Shown piece by piece: positions 1 to 64,000 of a DNA stretch of 64,000 nt. A model generated the notes under the pieces. That model was given only the letters and a program-made list of their open reading frames with translations, searched no databases and was not told the origin of the DNA. The stretch covers positions 1 to 64,000 of the forward strand of contig CAIWCD010000037.1 in the NCBI GenBank assembly GCA_903911145.1. The letters are read 5' to 3'. The translations under genes and the position numbers were made by a program. The stretch comes from an uncultured delta proteobacterium (GTDB lineage: Bacteria; Myxococcota; Myxococcia; Myxococcales; 40CM-4-68-19). How positions within the stretch are numbered: position 1 is the stretch's first letter; every line of letters starts with the position of its first letter.

Positions 1-48
1 ATCGGTGGATTTTGAGTCCACTGCGTCTGCCAGTTCCGCCAGAGGGCC
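1..48 (-). tRNA. tRNA-Leu (anticodon CAA), 5' part only
   Basis: Read on the minus strand, the segment starts with a 7-base acceptor strand (GGCCCTC), then TG and a D-arm whose GCG and CGC pair. An anticodon arm follows in which GTGGA pairs with TCCAC around the loop CTCAAAA, which places CAA at positions 34-36. The anticodon reads Leu codon UUG. The long D-loop ending in GGCAGACGC and the start of a variable arm (CGAT) fit the class II tRNA-Leu shape. The variable arm, T-arm and 3' acceptor strand lie beyond the left edge, so pairing of the acceptor stem cannot be checked. Confidence 0.88.
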
Positions 49-290
49 GGCGGAGAGCGTCCTAGCGCGGCACTGCCTGCGACGTCAACGCAAACAGAAC
101 GAGCGGGGAGTTTTTCACCACTCTGCGGGGCGTTCCTCCTCTGATGGTTTGCCCCCATGAACGGACCGTCCGGCAGGAAGCCGCTGAAATGTCATGGACA
201 TGCGATATTCAGCGTTCGCGGCACGCGTCTTGCGGAATGTGTCTGTCGTGCGCTGGGAACTCATTCCCGGGCAACCCCAAGGAGCTGTTC

Positions 291-512
291 ATGATCCGCT
301 CGATCGCCGCTGCACTCGCCGCGTTTGCCCTCGTTTCCTTCGCCGCCGTTGCCGATGAGAAGGCCGCTGCCCCGGCCGCCGCCGCGCCGGCCGCCGCCGC
401 CGCGAAGCCGGAGGAGAAGAAGGCAGAGAAGAAGGAAGAGAAGAAGGAAGAGAAGAAGGCCGAGAAGAAGGAAGACAAGAAGGCCGAGAAGAAGGCCGAA
501 GACAAGAAGTAG
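291..512 (+). CDS. Small exported Lys/Glu/Ala-rich protein (paralogue of 791-982)
   Basis: A 73-residue protein of unknown function. Residues 1 to about 21 form a classic signal peptide (MIRSIAAALAAFALVSFAAV then AD). An Ala/Pro stretch follows, and the rest is an almost pure Lys/Glu repeat (EEKKAEKK-type units) that should be highly charged and either disordered or a single charged helix. I chose the ATG at 291 because AAGGAG sits 6 bases upstream and the signal peptide begins there; an in-frame ATG at 144 would add unrelated residues and bury the signal. The leader is nearly identical in DNA and protein to the next gene, so the two arose by duplication. A strong stem-loop follows the stop. 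Possible roles, such as envelope polycation/polyanion binding, are guesses. Confidence 0.72.
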   Translation: MIRSIAAALAAFALVSFAAVADEKAAAPAAAAPAAAAAKPEEKKAEKKEEKKEEKKAEKKEDKKAEKKAEDKK

Positions 513-543
513 TCGTCGCTCAGGCGATCGAAGTTGCAGGACC

Positions 544-578
544 CGAGGCCCCCAGCGCTGCGAAGCGCGGGGGCCTCG
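544..578 (+). terminator. Stem-loop terminator after the first Lys-rich gene
   Basis: CGAGGCCCCC (544-553) pairs with GGGGGCCTCG (569-578) around a 15-base loop that itself contains GCGCTGCGAAGCGC. It lies about 30 bases after the stop at 512. There is only a short T-run (ATTT) downstream. The same GAGGCCCC/GGGGCCT stem recurs after the paralogous gene, so the terminator seems to have been duplicated along with it. Confidence 0.7.
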
Positions 579-606
579 TCATTTCCGCCGCGCTACAATG
601 GACAGC

Positions 607-639
607 GATGGGGAGGATAGTGGGGAACTGCTCCCCATC
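607..639 (+). other. Inverted repeat in the leader region before the second Lys-rich gene
   Basis: GATGGGGAG (607-615) is the exact reverse complement of CTCCCCATC (631-639). A competing pairing exists between GGAGGAT (612-618) and ATCCTCC (652-658). A TACAAT hexamer that could be a -10 box lies just upstream at 594-599, without a clear -35. If transcription starts there, the hairpins would lie in the 5' untranslated leader of the gene at 791. Two mutually exclusive stems would suit a regulatory leader, but no known riboswitch is recognised. Confidence 0.3.
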
Positions 640-790
640 GGAATCGGGGCGATCCTCCGCAGTCAAGTTTCCTGCCGGATGAGCATGCGCGGAAGATCAA
701 CAACTTATAGGCTGGATCGAGTTGGCAGACAGTTTGCTGAGTAGGTTCTCGTCGGTGGGAAGTGACCCGCCACAAACCTCGGAGCAACAC

Positions 791-982
791 ATGATCCGCA
801 CGATCGCCGCCGCCCTCGCCGCTTTCGCTCTCGTTTCCTTCGCAGCCGTTGCCGAAGACGCCGCCCCGGCGGCCGATGCCAAGAAGGCCGACGCCCCCAA
901 GGCGAAGAAGGCCAAGAAGGGCAAGAAGGCCAAGAAGGACGCCGCTGCCCCGGCCGCCGACGCCGCCCCGGCCGCGAAGTAG
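791..982 (+). CDS. Small exported Lys/Ala-rich protein (paralogue of 291-512)
   Basis: A 63-residue protein of unknown function. Its first 21 residues (MIRTIAAALAAFALVSFAAV) differ from the upstream paralogue at a single position, giving a clear signal peptide. The mature part is low complexity: Ala/Asp/Pro followed by Lys-rich AKKAKKGKKAKK runs and an Ala/Pro tail. It therefore lacks the Glu that balances the charge in the paralogue and should be strongly basic. GGAG at 781-784 fits an ATG at 791. The KAK-type repeats look like histone-H1-like proteins, but the export signal argues against a chromosomal role. It is followed by its own terminator. Confidence 0.72.
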   Translation: MIRTIAAALAAFALVSFAAVAEDAAPAADAKKADAPKAKKAKKGKKAKKDAAAPAADAAPAAK

Positions 983-1015
983 TTTTCGCTTTTCCGGCGC
1001 TCTGCTGGAATCTTC

Positions 1016-1056
1016 GAGGCCCCTGGCGCGAAAGCGCGGGGGCCTTGTTGTTTTTG
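1016..1056 (+). terminator. Rho-independent terminator after the second Lys-rich gene
   Basis: GAGGCCCC (1016-1023) pairs with GGGGCCTT, and inside it GCGC pairs with GCGC around a GAAA tetraloop (1030-1033). The stem ends at 1046 and is followed by GTTGTTTTTG. It is a canonical GC-rich stem with a T tract. Transcription of rlmE, which starts only 24 bases further on, would therefore depend on read-through or on a promoter inside this segment. Confidence 0.8.
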
Positions 1057-1079
1057 TACACTCGACTGGGAATGATTTG

Positions 1080-1709
1080 ATGGCCCGCTACGACCCTCGC
1101 GATCGGTTCTTTCTCCAGGCGAAGAAGGACGGCTATCGCGCGCGCTCGGCCTACAAGCTCGCGGAGATCCAGAAGCGGTTTCGGCTGCTGCGTGCTGGCG
1201 ATCGCGTGCTCGATCTCGGAGCCGCGCCGGGCGGATTCTGTCAGGTCGCTGCGGCGAACGTTGGGCCGAAGGGTTTTGTGCTCGGCGTCGATCTCGAGGT
1301 GATCCCCTCGTTGCCGCCGCCGGTGGTGACGTGGGCGGCCGATGCGTTCACTCCCGAGTTGCTCGCGCGCCTGCGCAGCGAAGGGCGCGCTCCCTACGAT
1401 GTGGTGTTGAGCGATCTCGCGCCGAAGACTTCCGGTGTGCACCAGTCCGACGAGGCCCGTTCGCTGGCCCTTGCCGAGCGCGCGCTTGATCTCACGCGGC
1501 AGGTGCTACGGCCTGGCGGATCGTTCGCGGTCAAGCTGTTCATGGGCGCTGGCTTCGAGGAGTACCGCGCGCTTTGCCGAGATGCGTTCGGCAAGGTCAA
1601 GGCGATGAAGCCTGAAGCGAGCGTCGCCCGACACAGCAAGGAGCTGTACCTGGTCTGCCAGGAGCACAAGCTGCCGACAGCGCGAAGCGAGTCGCCGGCG
1701 TCTCGGTGA
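1080..1709 (+). CDS. rlmE: 23S rRNA 2'-O-ribose methyltransferase RlmE (FtsJ/RrmJ)
   Basis: A 209-residue protein, the usual length for RlmE, which methylates the 2'-OH of U2552 in the A-loop of 23S rRNA using S-adenosylmethionine. The AdoMet-binding motif VLDLGAAPGG is at residues 43-52. The family's catalytic tetrad K-D-K-E is complete: K26 (SAYKL), D112 (LSDLAP), K152 (FAVKLF) and E188 (SKELY). The ATG at 1080 gives the conserved start MARYDPRDRF; the open frame extends further upstream but only through the terminator and the preceding gene. GGGA at 1068-1071 is a weak ribosome site. It ends 10 bases from a convergent gene. Confidence 0.93.
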   Translation: MARYDPRDRFFLQAKKDGYRARSAYKLAEIQKRFRLLRAGDRVLDLGAAPGGFCQVAAANVGPKGFVLGVDLEVIPSLPPPVVTWAADAFTPELLARLRSEGRAPYDVVLSDLAPKTSGVHQSDEARSLALAERALDLTRQVLRPGGSFAVKLFMGAGFEEYRALCRDAFGKVKAMKPEASVARHSKELYLVCQEHKLPTARSESPASR

Positions 1710-1719
1710 TGTTTCTTCG

Positions 1720-2085
1720 TCAGCCTGAGATCACTTTGCGCACGCCGCGAGCGGCCAGCAGCTTGACCGCTCGCTCGCGATGATCGCCCTGAAGAACCAG
1801 CGCGCCATCCTCGACCGCGCCACCGCACCCGAGCGCGCCCTTGAGCGCCTGCAGCCAGAGCGCGAGCTCCTTCGCGGAGAGCTCGAGTTGCTCGACCACG
1901 GTGACCTCTTTTCCGCGTCGACCCTTTCGTTCGAGTCGAACGACAGCGCGCGCTGGTCCGCGCTGGGCCTGGGCTGGCGCGTTCGTCGATGCCGCGGGCG
2001 TCGGTCCTTGCGGCAGTGACGCACGCAGTCCGTTGAGCGCCGCAAACGGAGACGCAAAGCCGCTGCTCTTCTTGTCGTCGCTCAT
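1720..2085 (-). CDS. SUI1/eIF1-like translation factor (YciH family)
   Basis: A 121-residue protein. The first ~45 residues are Ala/Pro-rich and variable. The C-terminal ~75 residues match the SUI1 fold shared by eIF1 and bacterial YciH: a basic strand (RLERKGRRGKEVTVVEQL), a helix, then GALGCGGAVEDGALVLQGDH and a final RAVKLLAARGV. The Gly-Cys-Gly-Gly turn and the VLQGDHR strand are the family signature. In eukaryotes eIF1 controls start-codon fidelity; the bacterial role is unsettled. The start at 2085 (MSDDKK) has AGGAG 8 bases upstream; a GTG at 2094 would overlap that ribosome site, so I reject it. Convergent with rlmE. Confidence 0.85.
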   Translation of the reverse strand: MSDDKKSSGFASPFAALNGLRASLPQGPTPAASTNAPAQAQRGPARAVVRLERKGRRGKEVTVVEQLELSAKELALWLQALKGALGCGGAVEDGALVLQGDHRERAVKLLAARGVRKVISG

Positions 2086-2200
2086 GACAGGCACTCCTCG
2101 TCAGCGCGTTCGAACACGAAGCGAGGCGCGTGTAAATGGCAGGAGCTTGCGCTCGTGCGACGACGGGTCGATGATCGCATGTTTGCTCTCGGAGGCTTAG

Positions 2201-2848
2201 ATGAACTCGGGTCGTCGGCTGCTCCTCGCTTCGCTTCTCGCCACGATGGCCTGCGCGGCTGCTCGGCCTCCTCTTGCGGCCGCATGGTGTGCGAGCGAGA
2301 GCGATCGGATCTGCGGGCAGCGCTATGCGGGCCTCTTCGAGAAATTCGATCTCTATGCTGCCGATGACGGGAACCGCGATGGGATGCTGCAGTGGTTCTC
2401 CTACCGCTGCGCTCTCGACACCGCATCGGAGGCGGCCGCTGACACGTTCAACGAAGTCGGTCTCGATTGCTGGCGCGCGGGGATGATCTCGCTTGCTGCC
2501 GGAAACGCCCAGGCCGCGCGCAGCTTGAACGAGCGCGGTTGCGAGGCGTGGGGCTGGGCCGATGCGTGCATCCTCGCGTCGGCCTTCTCGCGCGAGAAGT
2601 TCGAGTTGCGCTCGGCGCATGACTTCGAGTGCCGTGCGCAGAAAGCGATCTCGCTCGGACAGCGCTCGTCGGCGCAGGTGGATGGGGTCGACTGCACGCC
2701 AGGCGCAGGCTCGGTTTCGAAACTACGCGCCGCCGAAGCGGCCAAGGCGAATCAACCCGCGAGGCCTGCGAATGCGCTCGACTGCGCGCTGCGCGGATGC
2801 ACGCTGCCGAGCGGCCGCGCGATCAAGCCGTGGATCGACGGCTGGTGA
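2201..2848 (+). CDS. Exported Cys-rich protein of unknown function, first gene of the cellulose operon
   Basis: A 215-residue protein that I do not recognise. A hydrophobic leader (LLLASLLATMACAAA) predicts export; there is no good lipobox. The mature part has many cysteines spaced along its length (WCASESDRIC, YRCAL, DCWRA, GCEAWGWADAC, DFECRA, DCTPG, DCALRGC), which suggests disulfides in the periplasm. Two ~45-residue stretches (GLDCWRAGMISLAAGNAQAA and GCEAWGWADACILASAF) resemble Sel1/TPR-like helical repeats. Its TGA (2846-2848) overlaps the GTG start of the cellulose synthase at 2845, so translation is coupled. This makes it a likely partner of cellulose synthesis or export, by context only. 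Confidence 0.75.
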   Translation: MNSGRRLLLASLLATMACAAARPPLAAAWCASESDRICGQRYAGLFEKFDLYAADDGNRDGMLQWFSYRCALDTASEAAADTFNEVGLDCWRAGMISLAAGNAQAARSLNERGCEAWGWADACILASAFSREKFELRSAHDFECRAQKAISLGQRSSAQVDGVDCTPGAGSVSKLRAAEAAKANQPARPANALDCALRGCTLPSGRAIKPWIDGW

Positions 2849-5800
2849 GCGAGAGTCGCCTCGAGCGTGCGCGTGAGACGCTCGGCGCGGCGCTCGTCGC
2901 GTTCGTTGCCGTCGCGTGCTTCACGCTCGTGGTCGTGATGCCGCTCGATCCGCGCGGGCAGACGCTCTTCGCCGCGTCGTTGCTTGCGGCCGCTCTCCTG
3001 GCTGCACTCTCGTCGAGTCGCGCAGCGACGCTCGCGCTCGTCGTCGCGTCGGTGCTCTCCTCGACGCGGTATCTCTTCTGGCGCTGCTCGACCACCATCG
3101 TTGCCGGCATCTCTGTTGACGACGCGGCCAGCGCTCTCCTTCTCGCGGCAGAGTTGTACGCGTTCGCGATGCTGCTTCTCGGCTATTTCCAGTCGGCACT
3201 TCCTCTCGAGCGCAAGCCGCCGACGCTGCCAGAGGATCGCGCGAGTTGGCCGACGATCGATCTCTTCATTCCGACCTTCAACGAGCCACTCTCGGTGGTG
3301 CGCACGACGCTGTTCGCCGCGCTGGCGCTCGACTGGCCGCGCGCGAAGCTCAACATCATTCTGCTCGACGATGGTGGCCGCGAAGAGTTTCGCGCCTTCG
3401 CTGCCGAGTTGAAGATCGGCTATCTCGCGCGCGCGGAGCACGGCTTTGCGAAGGCGGGCAATCTGAATCACGCGCTCAAGCAGACGCGCGGAGAGTTCGT
3501 CGCGGTGCTCGACTGCGATCATGTTCCGACCCGCAGCTTCCTCGCTTCGTCGATGGGTGTGCTGATCTCTGATTCCCGCTGCGCGTTCGTGCAGCTTCCG
3601 CATCACTTCTATTCCGAGGATCCGTTCGAGCGAAACCTGCGCTTCTTCCGCGACGCGCCGAGCGAGGGCGAGCTGTTCTATCGACTCATCCAGCCTGGTC
3701 TCGACACCTGGAACGCGTCGCTCTTCTGTGGTTCGTGCGCGATCCTGCGGCGGGCGGCGCTCGAGGAGATCGGCGGGTTCGCAGTCGAGACGGTGACCGA
3801 AGACGCGCACACGGCGCTGCGTCTGCATCGGCGCGGATGGCGCAGCGCTTATCTGTCGATGCCGTTGGTCGCGGGCCTCGCGACGGAGAGCCTCAGCGCG
3901 CTCGTGCGCCAGCGCATGCGCTGGGCCCGCGGCATGGCGCAGATCTTCCGCATCGACAATCCACTCTTCGGAAAAGGTCTGCGACTCGGCCAGCGACTCG
4001 GACACACTGCGGCGGCGCTGCACTTCTTCTACGGATTGCCGCGCATCATCTTCCTGCTCGCGCCCATCGCGTATCCGCTCTTCAATCTGCACATCTTCAA
4101 CGCGCCGCCGATTCTTGCGCTCGCCTTCGCCCTGCCTCATCTGGCGCAAGGAGTCCTCGCGCGCAAACGCACTGCGGGCCGCTTCCGGCGCGGGTTTGCG
4201 AGCGAGGTCTACGAAACCTGTCTCGCCTTCCATCTGCTCCTGCCGACGACGCTCGCGCTCTTTGCGCCGAAGTCCGGAGCGTTCAACGTCACGGCCAAAG
4301 GCGGGCGCATCGAAGAGCCGTTCTTCGAGTGGCGAGTCGCGCTGCCGTCGCTCATCTTCGGCGCGCTCAATGTCGCCGCCATCGCAGCGGTCTGTGTCCG
4401 TTTCGTCTTGCACAGCGGCGCCACTGGCGTGCTCGCGATGAGCCTCGCGTGGGCGCTCGTCAATCTCCTGCTGCTCGGTTTTGCTGTCGCTGCGGCGCGG
4501 GAAAACGTGCAGCGGCGCAAGAGTCCGCGCGTTGTCGTTTCGCTCGATGCGAAGTTGGAATGCGATGGCGTTGAGCCGCTCGTGTGCCGCACCGAGAACA
4601 TCTCCGTGTGTGGTGCGCTGCTCGATCTTGCGAGCGCAGGGGCGCACGGGGAACGGGCGCGCGCGCTTCGGGCTGGTGAACTGGTTGGCTTGCAACTTCA
4701 CGGTGGCGCTGGCTCGCGAACAGTTCCGGCGCTGGTGGTTGCGGTCGAAGGCAGTCGCGTGCGCGTTCGTTTCGATGCACTCGCGATCGCAGAGGAGGCT
4801 GCTCTCACCGAGGCGATCTTCTCTCGACCCGATGCGTGGCGTTTGTGGAGCGCGAGCCGCCGCGCTGCGGTGACTGTTGCGGCCTTGCTCCTGGTGCTGC
4901 CGCTGCTCGCGGCGTGCAATGTCGCTCCAGTTCACGAGCTGAAAACGACCGCATCGATCGATGGTGGAGCGAGCGCGCAGGACACAGAGACATTTTCGTT
5001 CGATCCGCAGGGCCTCGCCGACGCGCGCAGATTCGATGTCGAGCCGACGTTCGGTGTCCCGTTCGTTCCTCGTCCCGATCGCACCGTGACGTCTGCCGAC
5101 GTGCGGCTCGAATTTGACGACGTCCCCGAACCGGTTCGCGGACTCGAGTTGCGCGTGAATGGAACTCGCGTCGGCTCGCTCGATCTTGCGCAACTCCGCT
5201 CCCAGCAAGGCTCGTTCGCGATTCCGCTCTCGGTGCTCGCGGGCAGGAATGAGCTGACGCTCGGACTTCTTCTTGAGCGCAGCGACGCGTGTCGAATGGT
5301 TGCTCCAGGCGCCTGGCGACTCCTGCGCGCGGGGAGCATTGTGCTGCGCAGCGTTCCTCGCGCTCTGGAGAATTCCCTCGCGCTGCTTCCTCTGCCGTTC
5401 ATCGCGCCGTCTGATCGCGAGGCCACGATCAACGTGGTGCTCCCTCGCGATGGTCAGACGCCGCTTCGCGCGGCGGGGCTTGTGGCGGGCTGGCTCGGCG
5501 TGGAGAACGCGATCGCGCTTCGCTTCTCCGTGCGTCAGGGATCGCTGCCCGACACAAGCGCGATCGTGTTCGTCGATGGTGCACAGATTGCGGCAGCGCT
5601 TGGCCTGCCTGCGCCAGAGGGACCGAGCGTGCGGATGGTCGATCATCCTCTGCATGGGGGCGCGAACGTGAAGCTGCTCGTGGTTGGAGGCCGCGATCCC
5701 GACGAGATGCTGCAAGCGGCCCAGGGCCTCGCAGCGGGGCCAGGATCGATGAAGGGTGAGGCGAAGCAGTTTCTGCCTCCTGTGCCGCGAGCTGCGCGCC

Positions 5801-7020
5801 TGCTCGACGATGCACCGCGCTGGCTGCCCAAGGGCAGTTCGCTCACGTTCTCGAAGCTTCCCTATCAGCGCAACGCGCGCCTCTCGCACGACGGAGTTTC
5901 GGGAGGCGCGATCGCAGTGCGATTCCGCATGGCACCCGATCTGGGACACGTGCCGGGCGATCCGGTCGAGCTCGATCTCGGATACGTCGTGGAGACTCCG
6001 TCTGGACTGCGCTCGCCTCGACTCGATCTCCTGATCAACGGAACCTATCTGGCGACGCTGCCGCCTCCTCAAGGCGATCAAGGCTACACCGCGCGGACGC
6101 GCGTGATGGTCCGGCGGGAGCTGCTGCGTGGGTACAACGAACTGGTCGTGCAGGTCAGTTACGCAGGCGCCGAGCTGCAATGCGGAGAGGCGCACCGGGG
6201 AATTGCGCGCGTGGCGCTGCTTCCGGATTCGACGCTCGGACTTGCCGCGCTCGAGCCGGGAGCGAACAGTCCAGACGTCCGCCTTTTCATCGACGACGGC
6301 TTCCCGTTTACGCGCGCGGCCGATCTGCGCGAAACCGCGATCGTGCTCCCGGCCGCTCCCAGCGCGGCCGAGCTGTCATCGCTGCTCTCGGTGCTTGCAC
6401 ACTTCGCTCAGGTCACCGGGATTGCGGGAGACGCCGATCTGCTCGCCGCCGACGGGCTCTCCGCGGCTCCGCGTGGAAAGGATCTGCTGCTGATTGGGAC
6501 GCGAGAAGACAACGCCTTGCTGGGGCGCCTGTCGCCGCTCCTGCCGTTCGATGGACGAGCGCGAGTGCCGGTTTCGACGAACATTCTGTTGAGTCTGCTG
6601 AGCGGCTTTCGTGGTGAGTTCGAGGTCGCGCGCGCGCGCGCTGCATTCGACGGAGCAGCTGACGTTGCGGCGATCGAGGGGCTGGCCTTGCCGGGCGAAG
6701 AGGGGCGCAGCGTGCTCGCGATCACTGCGCGCACTTCGGATTCCATTCCGCAGCTTCCCGATGCGAAGGGGGCAACCGACAGCAACGGCCCCCTCGGCGA
6801 TCTCCTCCTGCTCACTGGCGGGTACCGCGCGATGTTTCAGATCGGTCCGGTCGGGCGCATGGACGGCCTCTCGCGCTTTGCCTCTGTGCAATGGACGTTC
6901 AGCCAGTGGCCGCTGCTGCTGCTGCCGATCGCGCTGCTGGGCATCGCGCTGGCGGCCCGCGAACTGCTCCGCGCCCTCGATGCGCGCGCTGCGGCGCGGT
7001 TTCGCAACGGTGTCGAATGA
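2845..7020 (+). CDS. bcsAB: Fused cellulose synthase BcsA-BcsB with c-di-GMP-binding PilZ domain
   Basis: A 1391-residue protein joining the catalytic subunit BcsA to the periplasmic subunit BcsB. N-terminal membrane helices precede a GT2 domain that polymerises UDP-glucose into beta-1,4-glucan. Its active-site residues are all visible: D175-D176 (LLDDGG), D223-C-D225, T318-E-D320 and Q356-RMR-W360. After more helices comes a PilZ domain with R558-x3-R562 and N585-x-S-x2-G590, the c-di-GMP-binding residues. A helix near 672-690 leads into a BcsB-like beta-sandwich region and a C-terminal membrane helix at about 1352-1372. The GTG at 2845 overlaps the upstream stop; an ATG nearer 2797 is possible. 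The stop overlaps bcsZ (ATGA). No bcsC is present in this window. Confidence 0.93.
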   Translation: MSESRLERARETLGAALVAFVAVACFTLVVVMPLDPRGQTLFAASLLAAALLAALSSSRAATLALVVASVLSSTRYLFWRCSTTIVAGISVDDAASALLLAAELYAFAMLLLGYFQSALPLERKPPTLPEDRASWPTIDLFIPTFNEPLSVVRTTLFAALALDWPRAKLNIILLDDGGREEFRAFAAELKIGYLARAEHGFAKAGNLNHALKQTRGEFVAVLDCDHVPTRSFLASSMGVLISDSRCAFVQLPHHFYSEDPFERNLRFFRDAPSEGELFYRLIQPGLDTWNASLFCGSCAILRRAALEEIGGFAVETVTEDAHTALRLHRRGWRSAYLSMPLVAGLATESLSALVRQRMRWARGMAQIFRIDNPLFGKGLRLGQRLGHTAAALHFFYGLPRIIFLLAPIAYPLFNLHIFNAPPILALAFALPHLAQGVLARKRTAGRFRRGFASEVYETCLAFHLLLPTTLALFAPKSGAFNVTAKGGRIEEPFFEWRVALPSLIFGALNVAAIAAVCVRFVLHSGATGVLAMSLAWALVNLLLLGFAVAAARENVQRRKSPRVVVSLDAKLECDGVEPLVCRTENISVCGALLDLASAGAHGERARALRAGELVGLQLHGGAGSRTVPALVVAVEGSRVRVRFDALAIAEEAALTEAIFSRPDAWRLWSASRRAAVTVAALLLVLPLLAACNVAPVHELKTTASIDGGASAQDTETFSFDPQGLADARRFDVEPTFGVPFVPRPDRTVTSADVRLEFDDVPEPVRGLELRVNGTRVGSLDLAQLRSQQGSFAIPLSVLAGRNELTLGLLLERSDACRMVAPGAWRLLRAGSIVLRSVPRALENSLALLPLPFIAPSDREATINVVLPRDGQTPLRAAGLVAGWLGVENAIALRFSVRQGSLPDTSAIVFVDGAQIAAALGLPAPEGPSVRMVDHPLHGGANVKLLVVGGRDPDEMLQAAQGLAAGPGSMKGEAKQFLPPVPRAARLLDDAPRWLPKGSSLTFSKLPYQRNARLSHDGVSGGAIAVRFRMAPDLGHVPGDPVELDLGYVVETPSGLRSPRLDLLINGTYLATLPPPQGDQGYTARTRVMVRRELLRGYNELVVQVSYAGAELQCGEAHRGIARVALLPDSTLGLAALEPGANSPDVRLFIDDGFPFTRAADLRETAIVLPAAPSAAELSSLLSVLAHFAQVTGIAGDADLLAADGLSAAPRGKDLLLIGTREDNALLGRLSPLLPFDGRARVPVSTNILLSLLSGFRGEFEVARARAAFDGAADVAAIEGLALPGEEGRSVLAITARTSDSIPQLPDAKGATDSNGPLGDLLLLTGGYRAMFQIGPVGRMDGLSRFASVQWTFSQWPLLLLPIALLGIALAARELLRALDARAAARFRNGVE

Positions 7021-8105
7021 TCGCTGCGCTCCTCGCGATCTCTGCCGCGTGCACACCTGCCCCGTGGCCGCTCTGGGAGCAGTTCCGCACTCACTTCATT
7101 GAGAGCGGTCGCGTGGTCGATGCGACGTCCGATCGTCGCACGACGAGTGAAGCGCAGGCCTACGCGATGTTCTTCGCGCTGGCTGCGGGCGATCGCACGA
7201 CGTTCGATGCGCTGCTCGACTGGACGCAGAAACAGCTCGCTCGCGGAGATCTCTCGCAGCGGCTTCCGTCGTGGCATTGGGATGAATCGCGGAACGCAGT
7301 GGTCGATGAGAACTCTGCGAGCGACGCTGATCTCTGGCTCGCCTATGACCTGCTCGAGGCGGCGCGGATCTGGAATTCGCCCGCCTACGATCGACTCGCG
7401 CGCTCTCTCTTTGCGAGTGTCTCTGCGAAAGAGATCGTCGAGGTACCCGGTCTCGGCACCATGCTGCTTCCGGGCCCGGTCGGGTTTCTCCTCGAGAATG
7501 GGCACGCGGTCCGGCTCAATCCGAGCTACCTCGCTCCACAACTGCTTCGGCGGGCAGCGACGGCGAAGCTGCCAGGACACTGGAAGGAGCTTGAGCGCAA
7601 CAGCGAGAGACTGCTCGCTGCGGCGATGCCCAACGGGTTTGCTCCCGATTGGATCGTCTGGCGCGATGGCGCAGTGGCTGTCGACGCAGAGCGTGGAAGC
7701 CTCGGCAGCTTCGACGCGATCCGCATCTACCTCTGGGCCGCCATGCTCGACGCACACGACCCACTGCGCGCGCGTCTTCTGAAGTTCGATGCGCCGGTGC
7801 TGGCACTCGCTCGCGCACGAGGCGCACTGCCCGAGCAGATCGACGCGCAGCAGCCGCAGCGTGCGCACGGCAGGGCGCCACCGGGATTCCTGGCTGCGCT
7901 GCTGCCGGACGCGAACGCGCGCGGAAGTGAGCAGCTCGCGATCCTTCGCGCGCAACTCGATGCGACGCTCGCCGATGGTCTCTATGGGCGTCCGCCGACG
8001 TATTACGATCAGGTGCTCGCGCTCTTTGGCGCGGGCTTCGTGGAGCATCGCTTCCGATTTGATCGCGACGGGAAAGTCGTTCCGGGCTGCTCTGGTGGCC
8101 GCTGA
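7017..8105 (+). CDS. bcsZ: Periplasmic endo-beta-1,4-glucanase BcsZ (glycoside hydrolase family 8)
   Basis: A 362-residue GH8 cellulase, close to the usual BcsZ length. It trims amorphous or misplaced glucan during cellulose export. A short hydrophobic N-terminus (MIAALLAISAACTPA) is a signal peptide. The catalytic acid E45 lies in TTSEAQAYAMFFAL, matching the TSEGQSYGMFFAL block of E. coli BcsZ. The second hallmark block, NSASDADLWLAYDLLEAARIW, follows around residues 99-119 with D103 and D105. Later GH8 landmarks (LNPSYL, PDWIVW, DAIRIYLWAAML) are also present. The ATG at 7017 overlaps the stop of bcsAB, so the two are translated in step. Confidence 0.93.
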   Translation: MIAALLAISAACTPAPWPLWEQFRTHFIESGRVVDATSDRRTTSEAQAYAMFFALAAGDRTTFDALLDWTQKQLARGDLSQRLPSWHWDESRNAVVDENSASDADLWLAYDLLEAARIWNSPAYDRLARSLFASVSAKEIVEVPGLGTMLLPGPVGFLLENGHAVRLNPSYLAPQLLRRAATAKLPGHWKELERNSERLLAAAMPNGFAPDWIVWRDGAVAVDAERGSLGSFDAIRIYLWAAMLDAHDPLRARLLKFDAPVLALARARGALPEQIDAQQPQRAHGRAPPGFLAALLPDANARGSEQLAILRAQLDATLADGLYGRPPTYYDQVLALFGAGFVEHRFRFDRDGKVVPGCSGGR

Positions 8106-8120
8106 GAGCGAGTCGGGTGG

Positions 8121-9434
8121 TCAAGCGCGACGAATCCATGCTGCCGCGAAGAAGCCATCGGTGTCGTGCCGATGTGGCAGCGCCAGGAAGAATCGTTTGT
8201 ATGCAAACGATCGATCAAGCCAGCCTGCGCCGGGCTCCACCGATATGAACTGGCTTTGGCTGCGCTCGAAGGCGTCGGCGACCTCTTCGTTTTCGGCGCG
8301 GCGGATTGTGCAGGTTGCGTAGACGAGGCGGCCGCCGGGGCGCACGTGTGTGGCCGCGCGCGCGAGGATCTCGCTCTGAAGCGCGGGGAGTGTGCAGAGA
8401 GATGTCCGGTCGATTCGCCAGCGCGCGTCGGGCCCGCGGCGGAGCGTGCCGAGTTCGGAGCAGGGCGCATCGACGAGCACGCGGTCGACGAGCAGGCCGG
8501 GCGCAAGCGAGTCGAGCAACTCGATGCAGCGCGCGCCTGCCCGCTCTGCGCGGACGCGAAGACGGTCGAGGCGCGAACGATCAGGGTCGGTGCAGATCAC
8601 GCGCCCATGCAGGCCCACTGCTGCGGCGAGCTGCATCGACTTGCCTCCCGCACCCGCGCAGAGATCGAGAACGGTCTCTCCGGGCGCGGCCTCAAGCAGT
8701 TCGCCGAGCAGTTGGCTCCCCTCGTCCTGCACTTCGAAGAGTCCAGCTCGATACGCGGGAGACGCGAGCAGGTTCGGGCGGGCGCTCTTCACGCGCAGGC
8801 CATCGCGCGCGTAGGTGCAGGGCGTGGTCTCGATACCTTCGGTGCCGAGGATACTCGCGAGGGCGCTGCGATCGGTGCGGAGTCGATTCGCGCGCAGGAA
8901 GACCGGGCCGGGGCGCGAGACGTGCTGCGCGAACTGCTCTGCCTCACTGCTCGCGTTGAGATGGTTGGCACTCAAAGCATCTGCACCCAGCTCTTCTGCG
9001 AGGAGTGACCAGAGCCAATCGGGAAACGAATTTCGCTCGGCGCCGGTGCGCGGGGTGGCCTGCGCGGGAGGTTGCGCGGCGCCACTGAGTTCGACTGCGC
9101 GCGCATCATCGACACCGCCGAGATCGCGCAGCAGAGAGCAGAGCAGGGTGGTTGCGTGCGGCGCGACTGTTCTTGCCGCGTCGTCGTCATGCCAATCGAG
9201 ACTCGCGTGAGCAGCAAGACGGCGCCGCCAGAGTGCAACGCCGAAGATGGCTTCGACGACCGCGGTGCGTTGCGAAGAGGAGAGCTTGCGGTTGGAGCGC
9301 AGCAGACGGTCGATACTGCGCTCGGCACTCTGTCCCTCGAGTACGCGGGTGAGCGCGTCGATGCAGAGCGGCCCGAGTCCATCGAGCGCATTCCAGTCGA
9401 CACCGCGCAGGCGCGCGGCCGCATCTCCGCTCAC
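8121..9434 (-). CDS. rsmB: 16S rRNA m5C methyltransferase, RsmB/Sun family
   Basis: A 437-residue protein. It should use S-adenosylmethionine to methylate a 16S rRNA cytosine (C967 in E. coli). The N-terminal ~150 residues are helical and resemble the NusB-like RNA-binding part. The AdoMet site is VLDLCAGAGGKSMQLAA, followed by the catalytic pair of motifs typical of m5C enzymes: VLVDAPCSELGTLRR (the PCS cysteine) and YATCTIRRAENEE (the TCT cysteine). A C-terminal DGFFAAAWIRR is the usual end of the family. Its GTG start overlaps the TGA of the ABC transporter gene by four bases, so it is the last gene of that minus-strand run. Assignment to RsmB rather than another Sun-family member is likely but not certain. 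Confidence 0.85.
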   Translation of the reverse strand: MSGDAAARLRGVDWNALDGLGPLCIDALTRVLEGQSAERSIDRLLRSNRKLSSSQRTAVVEAIFGVALWRRRLAAHASLDWHDDDAARTVAPHATTLLCSLLRDLGGVDDARAVELSGAAQPPAQATPRTGAERNSFPDWLWSLLAEELGADALSANHLNASSEAEQFAQHVSRPGPVFLRANRLRTDRSALASILGTEGIETTPCTYARDGLRVKSARPNLLASPAYRAGLFEVQDEGSQLLGELLEAAPGETVLDLCAGAGGKSMQLAAAVGLHGRVICTDPDRSRLDRLRVRAERAGARCIELLDSLAPGLLVDRVLVDAPCSELGTLRRGPDARWRIDRTSLCTLPALQSEILARAATHVRPGGRLVYATCTIRRAENEEVADAFERSQSQFISVEPGAGWLDRSFAYKRFFLALPHRHDTDGFFAAAWIRRA

Positions 9435-11305
9435 GGACGATAGCCCTCGGCCTGCAGCGCAAAGAGATGCGCATAGCGTCCGCCGCGCGCGAGCAGCGAC
9501 GCGTGATTGCCGAGTTCCTCGATCTGTCCGTCGCGAATGAGCGCGATCCGATCGGCCGTGCGCACGGTCGAGAAGCGATGGCTGATGAAGATGGCGGTGC
9601 GATCCTTCGCCAGTTCGTGAAGGCGCTGCAGCAGATCATGCTCGGCCTCCGCATCGAGGCTCGAGGAGGGTTCATCGAGAATGAGCAACTCGGCGTCGCG
9701 CATGAACGCCCGCGCGAGCGCGAGCTTCTGCCATTGCCCGCCCGAGAGTTCCTGGCCCTCCTCGAACCATCCACCCAACATCGAGTCGAGACCGTGCGGC
9801 AGTCGATCGATGACGGGCCGCGCTCCGCCGCGATCGACCGCCTGCTCGATGCGCGCGCGGTCGTCGATGTGCGCGACTTCTCCGAGTCCGATGTTCTCCG
9901 CGGCAGTGAATTGATAGCGGACAAAATCCTGGAACAGCACGCCGATGCGCATTCGAAGCTCGAGCGGATCGAGATCGCGGATGTCGACGCCGCCGTAAAG
10001 GATCGCGCCTTCGGTTGGATCGTAGAGGCGCAGCAGCAGCTTGATCAGCGTGCTCTTGCCGGCGCCGTTGTCACCGACGAGCGCGAGTTTCTCTCCGGGC
10101 GCGATGACGAGATTGATGTGGCGAAGCGCCCAGCGCTCGTTCGCCGGTTGGCCCTCCTGCGCGGGGTAGCGGAAGGAGACGTCGCGCAGTTCGAACGCCA
10201 GCGATGCGCCGCGAGGAAGCGTGAGCGCGGGCTGCGCGCGCGGAGCTTCGCCCGAGGCGATGTCGAGATAGCCGAAGAGATTGGTGATGAAGAGGCCGTT
10301 CTCGTAGAGGCTTCCGACCGAGCCGAGCAGCGATTGGAACGACTGCTGGCCGAGTCGGAAGAGCGAAAGGTAGAGCGTCAGATCTCCGAGCGAGATGCGT
10401 GCGTGGGCCGCCTTGTCTGCCATCGCGGCATACGAGATGTAGAACGCGATCAGCGAGAGCGCTCCGAGAACGAGGCCCAGCGCGGTCCGGCGGATCGCGA
10501 GGCGTTTGTCCTCTGCGTAGAACTTCTCGTAGAGCGCGCGATATCGCTTGAGCACCATCGGCGCGAGATTGAAGAGCTTGACCTCTTTGACGTGCGAGTC
10601 GCGCGTGAGAATCCACTCCAGATAGCTGAGCCGTCGCCCCTCGGGAGCGCGCCAGGAGTTGAGCCGGAAGGCTTCGCCCGACGCACGCGCCTCGGCGAAG
10701 AACGCAGGCAGCGATGCGGCGGCGATCACCAGCACGCTCCACCACGACAGGTGCCAGAGCAGCACCGAGTAGCTCGCGAGCATGATCAGCTGCTGGCCGA
10801 GCGAGAAGAGCTCGAGCACCAGCTGCAGCGGCCGCGTCGAGGCCTCCCGGCGCGCGTTCTGCATCTTGTCGTAGAACGCCGCATCTTCGAAGTGGCGCAG
10901 AGAGAGCGTCGCCGCCTTCTCGACGATCATCATGTTGACGTGATTGCCGAGCGTCGCGCGCAGCAGTTCGCGCAGAAGGCTCTGGATGCGCGCGAAGAGT
11001 GTCTGCGCGGTGACGAGCGCGAACTCGAGCGCAACGAGCTTCAGCACGCGACGCTGATCGAGCGCCGTTCCGCTCTTTGCAGAGAGCACGACCGCGTCGA
11101 CGATCAGCTTGCCGACCCACGCCATCGCGCCCGGCAGCAGCGCCTGCCCGAGCAGGACGCCGAGCAGCGAGGCCGCGAAGCCGCGCGAAGAGTCGCGCAC
11201 GAGCGTGAGTACGCGCGGGGCGATGCGCAGAGATTCGCGCGTTCGCGTGAGCCGCTCGCGCAGCGGCACACGCTTCTCTGGACTCTTCGGCTTCGGCGGA
11301 GGCAT
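9431..11305 (-). CDS. ABC exporter, fused membrane and ATPase domains
   Basis: A 624-residue half-transporter of the MsbA/HlyB type, expected to work as a homodimer. The N-terminal half carries about six hydrophobic segments (for example LLGVLLGQALLPGAMAWVGK and SYSVLLWHLSWWSVLVIAAA). The ATPase half has Walker A GDNGAGKST near residue 415, a Q-loop (FQDFVRYQ), the signature LSGGQWQKLALARAF, Walker B LLILDEPSSSLD, and the switch His in FISHRFSTV. The substrate cannot be read from sequence; the class includes lipid, peptide and drug exporters. It starts 44 bases after the giant surface lipoprotein gene and overlaps rsmB, suggesting co-transcription with the surface genes upstream. Confidence 0.88.
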   Translation of the reverse strand: MPPPKPKSPEKRVPLRERLTRTRESLRIAPRVLTLVRDSSRGFAASLLGVLLGQALLPGAMAWVGKLIVDAVVLSAKSGTALDQRRVLKLVALEFALVTAQTLFARIQSLLRELLRATLGNHVNMMIVEKAATLSLRHFEDAAFYDKMQNARREASTRPLQLVLELFSLGQQLIMLASYSVLLWHLSWWSVLVIAAASLPAFFAEARASGEAFRLNSWRAPEGRRLSYLEWILTRDSHVKEVKLFNLAPMVLKRYRALYEKFYAEDKRLAIRRTALGLVLGALSLIAFYISYAAMADKAAHARISLGDLTLYLSLFRLGQQSFQSLLGSVGSLYENGLFITNLFGYLDIASGEAPRAQPALTLPRGASLAFELRDVSFRYPAQEGQPANERWALRHINLVIAPGEKLALVGDNGAGKSTLIKLLLRLYDPTEGAILYGGVDIRDLDPLELRMRIGVLFQDFVRYQFTAAENIGLGEVAHIDDRARIEQAVDRGGARPVIDRLPHGLDSMLGGWFEEGQELSGGQWQKLALARAFMRDAELLILDEPSSSLDAEAEHDLLQRLHELAKDRTAIFISHRFSTVRTADRIALIRDGQIEELGNHASLLARGGRYAHLFALQAEGYRP

Positions 11306-11349
11306 GCGGCGGCTCTTCTAACCGGCGTCGACGCTCCGCGCGATCCGGA

Positions 11350-14300
11350 TCAGTGCAGCTCGAGCGCGCCCAGTGCTGGCGGGTTCGCGCGCGTCGCCCC
11401 GAGCAGGTCCGTCGCGCTTGCGGCCGCATGGCTGCCGATGCCGCGCAGTGGCGAGCCCACCGCGAGTCGATAGGCCGCGTACGGATCGCTGTTGGAGTTC
11501 GGCTCGAAGGACGGGGCGAGGGCCACCACGCTGTTCTGCGCAATCGGACCATCCTGCGAATCGCTGAAGGTCACGCTGAGCGCGAGCGGCATCACCGACC
11601 ATCCCCCCCACGAGCCGGTGGTCGCGAGCGCGCCGTGCGGAGAGATGTTGTTCCAGAGGATGCTGTTGACGATCTGCAACTGAAGACCGGGCGTTGGTCC
11701 GAACTCCTCGAGCATTCCGACGGTCTCGTAGTTGGAGATGTTCTGCGTGAACGTGCAGCCGTCGATAATTGCGCTGCCGTTGGCGTCATTCGCGATCGGC
11801 TTGAAGAGAATGGCGCCGCCACGCCGGTAGTCGAACTGCGCTCCGCCCTGTCCTGAGCTGAGGATTGCATTTCCCGCGAAGAGTGAGTCGCGAACGTCGA
11901 GCGTCGCTGCGCCGTCGATGGCGATTCCGCCGCCGTTGAAGCCGACTGCAACGTGGTTGTTGAGGAACGAAGTGCGCAGGATGTCGAGCGTGCCGATGCT
12001 CTGCGCGAACGCGCCGCCGCCGCTGCCCCAGAGCACACCGACTCCGTTGGTGCCGTTTGCGGAGAATGCGGAGTCGGTGATCGCGAGTCTCGTGGCGCCG
12101 CTGACCGAGAGTCCGCCTCCGATCGCGCCCGCCATGTTGCCGTTGAACGTGGTCGTGGAGATCTCGACGTCGCCGCTGGCCTCGAGGAACAGACCGCCGC
12201 CGCGACCGCCACTGGAGCCGCCGATCTGGTTTCCGATGAAGTTCGTGTTGGTGACGGTCGCGTTTCCGACCGCCGTCGCCATGATCGCGCCGCCCGAGTA
12301 GCCGCTCGCGTGATTGGCCTGGAATGACGAGTTGCTCACGATCAGATTTCCGATGTCCTGGATGTGGATCGCGCCGCCGTGGAGGACTGCGTTGCCTGAG
12401 TCGCCGTTGCGGCTGAACGTGCTGCTGTCGATGGTGAGTGCTGCGCTGTCGCGGACGGCGAGCGCTCCTCCTGCCGCGTAGTTTCCGACGTTGTCCGCGA
12501 ACGTGTCGTTCTGCAGCAGCATCGTCGTTGCAGTCGCGACTCCTCCGGTGACCGACGCGCCGATGTATCCGGCGCCGCCGACGAAGCCGCGATTGGACGT
12601 GAACGAGGAGTTGGTGATGCCCAACTTGGCTGCGCCGCGGATGAAGAACGCGCCGCCGATCTCCATCGCGCCGCCGACGTTGCCGGAAACCGAGAAGGTG
12701 TCGAGCGAGACCTGCGTGATGTCGTCGATGCCGAACGCGCTGCCGCCATTGAGTTGGCCGTGGCGCAAGACCTGGTTGCCGATGGTGATGCCGCTCAGCG
12801 AGACCTTCGCTCCGTTGCGAAGATAGAGGCTGCTCGGCATCGAACCCGACTGGTTGCGCTCGAAGTCGCACGACGTGATCGTGCTCTGCGCGACACCGTC
12901 GTTGAAGAGTCCGCCGAAGAGAGTGCCGCCGAGGTTGTCGCTGATCGTGCACCCCGTGAGCGAGAACTGCGACAGATCCTGATTCGCCATTGCCGCACCG
13001 TTCGATCCGGTGATGGTGAGATCGGTGACGGTGGTGTTGCCTGGCGAGCCCGCGGATCCCGTGCCGAGACCGAATTGACCTGAATAGGCCGACGGGCAGA
13101 TCGGGCTCTCTGCTCGTTCAGTCGTGCCCGAGGACAACACCACGCAGTTGAGCAGCGCGCCGCTTCCTGCCGAGTCGCTCGAGATGGTGTTGTTGGTGAA
13201 GATCGCCTTCGAGAGCGTGAGCGAGTTGTAGTCCTTGGTGAAGAGAGCGCCAGCCCCGAACTGCGCGGCGTTCCCAACGAACTGCACGCTCGAGATGTTG
13301 AGCGCCCCGATGTACGAGCTGTAGACCGCGCCGCCGCCGCCGCCGCTGTTGCTCTCGAAGTCCATCGTGTCCATGCCCACCGAGGCGAGTTGGACCTCGG
13401 CGATCGCGCCGCCCGCAGCCGTGGCCGTGTTGCCGGTGAACGCCAGGTGCGCGAGCGAGAGGGCGCTGCTCGACTGGTCGCCGATGACGAAGATCGCGCC
13501 GCCGCTGCCGAGCAGCGCCTGGTTCGCCGTGAAGGTCGTGTTTGTCGACGTCAGCGAGGTGAGCCCGTTGAGGTAGAGCCCGCCTGCTTGATTCGAGGAA
13601 TTGCTTTGGAGCGCCGAGTTGGTGAGCGTGAACGCTCCGATCTGGTAGGCCGCGATCGCGCCGCCAAGACCGCCTTCGCCGTTGTCCGCGGTGCCCAGGT
13701 TGGTCGCGACGTTGTTCGAGGCGGTGAGCGAGTCGATCGAGAGCGTGTCGATGTCCTTGAAGTACATCGCACCGCCTTCGCGCTGGCTCGAGTTGCCGGT
13801 GAAGGTCAGGTTCGCGAGCGTCGCGTTCGTGATGTGTCCGGCCGCCGCGGCGAGGCCAGCATTGACATCGCGCTGCTCAGCTCCTCGCAGGTAGAGCGCG
13901 CCGCCGAGGTAGGCGTTGATGGTGTCGGCGTTGAACCGCGACTGGTTGTTGCCAACGAACTGGCTGCTGGTCACGTTCACGGTGCCCACGCCGATGTGCC
14001 AGACCGCGCCGCCTTCTGCGAGCGCGCTGTTCGTTTCGAACGCCGAGTTCATGAGCACGAGGGCGAGCGTGTCCGCGCTGAAGATGGCGCCGCCCACTCC
14101 GCCGATGGACTTGTTGCTCCGGAAATCCGAGCTTGCGATCGAGAGCTGGCTCTGGCCGGTGGCGTGGATTGCGCCGCCATCCTGCGTCGCGCTGTTGCTG
14201 TTGAAGACGCTCGCAGAGATGACCAGGTCTCCGCTGTCGACACCGATCGCGCCGCCGTTCTGCGCGGTGTTGTGCTGAAAGAGGCAGCGGCGAACGATGA

Positions 14301-17300
14301 GGTTTCGCGCGCCCGTCGCGATCAATCCGCCGCCGATGCTGCTGGTGGCCGCGCCACCCGTGACGACGAAGCCATCGAGGATCGCGTTGCTTGCTCCGGT
14401 GACGACGTGGCTCGAGACGCCGAGTCCGTCGAGCGTGGTGACGGCCGTCGGCAAGCCGGTTGTCGAATCGAGCGCGCGCTGGGCGAGTGAAGCCTCGCTG
14501 CCGACGAAGCCGCCCGCGACGGTCACTCCTGCGCGCAGGTGGAACGTGTTGCTCGGCGTGCCGCCCGGAAACGTCCAGTGTCCCTGCTCGACGAAGACGG
14601 AGCAGACGCCATCGGCGCGGGTCGCCGCGGTGTTGCCCGCGAGATCGATTGCGCTCTGCAGATTTCCCATCGCCTTCGCCCACGTCATGCCGTCGCCGGT
14701 TCCGCCAAGAGCCGCGTAGACGATGCAGGGGATGCTGTTCTCGACGATGAGATCGGGCGCAACGAGAATGTCCTGCGTGGTGGTGCCGCTGAGCCCGGTG
14801 TCGTCGGTGACGGTGAGTGCGACCGTGAAGGTGCCGCCGCTGGTGGCGCTTCCCGTGTACGCGGCGGAGAAGCTGACGGCCGCGCCGCTGTTGCTCGAGA
14901 GCGTCGCGGTTCCTCCTGAGGGAATTGAGATGATCGACCAGGCATAGGTGAAGCTCTTGTTCCTCAGTGTGCCGTTGTTGCAGCTGTCATCGGGATCTCC
15001 CGCCTGCGCGCTGAGCGAGAGCGGCGCGTTGCTGTCGATGTCGAGAGCGCCGTTGTTGTCGGCGAGCAGTTGCGAACTGATGAGCGGCTGCGGCGCTTGG
15101 TTTCCGCACGCGTTCGTCGTCACGGTCTGTGTGGCCAGCGCCGACGTGCTGCCGAGCGCGTCGGTCACCACCAGGCCGATCTGGTAGGTGCCGAACGCAT
15201 CGGGCACGAACGAGGGCGATGCCGCGCTGGGGCTGCTCAGAATCGCGCGGCTCCCTTGCGGCACCGAGAGAAGCGTCCAGCTGTACGTGTCGGGCGTGAG
15301 TACCGCGCCAGCGCAGAGTGCGGCGTTGGCCGAGTCATCGATCGCGGCCGAGAGCGCGACGAGTTCGCCCTTGTAGAACGGGTTGGCCCCATCGTCGGGG
15401 TTCGCTGCGCTGATCACGACCCCGGGCGTCGACATTGACGTCGTGCAGGTGGTGGCGTTGATTCGCATCTTGCCGGGCGCGCTCGCGACTCCGCTCGGGA
15501 CTGCGGTCGCGACGACGCTCACTTCGTAATCCGCGGACGCACCTTGTGACGGTGCAGTTGCGATGAACGTGTCCGCGTTGCTGGTCGAGACTCCGAGCGT
15601 GGCGCTGCCGCCGACAGGCCGCTGCGAGATGCTCCACGCGTAGGTGAAGTTCGAGACGGCGAAGCGGGCGGGGCAGCTGGTGTTGTCTGCGTCGCTCACG
15701 ACGGCGAGGAGCGGCGCCGGGATGCTGGTGCTGATCGCGATGGGCGAGGCGTGCGAGGGCTTGGCGGGGTTGCCACTGAGCGGCGGACCGAGGAGCGAGA
15801 CGGTCGGCGCGTTGCCTCCGCAGCTGCTGACAGAGAGGGAGAACGTGGTGGTCGGCGTCGAGTTGCCGAGTGCATCGGTGACAACGAGGGAGACCTGGTA
15901 GCTGCCGGGCAGGTCGGGCACGAAGATCGGGCTCGCGGCTGTCGGCGAGCTGAACTGCGCGTGGCTTCCCGCCGGAGAGGAGACGAGCTGCCATTGATAC
16001 ACATTGGGCGTGAGTGTCACATTCGTTCCGCAGCGGGCGGCGTCGCCATTGGGATCGGAGAAATGCGACAGCAGCGTCACCTGGCTACCCGCGTAGGCCG
16101 TCACGGTGCTGCCGAGGTCGGGGTCGCTGATGCTCGCGGTGACCGGATTGACGCCCCAGTTGAGCGGGACGCCGCCGCACATCGCGACCGTGATGGTGAT
16201 GAAGACGGGATCCGACGCATAACCGAGCGCGTTGGTGACGACGAGGCCGAGCTGGTAGCTGCCCGGCTTGTCGAACGTGATCGACGGCGTGCTCGCGCTC
16301 GGATTGCTCAGCGTCGCCTGGCTCCCGTTCGGTTCGGACACGATGGACCATCGATACGTGTTGGTCGTGCCGTTCAGAGCGGGATTGCAGTTGTTGGTCG
16401 TGATGCTGCCGGCCTTGAACGTCACGGTCTGGCCGATGTTCGTGCTCGTCAGCGTGTTGTTCGGCGCGTTCTGGTACGCGGATGGCGCGCCGACGATCGG
16501 TCCGACCTCGCTGCAGGTCGAGTTGACCTGGACGTTGACTGTGGCGGGCGCGGAGCTCATTCCGGTCGAGTCGATGGCGATCACATTCAATCGATAGAGC
16601 CCGGGTACGTCGGGGGCAAAGCCTGCGTACGCCGCCCCGCCGACGACCGGCGACTGATCGCAGCGAGTCGCATCGGGAATGAGAGCGCTGGACGCGGCGG
16701 GATGCTCCGCGAGCGACCAGAGGCACGAGACCGTCTGCGCAGCTCCGCAGCTGCCGCCGATGTCCGCGTCGGCTGCGGTGGCGGTGAGTCCGGTGAGCGC
16801 GATGAAGGGCGTGGCGTTCGAGTAGACGGCTTGCGCGACGCTGAGCGTGGGCGCGTTGGCGCCGCAGTTCGTTGCGGTGAACGAGACGAAGGCCGGCGCC
16901 GACGAGAGGCCCGTCGAGTCGGTTGCGATCGCGCTGAACTGGTAGGCGCCAGGCACGTCGGGCACGAAGTTCGTTGCGGGCGCGGTGCCGTTGGTCGTCG
17001 AAGCCGTGACGGGATTCGCGAGCACGGCGTTGCTGTTCGGGGGACGCAGCACGAGCGTCCAGGTGACGTGGGAAGACTGCAGCGTGCCCGGCGAGCAGGC
17101 GCCGACGTTGTCGGCATCGCTCCAGGTCGCTGAGAGCGCCACTGTCTGTCCGGGATTCGGCGAGCTGCCCACGGCCGCTGAGCCAGGCTTCTCGCTCGTC
17201 GTCAGCATCATCGGCGCGCTCAATCCGCAGCTGCTCACCGTGACAGTCTTGTAGCGGGGCAAACTCGCGCGTCCGGTCGAGTCGGTCACCACGAGCTGGA

Positions 17301-18873
17301 TCTGATACGAGCCGGGCTTGTCGGCGACGAACTGTGCGCCGCTTGCAGCGCTCGCGCCGGGATCGAGGACGAACGCGTTGCTCCCGCTCGGTCGCTGCGA
17401 AACGCTCCACGCGTAGCTGAACGTCTGACCCATCGCGCAGCCCGGCGAGGGCGCGTTGTCCGCGTCGCTGAAGAGAGCCGTGAAGGAGACGGTGTCTCCG
17501 GGATTCGGCGTCCCCGAAGGTCCGTCAATCTCGCTGATGATCGGGGTGGCCGTGCCGCAGTTTCTCACGACGATCGGAGGCGAGACGTCGATGGGGCCGC
17601 TCTTGAGTCCGGACGAGTCGGTGACGATCAGCTCGGCGACATAGGTGCCCGCGACGTCGGCGGTGAAGGTCGGATTCTCGCTGGTCGTGTTGTTGAGCGC
17701 CGCGATGCTGCTCGCGGGCAGTGCGCGCAGAGACCACGCGTAGGTGAAGGTCTGCGCGAGATCGCAGCCGGGCAAGGCGTTGTCGAGATCGGAGACGCTC
17801 GCCACCAACTGGATGGAGCTGCCGATCGAGGGCGCGGCAGGCAAGTACGAGATGGTCGCTGTGGGCGCGTGGCCGCCGCAGTCGGTCGCCGTGACCAACA
17901 CCGTCTGGGGCGCGCTGGCGTGGCCGGCCGAGTCGGTGACGATGAGTTGGAACGTGTACGCGCCGGCAACGTCAGGCGTGAAGCTCGGATTCATCGCGCT
18001 GCTGCTGTTGAGCGTGGCGCTTGAGCCGGTCGGGAGCGAGACGACGCTCCAGGCATAGGTGAACGTCCGGCCGAGATTGCAGCCTGGCGCAGCCGCGTTG
18101 TCCGCGTCGGTGACGACGGGCGTGAGCTGATCCTGCTGGCCGAGTCCGGGCTGCTCGATGCTCGCTGCGATCGAGGTGATCACCGGCACGTTCGAGCCGC
18201 ACGCGGTCACCGTCACCGTGATCGTTCCGGGCGTGCTTGCGAGGCCGGTTGAATCGGTGATCACGAGGCTGATGCCGTAGTCGCCAGCGACATCGGCCGT
18301 GAAGGTCGGCGCAAGCGCGGTCGGGTTGTTGAGCTTGGCGATGCTCGCAGGTGGCTGCGAAGCGATCCGCCAGGCGTAGGCTTCCCGCTGCGCCAATCCA
18401 CATGCGACGTCGTTATCGAGGTCATCTGCTTGAGGTGCGCTCAGCGTGACCGACGTGCCGACTCCGGGGGCCGCGGGCGAGGCAGCGAGAACTCCCGTCG
18501 TGGGCGCATTCGCTCCGCACTGCGTGACGACGACATGCATCGTCACAGGGCGGCTGGCGAGATAGGAGTTCGAGACAATCAACTGCACCGTGAACGTGCC
18601 AGGCACATCCGCGGTGAAGCTCGGCGTCACCGAGCGTGGATCATTGAACGTGGCGTGACTTCCACTCGGCAGTCCCGCGAAGCTCCACTCGTAGATGAGC
18701 GGGCGGCCCTGCGGCGAGATGCTCTTGCTGCCATCGAGTTGCACGGCGGTGCCGACCGCGATGCCGCTCAGGTCGGGCCCCGCATTCGCGGTGGGCGTGC
18801 CGACGGGCGTTGAGCAGGCGACGATCGCGAGGACGAGCGTTGCGGTGCAGAGGCGGCGCAGATTGAGCAGCAT
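11350..18873 (-). CDS. Giant PKD-repeat and parallel beta-helix surface lipoprotein (2507 aa)
   Basis: The N-terminus (MLLNLRRLCTATLVLAIVAC) ends in a lipobox-like IVAC, so the protein is probably lipid-anchored. Residues of about 25-1370 hold twelve PKD/Ig-like modules of ~110 residues. Each carries a variant of FTYAWS..., a P-F-D/S-F-V-P-D-x-P-G-x-Y block and a closing V-T-D-S-x-G, and most new modules open with CGxxAP. From about residue 1380 the protein changes to a right-handed parallel beta-helix with dozens of GGAI/GGGL turns and N/S-x-A ladders, as in Pmp-type proteins and pectate lyases. It ends with a choice-of-anchor-Q-like tail (LLGATRANPPALGALEL). Family knowledge suggests adhesion or glycan binding; no catalytic residues are obvious. 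AAAGGG precedes the ATG. Confidence 0.85.
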   Translation of the reverse strand: MLLNLRRLCTATLVLAIVACSTPVGTPTANAGPDLSGIAVGTAVQLDGSKSISPQGRPLIYEWSFAGLPSGSHATFNDPRSVTPSFTADVPGTFTVQLIVSNSYLASRPVTMHVVVTQCGANAPTTGVLAASPAAPGVGTSVTLSAPQADDLDNDVACGLAQREAYAWRIASQPPASIAKLNNPTALAPTFTADVAGDYGISLVITDSTGLASTPGTITVTVTACGSNVPVITSIAASIEQPGLGQQDQLTPVVTDADNAAAPGCNLGRTFTYAWSVVSLPTGSSATLNSSSAMNPSFTPDVAGAYTFQLIVTDSAGHASAPQTVLVTATDCGGHAPTATISYLPAAPSIGSSIQLVASVSDLDNALPGCDLAQTFTYAWSLRALPASSIAALNNTTSENPTFTADVAGTYVAELIVTDSSGLKSGPIDVSPPIVVRNCGTATPIISEIDGPSGTPNPGDTVSFTALFSDADNAPSPGCAMGQTFSYAWSVSQRPSGSNAFVLDPGASAASGAQFVADKPGSYQIQLVVTDSTGRASLPRYKTVTVSSCGLSAPMMLTTSEKPGSAAVGSSPNPGQTVALSATWSDADNVGACSPGTLQSSHVTWTLVLRPPNSNAVLANPVTASTTNGTAPATNFVPDVPGAYQFSAIATDSTGLSSAPAFVSFTATNCGANAPTLSVAQAVYSNATPFIALTGLTATAADADIGGSCGAAQTVSCLWSLAEHPAASSALIPDATRCDQSPVVGGAAYAGFAPDVPGLYRLNVIAIDSTGMSSAPATVNVQVNSTCSEVGPIVGAPSAYQNAPNNTLTSTNIGQTVTFKAGSITTNNCNPALNGTTNTYRWSIVSEPNGSQATLSNPSASTPSITFDKPGSYQLGLVVTNALGYASDPVFITITVAMCGGVPLNWGVNPVTASISDPDLGSTVTAYAGSQVTLLSHFSDPNGDAARCGTNVTLTPNVYQWQLVSSPAGSHAQFSSPTAASPIFVPDLPGSYQVSLVVTDALGNSTPTTTFSLSVSSCGGNAPTVSLLGPPLSGNPAKPSHASPIAISTSIPAPLLAVVSDADNTSCPARFAVSNFTYAWSISQRPVGGSATLGVSTSNADTFIATAPSQGASADYEVSVVATAVPSGVASAPGKMRINATTCTTSMSTPGVVISAANPDDGANPFYKGELVALSAAIDDSANAALCAGAVLTPDTYSWTLLSVPQGSRAILSSPSAASPSFVPDAFGTYQIGLVVTDALGSTSALATQTVTTNACGNQAPQPLISSQLLADNNGALDIDSNAPLSLSAQAGDPDDSCNNGTLRNKSFTYAWSIISIPSGGTATLSSNSGAAVSFSAAYTGSATSGGTFTVALTVTDDTGLSGTTTQDILVAPDLIVENSIPCIVYAALGGTGDGMTWAKAMGNLQSAIDLAGNTAATRADGVCSVFVEQGHWTFPGGTPSNTFHLRAGVTVAGGFVGSEASLAQRALDSTTGLPTAVTTLDGLGVSSHVVTGASNAILDGFVVTGGAATSSIGGGLIATGARNLIVRRCLFQHNTAQNGGAIGVDSGDLVISASVFNSNSATQDGGAIHATGQSQLSIASSDFRSNKSIGGVGGAIFSADTLALVLMNSAFETNSALAEGGAVWHIGVGTVNVTSSQFVGNNQSRFNADTINAYLGGALYLRGAEQRDVNAGLAAAAGHITNATLANLTFTGNSSQREGGAMYFKDIDTLSIDSLTASNNVATNLGTADNGEGGLGGAIAAYQIGAFTLTNSALQSNSSNQAGGLYLNGLTSLTSTNTTFTANQALLGSGGAIFVIGDQSSSALSLAHLAFTGNTATAAGGAIAEVQLASVGMDTMDFESNSGGGGGAVYSSYIGALNISSVQFVGNAAQFGAGALFTKDYNSLTLSKAIFTNNTISSDSAGSGALLNCVVLSSGTTERAESPICPSAYSGQFGLGTGSAGSPGNTTVTDLTITGSNGAAMANQDLSQFSLTGCTISDNLGGTLFGGLFNDGVAQSTITSCDFERNQSGSMPSSLYLRNGAKVSLSGITIGNQVLRHGQLNGGSAFGIDDITQVSLDTFSVSGNVGGAMEIGGAFFIRGAAKLGITNSSFTSNRGFVGGAGYIGASVTGGVATATTMLLQNDTFADNVGNYAAGGALAVRDSAALTIDSSTFSRNGDSGNAVLHGGAIHIQDIGNLIVSNSSFQANHASGYSGGAIMATAVGNATVTNTNFIGNQIGGSSGGRGGGLFLEASGDVEISTTTFNGNMAGAIGGGLSVSGATRLAITDSAFSANGTNGVGVLWGSGGGAFAQSIGTLDILRTSFLNNHVAVGFNGGGIAIDGAATLDVRDSLFAGNAILSSGQGGAQFDYRRGGAILFKPIANDANGSAIIDGCTFTQNISNYETVGMLEEFGPTPGLQLQIVNSILWNNISPHGALATTGSWGGWSVMPLALSVTFSDSQDGPIAQNSVVALAPSFEPNSNSDPYAAYRLAVGSPLRGIGSHAAASATDLLGATRANPPALGALELH

Positions 18874-18895
18874 GGACTTGCCCTTTCGGTGATGA

Positions 18896-18943
18896 CTGCA
18901 ATTGCAAAACGATGATTTGCGAATTCGATAATTTCGATAACGA
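18896..18943 (-). promoter_or_regulatory. AT-rich possible promoter/operator before the giant lipoprotein gene
   Basis: This short gap is strikingly AT-rich for the window. On the plus strand it holds two direct copies of TTCGATAA nine bases apart (18924-18931 and 18933-18940). It also has an inverted repeat GCAAA/TTTGC (18904-18908 with 18916-18920). No convincing -35/-10 pair was found. It could be a separate promoter with an operator for the giant gene, which would make expression of that gene adjustable apart from the three genes upstream. Confidence 0.3.
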
Positions 18944-18947
18944 AGTC

Positions 18948-20204
18948 TTAGAAGCTGTACGAGAAGCCGAGCGTGACGCCCTCTGCGAGTCGGATGACGT
19001 TGGCGAGCGTGAGGGCGTTGCCGGTGTAGTCGATTGAGAGCGCGTATCCTCCGGCGAGTGGCAGCGCGATGCCGGCGCTCCAGAGCGTCAGAGCGCGAGG
19101 CGCGCCGACTCCGGACTGCGTGGTGCTCTGCGCGAAGTTGAACGTGTAGCCGACGCGCAGGTGCGCCGAGACCGCGCTCGAGAGTTCAAACGATGCGCGC
19201 GCACCCGCCTCGAGGCCGAAGAGGTTGGTGGGGAACGCATCGTTCTGCAGGCGCAGGTAGCGCAGTTGCAACGTCGGCAGCAGCGCGAGACGGCCATCCG
19301 CGAGCAGGTGCGGCCCGAGATCGTAACCTGCTCCTGCTGCCGCTTCGTAGCGCTCCTCTCCGATGATGGTCGGCGCGCTCGCGCCTCCACTGCTCGCCGT
19401 GGTGTTGATCGCGTAGGGCTGCTTGTACGAGCGGAAATCGAAGGACGCGAGCAGCAGGAAATTCTGCGCGAGCACGCGGCTCGCCTCAGCGCGGAAGCGA
19501 AGCACGATGGCCGTGTCGGCGATGTACTTCTCGTCGCTGCGCTCGGCGCCGAAGTCGAACGCGACATTCCAGAGCGGCGTCTGGTTCGGCGGCGCGATCG
19601 CCTCCCCATGCGGCCCATGACGACCAACGCCAAAGTTGATGCGGGGATCTCCCGGCGGTGTCGGCAACACGCTTGCGGCGCGGGTCCGGCGCAGATCCAC
19701 GTTGGGCGAAGCGGGCTGTGCGGGCGTCGATGCTGTTGCACTCGGTGCCGCGGCGGTCGCGGCGGCAGGCGTCGATGTTGCGGGTGGTGCCGACTGCACG
19801 GAGCCCGCTCCTGGTGCGGTCGGGAGAACTGCGCCGGTTGTGGGCGTCGCGTCCTGCTTCGGTGCTGCGGCTTCAACAGTTGCTGCGGCCGCCATCGCTT
19901 TCGTTGCTTCGCCCGTGCTGCTCGCGGCGATTGAAGGCGAACCCGTCTGCGCGGCCTTCGTCTCTTTTCGCTCCTTCCCGTTGCGCGTGCGCTTGACGTC
20001 GTCCTTCCCCGACTTCTCCGTCGCGCTCGCCTTCGCGGTGTCGGCCTTCGCGCCGGCGGGAGAGGCATCACTCTTCGCCGCGACCGGAGCAGCGGTTCCG
20101 CCATCAAGAGGCTGCACTCGCTCCTGCGCCGCCGCAGCGTGCAGCGAGAGCAGCGCCGCTGCACCCATCACTCCCGCTCGCTTCATGAAGGTCTGGATGG
20201 TCAT
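18948..20204 (-). CDS. Outer-membrane beta-barrel protein with Ala/Pro/Lys linker
   Basis: A 418-residue protein of unknown function. A signal peptide (AGVMGAAALLSLHAAAA) is cleaved near residue 26. A ~170-residue low-complexity stretch rich in Ala, Thr, Pro and Lys follows (partly charged, KSGKDDVKRTRNGKERKE), and could span or bind the peptidoglycan. The last ~200 residues alternate polar and hydrophobic positions in strands (WNVAFDFGAERSD, FLLLASFDFRSYKQP, AHLRVGYTFNFAQST) and end in ...TLGFSYSF. A terminal aromatic residue is the usual signal for insertion by the BAM machine. The ATG at 20204 has GAGG upstream; a second Met six codons in lacks a ribosome site. It lies 8 bases after the Cys-repeat lipoprotein gene. 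Confidence 0.8.
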   Translation of the reverse strand: MTIQTFMKRAGVMGAAALLSLHAAAAQERVQPLDGGTAAPVAAKSDASPAGAKADTAKASATEKSGKDDVKRTRNGKERKETKAAQTGSPSIAASSTGEATKAMAAAATVEAAAPKQDATPTTGAVLPTAPGAGSVQSAPPATSTPAAATAAAPSATASTPAQPASPNVDLRRTRAASVLPTPPGDPRINFGVGRHGPHGEAIAPPNQTPLWNVAFDFGAERSDEKYIADTAIVLRFRAEASRVLAQNFLLLASFDFRSYKQPYAINTTASSGGASAPTIIGEERYEAAAGAGYDLGPHLLADGRLALLPTLQLRYLRLQNDAFPTNLFGLEAGARASFELSSAVSAHLRVGYTFNFAQSTTQSGVGAPRALTLWSAGIALPLAGGYALSIDYTGNALTLANVIRLAEGVTLGFSYSF

Positions 20205-20212
20205 GGGAGGCC

Positions 20213-22918
20213 TCACGGTGCTGAAAGGATGATGCGCTCGTAGGTCGTGCTGCCGCCGAGCGACTGCTTGTCGCCGCAGCGCGCGCCCGCCCCGAGGTCT
20301 CCGCCGCTGGTGAGCCAGCAGAGTCGTTGGCTGCCGAAGCCAGTTGCGTTCGAATCGGTGGCGCCGCCGATGTCGCAGGAGCCGCTGCTGCTGGTGAGAT
20401 CGATCTGCGCGCCTGCGGGTGCGAATCCCCAGGCGCGGTTGGTTGAGTACCAGCGCACGCCGTTCGCGCTCGTCGTCTGATTCCCGCTGGTCGCCATCGT
20501 TGCGCCAGCTCGATCGGCCGCGGCCGCGAGCAGCAGGCGCGGACTGCTCGCGAGGCGGCACCCCAGGATCAGCCGGGTGCCGCTGCAGTTCGAGAGCACG
20601 CTGGTGGCGATCGTGCCTGCGTTGCTGTCGTTGTAGGCGTCGACGAAGCAGACGCTGAATCCCGCCGTTGAAAGATCCGCGAGCGCCACGTTCTGCAGCA
20701 CCCCTGACGGGACACCCGAAGCTGCGGAGATACAGGCTGGGCCTGCGTTTCCCGTCGATGCGCAGAACGCGAGGCCGTGCGCGGCGCAGGAGTTTCCACA
20801 GCTGCCGCAGTTCTGCGCGTCCGTTGCTTCGCTGGCCTCGCAGCCGTTGGCGCCGTCACCGTCGCAGTTTCCGAAGCCGCTCGCGCAGCTCCAGGAGCAC
20901 TTGCTCGTGCTGCAGCTGCTGCTGGCGTTGTCGGGCGCAGCGCACGCGTTTCCGCAGGCGCCGCAGTTGGTCGCGCTCGAGGTGAGATCGGTCTCGCAGC
21001 CATCGCTCAAGGTCTGGTTGCAGTCGGCGAAGCCGGTCGCGCAGAGGGCAGCGCAGGTCTTGTTCGCGCAGACGGCGGTGCCGTTCGTGTACGGACCACA
21101 CGCCCCCCCGCAGCTGCCGCAGTTGTTGGGATCAATGCTGAGGTTGGTGCAGGCGCCGCCGCAAACGGCCGGGCAGCCGGGCTGGCAGCTTCCGAGCGAG
21201 CAGGTCTGGCCGCTGTCGCAGCCGTGACCGCACGTGCCGCAGTTCTTCGGATCGTTGTTGAGATCGAAGCAGAGTCCGTTGCAGCTCGACAGGCCGCTGC
21301 CGCAGCTGCTCTTGCAGCTTCCGCTCTGACAGACCTGCGCATCGAGGCAGAGGTGCGTCGTTTCTGTCCCCGCATCAGCGATGGCGACGCCGCAGCCGCC
21401 GCAGTTCTTCGCATCGATCTGGGTGTTCGCGCAGGCGCTGCCGCAGAGCTGCGCATTTGCGCCGCAGGTGGCCCCGCAATGTCCCGCGCTGCAGACCTGG
21501 CCGCTCGGGCAGAGCAGTCCGCATCCGCCGCAGTTGCGATTGTCGCTCGACGGGTCGACGCAGGTCTCGACGCCTCCATCGGTGCTGACTCCGGCATCCA
21601 GCGCGACGCCGCCGTCGGTGCTCACGACGCACAAGAGCGAGCCGCTCGGGCAGCTCGCCACGCAATGTCCCGCGCTGCACGACGCACCTGCGCCGCAGCT
21701 GTGGCCAGCGCCGCCGTCGATGCCTCCGCAGCCGCCGCAGTTGTTTCCGTCGACGCTGGTGCTCACGCAGGTCCCGCCGCAAGCCGCGAGGCCGTCGGGG
21801 CAGGAGAGGACGCAAGCGCCACCAACGCACGCCTCGAGCGCCGGGCAGCTCTTCCCGCACGCGCCGCAGTTTCCCGGGTCGCGCTGCGTGTCGGTGCAGC
21901 TCGACGCGGTGCCGCCGTCTGCCAGCAGGGCCGGGCATGCAGAGAGAGCGTCCTGGCAGCTGGGTGCGCACTGTCCGCCGGTGCAGCGCTCACCGGCCGC
22001 GCACGCGAGAGAGCAGCTGCCGCAATGATCGGAATCGCTCGAGACATCGACGCAGACGCCGTCGCATGCGCTCTGCGATGCGGGGCAGTTGGTGCGGCAG
22101 ATGCCCGACTGGCACGACTCGCCCGCCGCACAACTGTTGCCGCACGAACCACAGTTGAGCTGATCCGCGCCGACATCAACGCACGCGCTTGCGCCGTTCA
22201 CGGGGCAGGCCTGCGTGCCGCTCGCGCAGAGCAGCTGGCAGAGGCCTCCCGCGCAGCTCTCTCCGACGCGGCAGACCTTGCCGCACGAACCGCAGTTCTT
22301 GACGTCGCTCTGCTCGTTCACGCAGGCCGTGCTGCAGACAGAGAGAGGCGCGCCGCAGTCAGTCGTGCACGCACCGGCGACGCAGTAGTTGCCGCGCGGG
22401 CAGGCGTTCGCGCAGTCGCCGCAGTGCGCGAGGTCGCTCAGCTTGTCGACGCAGGACGCGCCGCAGAGTGCTTCGCCGCTCGGACAGAGAATCTCGCAGG
22501 CGCCCGCGACGCAGGCCTCTCCTGCTGGGCAGCTCTTTCCGCACGCGCCGCAGTTCGCCGCATCGCTCTTCAAGTCGCGGCAGGTTCCGCTGCAGTCGTC
22601 GAGAACGCCCGGTGTGCAGTAGGTCTTGCAGGCAGGCGCGCCCGGGGTCGTCAACGCATCGCAGGCCGCGCCCGGATCGCAGACGATGCCGCAGCCTCCG
22701 CAGTTGGCGCTGCTGTCGAACGAAACGCAATCCGAGCCGCACGCGTGCTCGGGCAGCGTGCACGTCGCCGCGAGATGGCAGAAGTGATCAGCGCCGCAGA
22801 AGTTGTTCGACTGGCACTGCGTGGAGTTCGTGCAGGCGACCGAGATCGTCGCGAGGTTCTGACAGCCCGCGATGGCGAACGCGAAGAGACAACCCAGCAG
22901 TTGCAGGCGGCGGCTCAT
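20213..22918 (-). CDS. Cys-rich repeat lipoprotein with about 14 Stig1-like modules
   Basis: A 901-residue protein starting MSRRLQLLGCLFAFAIAGC, a good lipoprotein signal (AIAGC). After a short Cys-rich head it carries about fourteen ~40-residue modules of the pattern C-G-x2-C-V-D/N-x5-D-x2-N-C-G-x-C-G-x2-C-x3-E-x-C-x2-G-x-C. These resemble the Stig1-like repeats that are common in myxobacterial surface proteins. The modules should be disulfide-locked into a rod. Residues of about 755-901 form a separate C-terminal domain without such repeats (VCFVDAYNDSNAGTIATSVL, RWYSTNRAWGFAP, ERIILSAP) that I do not recognise. AAAGG lies ~11 bases before the ATG at 22918; an upstream in-frame start would precede the signal peptide. 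It lies 23 bases after the PEGA gene. Confidence 0.83.
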   Translation of the reverse strand: MSRRLQLLGCLFAFAIAGCQNLATISVACTNSTQCQSNNFCGADHFCHLAATCTLPEHACGSDCVSFDSSANCGGCGIVCDPGAACDALTTPGAPACKTYCTPGVLDDCSGTCRDLKSDAANCGACGKSCPAGEACVAGACEILCPSGEALCGASCVDKLSDLAHCGDCANACPRGNYCVAGACTTDCGAPLSVCSTACVNEQSDVKNCGSCGKVCRVGESCAGGLCQLLCASGTQACPVNGASACVDVGADQLNCGSCGNSCAAGESCQSGICRTNCPASQSACDGVCVDVSSDSDHCGSCSLACAAGERCTGGQCAPSCQDALSACPALLADGGTASSCTDTQRDPGNCGACGKSCPALEACVGGACVLSCPDGLAACGGTCVSTSVDGNNCGGCGGIDGGAGHSCGAGASCSAGHCVASCPSGSLLCVVSTDGGVALDAGVSTDGGVETCVDPSSDNRNCGGCGLLCPSGQVCSAGHCGATCGANAQLCGSACANTQIDAKNCGGCGVAIADAGTETTHLCLDAQVCQSGSCKSSCGSGLSSCNGLCFDLNNDPKNCGTCGHGCDSGQTCSLGSCQPGCPAVCGGACTNLSIDPNNCGSCGGACGPYTNGTAVCANKTCAALCATGFADCNQTLSDGCETDLTSSATNCGACGNACAAPDNASSSCSTSKCSWSCASGFGNCDGDGANGCEASEATDAQNCGSCGNSCAAHGLAFCASTGNAGPACISAASGVPSGVLQNVALADLSTAGFSVCFVDAYNDSNAGTIATSVLSNCSGTRLILGCRLASSPRLLLAAAADRAGATMATSGNQTTSANGVRWYSTNRAWGFAPAGAQIDLTSSSGSCDIGGATDSNATGFGSQRLCWLTSGGDLGAGARCGDKQSLGGSTTYERIILSAP

Positions 22919-22941
22919 GCGCGACCTTTCTCGTGTCCGGT

Positions 22942-25941
22942 TCACAGGCTGGTGTTCCAGAACGCGATCGCGCCGATGATCAGCGCGCCGGCCGCGCCGA
23001 AGAGCACGTAGCCGATCGTCTGTTCGGTGCGCGCCTGGGAGAGCGTGCCTTGCGGATCGGAGAGCGGATGATTCGGATCCTGCGCCGAGTTGATGAGTGA
23101 GTTGGAATGCACAGTGAGGCCCGCGCCGGTGGCCGCCGCGACGACCGCGCCGCCGATCGAGATGTAGCTGAGCAGGTGATTCTTCTCTGTCGGAGGCAGT
23201 TGCAGAGTCGGCGCGAGCCCGAGCGCCTCCGGTGGTGCAGCGAGTAGAGTCGCATCGACTGTCGCGGCTCCCTTTGCAGGCGCGGCCTCGTCGATGATCA
23301 CTGCGTTGGGCAACTCAGGAGCACCGCTGCGCGCAGGGCCGTTCTCCGAGCTGTCGTACGCCTCGAGATAGTAGGCAAACCCATCCGTGATCGCCTTGCC
23401 CGGGATCTCGACGCCGTACTGATCGGTGCCGATCAGCGCCAGCGGTGCGCAGCTGTAGTCCGTCTTGAACAGGTTCTTCCAGCAGGCCTGCGGGTTCGCC
23501 ACGTCGCTGCGCTCATCGACGATGCGCGCGGTCAGACGGAGCGGCTGTCCGCGAAGCGCGTGTGCGACCGGCGTGTGCGTGACGACGGGAGGATCGGTGT
23601 CTTCATCCGGTGCGCCGACGGGCGCAGCCGGCTGCTTCGCACTCGCGGTTGCTTCGGTCGCGCTGGTTGCGGCAACTGGCGCGCTGCTCGTCGGAGCCGC
23701 CGAGTTCACAGCCTGAGCGCCGGAGGCCGGCTTGCTCGCTGGTGCCGAGACCGCGGGCTGTGCTCCGCTCGCTGGCGCGACGGAGAATGCCGCGATCGAC
23801 TTGTTGCTCTCTGCGATTGCGACCTGCGGCAACTCTGCCACCGCTGCCGCGTGCGTTTCACTCGGCGCAATCTGCGCCGCTGCCAGCGTGGTCTGCCCGC
23901 GCGTCGGGTCGAGCTGCAGCTCGCAGTAGGCAAGAAAGCGCTCGGCGTCGCCGCGCATCTTCGAGTCCGGAGCGTCCTTCAGGAACGCGCGATAGGCATC
24001 AGCGGACTCCTGCCATTCGCCCGCGCGTCGCCGCGTCTGCGCGATGTTGTAGAGGAGATCGGGCAGCGGCTTGAACTCGTACGCGCTCTGGTAGGCCGCC
24101 AGCGCGCACTTCCAATCCCCTTGCCGATAACAAGCCGCAGCTCGCGTGAGTTGCGCACGCGCGAGTTCGATCGCTTCCGGCGCGGCGTGCTCCTCGGTGT
24201 TTCCACGGACCGGCTTCATCGAGACCGCCATGCGCAGCTCGAAATCCTTGCTGTCCGGAAGGTTCACCTTGCCCGTGCGCGGAATGTAGCCATCGAGCGT
24301 GATGCGCAGATCGTGAGGACCGGGACGGCTGCGGACCTTGATGGGCGTGACTCCGGCGACGCGACCATCGACGGAGAGCACTGCACCCGGAGGGTCCGAC
24401 GCGACGGCGATCAGCGGCGGCGTGCGCTCTCCGCTTCCCTGCTGGAGCGCGAGGCGCAGCGAGAGTTGCTGCCCCGGCTCGAGAGAGATCGCCTGCTGCA
24501 GGCTGCTGAATCCTTCGCGCGACACATCGAGCACGTGATCGCCCGGCTCGACATCGCCCGTGTAGGGCGAGTTGCCGACCTTCTTGCCATCGACCGACAC
24601 CGACGCGTCCGATGGATCCGTCTCGATGCGCAGCTTCCCGGGACCAGGCGCGCGCGTCATCGTGAACGTGACGTCGGCGTCGCGGCCCGCGGCCATCGTG
24701 ACTTTGCGCTCCTCATCCTTGAAGCCATCGAGGTGAAGCGAGACACGGTGTTCGCCGACCTTCAGCTCATCGCTCCACGGCGTGCCTCCCAACTCCTTGC
24801 CATCGATCGAAATGGTCGCTCCCGAGGGTTGAGAGCTGACCGTCAGGCGCGGCACGCCGCTCGCGGAGCCGGCGGGAAGCACGAGCCGCATCGAGAGATC
24901 GCGGTCCTTCGGCATCGTCAAAGTGGTCGCGACGCTGCGGTGTCCGTCGAGCTTGAGCAGCAGTTGGTGGCTTCCGGCGACGAGCGGCCCGACCCACGGC
25001 GTGCGTCCGCGCTCCTTATCGTCGAGCGTGAGCAGCGCGCCCGATGGCTCGGACTCCACCGAGAGCGCCGGCTCCTTCGGCAGCAGCGGCAGCACGAACG
25101 AGAGCTGCACATCGCGTCCTGGCTTGATGACGAGCAGACGTTCCTGGTGGAGGCGCCCGTCTGCGTCCGCCGCGATCACGTGCTGGCCGGGCGAGACGAT
25201 GCCCGTGTAGGGCGCATCGCCGAAGAAGGCGCCATCGAGAGAAATGTGCGCGCCGGACGGCTCGGAGACGACGGAAAGAGAGGTCGGCGCGACCGGCTCT
25301 CCTGGCGTCGCCGCGGTAGCGGAGAGCGGCAGATTGATAGCGAGCTTCTTGCCACCGGAGCGGACGTCAAGCTGCTGCTCCGCGGTGTGCCCATCGGCGC
25401 CGGTGACCGTGATCGTGTGCGAGCCGGGATCGAGCGTGATGTTCAACGGCGTGACGCCCGCCGACTTGCCGTCGATCTTCACGTCGGCGCCAGTCACGTC
25501 GCTGCTGATCGTGGCGGCAACGGGGCTCGGCGGTGGGTCGAACGCGTCGATGCGGAAGGGCTGCTGCGGAGAGCCCGCGCGACCGATCGAGCCGTCGTCT
25601 CCGCGCGTCTCGATGAAGTACTCGAGCGCGCCGTCGTTGAGCAGCGACGCGGGCAGATGGCCGGTGAAGTGGCCGCCTTTCGCTTCGACCATCGAGAAGC
25701 CCTGGTAGCGCGACTGCCCGACTTTGCGCGCGTAGATCTGCGGAGCGAACAGCTGCGAGGCGTTGTCGATCTGCGCCTTGATCTGCACGGGTTGCCCGCG
25801 CGCAGACTTGTCGACCGGCTTGTGATCGATGTGATTGGCCGCCCTCGAATTCGCGCCTGCGGACGTGTGGGCCGCGTCGCTGCGCGCACCCGACGGATTC
25901 GGGGCGGCGAGTGCGAGGAGAACTGCGGCTGCGACAAACAT
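22942..25941 (-). CDS. PEGA-repeat envelope protein with TPR-like segment and C-terminal membrane helix (999 aa)
   Basis: A signal peptide (MFVAAAVLLALAAP) leads into an Ig-like domain (ARGQPVQIKAQIDN...YFIETRGDDGSIGRAGSP). Six PEGA modules follow, each centred on SxPSGAxxxxDGxxxGxTP and ending GxHxxxxxxxG. A TPR-like helical stretch (CYRQGDWKCALAAYQSAYEF, YNIAQTRRRAGEW) comes next, then an Ala/Pro/Ser linker. A second copy of the N-terminal domain type follows (LRGQPLRLTARIVDE...YYLEAYDSSENGPARSG), and finally a membrane helix (IGYVLFGAAGALIIGAIAFW). PEGA modules are known in surface and peptidoglycan-associated proteins. GGAG sits 7 bases before the ATG at 25941. It is the first gene of the four-gene envelope run. 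Confidence 0.85.
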   Translation of the reverse strand: MFVAAAVLLALAAPNPSGARSDAAHTSAGANSRAANHIDHKPVDKSARGQPVQIKAQIDNASQLFAPQIYARKVGQSRYQGFSMVEAKGGHFTGHLPASLLNDGALEYFIETRGDDGSIGRAGSPQQPFRIDAFDPPPSPVAATISSDVTGADVKIDGKSAGVTPLNITLDPGSHTITVTGADGHTAEQQLDVRSGGKKLAINLPLSATAATPGEPVAPTSLSVVSEPSGAHISLDGAFFGDAPYTGIVSPGQHVIAADADGRLHQERLLVIKPGRDVQLSFVLPLLPKEPALSVESEPSGALLTLDDKERGRTPWVGPLVAGSHQLLLKLDGHRSVATTLTMPKDRDLSMRLVLPAGSASGVPRLTVSSQPSGATISIDGKELGGTPWSDELKVGEHRVSLHLDGFKDEERKVTMAAGRDADVTFTMTRAPGPGKLRIETDPSDASVSVDGKKVGNSPYTGDVEPGDHVLDVSREGFSSLQQAISLEPGQQLSLRLALQQGSGERTPPLIAVASDPPGAVLSVDGRVAGVTPIKVRSRPGPHDLRITLDGYIPRTGKVNLPDSKDFELRMAVSMKPVRGNTEEHAAPEAIELARAQLTRAAACYRQGDWKCALAAYQSAYEFKPLPDLLYNIAQTRRRAGEWQESADAYRAFLKDAPDSKMRGDAERFLAYCELQLDPTRGQTTLAAAQIAPSETHAAAVAELPQVAIAESNKSIAAFSVAPASGAQPAVSAPASKPASGAQAVNSAAPTSSAPVAATSATEATASAKQPAAPVGAPDEDTDPPVVTHTPVAHALRGQPLRLTARIVDERSDVANPQACWKNLFKTDYSCAPLALIGTDQYGVEIPGKAITDGFAYYLEAYDSSENGPARSGAPELPNAVIIDEAAPAKGAATVDATLLAAPPEALGLAPTLQLPPTEKNHLLSYISIGGAVVAAATGAGLTVHSNSLINSAQDPNHPLSDPQGTLSQARTEQTIGYVLFGAAGALIIGAIAFWNTSL

Positions 25942-26171
25942 GCCCTGACTCCACGCCCGAGGGGCCGCTGATGCGCGCTGTGGTGCGCTGTCTACGTGCC
26001 CGGATTGCGCTGGTGGGTGAAGCCCCACGTCGCGACTGCATGCGACGCCCACGCCCCCAAGCCAACAGCGAGCGCGCTTCTTACGCTGCGCCGCCCCGAA
26101 ATGACAAGAGCGACGAGTGTAGAAACAATGGTTGCGCGGCCCAGCGAGGACCGACAAATGAATGGACCTCG

Positions 26172-27353
26172 ATGAACACACTCTCCCTGCGCGCGCTCGA
26201 TTCCATCACCGACGTCTCCCCGCTGGCCTGGGACGCGCTGCTGGTGCCGCGCGAAATGCCGTTCGTGCGGTGGGCCTGGCTGTCGTCGCTGGAGCAGAGT
26301 GGTTGCGCCTCTTCGCCGGCGGGTTGGACGCCGAGGCACCTGACGCTGTGGCGCGGTTCGCAACTCGTCGCCGCCGCGCCCACGTATATCAAGGGTGACT
26401 CGGACGGAGATTTTGCGCGCGACTGGGATCTCGGCTCGGCCGCTCTGCGCGCGGGCTTGCGCTACTACCCGAAGCTCTGCGTCACCGTTCCGTTCACGCC
26501 CGTCGCGGGGCGCCGCATCCTGGTCGCGCCCGGAGAGGACGTGCAGGCCTGCCGCGCGGCGCTGCTTGAAGGCGCGCTCGAACTCGCCGAGCGCGAGCGA
26601 CTCGGCACGGTGCAGATCCTGTTTTCTGAGCAGGAGGAGGCGCTCGCACTGGAACAGCTTGGCTTTGCGAGACGCATCTCGCACCAGTTCCACTGGACGA
26701 ATCGTGACGATGTGACAATGGATGTCTATCTGTCACGTATGAACAGCAAGCGTCGTTCGATGATCCGGCGGGAGATGGCGGCGCCCGCACAGCAAGGGAT
26801 CTCATTGCGGACGGTGCGCGGATACGAACTGGCCGCCGATTCCTCGCGCTGGGCGCGGCTCGCGCATGCGCTTCACGAGCACACCGTCGACAAACTGGTC
26901 TGGGGACGCCGCTGGCTGAACCTCGATTTCTATCTGCGCGCATTCGCCGCGATGCCTGAGTCGCTCGAGTTGGTCGTCGCAGAGAGAGACGGGCGGCCGA
27001 TCGCGGGCGCCTTCAATGTCTCCACGTCGACCCACCTCTTTGGTCGCTACTGGGGCTGCTTCGAGGAACACCCCTTCTTGCACTTCAACGTCTGCCTCTA
27101 CCATTCGGTCGCCGACTGCCTCGCGCGCGGCCTGCGTGTGTTCGAGGGCGGAGCAGGCGGCGAGCACAAGCTCTCTCGCGGATTCGAACCGGAGGAGACC
27201 TACAGTCTTCATCGCGCGCTCGATCCGCGACTGGACGACGCCTTGCGCACGCATCTCGAGGCAGAGACTCCCGAGCGGCACGCGGCGCTCTCGCGCTTCC
27301 GTGCGGAGTCGAACATCTTCAAGGCTGGACCCGGTGCGAAGGGAAGGGCGTGA
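26172..27353 (+). CDS. FemAB/GNAT-superfamily protein (DUF482-like)
   Basis: A 393-residue protein matching the PF04339 (DUF482) group of FemAB-like proteins in the GNAT superfamily. These are often annotated as peptidoglycan biosynthesis or recognition proteins, but the real substrate is unknown. Recognisable blocks are PFVRWAWLSSLEQSG near the N-terminus, AAAPTYIKGDSDGDFARDW, the central SRMNSKRRSMIRREM, and the C-terminal ATY-like block FGRYWGCFEEHPFLHFNVC with FEGGAGGEHKLSRGFEP. The ATG at 26172 gives a normal-length N-terminus, though the ribosome site is weak (GGACC). It is followed 3 bases later by clpS, whose ribosome site lies inside this gene, so the two are co-expressed. Confidence 0.85.
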   Translation: MNTLSLRALDSITDVSPLAWDALLVPREMPFVRWAWLSSLEQSGCASSPAGWTPRHLTLWRGSQLVAAAPTYIKGDSDGDFARDWDLGSAALRAGLRYYPKLCVTVPFTPVAGRRILVAPGEDVQACRAALLEGALELAERERLGTVQILFSEQEEALALEQLGFARRISHQFHWTNRDDVTMDVYLSRMNSKRRSMIRREMAAPAQQGISLRTVRGYELAADSSRWARLAHALHEHTVDKLVWGRRWLNLDFYLRAFAAMPESLELVVAERDGRPIAGAFNVSTSTHLFGRYWGCFEEHPFLHFNVCLYHSVADCLARGLRVFEGGAGGEHKLSRGFEPEETYSLHRALDPRLDDALRTHLEAETPERHAALSRFRAESNIFKAGPGAKGRA

Positions 27354-27356
27354 GCG

Positions 27357-27692
27357 GTGAGTGAGAAACGCAGAGGGACCGGCGGCGACGTCGCGACAGT
27401 GGAGAAGCAGGCGGCCGCGACGAAGCTCAAGCGCCCGAGGCTGTATCGCGTGCTGCTGCACAACGACGACTTCACTCCGATGGCGTTCGTCGTCTCTGTG
27501 CTGCTCCACGTCTTTCGCAAGTCGGAGAGCGACGCGGTGTCGATCATGCTGCACGCGCACGAGACTGGCTATGCCGTCGCCGGAGTCTTCACGCGCGAGA
27601 TCGCCGAGACGAAAGTGGACGAGACGATGCGGATGGCGAGCGAGTCGAACTACCCGCTGCTCTGCACGATGGAACCGGGAGAGGACGTTTGA
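27357..27692 (+). CDS. clpS: ATP-dependent Clp protease adaptor ClpS
   Basis: A 111-residue ClpS. It binds N-degron substrates (N-terminal Phe, Leu, Tyr, Trp) and hands them to ClpA in the ClpAP protease. The first ~28 residues are a flexible polar tail. The folded core has the binding-pocket block VLLHNDDFTPMAFVVSVL (N-D-D and M), the helix SDAVSIMLHAHETGYAVAGVF with the conserved His, and TREIAETKVDE. The GTG start at 27357 follows a purine-rich site (GGGAAGGG, 27341-27348). No clpA is seen next to it. It is convergent with the flavoprotein gene, 13 bases apart. Confidence 0.95.
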   Translation: MSEKRRGTGGDVATVEKQAAATKLKRPRLYRVLLHNDDFTPMAFVVSVLLHVFRKSESDAVSIMLHAHETGYAVAGVFTREIAETKVDETMRMASESNYPLLCTMEPGEDV

Positions 27693-27705
27693 TCGATGCC
27701 GCGGA

Positions 27706-28830
27706 TCACCCGGCGGAGATCGCGTCGACGATGAAAGCGAAGAGTCTCGGCGCGCGGGCGGCCGCTCCCAGCGCGGATCGGCGCATTGTCGGACGATCTG
27801 CGAGCGCGAGCAGCGCGCGGGCGGGAACTGCGTAGCGCCGCCACGCAGAGCGCAGCGAACGGTCGTAGCGGGTGAGCGCCAGAGAGAGCGCGGCCTCGTT
27901 GGAGAGCGCGCGGGGGAGCGCGTCGACGAGCGCCTCTGCGCCGGTAAACGCGAGCGACAGTCCCTGGCCGGTGACTGCGTCGACGTATCCGGCGGCGTCG
28001 CCGACCAGCGCGATCCTGCCGGCCGATCGTGCGCGCGTCGGCCTCCAGAGCGGCCCGGAGCCTCTTGCTTCATCGAGTGGCGCTGCTCCTTCGAGGCGTC
28101 GTGCGACGACGGGAAAGCGCGCGAGGAGCGCGTCGAAGCCTGTCTCGCTCTCTCTGGGCAACGCGCGCGGACTCCAGAGGAACGCGACGTTGACGGCGTC
28201 TGGTCCGACCGGCGTGACGTAGCACTCGGCCCCATCGGTCCAATGCACCTCAACGAGATCGCTCCACGGCGCGCAGGCGAAGTGACGGCGCAGTCCGAAT
28301 CGATGCGGGGCGTCGGCGCGCGGAGTGAGCGCCAGACCGCTTGCAGCGCGGGTTTGCGACTGCAGTCCGTCCGCGCCAACGAGCAACGCGCAGGCGCTGG
28401 TGCCGAGTTCCGTCTCGACCTCGACGCTGCCGGCAGATGATCGAAACGAACGCACGCTCGCGCGTTGGAGATCCACGCCGGCGTTCGCTGCGACCTCTCG
28501 CAGTGCCGCGGAGAGCGCTGTCCGCCGAATGCCGAGACCTGCACCGCGGCGAAATCGCGCGTCAACCGCACGACCATTCTCGAGCAGGTAGCGGATGCCC
28601 TGGAAGGGTGCGCAGTCTCGTTCTGCGATCAACTTGAGGGCGCCTAGCGCCTCGAGCGCGCGCACGCCGTGAGGCATCAATCCCTCGCCGCAGGCCTTGT
28701 CCGTCGCGCCCATCGCACGTTCGAAGACGGTGGTTCGAAAGCCAGCACGCGCCGCGCGGATCGCCGTCGCCAGCCCTGCGGGTCCGCCACCGACGACGAT
28801 GATCTCCGCGTCGGCGCTGCTCACGTTCAC
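27706..28830 (-). CDS. FAD-dependent monooxygenase/geranylgeranyl-reductase-family flavoprotein of the phenolic-lipid cluster
   Basis: A 374-residue flavoprotein. The dinucleotide-binding motif VVGGGPAGLATAIRAARAG is at the N-terminus. The second FAD motif IALVGDAAGYVDAVTGQGL lies near residue 275, the GD motif of aromatic hydroxylases and geranylgeranyl reductases. The CGEGLMPHGV block near residue 47 is typical of the geranylgeranyl reductase-like branch. In Streptomyces srs-type clusters a flavoprotein (SrsC) hydroxylates the alkylresorcinol ring made by a type III polyketide synthase, and I infer the same role here. It is the last of five coupled genes; its GTG start overlaps the stop of the acyl-AMP ligase. 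Confidence 0.82.
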   Translation of the reverse strand: MNVSSADAEIIVVGGGPAGLATAIRAARAGFRTTVFERAMGATDKACGEGLMPHGVRALEALGALKLIAERDCAPFQGIRYLLENGRAVDARFRRGAGLGIRRTALSAALREVAANAGVDLQRASVRSFRSSAGSVEVETELGTSACALLVGADGLQSQTRAASGLALTPRADAPHRFGLRRHFACAPWSDLVEVHWTDGAECYVTPVGPDAVNVAFLWSPRALPRESETGFDALLARFPVVARRLEGAAPLDEARGSGPLWRPTRARSAGRIALVGDAAGYVDAVTGQGLSLAFTGAEALVDALPRALSNEAALSLALTRYDRSLRSAWRRYAVPARALLALADRPTMRRSALGAAARAPRLFAFIVDAISAG

Positions 28831-30641
28831 TCTCCGAGCACGTTCTTGATTCGCAGCGCCGCGTTCGCCGCCATCGACTTCGCTGCCTCCTTCGCGACGC
28901 CGAACATCGTCACGCTGTCCGGCGCGTGCAGTTCCTCGGCGAGCAGTTGCCGCAGCGCCTCTCCCCGACGCAGCTTTCCGCTCGACGTGCGCGGCAGCGT
29001 TCCCGCGGCGAGCAGCTGGATCAGGCCTGGCTTGACCTGGGTTCGCTCGACCACGCGCGCGGAGATCTGTTCGCGCAGCATCTCGTCGTTGATCGGCGCA
29101 GCACTGTCGCGCTCAACCAGCAGGGCAAGCTCCTCCCCGTCTGCGCCAGGCGGGAGATGGCCGACCGCGATCACGCAGCCCGCGCGGACTCCCGGCAGAC
29201 CATCGAGCGCCTCTTCGAACTCCTGCGGCGCATGGTTCTTCCCGCGCAGGATGACCAACTCCTTGGCTCGCCCGCAGATGAAGAGCTCTCCAGCGCGGAT
29301 GAAGCCGAGGTCGCCGGTGTCGAGCCATCCATCCTGAAGCGCGCGCGCCGACGCGTCGCGGTTGTCGAAGTATCCCGTCATCACAGACGGGCCGCGCACA
29401 CGGACGCGTCCGACGATGTTCTCCTCGAGGAGCGCTCCCTGGCCGTTGTCGATCCGCACTTCCATTCCCGGCAGCGGCGTGCCGACAGAGACGATCTCGC
29501 GGATGGGCGTGGCATCAGCAGAGACGTCTACGACTGCTTCGCGTACCTCTCCGCGCAGTGCGAGCGCGCGAGCGTCGAGGCGTGAGGTGCAGAGGCCATT
29601 TCCCGGAGGCGTGAACGTGACGGCGAGCGATGCCTCGGAGAGTCCGTAGACGGGTGTCAACGCGCGCGGGTTGAGGCCGAAGCGGGAGAAGCGGGCGATG
29701 AAGGCGCGCGCCGACTCCGCGGCGATTGGCTCGGCGCCGTTGAGCGCGAGCCTCCACGACGACAGGTCGCAGCCGGCCAGATCTTCGTCGCGCACGCGCT
29801 TGGCGCAGAGGCCGTACGCGAAATTCGGCGCGGGAGAGACGGTGGCGCGATCGCGCGAAATTGCGCGCAGCCAGAGCGCGGGTTTGGCGAGAAACAGTTC
29901 AGGAGGAATCAGCGTCAGCGGACCCGGATGGCCAACCGCGAGGAGCAGGCAGCCGATCAATCCCATGTCGTGATAGAGCGGCAACCAGCTCGCACCGCGC
30001 TGTCGATCCGGTCCGTCCTCGGGGAGAAAGCTGTCGATGGCGTCGACGTTCGCGAGCAGATTTGCGTTGGAGAGCGCGACCGGTTTCGGCTCGACCGTGC
30101 TGCCCGACGAGAACTGGATGAGCGCAAGATCGCTCGCCGCGCGTTCGCGCACGGTGCGTCCGCTTCCGCGTTCAAGGAGCGCCGCGACCTCTCTGCAGCC
30201 GAGCTTCACGCCCGCGCGCAGCGCTGCAACGCCGAGGAGTTTGCCAACGCGGCCATCCGTGAGCAGGAGCCGCGCGCCTGAGACCTCGAGCATGCGCGCG
30301 GTTCGGGTGTGGTACTCGGCGAGTCGTCCGAGCCGCACGGGAGGGTAGAGCGGCACCGGGACCGCACCGGCCGCGAGCGTGCCGAAGAACGCGTCCATGA
30401 AGTCGACGCCCGTCGGCAGGCAGAGCGCGACGCGATCGCCCGGTTCAATCCCGAGTTCCGCCAACGCAGTGCCCATGCGGCCTGCCCGATGAGCGAGCTC
30501 GCTGAAGGGAAGTTCGCGCCGCTCTTCGCGCGAATCGACAAACGAGAGCCCCACCGACGATGCCGCCGCCACGTCGAGCATCTGCATCACGGTCGAGAAG
30601 CGCGAAGGCTTCGCCGGCGGTCCGATGAGGTGCGCGGTCAT
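28827..30641 (-). CDS. Fatty acyl-AMP ligase (FAAL), loads the neighbouring ACP
   Basis: A 604-residue adenylate-forming enzyme. The ATP-binding P-loop LIQFSSGSTVEPKPVALSN and the block WLPLYHDMGLIGCLLL are those of fatty acyl-AMP ligases rather than acyl-CoA synthetases. Further landmarks are LNGAEPIAAES, YGLSEASLAVTF, the hinge-region GWLDTGDLGFI, and RAKELVILRGKN. FAALs activate free fatty acids to acyl-AMP and pass the chain to a phosphopantetheine carrier. The ACP gene immediately upstream overlaps this one (ATGA at 30638-30641), so the two form an obvious loading pair. I infer that they provide the starter chain for the type III polyketide synthase. The C-terminal domain is present and full length. 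Confidence 0.9.
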   Translation of the reverse strand: MTAHLIGPPAKPSRFSTVMQMLDVAAASSVGLSFVDSREERRELPFSELAHRAGRMGTALAELGIEPGDRVALCLPTGVDFMDAFFGTLAAGAVPVPLYPPVRLGRLAEYHTRTARMLEVSGARLLLTDGRVGKLLGVAALRAGVKLGCREVAALLERGSGRTVRERAASDLALIQFSSGSTVEPKPVALSNANLLANVDAIDSFLPEDGPDRQRGASWLPLYHDMGLIGCLLLAVGHPGPLTLIPPELFLAKPALWLRAISRDRATVSPAPNFAYGLCAKRVRDEDLAGCDLSSWRLALNGAEPIAAESARAFIARFSRFGLNPRALTPVYGLSEASLAVTFTPPGNGLCTSRLDARALALRGEVREAVVDVSADATPIREIVSVGTPLPGMEVRIDNGQGALLEENIVGRVRVRGPSVMTGYFDNRDASARALQDGWLDTGDLGFIRAGELFICGRAKELVILRGKNHAPQEFEEALDGLPGVRAGCVIAVGHLPPGADGEELALLVERDSAAPINDEMLREQISARVVERTQVKPGLIQLLAAGTLPRTSSGKLRRGEALRQLLAEELHAPDSVTMFGVAKEAAKSMAANAALRIKNVLGE

Positions 30642-30910
30642 GTCGACTCGTTTGCCCGGCGCACCACGAGCGCCGCGAGCTCTGTGACAGTGTGGATGTC
30701 GGCCGCGTCCGCTTCGTTGAGTGCGACGCGAAAGCGATTCTCGAGCTCAACCACGAGAGTGAGCAGACTGACGGAATCGAGCTGCAGGTCGGCCGCCAGA
30801 TCGTCGCTCGGCTTGACCTCTTTCGCCAACTGCAGCTCGTCGCGCAGCACGCGTGCGATCTCGGCGAGCACTGCATCGGTCGTGATGGTCGAACTCTCTT
30901 CAGGCGTCAC
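30638..30910 (-). CDS. Acyl carrier protein
   Basis: A 90-residue stand-alone carrier with the usual four-helix pattern. The phosphopantetheine attachment serine is S46 in LQLDSVSLLTLV. The flanking acidic helix (LVVELENRFRVALNEADA) is typical of ACPs that dock with synthases. It begins with GTG at 30910, 11 bases inside the methyltransferase gene, with AGGGAG as ribosome site, and overlaps the FAAL start. Its placement between a fatty acyl-AMP ligase and a type III polyketide synthase suggests a dedicated carrier rather than the housekeeping AcpP. Confidence 0.9.
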   Translation of the reverse strand: MTPEESSTITTDAVLAEIARVLRDELQLAKEVKPSDDLAADLQLDSVSLLTLVVELENRFRVALNEADAADIHTVTELAALVVRRANEST

Positions 30911-31484
30911 GCGCGCTCCCTGGCCAGATCCGCGGCGTCGTGGAAAACTTGTCGGCGTAGATCTTTCCCAGCGCGCGCTCCTCCGCCGGGATTCGCACGG
31001 CCATCAGCGCCGCATTGGCAAGCGAGAAGGCGATGGCGCAGAGCCAGGCTCCATGCACCAGCGGCAGCGCGAAAAGTTCGATCGCCACGGCCAGATAGTT
31101 CGGGTGACGAACCACCCGGTACGGCCCCGCAGTCACCGGCGCATCGTCGACGCGCGCGATGATCCGCACGTTCCACCGCGTTCCGAGCGTGCTCACGGCC
31201 CACCAACGCAAGGCCTGCGCGAAGATCGCGGCGAGCAGCGCGACCGCTTCCACCGCGGTCGGGGCCGATCGGTGCAGCAGCCACGCTTCCGCGAAACAGG
31301 CGGGGAGGAAGAGCGCATGCAGCAACGTCATGACGCGGAAGTGCGGCGCGCCGACCTCGACTGCACCGCGCGCAAACTGGATGCGCGCATTTCGTCGGGA
31401 GACCACGAGCTCGACGATTCTCTCGGCGCCGACGGCGAGCAGGAGCAGCAGGTAGAGCGCGAGCGATGGAGTCAGCGGAGGCAT
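30900..31484 (-). CDS. Isoprenylcysteine carboxyl methyltransferase-family membrane protein
   Basis: A 194-residue integral membrane protein with four or five hydrophobic segments. The C-terminal block GPYRVVRHPNYLAVAIEL plus the later E-E pair (IPAEERALGKIY) is the AdoMet-binding signature of the ICMT/phospholipid methyltransferase family. Proteins of this family lie beside type III polyketide synthases in several bacteria. Bacillus BpsB methylates alkylpyrones and Streptomyces SrsB methylates alkylresorcinols. By context this one should O-methylate the product of the adjacent synthase. It starts 3 bases after the stop of the synthase gene. Confidence 0.87.
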   Translation of the reverse strand: MPPLTPSLALYLLLLLAVGAERIVELVVSRRNARIQFARGAVEVGAPHFRVMTLLHALFLPACFAEAWLLHRSAPTAVEAVALLAAIFAQALRWWAVSTLGTRWNVRIIARVDDAPVTAGPYRVVRHPNYLAVAIELFALPLVHGAWLCAIAFSLANAALMAVRIPAEERALGKIYADKFSTTPRIWPGSARDA

Positions 31485-31487
31485 CGA

Positions 31488-32588
31488 TCACCAGCGCAGG
31501 AGGACGAGCTCGGAGCAGAAGCCCGGCCCCATCGCGAGCAGCAGACCGAGTTCGCCTGGCTGCACTTCGTTGGCATTCAACAGATCATCGAGCACGAACA
31601 GCACGGACGCGCTCGAGAGGTTTCCGACGCTCTGCAGCGAGGCCCAGCTGCGGGCGAGCGCTCGCTCGGGGAGCTTGAGCGCGCTCTCGAACGCCTCGAG
31701 CACTTTCGGTCCGCCCGAGTGGCAGACCCAGTGGCGGATGTCCTTGCGCGCCAGTCCTTGTGACGCGAGGAACGAATCGACGTCGCCGGCGATCCGCTCC
31801 TGCACCAGCGTCGGCACCTGTGGCGAGAGGATCACCTTGAAGCCGCCGTCGACGACATCCCAGCCCATCACGCGCTCGGTGTCGGGATAGAAGACCGAAC
31901 GGGTCGCGAGGATCGATGGGCCCGGTGAGCGCGGCGGCTGTGCACTCGCGAGTCCACGCCCAGCAAGGCTTTGCGCGCGGTTGTCTCCAGCGATGAGCAC
32001 GGCCGCTGCGCCATCGCCGAAGAGTCCGCTGGCGATGATGTTGGCGATCGAGATGTCCTCGCGCTGCAGCGTGAGCGAGCAGAGTTCGACGGCGACGAGC
32101 GCACTGATGCTGTCGGGGAATCCGCGAACGGCGTCGCTCGCGCGCGCGATGCCAGCTGCGCCGGCGACGCAGCCGAGGCCGAAGATCGGCGTGCGCTTGA
32201 TGTCGGGCCGAAGCCCCATCCTGTTGATGAGGCGTGCATCGATCGACGGCGTTGCCACGCCTGTGACCGTGACGAAGAAGATCTGGTCGATCTCTTTTGG
32301 ATCAAGCTGGGCGCGGTCGAGCGCGCCGCGGAGGGCGGTTTCGCCGACATCGACAGCGACTCGCGTCCAGGCATCGTTGCGCTGCGCGAACGTGGTCAGC
32401 GTCTTGTAGTCGGGGAGCGGCAGCGCAAGATGTCGGCCTCCGACGCGCACCGAACGGTGGAGTTGCTCGAGCCGCTCGAGGTTGAAATGGCGCCCGGCCC
32501 AGAGCCCGCGGAACTCCTCGAGCAGCGTCTCCTGCGAGGCGAAATGGGGCGGCAGCGCGCGCGCCGTCGAGAGAATTCGTGGGCTCAT
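31488..32588 (-). CDS. Type III polyketide synthase (chalcone synthase-like, alkylresorcinol/alkylpyrone type)
   Basis: A 366-residue synthase that extends an acyl starter with malonyl-CoA and cyclises it. The Cys-His-Asn triad is intact: C140 in GLGCVAGAAG, H290 in WVCHSGGPKVLEA and N323 in VGNLSSASVL. The closing GPGFCSELVLLRW matches the family's GxGxxxE end. Bacterial members with an ICMT-like partner make alkylpyrones or alkylresorcinols from long-chain starters. The ATG at 32588 gives the expected N-terminus (MSPRILSTARALPPH); longer in-frame starts run into the divergent promoter region. It is the first gene of the run, and its 179-base upstream gap separates it from the divergent gene at 32768. 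Confidence 0.93.
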   Translation of the reverse strand: MSPRILSTARALPPHFASQETLLEEFRGLWAGRHFNLERLEQLHRSVRVGGRHLALPLPDYKTLTTFAQRNDAWTRVAVDVGETALRGALDRAQLDPKEIDQIFFVTVTGVATPSIDARLINRMGLRPDIKRTPIFGLGCVAGAAGIARASDAVRGFPDSISALVAVELCSLTLQREDISIANIIASGLFGDGAAAVLIAGDNRAQSLAGRGLASAQPPRSPGPSILATRSVFYPDTERVMGWDVVDGGFKVILSPQVPTLVQERIAGDVDSFLASQGLARKDIRHWVCHSGGPKVLEAFESALKLPERALARSWASLQSVGNLSSASVLFVLDDLLNANEVQPGELGLLLAMGPGFCSELVLLRW

Positions 32589-32767
32589 CGTCAGTTGGCT
32601 CCCCGCGCATGGTCTTCGAGCGCGTCCACCCCTGCTCCCGTTCGGCAACGGGCGAGTGTGATGCCGAACCGGCTCGCTCGGCGCGCGCAATTCGACGTAT
32701 TCCCTACCGGCCCATCGCGGTGCGCGTTACGTTGCGAGCCGGTTCTCGAGCGGAGCACGATTCAAAC

Positions 32768-34273
32768 GTGGCAGCCATCCGAATCCTTGCCATTGCAGAC
32801 GCAAAGATGCTTCCCGCGCTGGCCAGCGGTCTGCGCGTTGGCGGTCGCTTTGAGGTGACCACCGCGGCGTTCGCCGATGTGGCCGAACTTGCCTCGGTTG
32901 CTGCTGGCGTCGATGTCGTCGCTTTCTTCTACGGATCGCGCCAGTGGCCTCTGGTGGCGGGTTTGCGCACGCTTGCCCCTGCTGTTCTCAAGCGTGGAGG
33001 ACGCGTGGTCGCGGTGCTGCAGAAGGAGCAGGCGCTGCTGCGCGATGACTGCTTCGCGGCTGGCGCTTGCGACGCGATCTTCATGCCTCTGCCGAAGGAG
33101 GCGTTCGTCGCCCGGCTCTTCGACGCTGCGACGAGTGCCTTCGCTCCAGGTGTTTCGCGGGCCGCTGCGGTCATCGTCGTTGGATCTTCGCCAGCGCTCG
33201 AACTCGGCGATGCCAAAGTCTCAATACAGGGCATCGAAGCGCGCGCGGCCGCGCTCAGCGCGGACGAGAGGATTCGCGTGAGCTGGACCGACGGACGATC
33301 GTTCACCCGGTGGAGCCTGGTTGTGCAGAGCGACGCTGGCGGCGTCCGTCTGCGATTCGTGGGTGCGACGCCCGATGAAGACGCGCAACTGCACGACTGG
33401 GTGCAGCAGCCTGTCGAGGCGGCGATTCGCAGCGCCGAGGCGAGCGCGCCGACGCGGATCGAACTCAAGGCCGTGGAAGAGCCTCCCTCGATCCCTGCGA
33501 CCATCGTGGATGTTCCCTCGTTTCCTGCGACGATCGCGGAGGTCGCCGCGGTCGACCCTCCTGCCGCTGCAGTAGCGCCCGTCTCGTCGACGATTCTCGT
33601 TCAGCCGCCGGCGCCCAGCGGGCTTGACTCGCTCTTTGACGACGTGCCGCGCCCGAGTTCCGAGACGATCGAAGCGATCGTCGCGCCCGTTCAACTCACG
33701 GATTCGAAGGTCGTGGCGCTGCCGCCGCCGGCCGTTGCTTCGCAGGTCGACACCGAGGCCCCGACGTCGAAGCGAAGCCTCGTCACGAATGCTTCGGCGC
33801 AAAGAGGCAAGTCGGCGAGTCGCATGAAGTGGGTCGCGTTGGCGCTCTGCGGAGCGGTCGCGGTGGCCACCATTGCCTACGCGTTCGGCTTCTCCTCTCT
33901 GCGGACCCGTGCGGCGTCACCAGCGCTTCTCGCGCAGGCTGGGAGCGGGGTTGCGGCGATCTCCCTGTCTCGCGCGACCGCGGTCGTGACGGTGTCTCCG
34001 GACTGGATCGATGCGCCAGGGCGTCCGGCGCGATTGGCGCGCCTCTGCGTTGTGCTCGCTTCTGCCAGCATCAAGCAGGCCTCTCTGGGCCTCGATGGGC
34101 GCGCACCGAATGCGCAACTAGAGGTGCCTTCCTGTCTGGCGATCGGTCTTCCCGCCGAGGCACCGCTTCCCGTCGTCGCGCCGACTGCGCCGCCGCCGCC
34201 TCCCGTGGTCGTGCTTCCTCCTGCGGTCGAGAGACCCTCCGCGCACCAGGGGCACAAGCCGCGCGCGAAGTGA
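32768..34273 (+). CDS. Single-pass membrane protein with receiver-like N-terminus, function unknown
   Basis: A 501-residue protein without a recognised family. Residues 1 to ~120 look like a degenerate response-regulator fold (AIRILAIADAKMLPALASGL, DVVAFFYGSRQ, GGRVVAVLQKEQALL, ACDAIFMPLPKEAF) but lack a clear phospho-acceptor Asp. A short beta-rich part follows (IRVSWTDGRSFTRWSLVVQS...VRLRFVGATP) that vaguely recalls PilZ. A Pro/Ala/Ser linker of ~130 residues comes next, then one membrane helix (MKWVALALCGAVAVATIAYA) and a ~120-residue end with a Pro-rich tail. The order suggests a cytoplasmic sensing head and an outside segment. GTG at 32768 is chosen with GGAG 12 bases upstream; other starts are possible. 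Divergent from the lipid cluster. Confidence 0.65.
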   Translation: MAAIRILAIADAKMLPALASGLRVGGRFEVTTAAFADVAELASVAAGVDVVAFFYGSRQWPLVAGLRTLAPAVLKRGGRVVAVLQKEQALLRDDCFAAGACDAIFMPLPKEAFVARLFDAATSAFAPGVSRAAAVIVVGSSPALELGDAKVSIQGIEARAAALSADERIRVSWTDGRSFTRWSLVVQSDAGGVRLRFVGATPDEDAQLHDWVQQPVEAAIRSAEASAPTRIELKAVEEPPSIPATIVDVPSFPATIAEVAAVDPPAAAVAPVSSTILVQPPAPSGLDSLFDDVPRPSSETIEAIVAPVQLTDSKVVALPPPAVASQVDTEAPTSKRSLVTNASAQRGKSASRMKWVALALCGAVAVATIAYAFGFSSLRTRAASPALLAQAGSGVAAISLSRATAVVTVSPDWIDAPGRPARLARLCVVLASASIKQASLGLDGRAPNAQLEVPSCLAIGLPAEAPLPVVAPTAPPPPPVVVLPPAVERPSAHQGHKPRAK

Positions 34274-34300
34274 TTTGCCGTGGTCGCTTCGCGTGGCGCC

Positions 34301-35461
34301 TCAGCGCTTCTTGCGTGCGAGGAGATCTGCCGGCACCAGCGCGCCTTCACCGAAGCGGGCATTGATCTGATCGAGCGATCGATTGAGCCGCGTCCGCTTT
34401 TCATCCTCGCGTTCAAAGAGCGAGCGCTGCGCGGCGGGCCGGTCGAACCCGCTCGCGTACACGCCGGTCAGCCGGATGGGGCGCGTCGGCGCGAGTGCAT
34501 CGAGCAGCGCGGCGGCGTTGCGGAAGAGAGCAGCACCGTCGTCGCACGGTTCGCTGAGAGTCGCTTGCCTCGTCGCTTGTTCGAAATTGGAAAACTTGAT
34601 CTTCAGCGTCACCGTGCGTGCGCGCAGGCCCGCCCGGCGCAGGCGCGCGGCGACGTGCTGCGATTGGTCGTGAAGGATCGGAAGCAGATCTTCCCGTTCG
34701 ATCAGATCCTCCTCGAAGGTCTCTTCGGCGCCGAGCGAGCGCGCCGCACGATCGGGTTGCACCTCGCGTGCATCGACTCCATTGGCGAGATCGTGCAGCC
34801 AGGGGCCTGCTTGTCCGAGCGCGCGCGTGAGCTCTCCGCGGTTCGCGCGCGCGATGTCTCCGATGGTCTTGAGCCGCATGCGGGCAAGCTGCTCGCCGGT
34901 CTTTGGACCGACGCCTGAAAGTCGCGCGACCGGCATCGCGGCAATGAAGTCGCGCACGGCCCCGAACGGAATCTCGGTGAGGCCGCCCGGCTTCTTCACA
35001 TCACTGGCGATCTTGGCGGCGAACTTTACTTCGGAGATCCCGACGGCGCAGGAGAGTGAGAGTTCATCGCGGACGCGGCGCTGGATCGTTTCGCCGATCG
35101 CGCGCGGAGTTCCGAACAGCTCCTGCGAATGCGTGACGTCGAGGAACGCCTCGTCGAGAGAGAGTCCTTCGACCTCGGGCGTGAAGGATTCGAAGATGGC
35201 GAAGACCTGCTCGCTGACGGCCGCGTAGCGTTTGAGGTCGGGAGGGACGACCACGAGCCCCTTGCAGAGCGCGAGCGCGCGCACCATGGGCATCGCAGAG
35301 CGGACTCCGAACTTCCGCGCTTCGTAGCTCGCGGCGGCGACCACGCTGCGGCGCGAAGCTCCGCCGACCGCCACCGGACGGCCGCGCAGCGAGGGATCGT
35401 CCCGCTGCTCGACCGAGGCATAGAAGGCGTCCATGTCGACATGGAGAATCGCGCGCTGCAT
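34301..35461 (-). CDS. dinB: DNA polymerase IV (Y-family translesion polymerase)
   Basis: A 386-residue DinB, slightly longer than the E. coli enzyme. It copies past damaged bases and lacks proofreading. The palm domain begins with HVDMDAFYASVEQRDDPSL (metal-binding Asp, steric-gate Phe/Tyr), and the second metal site is in GLSLDEAFLDVT. The SYEARKFGVRSAMPM block and helix-hairpin-helix GVGPKTGEQLARM are typical. No beta-clamp-binding QL-x-LF peptide is obvious at the C-terminus, which ends in a basic ALVPADLLARKKR. The gene starts 26 bases from the divergent deacetylase-like gene. I saw no LexA box, so SOS control is not shown. Confidence 0.94.
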   Translation of the reverse strand: MQRAILHVDMDAFYASVEQRDDPSLRGRPVAVGGASRRSVVAAASYEARKFGVRSAMPMVRALALCKGLVVVPPDLKRYAAVSEQVFAIFESFTPEVEGLSLDEAFLDVTHSQELFGTPRAIGETIQRRVRDELSLSCAVGISEVKFAAKIASDVKKPGGLTEIPFGAVRDFIAAMPVARLSGVGPKTGEQLARMRLKTIGDIARANRGELTRALGQAGPWLHDLANGVDAREVQPDRAARSLGAEETFEEDLIEREDLLPILHDQSQHVAARLRRAGLRARTVTLKIKFSNFEQATRQATLSEPCDDGAALFRNAAALLDALAPTRPIRLTGVYASGFDRPAAQRSLFEREDEKRTRLNRSLDQINARFGEGALVPADLLARKKR

Positions 35462-35487
35462 CGCCGCCTATTGTATGAGCAAGCGCG

Positions 35488-37302
35488 ATGTTCCACGCCG
35501 TCGCAAATCGTCTGCGCCGCTTCTGGTACGGCCTCGCGCTCGAGGTCTGGTACGATCCGGCCTATCGCCTTCCTCTGCCCGGGCTCGAGGTGGCGACTGG
35601 CTTCGAACCGCGTCGGGCGGACTTCGTCGCCTGGTATCTGCGCGGAAGCCACGCCATCAAGCAGAGCAATCTGCGCACGCCGCGGCGGGCGACCTACGCA
35701 GAGATGTCGCGTGTGCACACGCACGAGTTCCTCGACGCGATCTCGCGCCCCCAGGACCTCGGGCGCATCTTCTCCGTCGAGCCGGGGCAGCTTCCCGTCG
35801 ACGAGCTCATTCGCTCGATTCGCCTGGCCGTCGGCGGGACGATCGACGCCACGAAGAGTGTCCTCGCGCCGGGAGGTGCGCGCATGGGCCGTCGCGCGCT
35901 CAACCTGCTCGGCGGGTTCCATCACGCAGGCCCCGCGAGCGCGGGCGGGTTCTGCGCGATCAACGACATGGCCGTCGCGATCGCAGCTGTGCGCGATGAG
36001 GGCTTCCGCGGCCGCATCGCCATCCTCGACCTCGACGCGCATCCACCCGATGGGACCGCGGCCTGCTTGCGCGACGACGCACTCTGCTGGATCGGCTCGA
36101 TCTCCGGCGCAGGGTGGGGCGCCTACGAGCGGCAGGTCGACGAGATCGTCATCCCGGGCGCAGGCGACGAGGAATATCTGGCCGCGCTCGAGCAGCTCCT
36201 CTCGCGCATGCCGAAGGATTGCGAACTGGCGTTCGTCGTTGCTGGCGGCGACGTTCTCGCGGGCGACGCGCTCGGCAAGCTCAAGCTCACGCTCGACGGC
36301 GTGCGCCGCCGCGATCTGCGCGTCGCCGACGCGCTCATTCGCACTCCGTCCGTCTGGGTGCCTGCGGGCGGGTACGGGCCGAACGCATGGCGCTCGCTCG
36401 CAGGCACGGGACTCGCGCTCTCGGTCGCGTCTCGAGTTGTGATCCCCGCGCGCTACGATCCTCTCGGCGCCCGCTTCGCTTCTGTCTCCCGCAAGCTCGC
36501 TCGCGAAGAGCTCGGGCACGGCGACGATCTCTCGATGGACGACGTGCTGCAGGATCTCGGCATGCGCTCGCCGGGCACGGCTCTCGTCCTCGGCCTCTAC
36601 AGCGCTGCGGGCATCGAGGCCGCGCTCGAGCACTACGGACTTCTGCGCGAGTTGTCGCGACTCGGCTACGGCCCGTTCCGCGTTGAGATCCAGGCGCACT
36701 CGCCGGGCGATCGCATTCAGTTGTTCGGCGGAGATGTGGATGGCAAGGAGCACCTGCTCGTCGAGGTTGTGCTCGAGCGCCGCGAGGTCGACGGCTCGTC
36801 CGTGCTCTACGTGCATTGGCTGACGATGCGCCACCCGCGCGCGCAGTTCTCCACGCTGCGGCCGAGGCTCCCAGGGCAGGAGGTTCCGGGGCTCGGGCTC
36901 GCACGCGAAGTGAGTGAACTGCTCGCGCGCATGGCGGTCCGGCTCGATCTCGATGGGCTCGCGTTTCGTCCGTCCGGCTACCACACGGCGGTGAACGGTC
37001 GCGTCCAGGAGTTGCGCTTCACCAATGCTGCGCGGCAGGGGCGCTTCGAAGCGCTGATGCGCGACCTCTCGCGATTCACGCTTCTCGAGGCGACGCAGGC
37101 GATTGCCTCCGGCCGCGTGCGGATGAACGGCGCGCCCTACGTCTGGGAGGCCGACGAGATGGTGCGGTGGCTGAAGAAGCACCCGGTCACCGACGGTGCT
37201 GCCGTGCAGGCTGAGCGTGAGCGCGTGCAGTGCACGGTCGTGCCGGTAGATGGTTTGAGTGCCAATCATTCTCCGGCGGCGCCGCCCGGTGGCGCGAGAT
37301 GA
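35488..37302 (+). CDS. Histone deacetylase-superfamily hydrolase with long unknown C-terminal part
   Basis: A 604-residue protein. The first ~330 residues are an arginase/deacetylase fold of the class II HDAC/AcuC type, which removes acyl groups from lysines or polyamines with zinc. The active-site set is complete: H145-H146 in GGFHHAGPASAGG, zinc ligands D183 and H185 in LDLDAHPPDG and D255 in AGGDVLAGD, and the transition-state Tyr296 in AGGYGPNAW. The remaining ~270 residues (from SMDDVLQDLGM onward) are not part of the usual domain. They include FRVEIQAHSPGDRIQLFGGD and a tail VRWLKKHPV, with no family that I recognise. The stop overlaps the start of a GT2 gene (ATGA). No clear ribosome site precedes the ATG at 35488. 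Confidence 0.85.
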   Translation: MFHAVANRLRRFWYGLALEVWYDPAYRLPLPGLEVATGFEPRRADFVAWYLRGSHAIKQSNLRTPRRATYAEMSRVHTHEFLDAISRPQDLGRIFSVEPGQLPVDELIRSIRLAVGGTIDATKSVLAPGGARMGRRALNLLGGFHHAGPASAGGFCAINDMAVAIAAVRDEGFRGRIAILDLDAHPPDGTAACLRDDALCWIGSISGAGWGAYERQVDEIVIPGAGDEEYLAALEQLLSRMPKDCELAFVVAGGDVLAGDALGKLKLTLDGVRRRDLRVADALIRTPSVWVPAGGYGPNAWRSLAGTGLALSVASRVVIPARYDPLGARFASVSRKLAREELGHGDDLSMDDVLQDLGMRSPGTALVLGLYSAAGIEAALEHYGLLRELSRLGYGPFRVEIQAHSPGDRIQLFGGDVDGKEHLLVEVVLERREVDGSSVLYVHWLTMRHPRAQFSTLRPRLPGQEVPGLGLAREVSELLARMAVRLDLDGLAFRPSGYHTAVNGRVQELRFTNAARQGRFEALMRDLSRFTLLEATQAIASGRVRMNGAPYVWEADEMVRWLKKHPVTDGAAVQAERERVQCTVVPVDGLSANHSPAAPPGGAR

Positions 37303-38060
37303 AGATCAGCGTCATCACGCCGACCCGCAATCGCGAGTCGCGCCTCCGCGCCATGTACGCCTGCTTCTGCGCGCAGAGTTGGCCTGAGCGCGAGTTGCTG
37401 ATTCTCGACGACAGTTCGGCCCCTTCGCCATTCTTCTCCACGATAAATGACCCGCGGGTCATGTATCGGCATTCGCTGCAGCCGATCGTGCTCGGCGAGA
37501 AGAGAAACCAGCTGGTGTCCGAGGCGCGCGGGGAGCTCGTGGCGCACTTCGATGACGACGATCTCTACGGCCCCGACTACCTGACGCGCATGGTGCAACT
37601 GCGCGGCGAGGCCGACCTCTTCACTCTCTCTGGTTGGTTCTCCTACGTCGAGCAGGGCGGCGCATTCTGGTACTGGGACACCGAGCGCGTGCTCCCGTAC
37701 CGATACGCCGTCTCAGGCCGCGAGGTCGTGCCGCAGCAGCGGCCGCCAACGATCAACACAAAGGAGCGGCGGGTCGATCTCGATCTCTGGGGCTACGGCT
37801 TTTCCTACCTCTATACGAAAGCCGCCTGGGCGAGGGCGCCGTTCGCGCCGGTCAAGTTCGGCGAGGATCACGCGTTCGCCACGCGCCTCGGCGAACTCGG
37901 CTGCGCGCGCGCCTACGCGCCGGATCATGAGGGGCTCGCGCTGCACATCCTGCACGGTGCAAACAGTTCGCGGATCTTTCCGCAGTACGCGCTGCCCGCT
38001 TTTGCGGCCCACGCTCTTTTCGGCACGTGGCTTTCGCCGTTGCTGAACAGTGCGCGATGA
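37299..38060 (+). CDS. Family 2 glycosyltransferase
   Basis: A 253-residue GT-A enzyme. It opens with MKISVITPTRNRESRLRAMY, the nucleotide-sugar binding start of GT2 enzymes. The metal-binding acidic cluster is HFDDDDLYGPDYL, and a catalytic-loop candidate GEDHAFATRL lies near residue 188. No membrane helices are seen, so it should be cytoplasmic. The donor and acceptor cannot be deduced. Its ATG overlaps the stop of the deacetylase-like gene and its stop overlaps the next start, so it is the middle gene of a translationally coupled trio. Confidence 0.87.
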   Translation: MKISVITPTRNRESRLRAMYACFCAQSWPERELLILDDSSAPSPFFSTINDPRVMYRHSLQPIVLGEKRNQLVSEARGELVAHFDDDDLYGPDYLTRMVQLRGEADLFTLSGWFSYVEQGGAFWYWDTERVLPYRYAVSGREVVPQQRPPTINTKERRVDLDLWGYGFSYLYTKAAWARAPFAPVKFGEDHAFATRLGELGCARAYAPDHEGLALHILHGANSSRIFPQYALPAFAAHALFGTWLSPLLNSAR

Positions 38061-39943
38061 GCCGCCCCGATCCGACAGCGACGCTCGAGGCCCATTTCGA
38101 GAAGCTCGCGCTGCTGCTCGGGCGCGAACGCGACGCGGAGCGGGAGCGATTCGCCGACGCAGAGGCGAATCTGACACTGCTTGAACGCGACGCGCGCGGG
38201 ACTGCGATCGCGCAGGCTGAATCGATCGACACCGGGAGACTGTCGGGTCGGTTCGTGCTGACGCTGGCGCGTCCGGGCAACGCAGAGCTTGGCGCCGGCG
38301 CGATCCGCAGCGGTGCTCGCGTGCGTCTTCGGCCACGTCGCGGCGAGTTTGCACAGAGCGAACTTCCGCAGGGAATCGTCTCTCGTCGGACGCGGTCGCG
38401 GCTGACGATTGCGCTCGACGAGCCACCGCCGGATTGGGCCACGGAGGGGCGGCTCGCGATTGAATTGCTTCCGTCGGCGATCACGCACGAACGCTTGCTG
38501 GGCGCGGTCCGGCGCATGCGCGACACGAAAGAGGGCAAGCGCTGGCACGCGCGGTTGTCAGGCGCGCCTCCGCGTCTGGACCTCGAGTCGGTGCATGAAG
38601 GCGGTGCCCTCGACTCGTCGTTCAACGTCGAGCAGCAGCAGGCGATCGCGCTCTGCGAGCGGGCGCAGGACGTCGCACTCGTGCATGGGCCTCCGGGCAC
38701 AGGAAAGACGACCGTTCTCGTCGAGTTGATCCGCCGCGCAGTCGCGCGTGGTGAGCAGGTGCTGGCGTGCGCGCCATCGAATCTCGCGGTCGACAACCTC
38801 GTCGAACGGTTGGCGGGAGCCGGCCTCGACTGCGTGCGACTCGGCCATCCCGCGCGCGTGCTTGCGTCGGTGATCGAGCACACGCTCGAGGAGAAAGCGA
38901 GCGCGCATCCCGACGCGCAGCTTGCGCGCGAGTTGGTTCGCCAGGCGCTGCGGCTCAAGGCAGACGCGGCCAAGCGCGATCAGCGCAGAGGTGCAGATCG
39001 GTTCTCGAACGCGCGAGCGCAGGAGCGTGAGGCGCGACAACTCTTCGCCGAAGCGCGCGCCAAGGAGGATTCTGCTGAGCGCGACGTGCTCTCTCGCGCG
39101 CAGGTTGTGCTCGCGACGTTGACGGGTCTCGAGTCGGGCGTGCTCGGCGCGCGGCGATTCGCACTCTCTGTCGTCGATGAGGCGACGCAGGCTGTCGAGC
39201 CCGCGGTCTATCTCGCGCTGCTGCGCGCCGATCGGGCTGTGCTCGCAGGCGATCACCTCCAGTTGCCGCCGACGGTGCTCGCGCAGGACGCGCAACCGCT
39301 CGCGCTCTCGCTCTTCGAGCGGCTGCAGTCGCTCGCGCCGACATCGATGGTGACTCTCCTGACGCAGCATCGGATGCACCAGCAGATCATGGAGATCCCT
39401 TCTCGCGTCATGTATGCGGGCAAGCTGCGGGCACACGAGAGCGCGGCTGCGCGGGCGCTCGACGATCATCCTCTCGTCGTCATCGACACGGCTGGGCGTG
39501 GCTTTGAAGAGGAGACGCCCGAGGGCAGCGACTCGAAGTGCAATCCGGGCGAAGCCGAACTCTGCGCCACCGAGGCGCGGGCGCTGCTCGCACTCGGCGT
39601 CCCTCCTGACGAACTGGCCGTGATCGCGCCCTACGACGCGCAGTGCGTGCGCATCCGGCAGCTGCTCAACGACGAGGTCGAGCGGGGAGTCGAGGTCGAC
39701 ACGGTCGACGGCTTCCAGGGGCGCGAGAAGGACGCCGTCATCGTCTCCCTCGTGCGCAGCAACGATCGATGCGAGCTCGGCTTCGTCGCGGATCTGCGTC
39801 GCCTCAACGTCGCGCTGACGCGAGCGCGCAAGAAGCTCATCGTGATCGGAGACGGGGCGACGCTTGCCCGCCAACCGCTCGTCGACGCGCTCTTCGAGCA
39901 CGCAAGAGTTGTTGGCGGCTGGATCTCGGCGTGGGAGAAGTAG
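38057..39943 (+). CDS. UPF1/IGHMBP2-like superfamily 1B helicase
   Basis: A 628-residue helicase of the UPF1-like (DNA2/NAM7) group. An N-terminal beta-barrel-like region (residues ~60-140) precedes the motor. Walker A is GPPGTGKTT at 211-219, motif Ia is LACAPSNLAVDNLVERL, motif II is SVVDEATQAVEP, and motif III is LAGDHLQLPPTVL. Motif IV is LTQHRMHQQIMEIPS, motif V VDTVDGFQGREKDAVIVSLVRSN, and motif VI LNVALTRARKKLIVIGD. All ATPase and nucleic-acid contacts are present, so it should be an active 5'-3' translocase on RNA or DNA. The bacterial role of this branch is poorly defined. It starts at 38057 within an ATGA overlap with the GT2 gene. Confidence 0.92.
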   Translation: MSRPDPTATLEAHFEKLALLLGRERDAERERFADAEANLTLLERDARGTAIAQAESIDTGRLSGRFVLTLARPGNAELGAGAIRSGARVRLRPRRGEFAQSELPQGIVSRRTRSRLTIALDEPPPDWATEGRLAIELLPSAITHERLLGAVRRMRDTKEGKRWHARLSGAPPRLDLESVHEGGALDSSFNVEQQQAIALCERAQDVALVHGPPGTGKTTVLVELIRRAVARGEQVLACAPSNLAVDNLVERLAGAGLDCVRLGHPARVLASVIEHTLEEKASAHPDAQLARELVRQALRLKADAAKRDQRRGADRFSNARAQEREARQLFAEARAKEDSAERDVLSRAQVVLATLTGLESGVLGARRFALSVVDEATQAVEPAVYLALLRADRAVLAGDHLQLPPTVLAQDAQPLALSLFERLQSLAPTSMVTLLTQHRMHQQIMEIPSRVMYAGKLRAHESAAARALDDHPLVVIDTAGRGFEEETPEGSDSKCNPGEAELCATEARALLALGVPPDELAVIAPYDAQCVRIRQLLNDEVERGVEVDTVDGFQGREKDAVIVSLVRSNDRCELGFVADLRRLNVALTRARKKLIVIGDGATLARQPLVDALFEHARVVGGWISAWEK

Positions 39944-39988
39944 CTTTGTGGACCTTCGTCTGAGCGGAGCCAAGACACGAGGGCAGGG

Positions 39989-41482
39989 GTGAGCGAGCGC
40001 GTCCTCGTGCTCTCACTTCTGCGTGCGGGAGATGCGCTGGTTCATCTCCCCGCGCTCGCGTCCCTCGCTGCGCCTGATCGCGAGCTCCATCTTCTCGTGC
40101 AGGCAGCGGGCAAGCCGGCCGCTGAGCTGCTCGCGCCGTTCGCGACCGTGCACGTCCTGCCGATCAACTATCTCGGCGGCGATGTGGCGCCGATCGCCTC
40201 ACTGCTCGCGCACCTGACGGAACTCGCATTCGATCGCGTCGTCAACCTCACGCTCAAGCCCTTTGCCGGCGAACTCGCCGAGAGGATCGCCCCGGGCCGC
40301 GTGGAGGGGTTCATTCTCAAGGACGGTCGACCGAAGCTGACCTCGCCCTGGCTTCGCCTGCTCAACGATTGGGGCACGGCGGCCGCCGTCAGCGTCGTCC
40401 ACTACGCCGACATCTACTCCCACGCTGTCGGCAATCCGCGCCGCGATCCGCAGCTCGTCTTGTCGGCCGAGGATCAGCGCTGGTGGAGTGAGACGCGCGC
40501 GAACATCCCCGCGGGCACGCCTCTGGTGCTCGTGCAGCTCTCGACGAGCGAGGGCAAGAAGACGTATCCGCGCGCGCTCTATGCGGAGCTGATCGCGCTG
40601 CTCGGCGAGACGTTGCGTGACGCGCAGTTTCTCCTTCTCGCGGCTCCCTTCGAGCAGGCCGAGGTCGAAAGCTTCTGCGCGACTGTCGGCAGTCGTGCCC
40701 GCCCACTCGTGTGCACGCTCGCGCAGGCAGCCTGTGCGATGCGCGACGCACGCCTGCTCATCTCCGGCGACACCGCGCTCGTCCATCTGGCCGCACTCTG
40801 CCGCACGCGCGTGCTCCTGCTCTCCTCTGGCTCAAGCGCGTTTCGCGAACTCGGTCCGGTCGGCGAAGGCCACGTCGTCCTGCAGGCCAATTTCCCCTGC
40901 GGTCCGTGCCGTCACGACACCTCCTGCATCGTCCGCAGCGACGGCCAGTTCCCCTGCACGGAGGCCATCCCGCCGGGCTACGCAGCCGAGGTCGCGGCTG
41001 CGATGATCGCGGGAAGTCCGCTCCCAGCGCCGACGATCTCGATCGTGCGCACGTATCTGAGTCGCTTCGACGAGCGTGGACTGGTCGACTACACGCCGCT
41101 TGGAGAGCGCAGCGCCGCCGATGTCTGTGCTGCTGTGGTTCGCGCGGATCTGCTGGATCGCACCGCCGGCGTCTCTGCGACGCCTCTCGACCTGCGGCCG
41201 CTCTCTCCCGATGGTCGCGAGGCGCTCATCTCCATGGCCGCCGTGATCGACGCGTTCGCGCTCAAGGGGCGTACCGGCGACAGCTCGCGCGTGACCGCCG
41301 CGCTCATCGGGGCCTCCGATTTCGTCGTGCTGGAGATGGCGCAGCATCTCGCTGCGCGCCTTCGCGAACTGCCGCGCAACCCGGCCGATACGTCGCTCAC
41401 CGAAGAGATCGCGCGGCGCACGAAGGGCCTGCTCAAAGAGCTCGATTCTCTGCGCGCGCGCATCAACACGCAGCTCGCCTGA
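39989..41482 (+). CDS. Family 9 glycosyltransferase (heptosyltransferase-like)
   Basis: A 497-residue GT-B fold protein. The first ~340 residues resemble ADP-heptose:LPS heptosyltransferases: VLSLLRAGDALVHLPALASL at the N-terminus, VLVQLSTSEGKKTYPRALYAELI mid-way, and the donor-site block RLLISGDTALVHLAALCRTRVLLL. A Cys-rich piece, FPCGPCRHDTSCI, follows where GT9 enzymes often have a similar element. About 150 extra residues at the C-terminus are helical and unassigned. A role in lipopolysaccharide core or another envelope glycan is likely; the sugar is unknown. The GTG at 39989 has GGGCAGGG upstream. It starts 45 bases after the helicase and ends 5 bases from a convergent gene. Confidence 0.87.
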   Translation: MSERVLVLSLLRAGDALVHLPALASLAAPDRELHLLVQAAGKPAAELLAPFATVHVLPINYLGGDVAPIASLLAHLTELAFDRVVNLTLKPFAGELAERIAPGRVEGFILKDGRPKLTSPWLRLLNDWGTAAAVSVVHYADIYSHAVGNPRRDPQLVLSAEDQRWWSETRANIPAGTPLVLVQLSTSEGKKTYPRALYAELIALLGETLRDAQFLLLAAPFEQAEVESFCATVGSRARPLVCTLAQAACAMRDARLLISGDTALVHLAALCRTRVLLLSSGSSAFRELGPVGEGHVVLQANFPCGPCRHDTSCIVRSDGQFPCTEAIPPGYAAEVAAAMIAGSPLPAPTISIVRTYLSRFDERGLVDYTPLGERSAADVCAAVVRADLLDRTAGVSATPLDLRPLSPDGREALISMAAVIDAFALKGRTGDSSRVTAALIGASDFVVLEMAQHLAARLRELPRNPADTSLTEEIARRTKGLLKELDSLRARINTQLA

Positions 41483-41487
41483 AGCCG

Positions 41488-42255
41488 CTACTGCCTCGAC
41501 GCGAGCACCATCGGCGAGCCCTGGAACTCGTACGTGCCGACGTGCTTCATCGGGCTCTTGAGATCGAGCCAGACCTTCCCGCCGATCTTCCGCCAGCGCT
41601 GGCAGAACGTGTAGTCCTCGCTCAGGTAGACGCCGCTCGCGGGATCGATCGTGCAGTCGAAGAGGTTGTAGCGATTCTCGCTCGGCGGTTCGTTGATGTG
41701 CGCGCTGCGATACTTCGTCTCCGGATAGGCCGCGATGAGCTTCTCGGCGGCCGAGCGACGAATGAGCATGAAGCCCGTGCCGGCATACTGCGCGGTGACG
41801 AAGCCGTCCTTCTCTTCGCGCTCGTCGCCGTTGCAGGGAATGCCGACGTACTGCGTGCTCGCCGCGCGCAGCTGCTCTCCCGATGCGCCCTTGCTCGCAA
41901 TCCCCGCGGCTCCATCCCAGTTCACCACCTTGACCGGATAGACGCCCGCGACCAGCTCCTCCTCGAGATCAAGCATGCGGCGGATCTGCTTCGCCTCGAA
42001 TCCGATGTCCGCGTCGATGAAGAGCAGATGTGTCAGCGTCGGATCGTCGAGGAAGACGGTGAACACGCTGTTTCGCGCCCGCGTGATCAGCGAGTCCTGG
42101 TGCGTGCGCAGCGAGATCCCGATGTGCGTCGCGCCAGGCTGCGCGAGCGCTTTGGGATCGGTCATGACCGAGATGAGCGACTGCACATAGGCCTGCGTGA
42201 GCAGTCCGCCGAAGCACGGCGTCCCGATGAGAATATTGCGCGGTGTGATGGTCAT
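41488..42255 (-). CDS. GT-A-fold glycosyltransferase-like protein
   Basis: A 255-residue soluble protein. It starts ILIGTPCFGGLLTQAYVQSL and carries LITRARNSVFTVFL and the acidic motif LLFIDADIGFEAKQIRRM (D-x-D), the pattern of a small GT-A family related to Anp1/Mnn9-type and phage or bacterial glycosyltransferases. GTGFMLIRRSAAEKL and SEDYTFCQRWRKIGGKVWLD supply the later acceptor-site region with a conserved E-D. The sugar and target are unknown. It is the only gene on this strand here, convergent with the GT9 gene, and shares a ~100-base divergent control region with the thioredoxin-like gene. Confidence 0.8.
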   Translation of the reverse strand: MTITPRNILIGTPCFGGLLTQAYVQSLISVMTDPKALAQPGATHIGISLRTHQDSLITRARNSVFTVFLDDPTLTHLLFIDADIGFEAKQIRRMLDLEEELVAGVYPVKVVNWDGAAGIASKGASGEQLRAASTQYVGIPCNGDEREEKDGFVTAQYAGTGFMLIRRSAAEKLIAAYPETKYRSAHINEPPSENRYNLFDCTIDPASGVYLSEDYTFCQRWRKIGGKVWLDLKSPMKHVGTYEFQGSPMVLASRQ

Positions 42256-42359
42256 CGTCCTACAGATAGCCGCGCGCAGCGGTCATCGCCAATTTGCGTT
42301 CGTTTGCCCGTGCAGCGTAATCGCACGCCCGCATTCTCTCTGACGAGGTCGTGACTCCC

Positions 42360-42965
42360 ATGCTCCAGCTCGTTGCCGTCGCGGCTCTCGCTCTTCTCGC
42401 CGCTCCAACGCCGGCCGCCCCATTCGCACTGCATGGCGACGCGGGCCGCACCGTCGCGCTCGTCGCCCGCGATGGTACGAAGACGAAGCTCAGCGAGGTC
42501 GCTGCTCCGGTCACGGTCATCGCCGTCTGGTCGACCGGTTGCGGGCCGTGCATCGAGGATCTTCCCGACCTTGATCAACTCGCGCGCAACTACAACAAGA
42601 AGGACGTCGCGATCATGGCGGTCGCGATCGACCCGACCGAGAAGCTCGCCGACGTGAATGCGCTCGTCGAGAAGCTGCATCTCAAGCTGCCGATCTACCT
42701 CGGCGACTATCAGGACCTTGTGATCATCGGAGAGCCGCCGACCGCGCAGAAGACGCGGCACCTCCTGCAGATCCCGCTCACGCTGGTGATCGATGCGAAG
42801 CTCAAGACCTACCGGATGCTCGGCTCAGGTCAGGATTCGCTGCTGCCCCGGCTGATCAAGCAGGCGCGCGAGGGAAAGCTGCCGGACTCGCCGCCGCCGC
42901 CCTCGTTCTTGAAGAAGGCGCCGCTCTCCGTTCCCGAAGAGTCGCTCACGTCTCACCCGGATTAG
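42360..42965 (+). CDS. TlpA-like exported thioredoxin-fold protein
   Basis: A 201-residue protein with a signal peptide (LQLVAVAALALLAAPTPAA) and a thioredoxin fold of the TlpA/ResA type. The redox motif is WSTGCGPC with C61 and C64, and a cis-Pro strand LLQIPLTLVID follows at the expected spacing. A long tail rich in Pro ends the protein. Such proteins reduce disulfides or help cytochrome c maturation on the outer side of the inner membrane; the partner is not evident here. I prefer the ATG at 42360 because GAGG at 42345-42348 lies only two bases before an alternative GTG at 42351. It is followed by a stem-loop terminator. Confidence 0.87.
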   Translation: MLQLVAVAALALLAAPTPAAPFALHGDAGRTVALVARDGTKTKLSEVAAPVTVIAVWSTGCGPCIEDLPDLDQLARNYNKKDVAIMAVAIDPTEKLADVNALVEKLHLKLPIYLGDYQDLVIIGEPPTAQKTRHLLQIPLTLVIDAKLKTYRMLGSGQDSLLPRLIKQAREGKLPDSPPPPSFLKKAPLSVPEESLTSHPD

Positions 42966-42968
42966 CTC

Positions 42969-43010
42969 CGCGAAGGGCACGCTGGGCGACTGCCGCGCGT
43001 GCCCTCCGCG
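42969..43010. terminator. Bidirectional stem-loop between convergent genes
   Basis: CGCG-A-AGGGCACGC (42969-42982) pairs with GCGTGCCCT-C-CGCG (42997-43010), leaving one mismatch and a 14-base loop. It sits exactly between the stop of the thioredoxin-like gene and the stop of the chemoreceptor gene, and its symmetry would serve both directions. A T-tract is absent, so its efficiency is uncertain. Confidence 0.6.
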
Positions 43011-43016
43011 TCTCGG

Positions 43017-44417
43017 TCAGGACTTCTTCAACTGCGCGTCCAGCACCGCCGCGACCGCGTTCACCTTCGCCGCCGCAGTTTCGGTCAAGCCCGCGTTCCT
43101 CTCCGCCACCTTCGCGGACTCAGCGACGCCAGCGATGTCGTTCACGACGTTACCGACCGCCGAAGCGACCTCGTGCGCATTCCGCGCGATCTCCCGCACG
43201 GTCGCGCCCTGCTCCTCGACCGAGGCGGCGATCGCTGCTGCAAAGCCGTCGATCTCTGCAATCACGTTGACGATCTCTCCGATCGCCGTGACGCTCTTGC
43301 CCGTGTCGGTCCGGATGGCGTCGATCTGCAGCGTGATCTCCTCGGTCGCACGCGCAGTCTCCTTCGCGAGCGCCTTGACCTCATTGGCGACCACGCCGAA
43401 GCCCTTGCCCGCCTCTCCTGCGCGAGCGGCCTCAATCGTCGCATTCAGTGCAAGCAGATTGGTCTGCTGGGCGATGGTGCTGATCAACTTGGTCACGCGG
43501 CCAATTGAGACCGCGCTGCCGTTGAGCGTCTGCACCGTGATGTTCGCGCTCGTTGCGAGCTCCTTCGCGCGCCGCGCCGTCTTCGCCGAGTGTGCCGCGT
43601 TGGAGGCGATCTCCCGCACCGTGGCAGTCATCTCCTCCGACGCACCGGCGACAGAGGCGACGTTCTCACGCATGTGATTTGCTTCTTTGGAAACCTGGTC
43701 CGCCTGCGCAGCGGTCTGGGTCGCCCCGCTGGCAAGCTGCGTCGCGACCTGCCCGAGAGAAGACGACGCTTCGGAGAGGCCCTCCATCGCCTTCTTCAAA
43801 TCGAACGCGTGCTTCTTCTCGTGCGTGATGTCCTTCAGCGCGCCAGCCACGCGAAGCGGGGTTCCCCGCTCTCCGCGCAGCGTCTCTCCAGTTGCGCGGA
43901 ACCAGCGATACTCACCGCTCTTCACCTTGAGCTGGTACTCGACGTCGTACGGCGTCCGCCCGCTCGTGTCGGTGAGGTGTGCGGCGAAGGCCTTGAGCAC
44001 CCAATCGCTGTCATCCGGGTGAAGGCGGGAGCTCCAGCTGTCGAGCACGTTGGGGAAGTCACGCTCGTCGTTGAATCCGAGCATCTTGCGGAAGTGCTCC
44101 GACCACCAGAACTCGTTCTTCGGGTTGACCGGATCGCCCGCGATCACCGTCATGTCCCAGAGCCCGATGTTCGAGGCTTTGTTGATCAGCTCGAAGCGGG
44201 TGACCGCGCCCTTGAGGTGGATCTCCTTCTGCTTCTCTTCGGTGATGTCTTTGAGCGCGCCGGCGACGCGAAGCGGAATGCCGCGCTCGTCCCGCATGGT
44301 CGCGCCAGTCGCACGGAACCAGCGATAGTCGCCGCTCTTCATCTTGAGCTGGTACTCGACGTCGTACGGCGTCCGCCCGCTTGTGTCGGTGAGGTGCGCG
44401 GCGAAGGCCTTGAGCAC
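43017..44417 (-). CDS. C-terminal part of a soluble PAS chemoreceptor (methyl-accepting chemotaxis protein), downstream of a frameshift
   Basis: A 466-residue open frame that begins inside PAS repeat 2 ([20 protein letters not shown]), has complete PAS repeat 3, and ends with a full receptor signalling domain. The hairpin tip matches the family core ([33 protein letters not shown]), followed by [20 protein letters not shown]. There are no membrane helices or HAMP domain, so the receptor is cytoplasmic. The frame lines up with the fragment at 44059-45117: one full gene of about 704 codons existed before a net 14-bp loss near 44441. The start at 44417 is an internal GTG with no ribosome site of its own, so independent expression is doubtful. 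Confidence 0.75.
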
Positions 44418-45018
44418 CCAATCGCTGTCGTTCGGATGAAGCCTCGAGCACGTTCGGAAAGTCCCGCTCGTCGGTGAATCCGAGCATCTTGCGGAAGTGC
44501 TCCGACCACCAGAACTCGTTCTTCGGGTTGACCGGATCGCCCGCGATCACTGTCATGTCCCAGAGTCCGATGTTCGACGCCTTGTTGATCAGCTCGAAGC
44601 GCGTCATCGCATTCTTGAGGTGGAGCTCCTTCTGCTTCTCGTCGGTGATGTCTTTGAGCCCGCCCGCGACGCGCAGTGGAATGCCGCGCGGGTCCCGCAG
44701 CGTCGTCCCCGTGGCGCGGAACCAGCGATAGTCGCCGCTCTTCATCTTGAGCTGGTACTCGACGTCGTACGGCGTCCGCCCGCTCGTGTCGGTGAGGTGC
44801 GCCGCGAAGGCCTTCAACACCCAGTCGCTGTCGCTCGGGTGAAGGCGGGAACTCCAGCTGCTGAGCACGTTGGGAAAGTCGTTCTCGTCGGTAAATCCGA
44901 GCATCTTGCGGAAGTGCTCCGACCACCAGAACTCGTTCCTCGGGTTGACGGGATCGCCGGCGATCACCGTCATGTCCCAGAGCCCGATGTTCGAGGCGTG
45001 CACGATCAGTTCGAAGCG
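43812..45018 (-). repeat. Three tandem ~417-bp PAS-encoding repeats
   Basis: The landmark TCGAAGCG recurs at 45011, 44594 and 44191, giving periods of 417 and 403 bases. 417 is 139 codons; 403 is 417 minus 14. Each unit carries the same landmarks, such as [31 protein letters not shown] and [15 protein letters not shown], with only scattered base changes. The high DNA similarity points to recent duplication or ongoing gene conversion. Confidence 0.9.
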
Positions 45019-45117
45019 AGTCGACAAGTGCTCAAAGCTCTTCGCTTGCGACGCGGCAGTCGCTCCCGAGCGCTCCACCGTGTTCGCTTGACCCGCCTTG
45101 ACTTTCTTCTGTGCCAT
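44059..45117 (-). pseudogene. N-terminal part of the frameshifted PAS chemoreceptor
   Basis: This frame has the true start (ATG at 45117 with GGAGGGG upstream). It encodes a short head, complete PAS repeat 1 and the first half of PAS repeat 2. Near 44441 the coding phase changes: FPNVL should continue DSWSSRLHP..., as in the other two repeats, but the DNA that encodes it is missing 14 bases net. The ~130 residues after that point are an out-of-frame readout of repeats 2 and 3. It therefore ends as a PAS-only protein with a nonsense tail and no signalling domain. A sequencing or assembly error in this repeated DNA is an alternative to a real mutation. Confidence 0.7.
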
Positions 45118-45271
45118 CGCCCCTCCGAATGAGTGCCTTGACGGAGCAGTCGTCGCTGCTCACGCTGTGAAGAAATGCAGAGTACCAATCTTCCGCGCGA
45201 CGTGTGGCACTTTGTCCTGTCGCGGCGGCGTCGCTGGCGTATCGCTGCGATTGCCGCTGCGGTCGCGCGAG

Positions 45272-45856
45272 TTACTGCGTCGCACTCATCGCGTAGTGTG
45301 CGCCGCAGGGCAGATTGCACGCGCACGCGACCGTGTTGTTGCTGCTCGCCTGGAACGAGTAGTCGAGCTGGCCCGTGAAGGTCGGCACGGATGAGAACGT
45401 GATGCCGCCGTCGAGGCCGCGCAGAAACGAGACGGGACCTCCATCCGGCGTGGCGAGCGTGACCGACAATGTGTCGCCGATGGTGAGATTGCAGAGGCAG
45501 GCCGTGTTGGTGACGTCGCTCGTCGAGGAGGATGCGGCGTAGGTCGTCGTGCTCGAGGAGGCCAGCGCCACAGAGGCCAGCGAGAGTTGCGGCGTGCCCG
45601 CGTCGATTCCGGAAGCACAGAGGAGCATCGAGCTGGGCGCGGGCGTGGCCAGGAGATTCTGGTAGGTCGAGCCGCCGTCGGCGAGGCGCGTGATCATGCA
45701 GGTGTCGCCGCCGTCGAGCGCAGTGTACGACACCGTGTATGACGCGACCTGGATCGCGCCGGCCGGGCAGCTTGGATCAGAAGCGCAGGCGACGATGCCT
45801 GCGATCGCGACGGCTGCGGCAGCGAAGAGCGGGGCGGCAACTCGGGCTCGAAACAC
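45272..45856 (-). CDS. Small predicted lipoprotein, function unknown
   Basis: A 194-residue protein. The N-terminus VFRARVAAPLFAAAAVAIAG leads to IVAC, a lipobox-like site, followed by ASDPSCPAG. The mature part is Ser/Thr/Gly-rich and beta-strand-like, with paired cysteines at the end (ACLCN, ACACNLPCG). I chose a GTG at 45856 because AGGAG lies 7 bases upstream and it removes a basic leader that an in-frame ATG at 45880 would add. No family is recognised. It resembles the many short Asp-Gly-Gly-type lipoproteins seen in myxobacteria (LDGGDTCM, ADGGSTY, PDGGPVS). Divergent from the DUF1801 gene. Confidence 0.72.
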   Translation of the reverse strand: MFRARVAAPLFAAAAVAIAGIVACASDPSCPAGAIQVASYTVSYTALDGGDTCMITRLADGGSTYQNLLATPAPSSMLLCASGIDAGTPQLSLASVALASSSTTTYAASSSTSDVTNTACLCNLTIGDTLSVTLATPDGGPVSFLRGLDGGITFSSVPTFTGQLDYSFQASSNNTVACACNLPCGAHYAMSATQ

Positions 45857-45972
45857 GCGGGCACTCCTCGTGCGGTGCATTGAGGTAGATCGTCTACACG
45901 AATGCGCGCCGCGATGTGTTTCCGCGAGAGCCGCACGGCGATCATTCTTCGCGCGTTTTCGCTGGGGGCGAC

Positions 45973-46380
45973 ATGGCCGAAAACAAGACGCAGGTGACAA
46001 AGCAGAGCGTGGCGGCGTTCCTCAAGACCCTCGTCGATGCGGGTCGGATCGCGGATGCGAAGAAGCTCGTCGTGATGCTCGAGATCGCGAGCGGAGAGAA
46101 AGCGAAGATGTGGGGCCCAGCGATCGTCGGCTGCGGCAGCCACCACTACGTCTACGAGAGCGGCCGAGAAGGGGACATGCCGCTCGTCGCATTTTCCCCG
46201 CGCGCGACCGCATTCGTTCTCTACGTGGGCATTCGCACGAGCGGTGCGTCCGCGCTGCTCGCCAGACTCGGCAAGCACAAGGTGAGCGGCGGCTGCCTGC
46301 ACATCAAGAAGCTCGCGGAGGTCGATCTCGCGGTGCTCGCGGCGATCATCGAGAAGGGGGTCGCGGTGGTGCGGGACTAG
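45973..46380 (+). CDS. DUF1801-family protein
   Basis: A 135-residue soluble protein of the DUF1801 (YdhG/YobT-like) family, whose biochemical role is unknown. Diagnostic segments are KMWGPAIVGCGSHHYVYESG, REGDMPLVAFSPRATAFVLYV and the ending HKVSGGCLHIKKLAEVDLAVL. The length is typical. The start ATG at 45973 (MAENKTQVTK) has a G-rich ribosome site at 45964-45969; an in-frame ATG at 45916 would add residues unlike the family. Confidence 0.85.
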   Translation: MAENKTQVTKQSVAAFLKTLVDAGRIADAKKLVVMLEIASGEKAKMWGPAIVGCGSHHYVYESGREGDMPLVAFSPRATAFVLYVGIRTSGASALLARLGKHKVSGGCLHIKKLAEVDLAVLAAIIEKGVAVVRD

Positions 46381-46712
46381 AGCTGGAAGCGGGCCCCGAG
46401 GCTGGGCCACGGGTTCCATGTGGTGGTGGCTCTGCGGCCGACCATTCCCGCTGCTCTCTGCGCGACGACTTGATCCGCATGCGCCCGCCGATCACGCGCG
46501 CACTGCAGACACACAGTCACGACCCACCACTTTTGCGCAGCCGCGCAACGCCCCCTTGTGGGGAGTGAGCAGCGAGCACGCAAAAATGAGATCGGGTCCA
46601 GCGGCCGCCCCCCACGCGAAGAGCGCCGCGATCGTCGCCTCGCCCCTCGGCAGAATCCTTCCGCGACACCGAAACTCGTGGTAGCGAACCCGCACTTCCT
46701 CGAGGAGCACAC
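46381..46712 (+). other. Gene-free stretch upstream of aspS
   Basis: I see no convincing gene in these 332 bases. A perfect 6-bp inverted repeat (TTGCGC/GCGCAA, 46533-46548) is followed by CCCCCTTGTGGGG (46551-46563). These could form weak hairpins ending the DUF1801 transcript or part of an aspS leader. No T-box-like element or clear promoter was recognised; a strong ribosome site (GAGGAG) for aspS lies at the right end. Confidence 0.4.
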
Positions 46713-48605
46713 GTGCCCGAATTCATCAAAGAGCTCAAGCGCACCCACTCGTGTGGCGCGCTCACCGCGAAGGACGTCGGCGCCGAGGTGATCCTCTTCG
46801 GTTGGGTCGCGAATCGTCGCGATCACGGCGGCGCGGTCTTCATCGATCTGCGCGATCGCGAGGGGCTGACCCAGGTCGTCTTCGAGGCCGACACCGACGC
46901 GGCCGTGCAGGCCACTGCGCACGAGCTGCGCCTCGAGTATTGCGTCGGAGTGCGCGGCAAGGTCGTCTCGCGCGGCGGCAACAAGAATCCGAAGCTCGCC
47001 ACCGGCGAGATCGAAGTCCACGCCATCCAGCTCTCCATCTTCAACAAGAGCGAGCCGGTCCCGTTCCCCATCGAGGACAAGGTCGACACGGCCGAGGAGA
47101 AGCGGCTCAACCACCGCTATCTCGATCTGCGCCGCGCGCCGCTGCAGAAGTCGCTGATGCGCCGCTCGAAGATGAATCTGATCACGCGCGAGACGATGGG
47201 CTCGATGGGCTTCCTCGAGTTGGAAACGCCATTTCTCGTCAAGTACACGCCGGGCGGCGCGCGCAACTTCCTCGTGCCGTCGCGCCTCTCGCCCGGAAAA
47301 TTCTACGCGCTCGCCGAGAGCCCGCAGCTCTTCAAGCAGCTCTTCATGGTGGCCGGATTCGATCGCTACTTCCAGATCGTCAAGTGCTTCCGCGACGAGG
47401 ATCTCCGGCTCGATCGGCAGCCGGAGTTCACGCAGATCGACATCGAGATGTCGTTCGTCACGCAGGACGACATCTTCGCCGCCGTCGAGAAGCTGATCGT
47501 CAAGCTGTGGAAGGAGATCCTCGGCGTCGACATCCCCGCGCCGTTCCCGCGCATGCGCTTCGAGGATTCGATGCGCGACTACGGCAACGACAAGCCGGAC
47601 CTGCGCTTCGGGATGAAGCATGTCGAGCTGACCGGGATCGTTGCCGACCATGCCGGGTGCGGAGTTCCGCTCTGGGAGCCGCTGCTCGGTGAGGCCGATG
47701 CGAGCGGCAAGAAGAAAATGAAGCCGGGGCAGATCGTCAAGGCGATCAAGGTGCCCGCGTCGGCGAACTTCTCGCGCACCGAGACGGACAAGCTCGAGGA
47801 GTTCGTCAAGGGGATGGGCTCGAAGGGGCTCGCGCGCGCGAAGGTCGATGAGGCGGGCAACTGGACGCAGAGTCCGCTCGCGAAGACGATCACGCCCGAC
47901 GCTCGCGCCGCGATCAACGCCGCGTGCGGTGCTGGCGCGGGTGATCTGCTGCTCTTCCAGTTCGGCAAAGAGTCGCAGGTCCACACGGTGATGGCGAATC
48001 TCCGCCTCCACCTCGGCAAGAAGCTCGGGCTCATCCCTGAATACGGGCCGCGCGATCCGACCGATCCGAATTCGTGGAACTTCCTCTGGGTCGTCGATCC
48101 GCCGCTCTTCGAGTACGACGACGAAGCGCATCGCTGGGCCGCCGCGCACCACGCATTCACTCGGCCGCACGACGAGAGCGTGCAGTTTCTCGAGACCGAT
48201 CCGGGCAAGGTTCTCTGCCATCGCTACGACTGCGTGCTCAACGGCGTCGAGATCGGCGGCGGCTCGATCCGTCTGCACGATCCTGTCGTTCAGGCGCGCG
48301 TCTTCGCGGCGATGGGCATCGGCGCAGAAGAGGCCGAGCAGAAATTTGGTTTCCTTTTGCAAGCATTGCGCTACGGCGCGCCTCCGCACGGAGGAATCGC
48401 GCTCGGCATGGATCGTCTCGCGATGCTGCTGACAGGCGCGGAGAGTTTGCGCGAGGTGATTCCGTTCCCGAAGACACAGAAGGGCACGGACCTCATGACC
48501 GACGCGCCGAACGAGGTGACCGAGGCGCAGTTGATGGAGCTGTTCATCAAGAGCACCGCAAAGAAGGCCGAGCCGGCCGACGCGGCTGCGCAGCCGAAGG
48601 CGTAA
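46713..48605 (+). CDS. aspS: Aspartyl-tRNA synthetase
   Basis: A 630-residue bacterial-type class IIb synthetase that charges tRNA-Asp. The OB-fold anticodon-binding domain (GWVANRRDHGGAVFIDLRDREGL) is at residues 30-52. Motif 2 is FRDEDLRLDRQPEFTQIDIEMS, a GAD insertion fills the middle (VKAIKVPASANFSRTETDKL onwards), and motif 3 is GGIALGMDRLAMLL. His38 in RRDHGG is found in non-discriminating AspRSs that also charge tRNA-Asn, whereas E. coli has Leu there. A ~15-residue Ala/Lys tail is extra. The GTG start has GAGGAG upstream. It leads a plus-strand run with two FAD-oxidase genes, 4 and 22 bases apart. Confidence 0.96.
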   Translation: MPEFIKELKRTHSCGALTAKDVGAEVILFGWVANRRDHGGAVFIDLRDREGLTQVVFEADTDAAVQATAHELRLEYCVGVRGKVVSRGGNKNPKLATGEIEVHAIQLSIFNKSEPVPFPIEDKVDTAEEKRLNHRYLDLRRAPLQKSLMRRSKMNLITRETMGSMGFLELETPFLVKYTPGGARNFLVPSRLSPGKFYALAESPQLFKQLFMVAGFDRYFQIVKCFRDEDLRLDRQPEFTQIDIEMSFVTQDDIFAAVEKLIVKLWKEILGVDIPAPFPRMRFEDSMRDYGNDKPDLRFGMKHVELTGIVADHAGCGVPLWEPLLGEADASGKKKMKPGQIVKAIKVPASANFSRTETDKLEEFVKGMGSKGLARAKVDEAGNWTQSPLAKTITPDARAAINAACGAGAGDLLLFQFGKESQVHTVMANLRLHLGKKLGLIPEYGPRDPTDPNSWNFLWVVDPPLFEYDDEAHRWAAAHHAFTRPHDESVQFLETDPGKVLCHRYDCVLNGVEIGGGSIRLHDPVVQARVFAAMGIGAEEAEQKFGFLLQALRYGAPPHGGIALGMDRLAMLLTGAESLREVIPFPKTQKGTDLMTDAPNEVTEAQLMELFIKSTAKKAEPADAAAQPKA

Positions 48606-48609
48606 GATC

Positions 48610-50208
48610 ATGAACGGCCCTCTACCGCCGGCGACGCGGGAGGGACGGCTGCTTGCGCGGGAGCTGATGGCGACGCTTGGCGCCGCGGCGGTGTCGTGCA
48701 CGCCCAAGGATGTGCTGGCGGCCTCGCGCGATGCATGGCCGCGATTGGCACTCGCGAAGATGGCGGGCGTCAATCGCTACGCGCCCGATCTCGTCGTCTG
48801 GCCGCGTGACGTGCAGACGGTTGCGTCGGTCATCGCGTTCGCAAACCAGCGGCGCGTGCCGGTCGTGACGATCGGTGGCGGCGGTGGCGCGAATGGCGCG
48901 GCGCTCGCGGTGCGGGGAGGCATCGCGCTCGATCTCAAGCGGCTCGCGGCAGAGCCTGTCATCAACACCGCGGCGCGCACGGTGGACGTGCAGGCGGGCT
49001 TCAATCTCGAGAGGCTCGAGGAGCGGCTGCAGGCGAAGGGCGCGACGCTCGGACTGCTTCCCGAGGGTGCGGCGCACACCTCGGTCGGCGGCTTTCTCGC
49101 CACGCGCGGCGGCGGTCCCTCGAGCGCCCAGCTCGGCAAAGCGGAAGATCTGCTGCTCGCGCTCGAGGCGGTCGATGGCACCGGGACAATCTTGCGCACG
49201 CACGAGGGCCCAAGCCGCGGCCTCGATCTCGCGCAGCTGCTGCTCGGCAGCGAAGGGACGATGGCTGTCTTCACGTCTGCGCGTCTGCGCATCGCGCCCA
49301 AGCCGCGCACGCGGCTGCCGCTCGGCCTGCGCGTCTCCTCGATGTCCGACGGGATTCGCGCGCTGCAGGCACTGCTGCGCTCGGGACTGAGGCCATCACT
49401 CGCGCGCCTGTTCGATCCTCTCTCGGCGCGGCTCGCTGGTGTTCATGGCGCCGATCGTTCGCTCCCCGGGCCGCTTCGCGGGCTTCTCTCCTCGGGGCAG
49501 CAGGAGCTTCTGCGGGCCGCGCTGCATGCGCCCTGGGTGCTCAACGGACTCTCTGAAGCAGTCGGTGGCGGCGCACTCCTGGTGCTGCTCTTCGATGGAC
49601 ACGGCGATCGCGCGGCCGACGATGCCGCGGACGAAGTGGCCATCGCGCGGCGAATCTGTGAGGGCGCAGGCGCGCGAGATGCGCTGGCGGCGAAGGCGAC
49701 GCTCTCCGTGCTGCAGCATCACCAGAGTGCGCTCTATCCGCAGCTCTTTGCGGCCGGCGCATTTGTCGAAGAGCTCGATGTTGCTGCGACATGGGCGCGG
49801 CTCCCGGCCGTGCTGGGAGCGGTCCGGCGCGCGGTGGCTCCTCAAGCGCTGCTGCTGACGCGCATCAGTTGCGCGTATCTCGAGGGCGCGGCAGTCGAGG
49901 TAACTCTGGTGGGGCCAGCGGGATCTCTCGCGGAGAGCGCGCAGCATCGGCGGCGCCGCGCGAAGGGCACAGTGCGCGAGTTCGACGAGGAGTTGGCGCA
50001 CGCGGAGCTTCGCGCCGAGCAGTGCCTGTCGAGCGCACTCTCGGCCGCGCAGGATGCGGGCGCGACGCTCTCGTATTCGACCGGCGTCGGCCTCGCACGA
50101 CAACTCCTGCTTCCGCGCGAACACGGAGAAGGGATGCGCCAGTTGAGAGCGCTCAAGCGCGCCTTCGATCCGAACGGCATCCTGAATCCCGGAAAGCTGT
50201 TGCTATGA
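48610..50208 (+). CDS. FAD-linked oxidase, GlcD-like
   Basis: A 532-residue protein of the FAD-binding PCMH/oxidase-C family (glycolate oxidase GlcD, D-lactate dehydrogenase, alkyl-DHAP synthase). FAD-binding landmarks are RVPVVTIGGGGGANGAAL, EGAAHTSVGGFLATRGGG and LGSEGTMAVFTSARLRI. The C-terminal substrate-side end is AFDPNGILNPGKLL, a family signature. The histidines expected near LLTRISCAYLEGA are partly replaced, so the substrate is uncertain; an alpha-hydroxy acid is the default guess. The start lies 4 bases after aspS. Confidence 0.84.
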   Translation: MNGPLPPATREGRLLARELMATLGAAAVSCTPKDVLAASRDAWPRLALAKMAGVNRYAPDLVVWPRDVQTVASVIAFANQRRVPVVTIGGGGGANGAALAVRGGIALDLKRLAAEPVINTAARTVDVQAGFNLERLEERLQAKGATLGLLPEGAAHTSVGGFLATRGGGPSSAQLGKAEDLLLALEAVDGTGTILRTHEGPSRGLDLAQLLLGSEGTMAVFTSARLRIAPKPRTRLPLGLRVSSMSDGIRALQALLRSGLRPSLARLFDPLSARLAGVHGADRSLPGPLRGLLSSGQQELLRAALHAPWVLNGLSEAVGGGALLVLLFDGHGDRAADDAADEVAIARRICEGAGARDALAAKATLSVLQHHQSALYPQLFAAGAFVEELDVAATWARLPAVLGAVRRAVAPQALLLTRISCAYLEGAAVEVTLVGPAGSLAESAQHRRRRAKGTVREFDEELAHAELRAEQCLSSALSAAQDAGATLSYSTGVGLARQLLLPREHGEGMRQLRALKRAFDPNGILNPGKLLL

Positions 50209-50230
50209 CTGCCGCGAGAGGAGGCCTGCG

Positions 50231-51430
50231 ATGAGTGTGGCGCAGACGAGCCCGGTCGCGCCAGGCGCGGCCCAGGCGACGCGCGATGCGTTGGTTGCGG
50301 CAGGTTGCCAGGTGGTGCTCGAGGTGAGCGCATCGCCGGAGGATGGCGAATCCGTCGCTGCGCTCCGCGTGCAACCGAGCAGCGCTGCTGCGCTTGGGCG
50401 AGCGGTCGCGCTGCTGCGTGCGCGTCGTGTTCCTGTTCGTGTGCGGGGTGCGAGCGATGCGCCACTCGGACCTCCTCTGGGCGGCGCGCTGCTGGATCTC
50501 TCCGCGCTCGATCGGGTTGCCGCCATCGACAGCACGTCGCTGCTCGCGCGCGTCGAAGCCGGTTGCTCGGTCGGTGCGCTCGAGACCGCGGCCCGACGTG
50601 CAGGTTGTACGCTCGGCCCGCTCCTGCCCTCTGTGCGCGCCGGATCGGTCGGGGCCTGGCTTGCTGGACCTACGCGCGGTGAGCGCGGCGTCCCGCCTTC
50701 GCGAAGAGAGACCGCTGCGCTCTCGGTGACGGCCCTCTTGCGCGATGGCCGGATCGCGGAGAGCCGCCTGGCTCCTCGCTCCGCGAGCGGTCCAGATCTC
50801 GATCACCTCGCGCTCGGTGGCGGAGGAATGCTCTGCGTGATCGCTTCAGCGACCATTCGTCTGCTGCCCGCTGCCGACGTTCTCGTCGCGGCCTGGAGAC
50901 TCCCCTCGCTCGCGGCTGCGGTGGAGACTGTCGAGCGTCTCTGCCTGACGAGTTCTGCCCCTGCTCGTGCGCGCGCGCTCGCGGTCGAGGGCGGTGCGGT
51001 CCTGGCCGCTGCCTGGGAAGGACCTGCGACGGCGCGTGTGGATCGGGCGCGCGCAGTTCGGCTCATCGCGGCCCCGACAGCGACCGAGGTCGGCGATGCC
51101 AACGGTTGGGTGCGCGGGATGTCAGGTGCGCAGTCGGTCGAGGTCGACGCGCGCTGGTCCGATCTTCGCGCCTGGGCACTGCACGAATCGTCACAGCCGG
51201 GCGCCGAGTTGCGTCTGCTCGGTCTACACGCCGGGGGATCGTTTGCGGTGCTGACCTCGGCGGGGACTGCACGCGCCGAGGATTGTGCACTGGCCGCACA
51301 GCACTGCGGTGCGCGCGTTCTCTGGCCGCGGGGCCTGCGTGATACGGGCGCCTGGTGGGAAGAGGAAGGCGCAGGCGCTGATTGGAAACGACTGCGCGAG
51401 GCCCTTGGTAGCGACGACAGTTCAACGTAG
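50231..51430 (+). CDS. FAD-binding oxidase-like protein, GlcE-like
   Basis: A 399-residue protein with a single FAD-binding PCMH-type domain, as in GlcE, the second flavin subunit of glycolate oxidase. Landmarks are RVPVRVRGASDAPLGPPLGG, LLARVEAGCSVGALETAARR and VRAGSVGAWLAGPTRGERG. The C-terminal half lacks the full oxidase-C cap, is Ala-rich, and ends ALGSDDSST. The GlcD-like gene just upstream makes a GlcD-GlcE-type pair likely. No iron-sulfur GlcF subunit follows here, so the electron acceptor is not evident. Confidence 0.75.
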   Translation: MSVAQTSPVAPGAAQATRDALVAAGCQVVLEVSASPEDGESVAALRVQPSSAAALGRAVALLRARRVPVRVRGASDAPLGPPLGGALLDLSALDRVAAIDSTSLLARVEAGCSVGALETAARRAGCTLGPLLPSVRAGSVGAWLAGPTRGERGVPPSRRETAALSVTALLRDGRIAESRLAPRSASGPDLDHLALGGGGMLCVIASATIRLLPAADVLVAAWRLPSLAAAVETVERLCLTSSAPARARALAVEGGAVLAAAWEGPATARVDRARAVRLIAAPTATEVGDANGWVRGMSGAQSVEVDARWSDLRAWALHESSQPGAELRLLGLHAGGSFAVLTSAGTARAEDCALAAQHCGARVLWPRGLRDTGAWWEEEGAGADWKRLREALGSDDSST

Positions 51431-51442
51431 GGCGCGTTCGGG

Positions 51443-52357
51443 CTAACCGCCGTCTCCGGCGTCCGCGTTTCCTGCATCGCCAGCGCCGCCATCATCGACG
51501 CCGGCATCGCCCATGCCGCCATCGTCGAGCCCGCCGTCTCCGACGTCACCACCATCGAAGCCAGCATCGCTGCCGCCGTCGTCAATTCCGGCGTCGTTCA
51601 TCCCGCCGTCATTCACGCCGCCGTCGCTAATCCCCCCGTCGCTAACGCCGCCGTCATTCACGCCACCGTCGTTCATCCCTCCATCGCTAATGCCGCCGTC
51701 GTTAACGCCACCATCATTAATCCCGCCATCATTAATCCCGCCATCATTAATCCCGCCATCATTAATCCCGCCATCATTAATCCCGCCATCATTAATCCCG
51801 CCGTCGATGGGGTCGACGTACCCCGGCGTGCAGATCTGGTTGAGACATCCCAGTCCGTCCGTGCAGTCGCTGGAAATCATGCAGGTGCAGTCTGGGCCGC
51901 TGTTCACTTTGCTGACGATGGGCGGCAGCGTACGAAGGAACGCGACGACCGAGCGCGCTTCATCGGCCGTCATTCCCGCATCGGCCCATTGCGGCATGGG
52001 CGGGCACATCACGGCACCTTCGTTGTCGACGCCGTAGAGGATCGCGCGAACGACCTGATCGTCTGTCCAACAGCCGATCCCTGTCGCGAGATCGGGCGTC
52101 AGGTTCGGCGGATACTGCGTGATGGTCGTGTTTCCGACCGTCACGCCATTGTAGTTTCCCGCGAGCTCCTCGCCGTGGCAGGACTGGCAGGACGCCTGCT
52201 GGATGATCAGCAGGCCCTGGTGCGCCAACGCTGGATTGATCGGGCCCGCATCAAACGGCACACAGCCCGCATCGACTGCGGCCTTCTTCGTCTTCGCCGA
52301 GCAGGCGACGACGAGGAAGGTGCCGAGAATCGATGCGGTGATCCGTCGAGCCAGCAT
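51443..52357 (-). CDS. Mono-haem cytochrome c lipoprotein with DGGxN pentapeptide repeat tail
   Basis: A 304-residue protein. The signal ends in VVAC (lipobox). Residues of about 45-150 form a cytochrome c domain: haem site CQSCHGEEL, later Met candidates in MCPPMPQW, and a helix ARSVVAFLRTLPP. A small Cys-rich part (CTCMISSDCTDGLGCLNQIC) follows. The remaining ~115 residues are an acidic Gly/Asp repeat built from DGGIN, DGGVN, DGGIS and DGGMN units. The repeat may be a flexible spacer or a calcium-binding structure. It lies 24 bases after a second cytochrome lipoprotein gene, so the two are probably co-transcribed and may pass electrons to each other or to a metal or organic acceptor. Confidence 0.84.
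   Translation of the reverse strand: MLARRITASILGTFLVVACSAKTKKAAVDAGCVPFDAGPINPALAHQGLLIIQQASCQSCHGEELAGNYNGVTVGNTTITQYPPNLTPDLATGIGCWTDDQVVRAILYGVDNEGAVMCPPMPQWADAGMTADEARSVVAFLRTLPPIVSKVNSGPDCTCMISSDCTDGLGCLNQICTPGYVDPIDGGINDGGINDGGINDGGINDGGINDGGINDGGVNDGGISDGGMNDGGVNDGGVSDGGISDGGVNDGGMNDAGIDDGGSDAGFDGGDVGDGGLDDGGMGDAGVDDGGAGDAGNADAGDGG
51706..51795 (-). repeat. 15-bp tandem repeat coding for Asp-Gly-Gly-Ile-Asn
   Basis: Five perfect copies of TCCCGCCATCATTAA (plus-strand reading) run from 51721 to 51795, preceded by a copy with two changes (51706-51720). Degenerate 15-bp units continue leftward to about 51500. The unit is a multiple of three, so copy-number change would lengthen or shorten the protein without a frameshift. 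Confidence 0.92.
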
Positions 52358-52381
52358 GGCGCGCCTTGGCGTTCTGCGCGG

Positions 52382-53206
52382 CTAGCCGCCGTCGGCCAAG
52401 CCAGCATCGCTGCCGTGACCGCCATGGCCGCCGTCGTATCCGTGACCGCCAAAGTTGGCCGAGCCCATCTGCGGCGCCGGCGTGAGCGAGCGCAGATAGA
52501 CGATGATGCCGGCTGCCTCCGCGTCGGTCATCGACCACTGGTGAAACTGGCTCCACCGATTCTCCGGGATGATCGTCGAATCGAAATAGCCACCATCCGG
52601 GACCTGTCCGTGGAGGAAGATTCCCTGGAGGTCGGTGTCGCTGAAGCCACCCGCCTGCTCCGGCGTGTGCGAGACGGCGGTGAAGGGATCACCCGGCGTG
52701 GGCGTTGCGTTCTCGTTGTGGCAGTTCACGCACGCCGCCTGCGGATTGAAGGCGATGCTGTGCGGTCCTGCGTCCGCGAGCAGCGCGGGTTGGCCGTTGT
52801 GATAGCGCGCGTTGCCCGCGGTCCACATGTCCGCCGTCGCTGAGTCGATGGTGAGCTCGGAGGTGCCGCAGACGTCGCCGAGCATCGCGGTGATCGACAC
52901 CGTGCCTGCCTTGAGCACCGTGATCATCGCGCCGCCCGTCAGGGGATCGGCAGCGACAGACGCGACGCTCGGGTCGGAGGCGCTCCAGGTGATCCTCGAC
53001 TGGTCCACGCCGTTGACGACGGCGGGGATCTGGAACTGGTGCGTGCCGTCGTAGGCGGAGTACATCGGCGTGAAGTAGAGGGTCAGCGCGTTGTTCACGG
53101 TGCACTGGCCGCTCGTGGCTCCCGACGAGCAGGCCGCGGCGAGCGCGGCGGCGGCGACGAGCGAGGCACGCCCAAGATTGAGTTGGGAAAGATTCAGACT
53201 GCGCAT
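52382..53206 (-). CDS. Mono-haem cytochrome c lipoprotein with an Ig-like (BIG2-type) domain
   Basis: A 274-residue protein. The N-terminus carries a hydrophobic signal ending in AAAC followed by SSGATSGQC, a lipoprotein-type start. Residues of about 35-120 look like a bacterial Ig-like (BIG2) domain (ITWSASDPSVASVAADPLTG, AGTVSITAML). A cytochrome c part follows with haem site CVNCHNENA, and candidate Met ligands around QWSMTDAEAAGIIVYLRSL. The C-terminus is Gly/His/Asp-rich (GGHGYDGGHGGHGSDAG), which could bind metal. GGAG lies 10 bases before the ATG. It is the first gene of a two-cytochrome run. Confidence 0.83.
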   Translation of the reverse strand: MRSLNLSQLNLGRASLVAAAALAAACSSGATSGQCTVNNALTLYFTPMYSAYDGTHQFQIPAVVNGVDQSRITWSASDPSVASVAADPLTGGAMITVLKAGTVSITAMLGDVCGTSELTIDSATADMWTAGNARYHNGQPALLADAGPHSIAFNPQAACVNCHNENATPTPGDPFTAVSHTPEQAGGFSDTDLQGIFLHGQVPDGGYFDSTIIPENRWSQFHQWSMTDAEAAGIIVYLRSLTPAPQMGSANFGGHGYDGGHGGHGSDAGLADGG

Positions 53207-53422
53207 GTGACGACTCCAGAAATTGCAGATCGCGATGAAGGATCGCGAACGCGGGGTTGAAGGCGGCGGGAAGCTACTCGCGCGCGGTCGAGGCCGTCAC
53301 TCTGGGAAACAGTTGAAATCGGCCGGTCTGGCTGTCGCATCGTGCATCCGGCGGATGCGACGGGAAGCGCTCCAGCGCCGTTTCATAGGGCATCGCGCGA
53401 ATCGCAATCCGTTGCGAATTGC

Positions 53423-53875
53423 TCAGCGCAGGTTGTCCGATGCGCTCCACGAAACGATCGCGAGGGTGACCGTTGCCTTCGCGCAGAGCAGAGGAGTGGC
53501 CTCCGCGTTCGCGAGTGAAAACACCTCGGCCTCAACGACGCTGATCGTGCGCCCGGCCTTGAGCACAGCGGACTTGCAGAACAGTCGCTCACCGCGCGCT
53601 GAGCGCAGCAGGTTGATCTTGAACTCGATGCTCAGCACGCCTTGATCGGCCGCGAGCAGCGTCGCCGCAGCTCCACCTGCTGTGTGATCCGCGATCGTCG
53701 CGAGCACTCCCGCGTGCACGACACCGTCCTGCTGCAGATGGCGCGGCTTCACGATGAGCGACGTCTCGCAGGTTCCCTCCTCGATGCGCGCGAGTTCGAT
53801 TCCAAGATCGGTGACGAAGGCGGCCTTCGAAAAGATCGCGCGGACGTGCGATGCAAAGTCGGGATTGCGCAGCAT
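53423..53875 (-). CDS. PaaI-type hotdog-fold thioesterase
   Basis: A 150-residue hotdog protein of the PaaI/YigI group, which hydrolyses acyl-CoA thioesters. The signature QDGVVHAGVLATIADHTAGGAA holds the HAG turn, and an Asp catalytic position is present at IADHTAGG. The strands VLSIEFKINLLRSARG and KSAVLKAGRTISVVEAEVF complete the fold. The ATG at 53875 has CGGAG 5 bases upstream and lies 2 bases past the stop of the old-yellow-enzyme gene, so the two are co-transcribed. Confidence 0.87.
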   Translation of the reverse strand: MLRNPDFASHVRAIFSKAAFVTDLGIELARIEEGTCETSLIVKPRHLQQDGVVHAGVLATIADHTAGGAAATLLAADQGVLSIEFKINLLRSARGERLFCKSAVLKAGRTISVVEAEVFSLANAEATPLLCAKATVTLAIVSWSASDNLR

Positions 53876-53877
53876 CG

Positions 53878-54951
53878 CTACTCCGCTCGCTCGTACTGCT
53901 GGGGCAGATGCACCGCGTTTGGCTTTCCGAGCGAGCGCGCGGCCTGAAACGCGAAGTATGGATTTCGCAGCATCTCGCGCGCGAGGAGGACCATGTCCGC
54001 CTTGCCGCTCGTGATGATCGTGTTCGCCTGCGCCGCGTCGGTGATCAGGCCCACTGCTGCCGTGGCGAGATCTGCCTCCTTGCGGATCTTCTCTGCGAAG
54101 GGAACCTGGAAGCCCGGCGCGACAGGAATCTTCGCCGACTGCACGTTGCCGCCGGACGAGCAATCGACGAGATCGACGCCGACCACCTTGAGCAATTTGG
54201 AGAGCGCGACCGAGTCTTCCGGAGTCCAACCGCCGGGCGTCCAGTCGGTGCAGGAGAGGCGCACGGCGAGCGGGACGTCATCGGGCATCCCTGCGCGGAC
54301 CTTCACGATCGTCTCGATGAGAAAGCGCACGCGGCCTTCAAAGGGGCCGCCGTAGTTGTCGGTGCGCGAGTTGCTGATCGGCGAGAGGAACGAATGTGCG
54401 AGGTAGCCGTGTGCGCCGTGGATCTCGATGAGCTCGTAGCCGGCGGCGAGCGCACGCTGCGTGGCCGAGACGAACGCGGCCTGCACCGCCTGGATCTCCG
54501 CGGCATTCAGCGCGTGCGGTGTCGGCGACTTCTCCGTCGAGGGAATCGCCGAGGGCGCGACAACCGGCCAGCCATCGCGCGACCAGTCGAGTGGCTGGTT
54601 CGCGGTTGGTCCCCACGGCCGATCCACCGAGGCCTTGCGGCCCGCGTGCGCGAGTTGGATCCCCGCGACCGCGCCGCCCGCCTTGATCGCGCGCACGACG
54701 CGGGCGAGCGGCTCGACGTGCTCGTCCTTCCAGATACCCATGTCATACGGCGTGATACGTCCCGTCGCGGCGACCGCCGTCGCTTCCGTCATGAAGAGCC
54801 CGACGCCGCCGACCGAGCGCGTGCCGGAATGGACGACGTGAAAGTCGTTCGCGAAGCCGTCCTGCGACGAGTACATGCACATCGGCGACACCCCGATGCG
54901 GTTCTTCAGACGCACGGAGCGGAGAGAGAGCGAATCGAAGAGATGGGCCAT
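53878..54951 (-). CDS. NADH:flavin oxidoreductase, YqjM-like old yellow enzyme
   Basis: A 357-residue FMN enzyme of the thermophilic-like old-yellow-enzyme branch, which reduces activated C=C bonds with NAD(P)H. The branch-specific block VSPMCMYSSQDG contains Cys25, which tunes the flavin in YqjM. The substrate histidines lie in EIHGAHGYLAHSFLSP, and the FMN phosphate site in LITDAAQANTIITSGKADMVLLAREMLRNPYF. The physiological substrate is unknown. The start at 54951 (MAHLFDSLSL) gives the expected N-terminus, but its ribosome site is weak. It heads a two-gene run with the thioesterase and is divergent from a diacylglycerol-kinase-like gene. Confidence 0.92.
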   Translation of the reverse strand: MAHLFDSLSLRSVRLKNRIGVSPMCMYSSQDGFANDFHVVHSGTRSVGGVGLFMTEATAVAATGRITPYDMGIWKDEHVEPLARVVRAIKAGGAVAGIQLAHAGRKASVDRPWGPTANQPLDWSRDGWPVVAPSAIPSTEKSPTPHALNAAEIQAVQAAFVSATQRALAAGYELIEIHGAHGYLAHSFLSPISNSRTDNYGGPFEGRVRFLIETIVKVRAGMPDDVPLAVRLSCTDWTPGGWTPEDSVALSKLLKVVGVDLVDCSSGGNVQSAKIPVAPGFQVPFAEKIRKEADLATAAVGLITDAAQANTIITSGKADMVLLAREMLRNPYFAFQAARSLGKPNAVHLPQQYERAE

Positions 54952-55044
54952 GGGCCCGAGGAGATAACGCCGCGAGAGAAAGTGCGAAAGCGACAAGATC
55001 GATCGTGCGAGATAAAAGATGCTCGAAAGGTCGGGCCACTCAAG

Positions 55045-55998
55045 ATGACCAAGAAGACGCTCCTGATCGTGAATCCTCGCGCGGCGAATGGCGCGGCGGG
55101 CCGCAAGTTCGACCAGATCGCGCAGGCGGTGCGAGAGCAGATCGGCGATCACACGCATGTGTTCACCGAGAGCACGATGCACGCGGCGGAGCTGACGCGG
55201 GCCGGGCTGCGCGACGGCGCGGAGCTGGTCATCGCGGTCGGCGGCGATGGAACGCTCAACGAGGTCGTCAACGGATTCTTCGAAGTGCCGGTGCCGGGCG
55301 ACGAGCCGCGACCGATCAATCGCGAGGCGGCGCTGGCGATCGTTCCGCACGGCACGGGCGGCGATTTCCGGCGCACGGTCGGCATCGACGCGGCGCTGAA
55401 TCGGGCGGTCAAGCATCTGCGCGGAGAGAAACGCGCGATCGACGTGGGCCGCTGCGACTACATCGATCACCAGGGAAAGCCGGCGGCGCGGTACTTCATC
55501 AATGTCGCCGGCTGCGGCGTCGACGCAGAGATCGTCGACATCACCAACCGCAGCAGCAAGGCTCTCGGCGGCAAGCTGTCATTCATGCTCGCGAGCTTGC
55601 GCGGGATGGTCGGCTGGACCGACGTCGCGATGCGCGCCACCATCGACGAGCGCGCGCCCGAGGAGCTGACGTGCACATCATTCAGCGTTGCGAACGGAAA
55701 ATTCTTCGGTGGCGGAATGATGGTCGCGCCCGCGGCCCGACTCGATGATGGACTGTTCCACGCGACCATCTGGTCAAACTTCGGCATCGCCGAGTTCGCC
55801 TTCAAGAGCGGCATGCTCTACGACGGCAGCCACGTGAAGCTCGCTGGTACGCGCACGCTCACGGCGCGCAAGCTCCACCTCGAGGCGGGCGCGAAAGCGG
55901 GCGCGCGACAGATCCTCATCCAGCTCGATGGCGAGGGAGTCGGGCGCCTCCCGGCGACGTATACGATCGTGCCGGGAGCGCTGCAGCTGCTCAGCTGA
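55045..55998 (+). CDS. Diacylglycerol kinase-family lipid kinase (YegS/DgkB-like)
   Basis: A 317-residue member of the diacylglycerol/sphingosine kinase catalytic family. The N-terminus LLIVNPRAANGAAG and the nucleotide loop AVGGDGTLNEVVNGFF (G66-T70) are the family hallmarks; PHGTGGDFRRTVGI replaces the more usual GTGNDFAR. The C-terminal beta-sandwich contains KFFGGGMMVAPAARLDDG and ends QLDGEGVGRLPATYTIVPGAL. It should phosphorylate a lipid such as diacylglycerol at the membrane. The ATG at 55045 (MTKKTLLIVNP) is the natural start; longer in-frame starts would overlap the divergent reductase gene. Confidence 0.9.
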   Translation: MTKKTLLIVNPRAANGAAGRKFDQIAQAVREQIGDHTHVFTESTMHAAELTRAGLRDGAELVIAVGGDGTLNEVVNGFFEVPVPGDEPRPINREAALAIVPHGTGGDFRRTVGIDAALNRAVKHLRGEKRAIDVGRCDYIDHQGKPAARYFINVAGCGVDAEIVDITNRSSKALGGKLSFMLASLRGMVGWTDVAMRATIDERAPEELTCTSFSVANGKFFGGGMMVAPAARLDDGLFHATIWSNFGIAEFAFKSGMLYDGSHVKLAGTRTLTARKLHLEAGAKAGARQILIQLDGEGVGRLPATYTIVPGALQLLS

Positions 55999-56004
55999 CC
56001 TGCG

Positions 56005-56859
56005 CTAGTGGCAGGCGCCGAGCGTTCCGCCGTCGTCGGGAAGGCCGCCGTCCACTTCGCACTGCGTGGCGTTGAAGCAGTCGGTGTTGGCGTAGCAGGG
56101 ATTGCCGATCGTCCCTGTCTGGCACTGGCCGAGCTGCGTGGACGGATCGCGGTGGAAGCAGGCAAACCCTGTCGGGCAGTTGCTGGAGTCGGCGCAATAT
56201 TCGAGCAGGCAGAGCCGCTCCTTGCCGGGGAAGAGCTGGCCGCCGTCCGCGAGCGTGTTGCAGACGGAGCCGAATCCGTAGGGATCGACCGGGCACCTAC
56301 CGGTCGCGCCGCAGTGCGGGAGGCCGAGGCAGTAGTTGCTCTGTCCGCCGGTCGCCGTGTTGGGGAACGCGTAGCAGATCGAATCAGGCGCGCAGCCGTC
56401 GGAGCCGTTGCTGAGGCCGGTCAGGTTGCACCCGAGCGTGCCACCGTCCGCGCCCAACTCGGTGACGACGCACGAGCCGAGCACGCACGACTGCGGCGCG
56501 GGGCAGTCGAGCCCGGAGGCGCAATCGGTGGTCCGGTTCGGCGAGCAGACGTTGAACGGCGCCGTCTCGCTCTCGCAGTAGAAGCCGGACGCGCAGCCGC
56601 CGTCCGCCTGGCAGGTCGGGACGCAGTTGGCGTTGGTGCACTGCGTGTCCGCGCTGCACATGTTGCTGCCCTGCGCGCAGAGTGCTCCGCCGTCAGGTTG
56701 GGATGGGGTGGTGCCGCCGCTGCACGCATTCGCGATTGCACCGCAGAGCATGAGGCCGAGCAGCAAAGCCATGCTGGGCGCGACTTTGCGCGCGTGCGGG
56801 TCGGAATCGGAATTCGTTTGAGTGCAAACGATCTGCTTCAATGATGCGCGGCGGCCCAT
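56005..56859 (-). CDS. Cys-rich exported protein, function unknown
   Basis: A 284-residue protein. A basic ~27-residue head is followed by a hydrophobic segment (MALLLGLMLCGAIANAC), which fits a long signal peptide and possibly a poor lipobox (ANAC). The mature part has over twenty cysteines in patterns such as CTNANCVPTCQADGGCASG, FYCESE and PAPQSCVLGSCVV. This resembles short EGF/Dickkopf-like Cys repeats seen in predicted secreted proteins of myxobacteria. GGGAG sits 7 bases before the ATG at 56859; the Met at 56772 lacks a ribosome site. The start lies 22 bases inside the 3' end of polA. Confidence 0.72.
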   Translation of the reverse strand: MGRRASLKQIVCTQTNSDSDPHARKVAPSMALLLGLMLCGAIANACSGGTTPSQPDGGALCAQGSNMCSADTQCTNANCVPTCQADGGCASGFYCESETAPFNVCSPNRTTDCASGLDCPAPQSCVLGSCVVTELGADGGTLGCNLTGLSNGSDGCAPDSICYAFPNTATGGQSNYCLGLPHCGATGRCPVDPYGFGSVCNTLADGGQLFPGKERLCLLEYCADSSNCPTGFACFHRDPSTQLGQCQTGTIGNPCYANTDCFNATQCEVDGGLPDDGGTLGACH

Positions 56860-59633
56860 GAGTCTCCCTCTCCCAGTTCAACGATCAGCGGCACGGCAAG
56901 TTCAGCCGCAGCTTCCATCTCCCGCTTCACCAACTCCGATACCACCGTCAACTCCTCCGGAGGAACCTCGAGGAGAAGTTCGTCGTGGATCTGCAGCAGC
57001 ATCGCACTGCGATGCCCGCCGCGGGCGAGAGCGGCATCAACCCGCAACATCGCGATCTTCACCAGGTCGGCCGCGGTTCCCTGGATCGGCGTGTTCACGA
57101 CGGTGCGTTCCGCGGCCTGTCTGAGCGCGGGATTCTTGCTCGCGATGTCGGGAATCATCCGGCGTCGACCGAAGAGCGTTGTGACCATCCCGCTTTCGCG
57201 CGCCTCTTCGACGACGCGATCGAGCCACGCCTTCACGCCGACGTAGCGCGCGAAGTAGCGATTGATCACCTCCTGCGCCTCCTTGCCGGGCATGCCCAGC
57301 CGCTGCGCGAGGCCGAACGCGGAGAGCCCGTAGGCGATGCCGTAGTTCACCATCTTCGCGATGTCGCGCTGCTGCCGGGTGACCTCTGATGCGGGAACGC
57401 CGAAGGTCTCGCCGGCCGTGCGCGCGTGCAGATCTTCGCCGCTCATGAACGACGCACGCAGCACCTCATCGCCGCTGATGTGCGCGAGCACACGCAGCTC
57501 GATCTGGCTGTAGTCGGCGGAGACGAGCTTCCATCCTGCGCGCGGGATGAAGGCCTCGCGGATGCGCGCGCCTTGCGTGGTGCGAATGGGAATGTTCTGC
57601 AGATTGGGATTGATCGACGAGAGTCGGCCCGTCGCCGCGACCGCCTGGTCGAGCGTCGTGTGCAAGCGCCCGTCCGCGCCCAGAGCGGCCGGGAGCGCGT
57701 CGAGGTAGGTGCTCTTGAGTTTGCTCAGCTGGCGATGCTCGAGGATCTTCATCGGCAGAGGATGCTGCTCTGCGAGCTTTTCGAGCACCTCCTGATCAAC
57801 CGACGGGCCCGTCTTGCCGCGCTTCACGACCGGAAGCCCAAGCCGATTGAAGAGGACATCGGCGAGCTGCTGGTTCGACGCGGGAGAAAAATCTCCGCCG
57901 CCAAGCTGGAGGATCTCGGCGAGCAGCGCGTCGATCTGCACGCCGAGCTCCTGGGAGATCGCCTGCAGCTTGGCCACGTCGAGGCCGATGCCCCGCAACT
58001 CGAGCGCCGCGAGCAGCGAGATCAGCGGCTGCTCCATCTCGACGTAGAGCTTGTGCAGCGCGGGCACGCCTCGCAGCTCCTCCTCGAGCGAGATCGCGAG
58101 CAGTCGCGCGCCCTCGGCCAGCGCGGCCGCGGCGTCGCCGAGCTCCTCCTCGGGCAGATCGAAGAGCGCCGTCGCCTTCTTTCCTTTGCCGCTGCGCTCC
58201 TGCAACGCACGCAGGTCGGGCAGCTCGAGATTCAATCGCTCCCGCGCGGCGGCAAGCAGCGCATGATCGCGCCCGGTCGGATCGAGCAGATAGCTGGCGA
58301 TGCGCGCGTCGACGCCGACTGCGCGCAGCGTGACGCCCACGCGGTGCCACGCCTCGAGATCGCGCTTGAGATCGTGTCCGTCCTTCTGCACCTGCGCGTT
58401 TTCGAGAAGCGCGCGGAGCAGCTCGATGCGCGCTTTTCGCGACAGCTCGCGCGGCGCTTCGAGGGCAGTCGTCGAGAAGAGATCGCCGCTCGTGCTTTTC
58501 GGCGCATCGCTCGCAAGTTCGCTCCCAGCGCGGCCCAGCGACACATAGAGGGTGCGTGCCGGAGCATCGTTCTGCGCAGCGATGGAGAGCGCGACGCCGA
58601 CGATCTCATCGCTGAGCGGCGTCCCTTCGCTGGTGATGGTTTGCATCCCGATACGTGTGCACTGTGCGGCGAGCGCAACGAACGAACTGATCTGCGCTGC
58701 CGCTCCAGTGCCTCGCGCGATGAGCCGTTCTCCCGACGGTGCTGACGGGGCAGGGCGCGGCAGTTCGCGCAGCAGCCGATGAAATTCGAGCTCGGCGAAG
58801 AGAGCGCGCGACGCCGGTTCATCGATCGGGCGGCACGCGAGGGCATCCACGCCGAGCGGCAGCGCGAGCTCATCGAAGAGCGCGATCAGCCTGCGCGCGC
58901 GCCGGACGATCTCGAGCGACGCGAGCAGGTTTTCGCGCAGCTTCGGCTTCTTCACGTCGGCTGCGTGCGCGAGGACACCGTCGAGCGTGCCGAACTCTTC
59001 GAGCAGCGCCGCGGCATTCTTCTCTCCGACGCCAGGAACGCCGGGCACATTGTCGACCTTGTCGCCCGTGAGCGAGAGCAGATCGGCGACGCGATCGGGA
59101 GCGACGCCCCACTTGGCCTTCACTTCGTCCGGTCCGTACCACTTCTCGCTTCCGCTGTCGTAGACGCGCACGCCCGCGCCCGTCGCGTCCCGCGCCTCGA
59201 CGAGCTGGAGCAGATCCTTGTCGCCAGAGAGAATGACGACGTCGAATCCTCGCGCGCGCGCCTGCTTCGTCAGTGTCGCGATGATGTCATCGGCCTCGTA
59301 TCCGGGAAAGCCGAGACCGGCGACGTTGAGCGCCTGCAGGACGCGTCGCACGAGACCGAACTGAGGCCGCAGATCCGCCGGTGTCTCGCTGCGCGTAGCT
59401 TTGTAGTCCGCGAAGATGACTTTGCGCGAGGCCTCCGCGTCCTCGTCGAACGCGACGAGCAGATGCGTTGGCGCGTGCTCGCGAATCGCGCGCAGGAGCA
59501 TATTCGTGAAGCCGAGTGCGGCGTGGGTGGCGATCCCATCGCGATTCGAGAGCGGCGGCATCGCAAAGTAGGCGCGATAGATCGCGTGCGAGCCGTCGAT
59601 GAGCCAGAGAGTCTGCGGCGTGGACGTGGACAC
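56838..59633 (-). CDS. polA: DNA polymerase I, with degenerate 3'-5' exonuclease domain
   Basis: A 931-residue Pol I, normal length. The N-terminal 5'-3' exonuclease (LIDGSHAIYRAYFAMP, GYEADDIIATL, ILSGDKDLLQLV, SLTGDKVDNVPGVPGVG) should be active for primer removal and nick translation. The polymerase palm is intact: SADYSQIELRVLAHISGDE, the O-helix RDIAKMVNYGIAYGLS, and LLQIHDELLLEVP. In the middle, the exonuclease motif that is D-x-E in E. coli (Asp355, Glu357) aligns to Gln331-Thr-Ile333, so proofreading is probably lost, as in Taq polymerase. The start is GTG at 59633. It lies 29 bases after a double-FHA protein gene. Confidence 0.95.
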   Translation of the reverse strand: MSTSTPQTLWLIDGSHAIYRAYFAMPPLSNRDGIATHAALGFTNMLLRAIREHAPTHLLVAFDEDAEASRKVIFADYKATRSETPADLRPQFGLVRRVLQALNVAGLGFPGYEADDIIATLTKQARARGFDVVILSGDKDLLQLVEARDATGAGVRVYDSGSEKWYGPDEVKAKWGVAPDRVADLLSLTGDKVDNVPGVPGVGEKNAAALLEEFGTLDGVLAHAADVKKPKLRENLLASLEIVRRARRLIALFDELALPLGVDALACRPIDEPASRALFAELEFHRLLRELPRPAPSAPSGERLIARGTGAAAQISSFVALAAQCTRIGMQTITSEGTPLSDEIVGVALSIAAQNDAPARTLYVSLGRAGSELASDAPKSTSGDLFSTTALEAPRELSRKARIELLRALLENAQVQKDGHDLKRDLEAWHRVGVTLRAVGVDARIASYLLDPTGRDHALLAAARERLNLELPDLRALQERSGKGKKATALFDLPEEELGDAAAALAEGARLLAISLEEELRGVPALHKLYVEMEQPLISLLAALELRGIGLDVAKLQAISQELGVQIDALLAEILQLGGGDFSPASNQQLADVLFNRLGLPVVKRGKTGPSVDQEVLEKLAEQHPLPMKILEHRQLSKLKSTYLDALPAALGADGRLHTTLDQAVAATGRLSSINPNLQNIPIRTTQGARIREAFIPRAGWKLVSADYSQIELRVLAHISGDEVLRASFMSGEDLHARTAGETFGVPASEVTRQQRDIAKMVNYGIAYGLSAFGLAQRLGMPGKEAQEVINRYFARYVGVKAWLDRVVEEARESGMVTTLFGRRRMIPDIASKNPALRQAAERTVVNTPIQGTAADLVKIAMLRVDAALARGGHRSAMLLQIHDELLLEVPPEELTVVSELVKREMEAAAELAVPLIVELGEGDSWAAAHH

Positions 59634-59662
59634 GCGCGGCTTCTAGCAGATGTGCGACGCTG

Positions 59663-61822
59663 TTACTTGCAGCGTGCCGAGGCCTCGAGCGCCGACGAGT
59701 GCGCGGCGCTGGGCGGCTCTGCGCGCGTGATGTGTGCGGCCACCTGGATCTGATCGCAAGTCGGGCTGTTCGAGAGCAGGCCCTCGGCGACCTTCTCAAG
59801 TTGAGCGAGCGAGTCGAGCAGGTGCGGGTCCTTCGGGCTGACGGCGAGCCCGCGGCTCCATTCGTCATACGCACTCGCGTACTGGCTCTTGCTGAACTTG
59901 TCGTCGCCGACCTTGGTGTGCGCGGCGGCGAGCGTGGTGCGCATCTGCGTCCCCAACGCGCTCTCTGCGCCCACCGGAATCAGCAGCGCGTCGGCCTTGA
60001 GCGCCTCGCCCCAGATCTCATCGACGCGGCTGAGTTCATTGCGCAGCATCGCCGTCTGCCCTTCACGGAAACGGCCGTCGACGAGCCGCACCTTCTCGCT
60101 CGCGTCGCTGGCAAGCTGCGGATTGCGTCCGCGAGCGCCAGCCGGATCGTTGAGTGCACGCAACGCCCGATCGATCTCTGCGTGCGCATAGAACGTGATC
60201 GCCTCTCGCAGCTTGTCGTCGGGATAGAGCTGGCGCATCGCGCGCTCACCGCTGGCGGCGTCGGCAGCACCGTCGCTACCGGTCGCGCCGTCGTGGAACA
60301 GCGGAGCAAGCGCCGGGGGACACGACCAGCCGACGCGGCGGGAGAGCGACTTCTCCGCGCGCCGCAGCGCCTTGAGCCAGCTGTCGTTGTCGACGTTCTG
60401 CATCTGGCACTTCACGTCGAGCGCGGACGCACAATGGGTCGCGGCTTCGTCCCAGTGCTCGCCACTCGCGGCGGCAAGACAGGCCTTGCCCTGCGAGCGC
60501 ACGATGTCCTGCGCGAAGTTCTTCGCCTTGATGCGCGCGCGCGCGAAGAAGCGGCTCTGCGGATCGATCTGGGCAAAGAGGCGCAGCGCATCGTCCTCGT
60601 TGCCGACAGCCGCTTTCGATTGCGCATCGGAGAACGTCTTCGACGCCGACTGTTCTCGACGGGCCTGCGCGAGCAGCTTGCGGGGTGCGGTCGCGATGGG
60701 ATCCTTGTCGATCGCGCTCTGCGCAATCCGCGCGGCCTCGTCGAAGCGATCGCTCTCGAGCGCGGCCTGGGCCTGATCTGCGAGCGCGCGCGCTTCGTCC
60801 TCCGGTGTGACGACGGCAGCAGCATCCTGCGCGGCGCGCTGCGCGAGACGACGCTGCTTGATCACGTAGAGCACGCCGAATCCGACGATGAGCGCGAGCG
60901 CGAGCACGAGCATCGTGCGCTGCCTGGATTGCGCCGAATTGGTCGGAGGCTTCCAGAACAGCAACTCGACGTCGCCGAAGCGAATCTTCGCGCCCTCGGG
61001 GATCAGCTCTTCCTCTTCCGCCTGGCGACCATCGACGAACGTGCCATTCGCCGAGCCAAGATCGCGCAGACGATAGAGGCCACGCCCATCACGATAGAGC
61101 TCCGCGTGGTGGCGCGAGACCGAGTCGTCATCGAGCACGAGATCGCAGTCCTGGCCGCGCCCGACAGTGGCCTTCGCAGGCAGCACGATCTGCGCGCCGC
61201 CCTTCGCGAGACTTCGCAGCGCGGCTCCCGCGCCGAGCCCCAGGGAGTTCACATCTTCGTCGGGCGACTCCTCGCGGGCGGCAACTGGAGCCCGCGCCAC
61301 GCGTTGCACGCTCTGCCGTGTCGCCTTGCCCGCGCCTTTGGCTGCTTCTTGCGAAGCGGCTCTTGCCCGCGCTGCCATTGCTCCAGCGCGTGCACTGCCT
61401 GCTGCAGGAGCTTGCTCGGGTGCCTCCGTCGCAACCGGTTTCGCAGGCGCCGCTCGGCTCGCCGAAGTCGCACGCGCGTTGCTTGTCGAGGTCGAAACGC
61501 CCGCGGCCTTCTTCGTTGCGCGCGATGAACTTCCACTCACCGAGCAGCGCACGTCTCCGATTTCGATGGCTGCGTCGGCACCCAGTGAGCGCGGCCCGTC
61601 GACCTTCTCGCCGTCGACGTACACGCCGTTGTGCGAGCCGAGATCCTCGATGAGCAGCGCGCCGTCGCGCACGAAGAAGCGTGCATGACGACGCGACACC
61701 TCTTTCGAGTCGAGCACGAAATCGGCGTCCTGGCCGCGCCCGACCACCAAGCCGCGCTCCTCATCGGCGAGCGGAACCTGCTCCCGACGTCCCGACGGCT
61801 CGACGAAGGTGAGGGTGAACAT
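59663..61822 (-). CDS. Double-FHA, TPR-like membrane protein
   Basis: A 719-residue protein of unknown exact role. It has two forkhead-associated domains, which bind phosphothreonine. FHA1 is at about 20-90 (LVVGRGQDADFVLDSKEVSRRHARF, DLGSHNGVYVDG) and FHA2 at about 205-290 (VGRGQDCDLVLDDDSVSRHHAEL, DLGSANGTFVDG). Both keep the G-R, S-R-H and S-x-N-G residues. An Ala-rich linker separates them. One membrane helix follows (TMLVLALALIVGFGVLYVI). The outer ~400 residues are helical with TPR-like repeats (ALESDRFDEAARIAQSAIDK, NEDDALRLFAQIDPQ, YASAYDEWSRGLAVSP). It starts 29 bases after the FHA-CpaF gene, so it probably belongs to the Tad-pilus assembly set. Confidence 0.83.
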   Translation of the reverse strand: MFTLTFVEPSGRREQVPLADEERGLVVGRGQDADFVLDSKEVSRRHARFFVRDGALLIEDLGSHNGVYVDGEKVDGPRSLGADAAIEIGDVRCSVSGSSSRATKKAAGVSTSTSNARATSASRAAPAKPVATEAPEQAPAAGSARAGAMAARARAASQEAAKGAGKATRQSVQRVARAPVAAREESPDEDVNSLGLGAGAALRSLAKGGAQIVLPAKATVGRGQDCDLVLDDDSVSRHHAELYRDGRGLYRLRDLGSANGTFVDGRQAEEEELIPEGAKIRFGDVELLFWKPPTNSAQSRQRTMLVLALALIVGFGVLYVIKQRRLAQRAAQDAAAVVTPEDEARALADQAQAALESDRFDEAARIAQSAIDKDPIATAPRKLLAQARREQSASKTFSDAQSKAAVGNEDDALRLFAQIDPQSRFFARARIKAKNFAQDIVRSQGKACLAAASGEHWDEAATHCASALDVKCQMQNVDNDSWLKALRRAEKSLSRRVGWSCPPALAPLFHDGATGSDGAADAASGERAMRQLYPDDKLREAITFYAHAEIDRALRALNDPAGARGRNPQLASDASEKVRLVDGRFREGQTAMLRNELSRVDEIWGEALKADALLIPVGAESALGTQMRTTLAAAHTKVGDDKFSKSQYASAYDEWSRGLAVSPKDPHLLDSLAQLEKVAEGLLSNSPTCDQIQVAAHITRAEPPSAAHSSALEASARCK

Positions 61823-61851
61823 GCGCTCTCAGGCTCGACGCTGCGCGACGC

Positions 61852-63765
61852 TCACGCGTCCTCGCGGAAGATGTCCATGTTGACCGGAATGCCGCGGCGC
61901 TGCAGGTCGTCGTAGAACTTCGGTACGAAGCCCGTCGCGACGAAGCGGCCCACCACGCGGCCCTCGGAGTCGAAGCCTTCCTGCTTGAACGTGAAGATGT
62001 CCTGCATGGTGACAACGTCCATCTCCATGCCTGAGATCTCGCTCACCGCAGCGATGCGTCGAGAGCCATCTGCGAAGCGCGTCTGCTGCACGATGAGATG
62101 AACCGCGGAGCCAATCTGCTCGCGGATCGCCTTCATCGGCAGCTCCATCCCGCTCATCAGCACCATCGTCTCGAGGCGGCTGAGCGCGTCGCGCGGTGTG
62201 TTCGCGTGCAGTGTCGTGAGCGAGCCATCGTGGCCCGTGTTCATCGCCTGCAGCATGTCGAGCGCCTCGCCGCCGCGGCACTCGCCGATGACGATGCGGT
62301 CGGGCCGCATACGCAGCGAATTGCGGACGAGGTCACGGATCGAGATCGCGCCCTTGCCTTCGATGTTGCTCGGGCGTGCCTCGAGCTGAACCCAGTGATC
62401 CTGCGTGAGCTGGAGTTCGGCCGCGTCCTCGATGGTGACGATGCGCTCCGTCTCGGGAATGAAACTCGAGAGGATGTTGAGCAGCGTCGTCTTTCCGGAG
62501 CCGGTTCCGCCGGAGATGACGATGTTGCGCCGCACCTTCACGCACGTCTCGAGGAACTCCGCGATCTGCGGCGTGAGCGTCCCGAACTCGACGAGGTTGT
62601 TCGCCGTGAGCAGCTCCCGCTTGAACTTGCGGATGGTGATCGTCGGCCCCTTGAGCGCGAGCGGCGGGATGATCGCGTTGACGCGAGACCCATCGGCGAG
62701 GCGCGCGTCAACCAGCGGCGAGCTCTCATCGATGTGCCGGCCGAGCGGCGCGACGATGCGCTCGATCACGCCCAGCACGGCCTGCGACGACGAGAAGGCT
62801 TTCTCGACCCGCTGCATCTTGCCGTCGCGCTCGACGTAGACCTGGCTCGGGCTGTTGACCATGATCTCGCTGACGCTCTCGTCGGCGAGATAGATCTCCA
62901 GAGGTCCAAGCCCGAGGGCCTCGTTGAGTACGTCCGCGATCAGCTCCTCGCGATCGGTGTGCGCGTCGAGCTCGCCCGTCGAATCCATCTTGCTGACGAT
63001 CTGGCGGATCGTCGCTTCCGTCTTCTTCCAGAGCTCCTCGCTGCCGAGCGTGTCGAGGTCGAGCCGCCGCAGATCGAGCGCTTCGATCAGGCGATCGTGC
63101 ACGAGAGAGAGAACGTGCCCGTACTCCTCCATCGCCAGGCTCGTCGCCCTGCGATCGGCCGGCTTCGGCGGCTTGGACACTTTTGCAGGAGGCTTGGAGA
63201 TCCCCGGCTTCGAGACCGTCGGCTTCTGCGGCACGGGAGGCGCAACCGGCGCGACGGGCTTCTTCGCGGGGATCGCCTTCGGCTGCGGGCGCGGCGGCGG
63301 GAGCGGCTCGGGCTCGGGTTCCGGCTCGGGCTCCTCGAACGGGATCTCTTCTCCAGCCTCTTCAGGCGGGAGCTCGTCGAGCGGCTCCTCGAGCGCCTCG
63401 GGCTCAAGCATCGGCGTGTCGCCGGACTCGCCAGGCAGCTCTTCGAGCGCAAGTTCCGCGGGCGCTTCCGTCGCCGGCGGCTCGACGTTGAGGATGAAGT
63501 CGCCGATGTAGATCTTGTCGTCGGGCGTGACGACCTGCGGCCCGGCGAGCTTCTTGCCGTTCACGTAGGTGCCGTTCGTCGACTTCAGATCGAGGACGAT
63601 GATCTTTCCGTCCTTGACGACGATCTTGGTGTGCTTCTTCGAGATGTTCCCCTTGGGCAGGCAGATGTCGTTCTCGTCGACACGCCCAATGGTGATCTCG
63701 TCCGACTCGAAATCGAGTCGCTGGGTCTCTCCGCCCTTCTCGGTCAGGATGATGCTGAAGGCCAT
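61852..63765 (-). CDS. cpaF: FHA-domain CpaF/TadA-type pilus assembly ATPase
   Basis: A 637-residue secretion ATPase that powers Tad (Flp) pilus assembly. Residues 1-95 are an FHA domain (ITIGRVDENDICLPKGNISKKH, DLKSTNGTYVNG). An acidic, then Pro/Lys-rich linker covers about 96-215. The ATPase half has NTP-binding landmarks RLADGSRVNAIIPPLALKG, Walker A ISGGTGSGKTTLLNIL, the Asp box VTIEDAAELQL, Walker B RMRPDRIVIGECRGGEALDM, and the His box TGHDGSLTTLHANTPRDAL. The FHA fusion suggests control by Ser/Thr kinases. The secretin end lies just upstream and the double-FHA protein follows. Confidence 0.95.
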   Translation of the reverse strand: MAFSIILTEKGGETQRLDFESDEITIGRVDENDICLPKGNISKKHTKIVVKDGKIIVLDLKSTNGTYVNGKKLAGPQVVTPDDKIYIGDFILNVEPPATEAPAELALEELPGESGDTPMLEPEALEEPLDELPPEEAGEEIPFEEPEPEPEPEPLPPPRPQPKAIPAKKPVAPVAPPVPQKPTVSKPGISKPPAKVSKPPKPADRRATSLAMEEYGHVLSLVHDRLIEALDLRRLDLDTLGSEELWKKTEATIRQIVSKMDSTGELDAHTDREELIADVLNEALGLGPLEIYLADESVSEIMVNSPSQVYVERDGKMQRVEKAFSSSQAVLGVIERIVAPLGRHIDESSPLVDARLADGSRVNAIIPPLALKGPTITIRKFKRELLTANNLVEFGTLTPQIAEFLETCVKVRRNIVISGGTGSGKTTLLNILSSFIPETERIVTIEDAAELQLTQDHWVQLEARPSNIEGKGAISIRDLVRNSLRMRPDRIVIGECRGGEALDMLQAMNTGHDGSLTTLHANTPRDALSRLETMVLMSGMELPMKAIREQIGSAVHLIVQQTRFADGSRRIAAVSEISGMEMDVVTMQDIFTFKQEGFDSEGRVVGRFVATGFVPKFYDDLQRRGIPVNMDIFREDA

Positions 63766-63780
63766 GGTGTGGGCTCCGAG

Positions 63781-64000
63781 CTAGTCGAAGATGCTGAAAG
63801 AGACCGAGTCTGCCGAATCTTTGTAGAGGCGCCGCGCCTCGTCGATCAGATCCTTCACCTTCTCGCTGGACGGCGAGACGATGTGCGGCGTGACGTAGAT
63901 CGCGAGCTCGGTCTTCTTGTCGATGAACTCGCGGCTCTTGAAGAGTTCGCCGATGATCGGGATGTTCCCGAGCAGCGGGATCTTCGAGACGTCCTTTTCC
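63781..64000 (-). CDS. Secretin of the Tad pilus (RcpA/CpaC type), C-terminal part
   Basis: The frame is open to the window edge and gives 72 residues plus a stop (TAG at 63783-63781). It ends the GspD/PilQ-type secretin domain with KIPLLGNIPIIGELFKSREF followed by DKKTELAIYVTPHIV, the most conserved stretch of secretin pores. A short charged tail follows. Only the outer-membrane pore end is visible; the N-domains lie to the right. It lies 15 bases upstream of the FHA-CpaF gene, so it is the first visible gene of the Tad run. Confidence 0.9.
   Translation of the reverse strand, partial: EKDVSKIPLLGNIPIIGELFKSREFIDKKTELAIYVTPHIVSPSSEKVKDLIDEARRLYKDSADSVSFSIFD

Follow-up and report, generated by a model that had tools for sequence, protein, structure and literature searches.

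A conserved myxobacterial gene cassette that may encode a barrel-anchored surface lipoprotein

A PEGA-TPR protein (P1), an outer-membrane beta-barrel (P3) and a giant PKD lipoprotein (P4), joined in some genomes by an optional Cys-rich lipoprotein (P2), probably make up a complex for display and anchoring at the cell surface; we put the probability at about 0.55. In this complex, P4 would be exposed at the surface, bound by the barrel and used in adhesion. The reading builds on features taken from the sequence: the linkage of the genes, a gene fusion, loss of the genes as a block, replacement of the P4 head, and the lipobox. No published description of the cassette was found in literature searches.

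RESULTS

Layout of the locus

The window, which is the whole stretch of 64,000 nucleotides analyzed here, contains six consecutive minus-strand open reading frames at 8121-25941, separated by gaps of 23, 8, 74 and 44 bases and one 4-base overlap. Re-reading of the open reading frames confirmed this arrangement, which had been described in an earlier note on this DNA. No terminator-like site was found at any junction of the six-gene run. The features are as follows.

22942..25941, minus strand: P1, periplasmic PEGA(x6)-TPR protein with a beta-sandwich at both ends and a C-terminal two-TM hairpin
20213..22918, minus strand: P2, STIG1/MXAN_6577-like Cys-rich lipoprotein with 124 Cys and lipobox AIAGC; optional component
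18948..20204, minus strand: P3, signal peptide, low-complexity linker of ~150 residues and 10-stranded outer-membrane beta-barrel
18951..19670, minus strand: conserved barrel domain of P3 (alignment A1)
11350..18873, minus strand: P4, giant lipoprotein of 2507 aa with lipobox AIVAC and Ser at +2; PKD stalk and beta-helix head
14707..18804, minus strand: P4 stalk, ~12 PKD/Ig-like repeats, 11 of them bearing paired Cys
11353..14706, minus strand: P4 head, PMP-like right-handed beta-helix with no counterpart in the family relatives searched
9431..11305, minus strand: MsbA-type ABC transporter, syntenic flank gene outside the cassette
8121..9434, minus strand: RsmB 16S rRNA methyltransferase, flank, outside the cassette
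26172..27353, plus strand: FemAB-like protein, divergent conserved flank and marker of the orthologous site in relatives

The earlier note had described the first four proteins as large, exported and built of repeats. This does not fit the barrel P3, a protein of 418 aa that has a low-complexity N-terminal part rich in Ala, Pro and Lys and is not built of repeats.

Two further groups of genes lie nearby. At 2629-8105 on the plus strand, convergent with the cassette genes, a cellulose synthase BcsA-BcsB fusion (GT2, PilZ and BcsB in one open reading frame) is followed by a GH8 gene. At 27706-32588 on the minus strand, genes for a type III polyketide synthase (chalcone-synthase-like), an ICMT-type methyltransferase, an AMP-binding enzyme and a FAD-binding protein stand in a row and are likely a small polyketide cluster.

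A conserved cassette and its flanks

The genome of the window (G000) was compared with relatives of its family (G001-G011), nearly all of them fragmented assemblies. The family gene order, pieced together from these fragmented contigs, is FemAB-ClpS-MFS (divergent) and then P1-(P2)-P3-P4-(more giant PKD/Fn3 lipoproteins)-amidohydrolase-DUF4476 protein-ABC-rsmB. P1, P3 and P4 share one contig in all ten testable family genomes (G000, G001, G002, G004-G009 and G011), and in G010 the pieces of the cassette are spread over separate short contigs. Searches found neither P1 nor P3 anywhere in the genome of G003 (the genome searches for P1 used its TPR/C-terminal part as the query). At the G003 site, FemAB and the amidohydrolase are 389 bases apart, and the ABC gene and rsmB are in their usual place. 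Because G003 keeps both flanks without the block, the P1-P4 block has been gained or lost independently of ABC and rsmB. The ABC gene is also present in genomes of other families that have no barrel match. Judged by this synteny, P1, P3 and P4 are a conserved cassette that was lost as a block in G003, and the six genes are not one system. A six-gene operon including the exporter was ruled out by the empty site of G003 and by the ABC gene in cassette-less genomes; rsmB is a housekeeping gene.

The earlier note had proposed a multi-layer envelope structure, perhaps with its own exporter, and had named unlinked genes in relatives as a result that would speak against it. P1, P3 and P4 were not unlinked, and the proposal is supported for genes 1, 3 and 4, which are linked in the testable family genomes and were lost jointly in G003; in five relatives, moreover, gene 1 is fused to gene 3. 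Gene 2 is optional, as P2 was found in 5 of 11 family genomes (G000, G001, G007, G010 and G011). The proposal does not extend to ABC and rsmB, and the idea of a dedicated exporter is not supported, since the ABC gene occurs without the cassette and stays in the empty site.

Additional giant PKD and Fn3/propeller lipoproteins lie between P4 and the ABC flank in G010 and G001 (loci L096, L101 and L103), which suggests an expanded set of surface lipoproteins. A search of genome contigs with a closer alignment returned no more than five MAG loci, whose titles name Deltaproteobacteria or Myxococcales; the hosts of the cassette are a group of mostly uncultured myxobacteria.

P1, its fusion to the barrel, and P2

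Pfam and NCBIfam analyses of P1 detected six PEGA domains (239.6 bits in total), a TPR region and a C-terminal TM hairpin. In five relatives, all without P2 (G002, G004, G005, G008 and G009), P1 and P3 form a single reading frame of 1020-1110 aa, and the barrel stands in place of the C-terminal TM hairpin of P1. P1 and P3 are separate in all five P2-bearing genomes and also in G006, where P2 is absent. The five-genome fusion is strong evidence that P1 and P3 would form a physical unit. On the barrel tree, the distribution of the fusion needs three changes; a single fused clade was not rejected (p-AU 0.38), so repeated independent fusion is not claimed. The AlphaFold2 model of the fused protein (pLDDT 77, pTM 0.31) consists of a beta-sandwich, a PEGA string, TPR helices, a second beta-sandwich, a disordered linker and the barrel; with a pTM of 0.31, the relative placement of the domains is unreliable. 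With its TM hairpin, P1 could reside in the inner membrane, which would set it apart from the fused form.

P2 matches NF041328 at 357.4 bits (cut-off 100) and thereby belongs to the MXAN_6577-like Cys-rich proteins, although it is much longer than the 145-position model and is encoded within the cassette. A second P1-P2 pair was detected in the same genome (G000:C28; L093 12853-10421 and 10421-7977, overlap TGATG), with no barrel or giant gene there, which makes P1 and P2 look like partners as well.

The barrel P3 and its neighbor across the class

The Pfam scan of P3 gave only OMP_b-brl at 20.0 bits (cut-off 28.7) and a weak Autotransporter match at 16.2 bits (cut-off 26), and no NCBIfam model matched. 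AlphaFold2 predicted a 10-stranded barrel (pLDDT 82.4, pTM 0.77). The best structural matches of this model in the PDB, mostly at 10-15% identity and a TM of about 0.5-0.7, were the EstA autotransporter, OpcA, the OmpT family and the Legionella Dot/Icm porin I. These are generic outer-membrane barrels, which settles the fold class but not the relationship. The barrel profile found no relative among the sequences of solved structures. Judged by these searches, P3 belongs to an unnamed barrel family.

PorP/SprF (PF11751) and SlipAM (PF04575) were both without a match on P3 in the Pfam scan, and the AlphaFold2 model has 10 strands rather than the 14 of PorP/SprF. Searches of the same genome for the SlipAM and PorP/SprF families gave no match, and neither did the control, so these searches carry no weight as to absence. 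Membership of P3 in T9SS or T11SS was rejected, as it has no profile match in the Pfam scan.

Across the class, the barrel profile detected 19 loci in 17 of 147 genomes. A PKD lipoprotein gene directly adjoins the barrel at 17 of the 18 loci that could be judged, the nineteenth locus (G010) being at a contig end; these loci belong to the window's own family and to families f3, f4, f6, f8 and f9. By chance, such adjacency would be expected at ~0.1-0.2% per locus, based on three P4-like places and ~4,700 genes, a number estimated from genome size, in the genome of the window. The sole exception, G002:C24 (L082 6969-8288), is a solitary homologue of the barrel whose N-terminal region is beta-sandwich-like; it lies upstream of a large gene of histidine kinase-like type. 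In families other than that of the window, homologues of the barrel have no PEGA/TPR part.

PEGA, Cys-rich and PKD proteins are numerous in myxobacteria, with 45 PEGA matches in this genome, and four unrelated envelope genes might simply have become neighbors by chance. The five-genome fusion, the block loss in G003 and the 17/18 barrel-PKD adjacency in six families speak against this, and we regard it as highly improbable.

Stalk, head and lipid anchor of P4

Pfam and NCBIfam analyses of P4 detected PKD domains and a POMP repeat. Residues 24 to ~1380 form ~12 PKD-type repeats, 11 of which open with a Cys (mostly CG-x-x-P) and carry another Cys ~40-50 residues on, and the last 1118 aa (about 1390-2507) form a beta-helix. 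The giant beta-helix lipoprotein of the earlier note is thus a lipoprotein with a beta-helix in its second half, and its first half is a PKD stalk. Matches to the stalk are widespread among relatives. The head had no match in the ten other cassette-bearing family genomes or in G003, in a search limited by the many P4 copies of relatives that are cut by contig ends; the C-termini of other family members are propeller-like or PKD/Ig. By this comparison, the head has been replaced between lineages. No solved-structure relative of the head was found by sequence, and no adhesion domain was identified. No C-terminal CTD sorting domain, as in T9SS type B cargo, was detected in the C-terminal half of P4, where a weak Chlam_PMP repeat was the only match.

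In M. xanthus, Lys at position +2 of the lipobox is an inner-membrane signal (PMC3222651). This Lys is absent from both P4 (AIVAC-S) and P2 (AIAGC-Q), as in outer-membrane lipoproteins. Directly after the lipobox, the mature N-terminus has the form C-x3-[VLI]-x-x-P in 11 of the 12 PKD lipoproteins encoded next to a barrel and in 2 of 57 other lipoproteins at the fetched loci; both of the latter carriers are PKD giants. The motif was chosen after inspection, and its carriers are homologous. The motif is a lead to a possible barrel-recognition site and may only reflect shared ancestry.

A conserved segment right after the lipidated Cys could also serve as the recognition signal of a translocator, in which the barrel and the PEGA/TPR brace would flip P4 to the outer face in the manner of SLAM/T11SS rather than act as a standing anchor. 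The barrel does adjoin a lipoprotein cargo gene, and the TPR region fused to it recalls TPR-barrel translocators; SLAM carries a TPR part. The missing SlipAM match on P3, the narrow lumen that a 10-stranded barrel would offer to folded PKD repeats, and the restriction of the PEGA/TPR part to the window's family make this reading unlikely, at perhaps one chance in four; P3 may also both anchor and translocate.

The BcsA-BcsB fusion and the GH8 gene next door might point instead to a SusCD-like outer-membrane pair that binds or takes up polysaccharide (cellulose or other glycans), and many carbohydrate-active proteins contain beta-helix or PKD domains. We consider this still less probable: no catalytic or carbohydrate-binding family was detected in P4, the cassette has no TonB-dependent receptor, 10-stranded barrels are not porin-sized, and the cellulose genes, which run convergently, did not appear in those cassette loci of relatives that were read.

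DISCUSSION

Proposed model

In the display and anchoring complex that we favor, P4 would be a lipid-anchored fiber composed of a paired-Cys PKD stalk and a head that can be exchanged and is a beta-helix in this genome. In the outer membrane, the narrow 10-stranded barrel P3 would hold P4, which would thus be tethered both by its own lipid and by P3. P1 would be a PEGA rod with a TPR platform that braces the barrel from the periplasm, and the Cys-rich lipoprotein P2 would act as an accessory. The complex likely serves in adhesion, be it to a surface, to matrix, to prey or to kin cells. A more specific version, which we offer tentatively and at somewhat below even odds, is a new display system of Myxococcales with parts unrelated to PorP/SprF or SLAM: the 10-stranded barrel would recognize giant PKD lipoproteins by their C-x3-[VLI]-x-x-P segment, hold them at the surface and couple them through the PEGA/TPR brace to the cell interior, with heads exchanged between lineages.

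Comparison with known systems

In PorE-PorP-PG1035 and SprF-SprB, a barrel binds and anchors a surface protein (PMC9143113; PMC12635249), and the PorP-like barrels have 14 strands and belong to the FadL family (PMC9143113). The cassette resembles PorE-PorP (T9SS, Bacteroidota) and SprF-SprB in its small outer-membrane barrel gene beside a giant repetitive surface protein, in a periplasmic TPR/carboxypeptidase-regulatory-like partner that forms a bridge towards the cell wall, and in multiple barrel-adhesin pairs per lineage. It differs in that the P3 model has 10 strands, PF11751 does not match P3, the P4 cargo is N-terminally lipidated rather than CTD-sorted, and P1 has no OmpA_C.

Within the same phylum, the Myxococcus proteins GltA, GltB and GltC are outer-membrane barrels and a periplasmic TPR protein that are encoded, with outer-membrane lipoproteins, in a polycistronic operon (PMC4488436). 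The gliding system of GltA/GltB/GltC with CglB/CglC shares with the cassette the combination of barrels, periplasmic TPR protein and outer-membrane lipoproteins; however, its barrels, set beside P3 here by description, are described as OmpA-like, and it has no PEGA and no giant PKD fiber. SLAM/T11SS is similar in the pairing of a barrel with lipoprotein cargo and in the TPR-barrel architecture of the fused form, whereas P3 lacks SlipAM and has 10 modeled strands, and no TbpBBD domain was detected in the cargo P4.

The anatomy of the cassette parallels PorE-PorP, SprF-SprB and GltC-GltAB-CglB, and a fiber held by a barrel is the reading that we favor. Such a fiber would make a convergent counterpart to the SprF-SprB and PorE-PorP anchors of Bacteroidota. 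A barrel beside a lipoprotein, sometimes fused to a brace, is a concrete and genetically defined pair that bears on how giant lipoproteins reach and stay on the myxobacterial surface, and the barrel profile is a handle for finding further fibers of this kind. In this reading, the cassette is a variant of barrel-anchored surface fibers with an unnamed barrel family.
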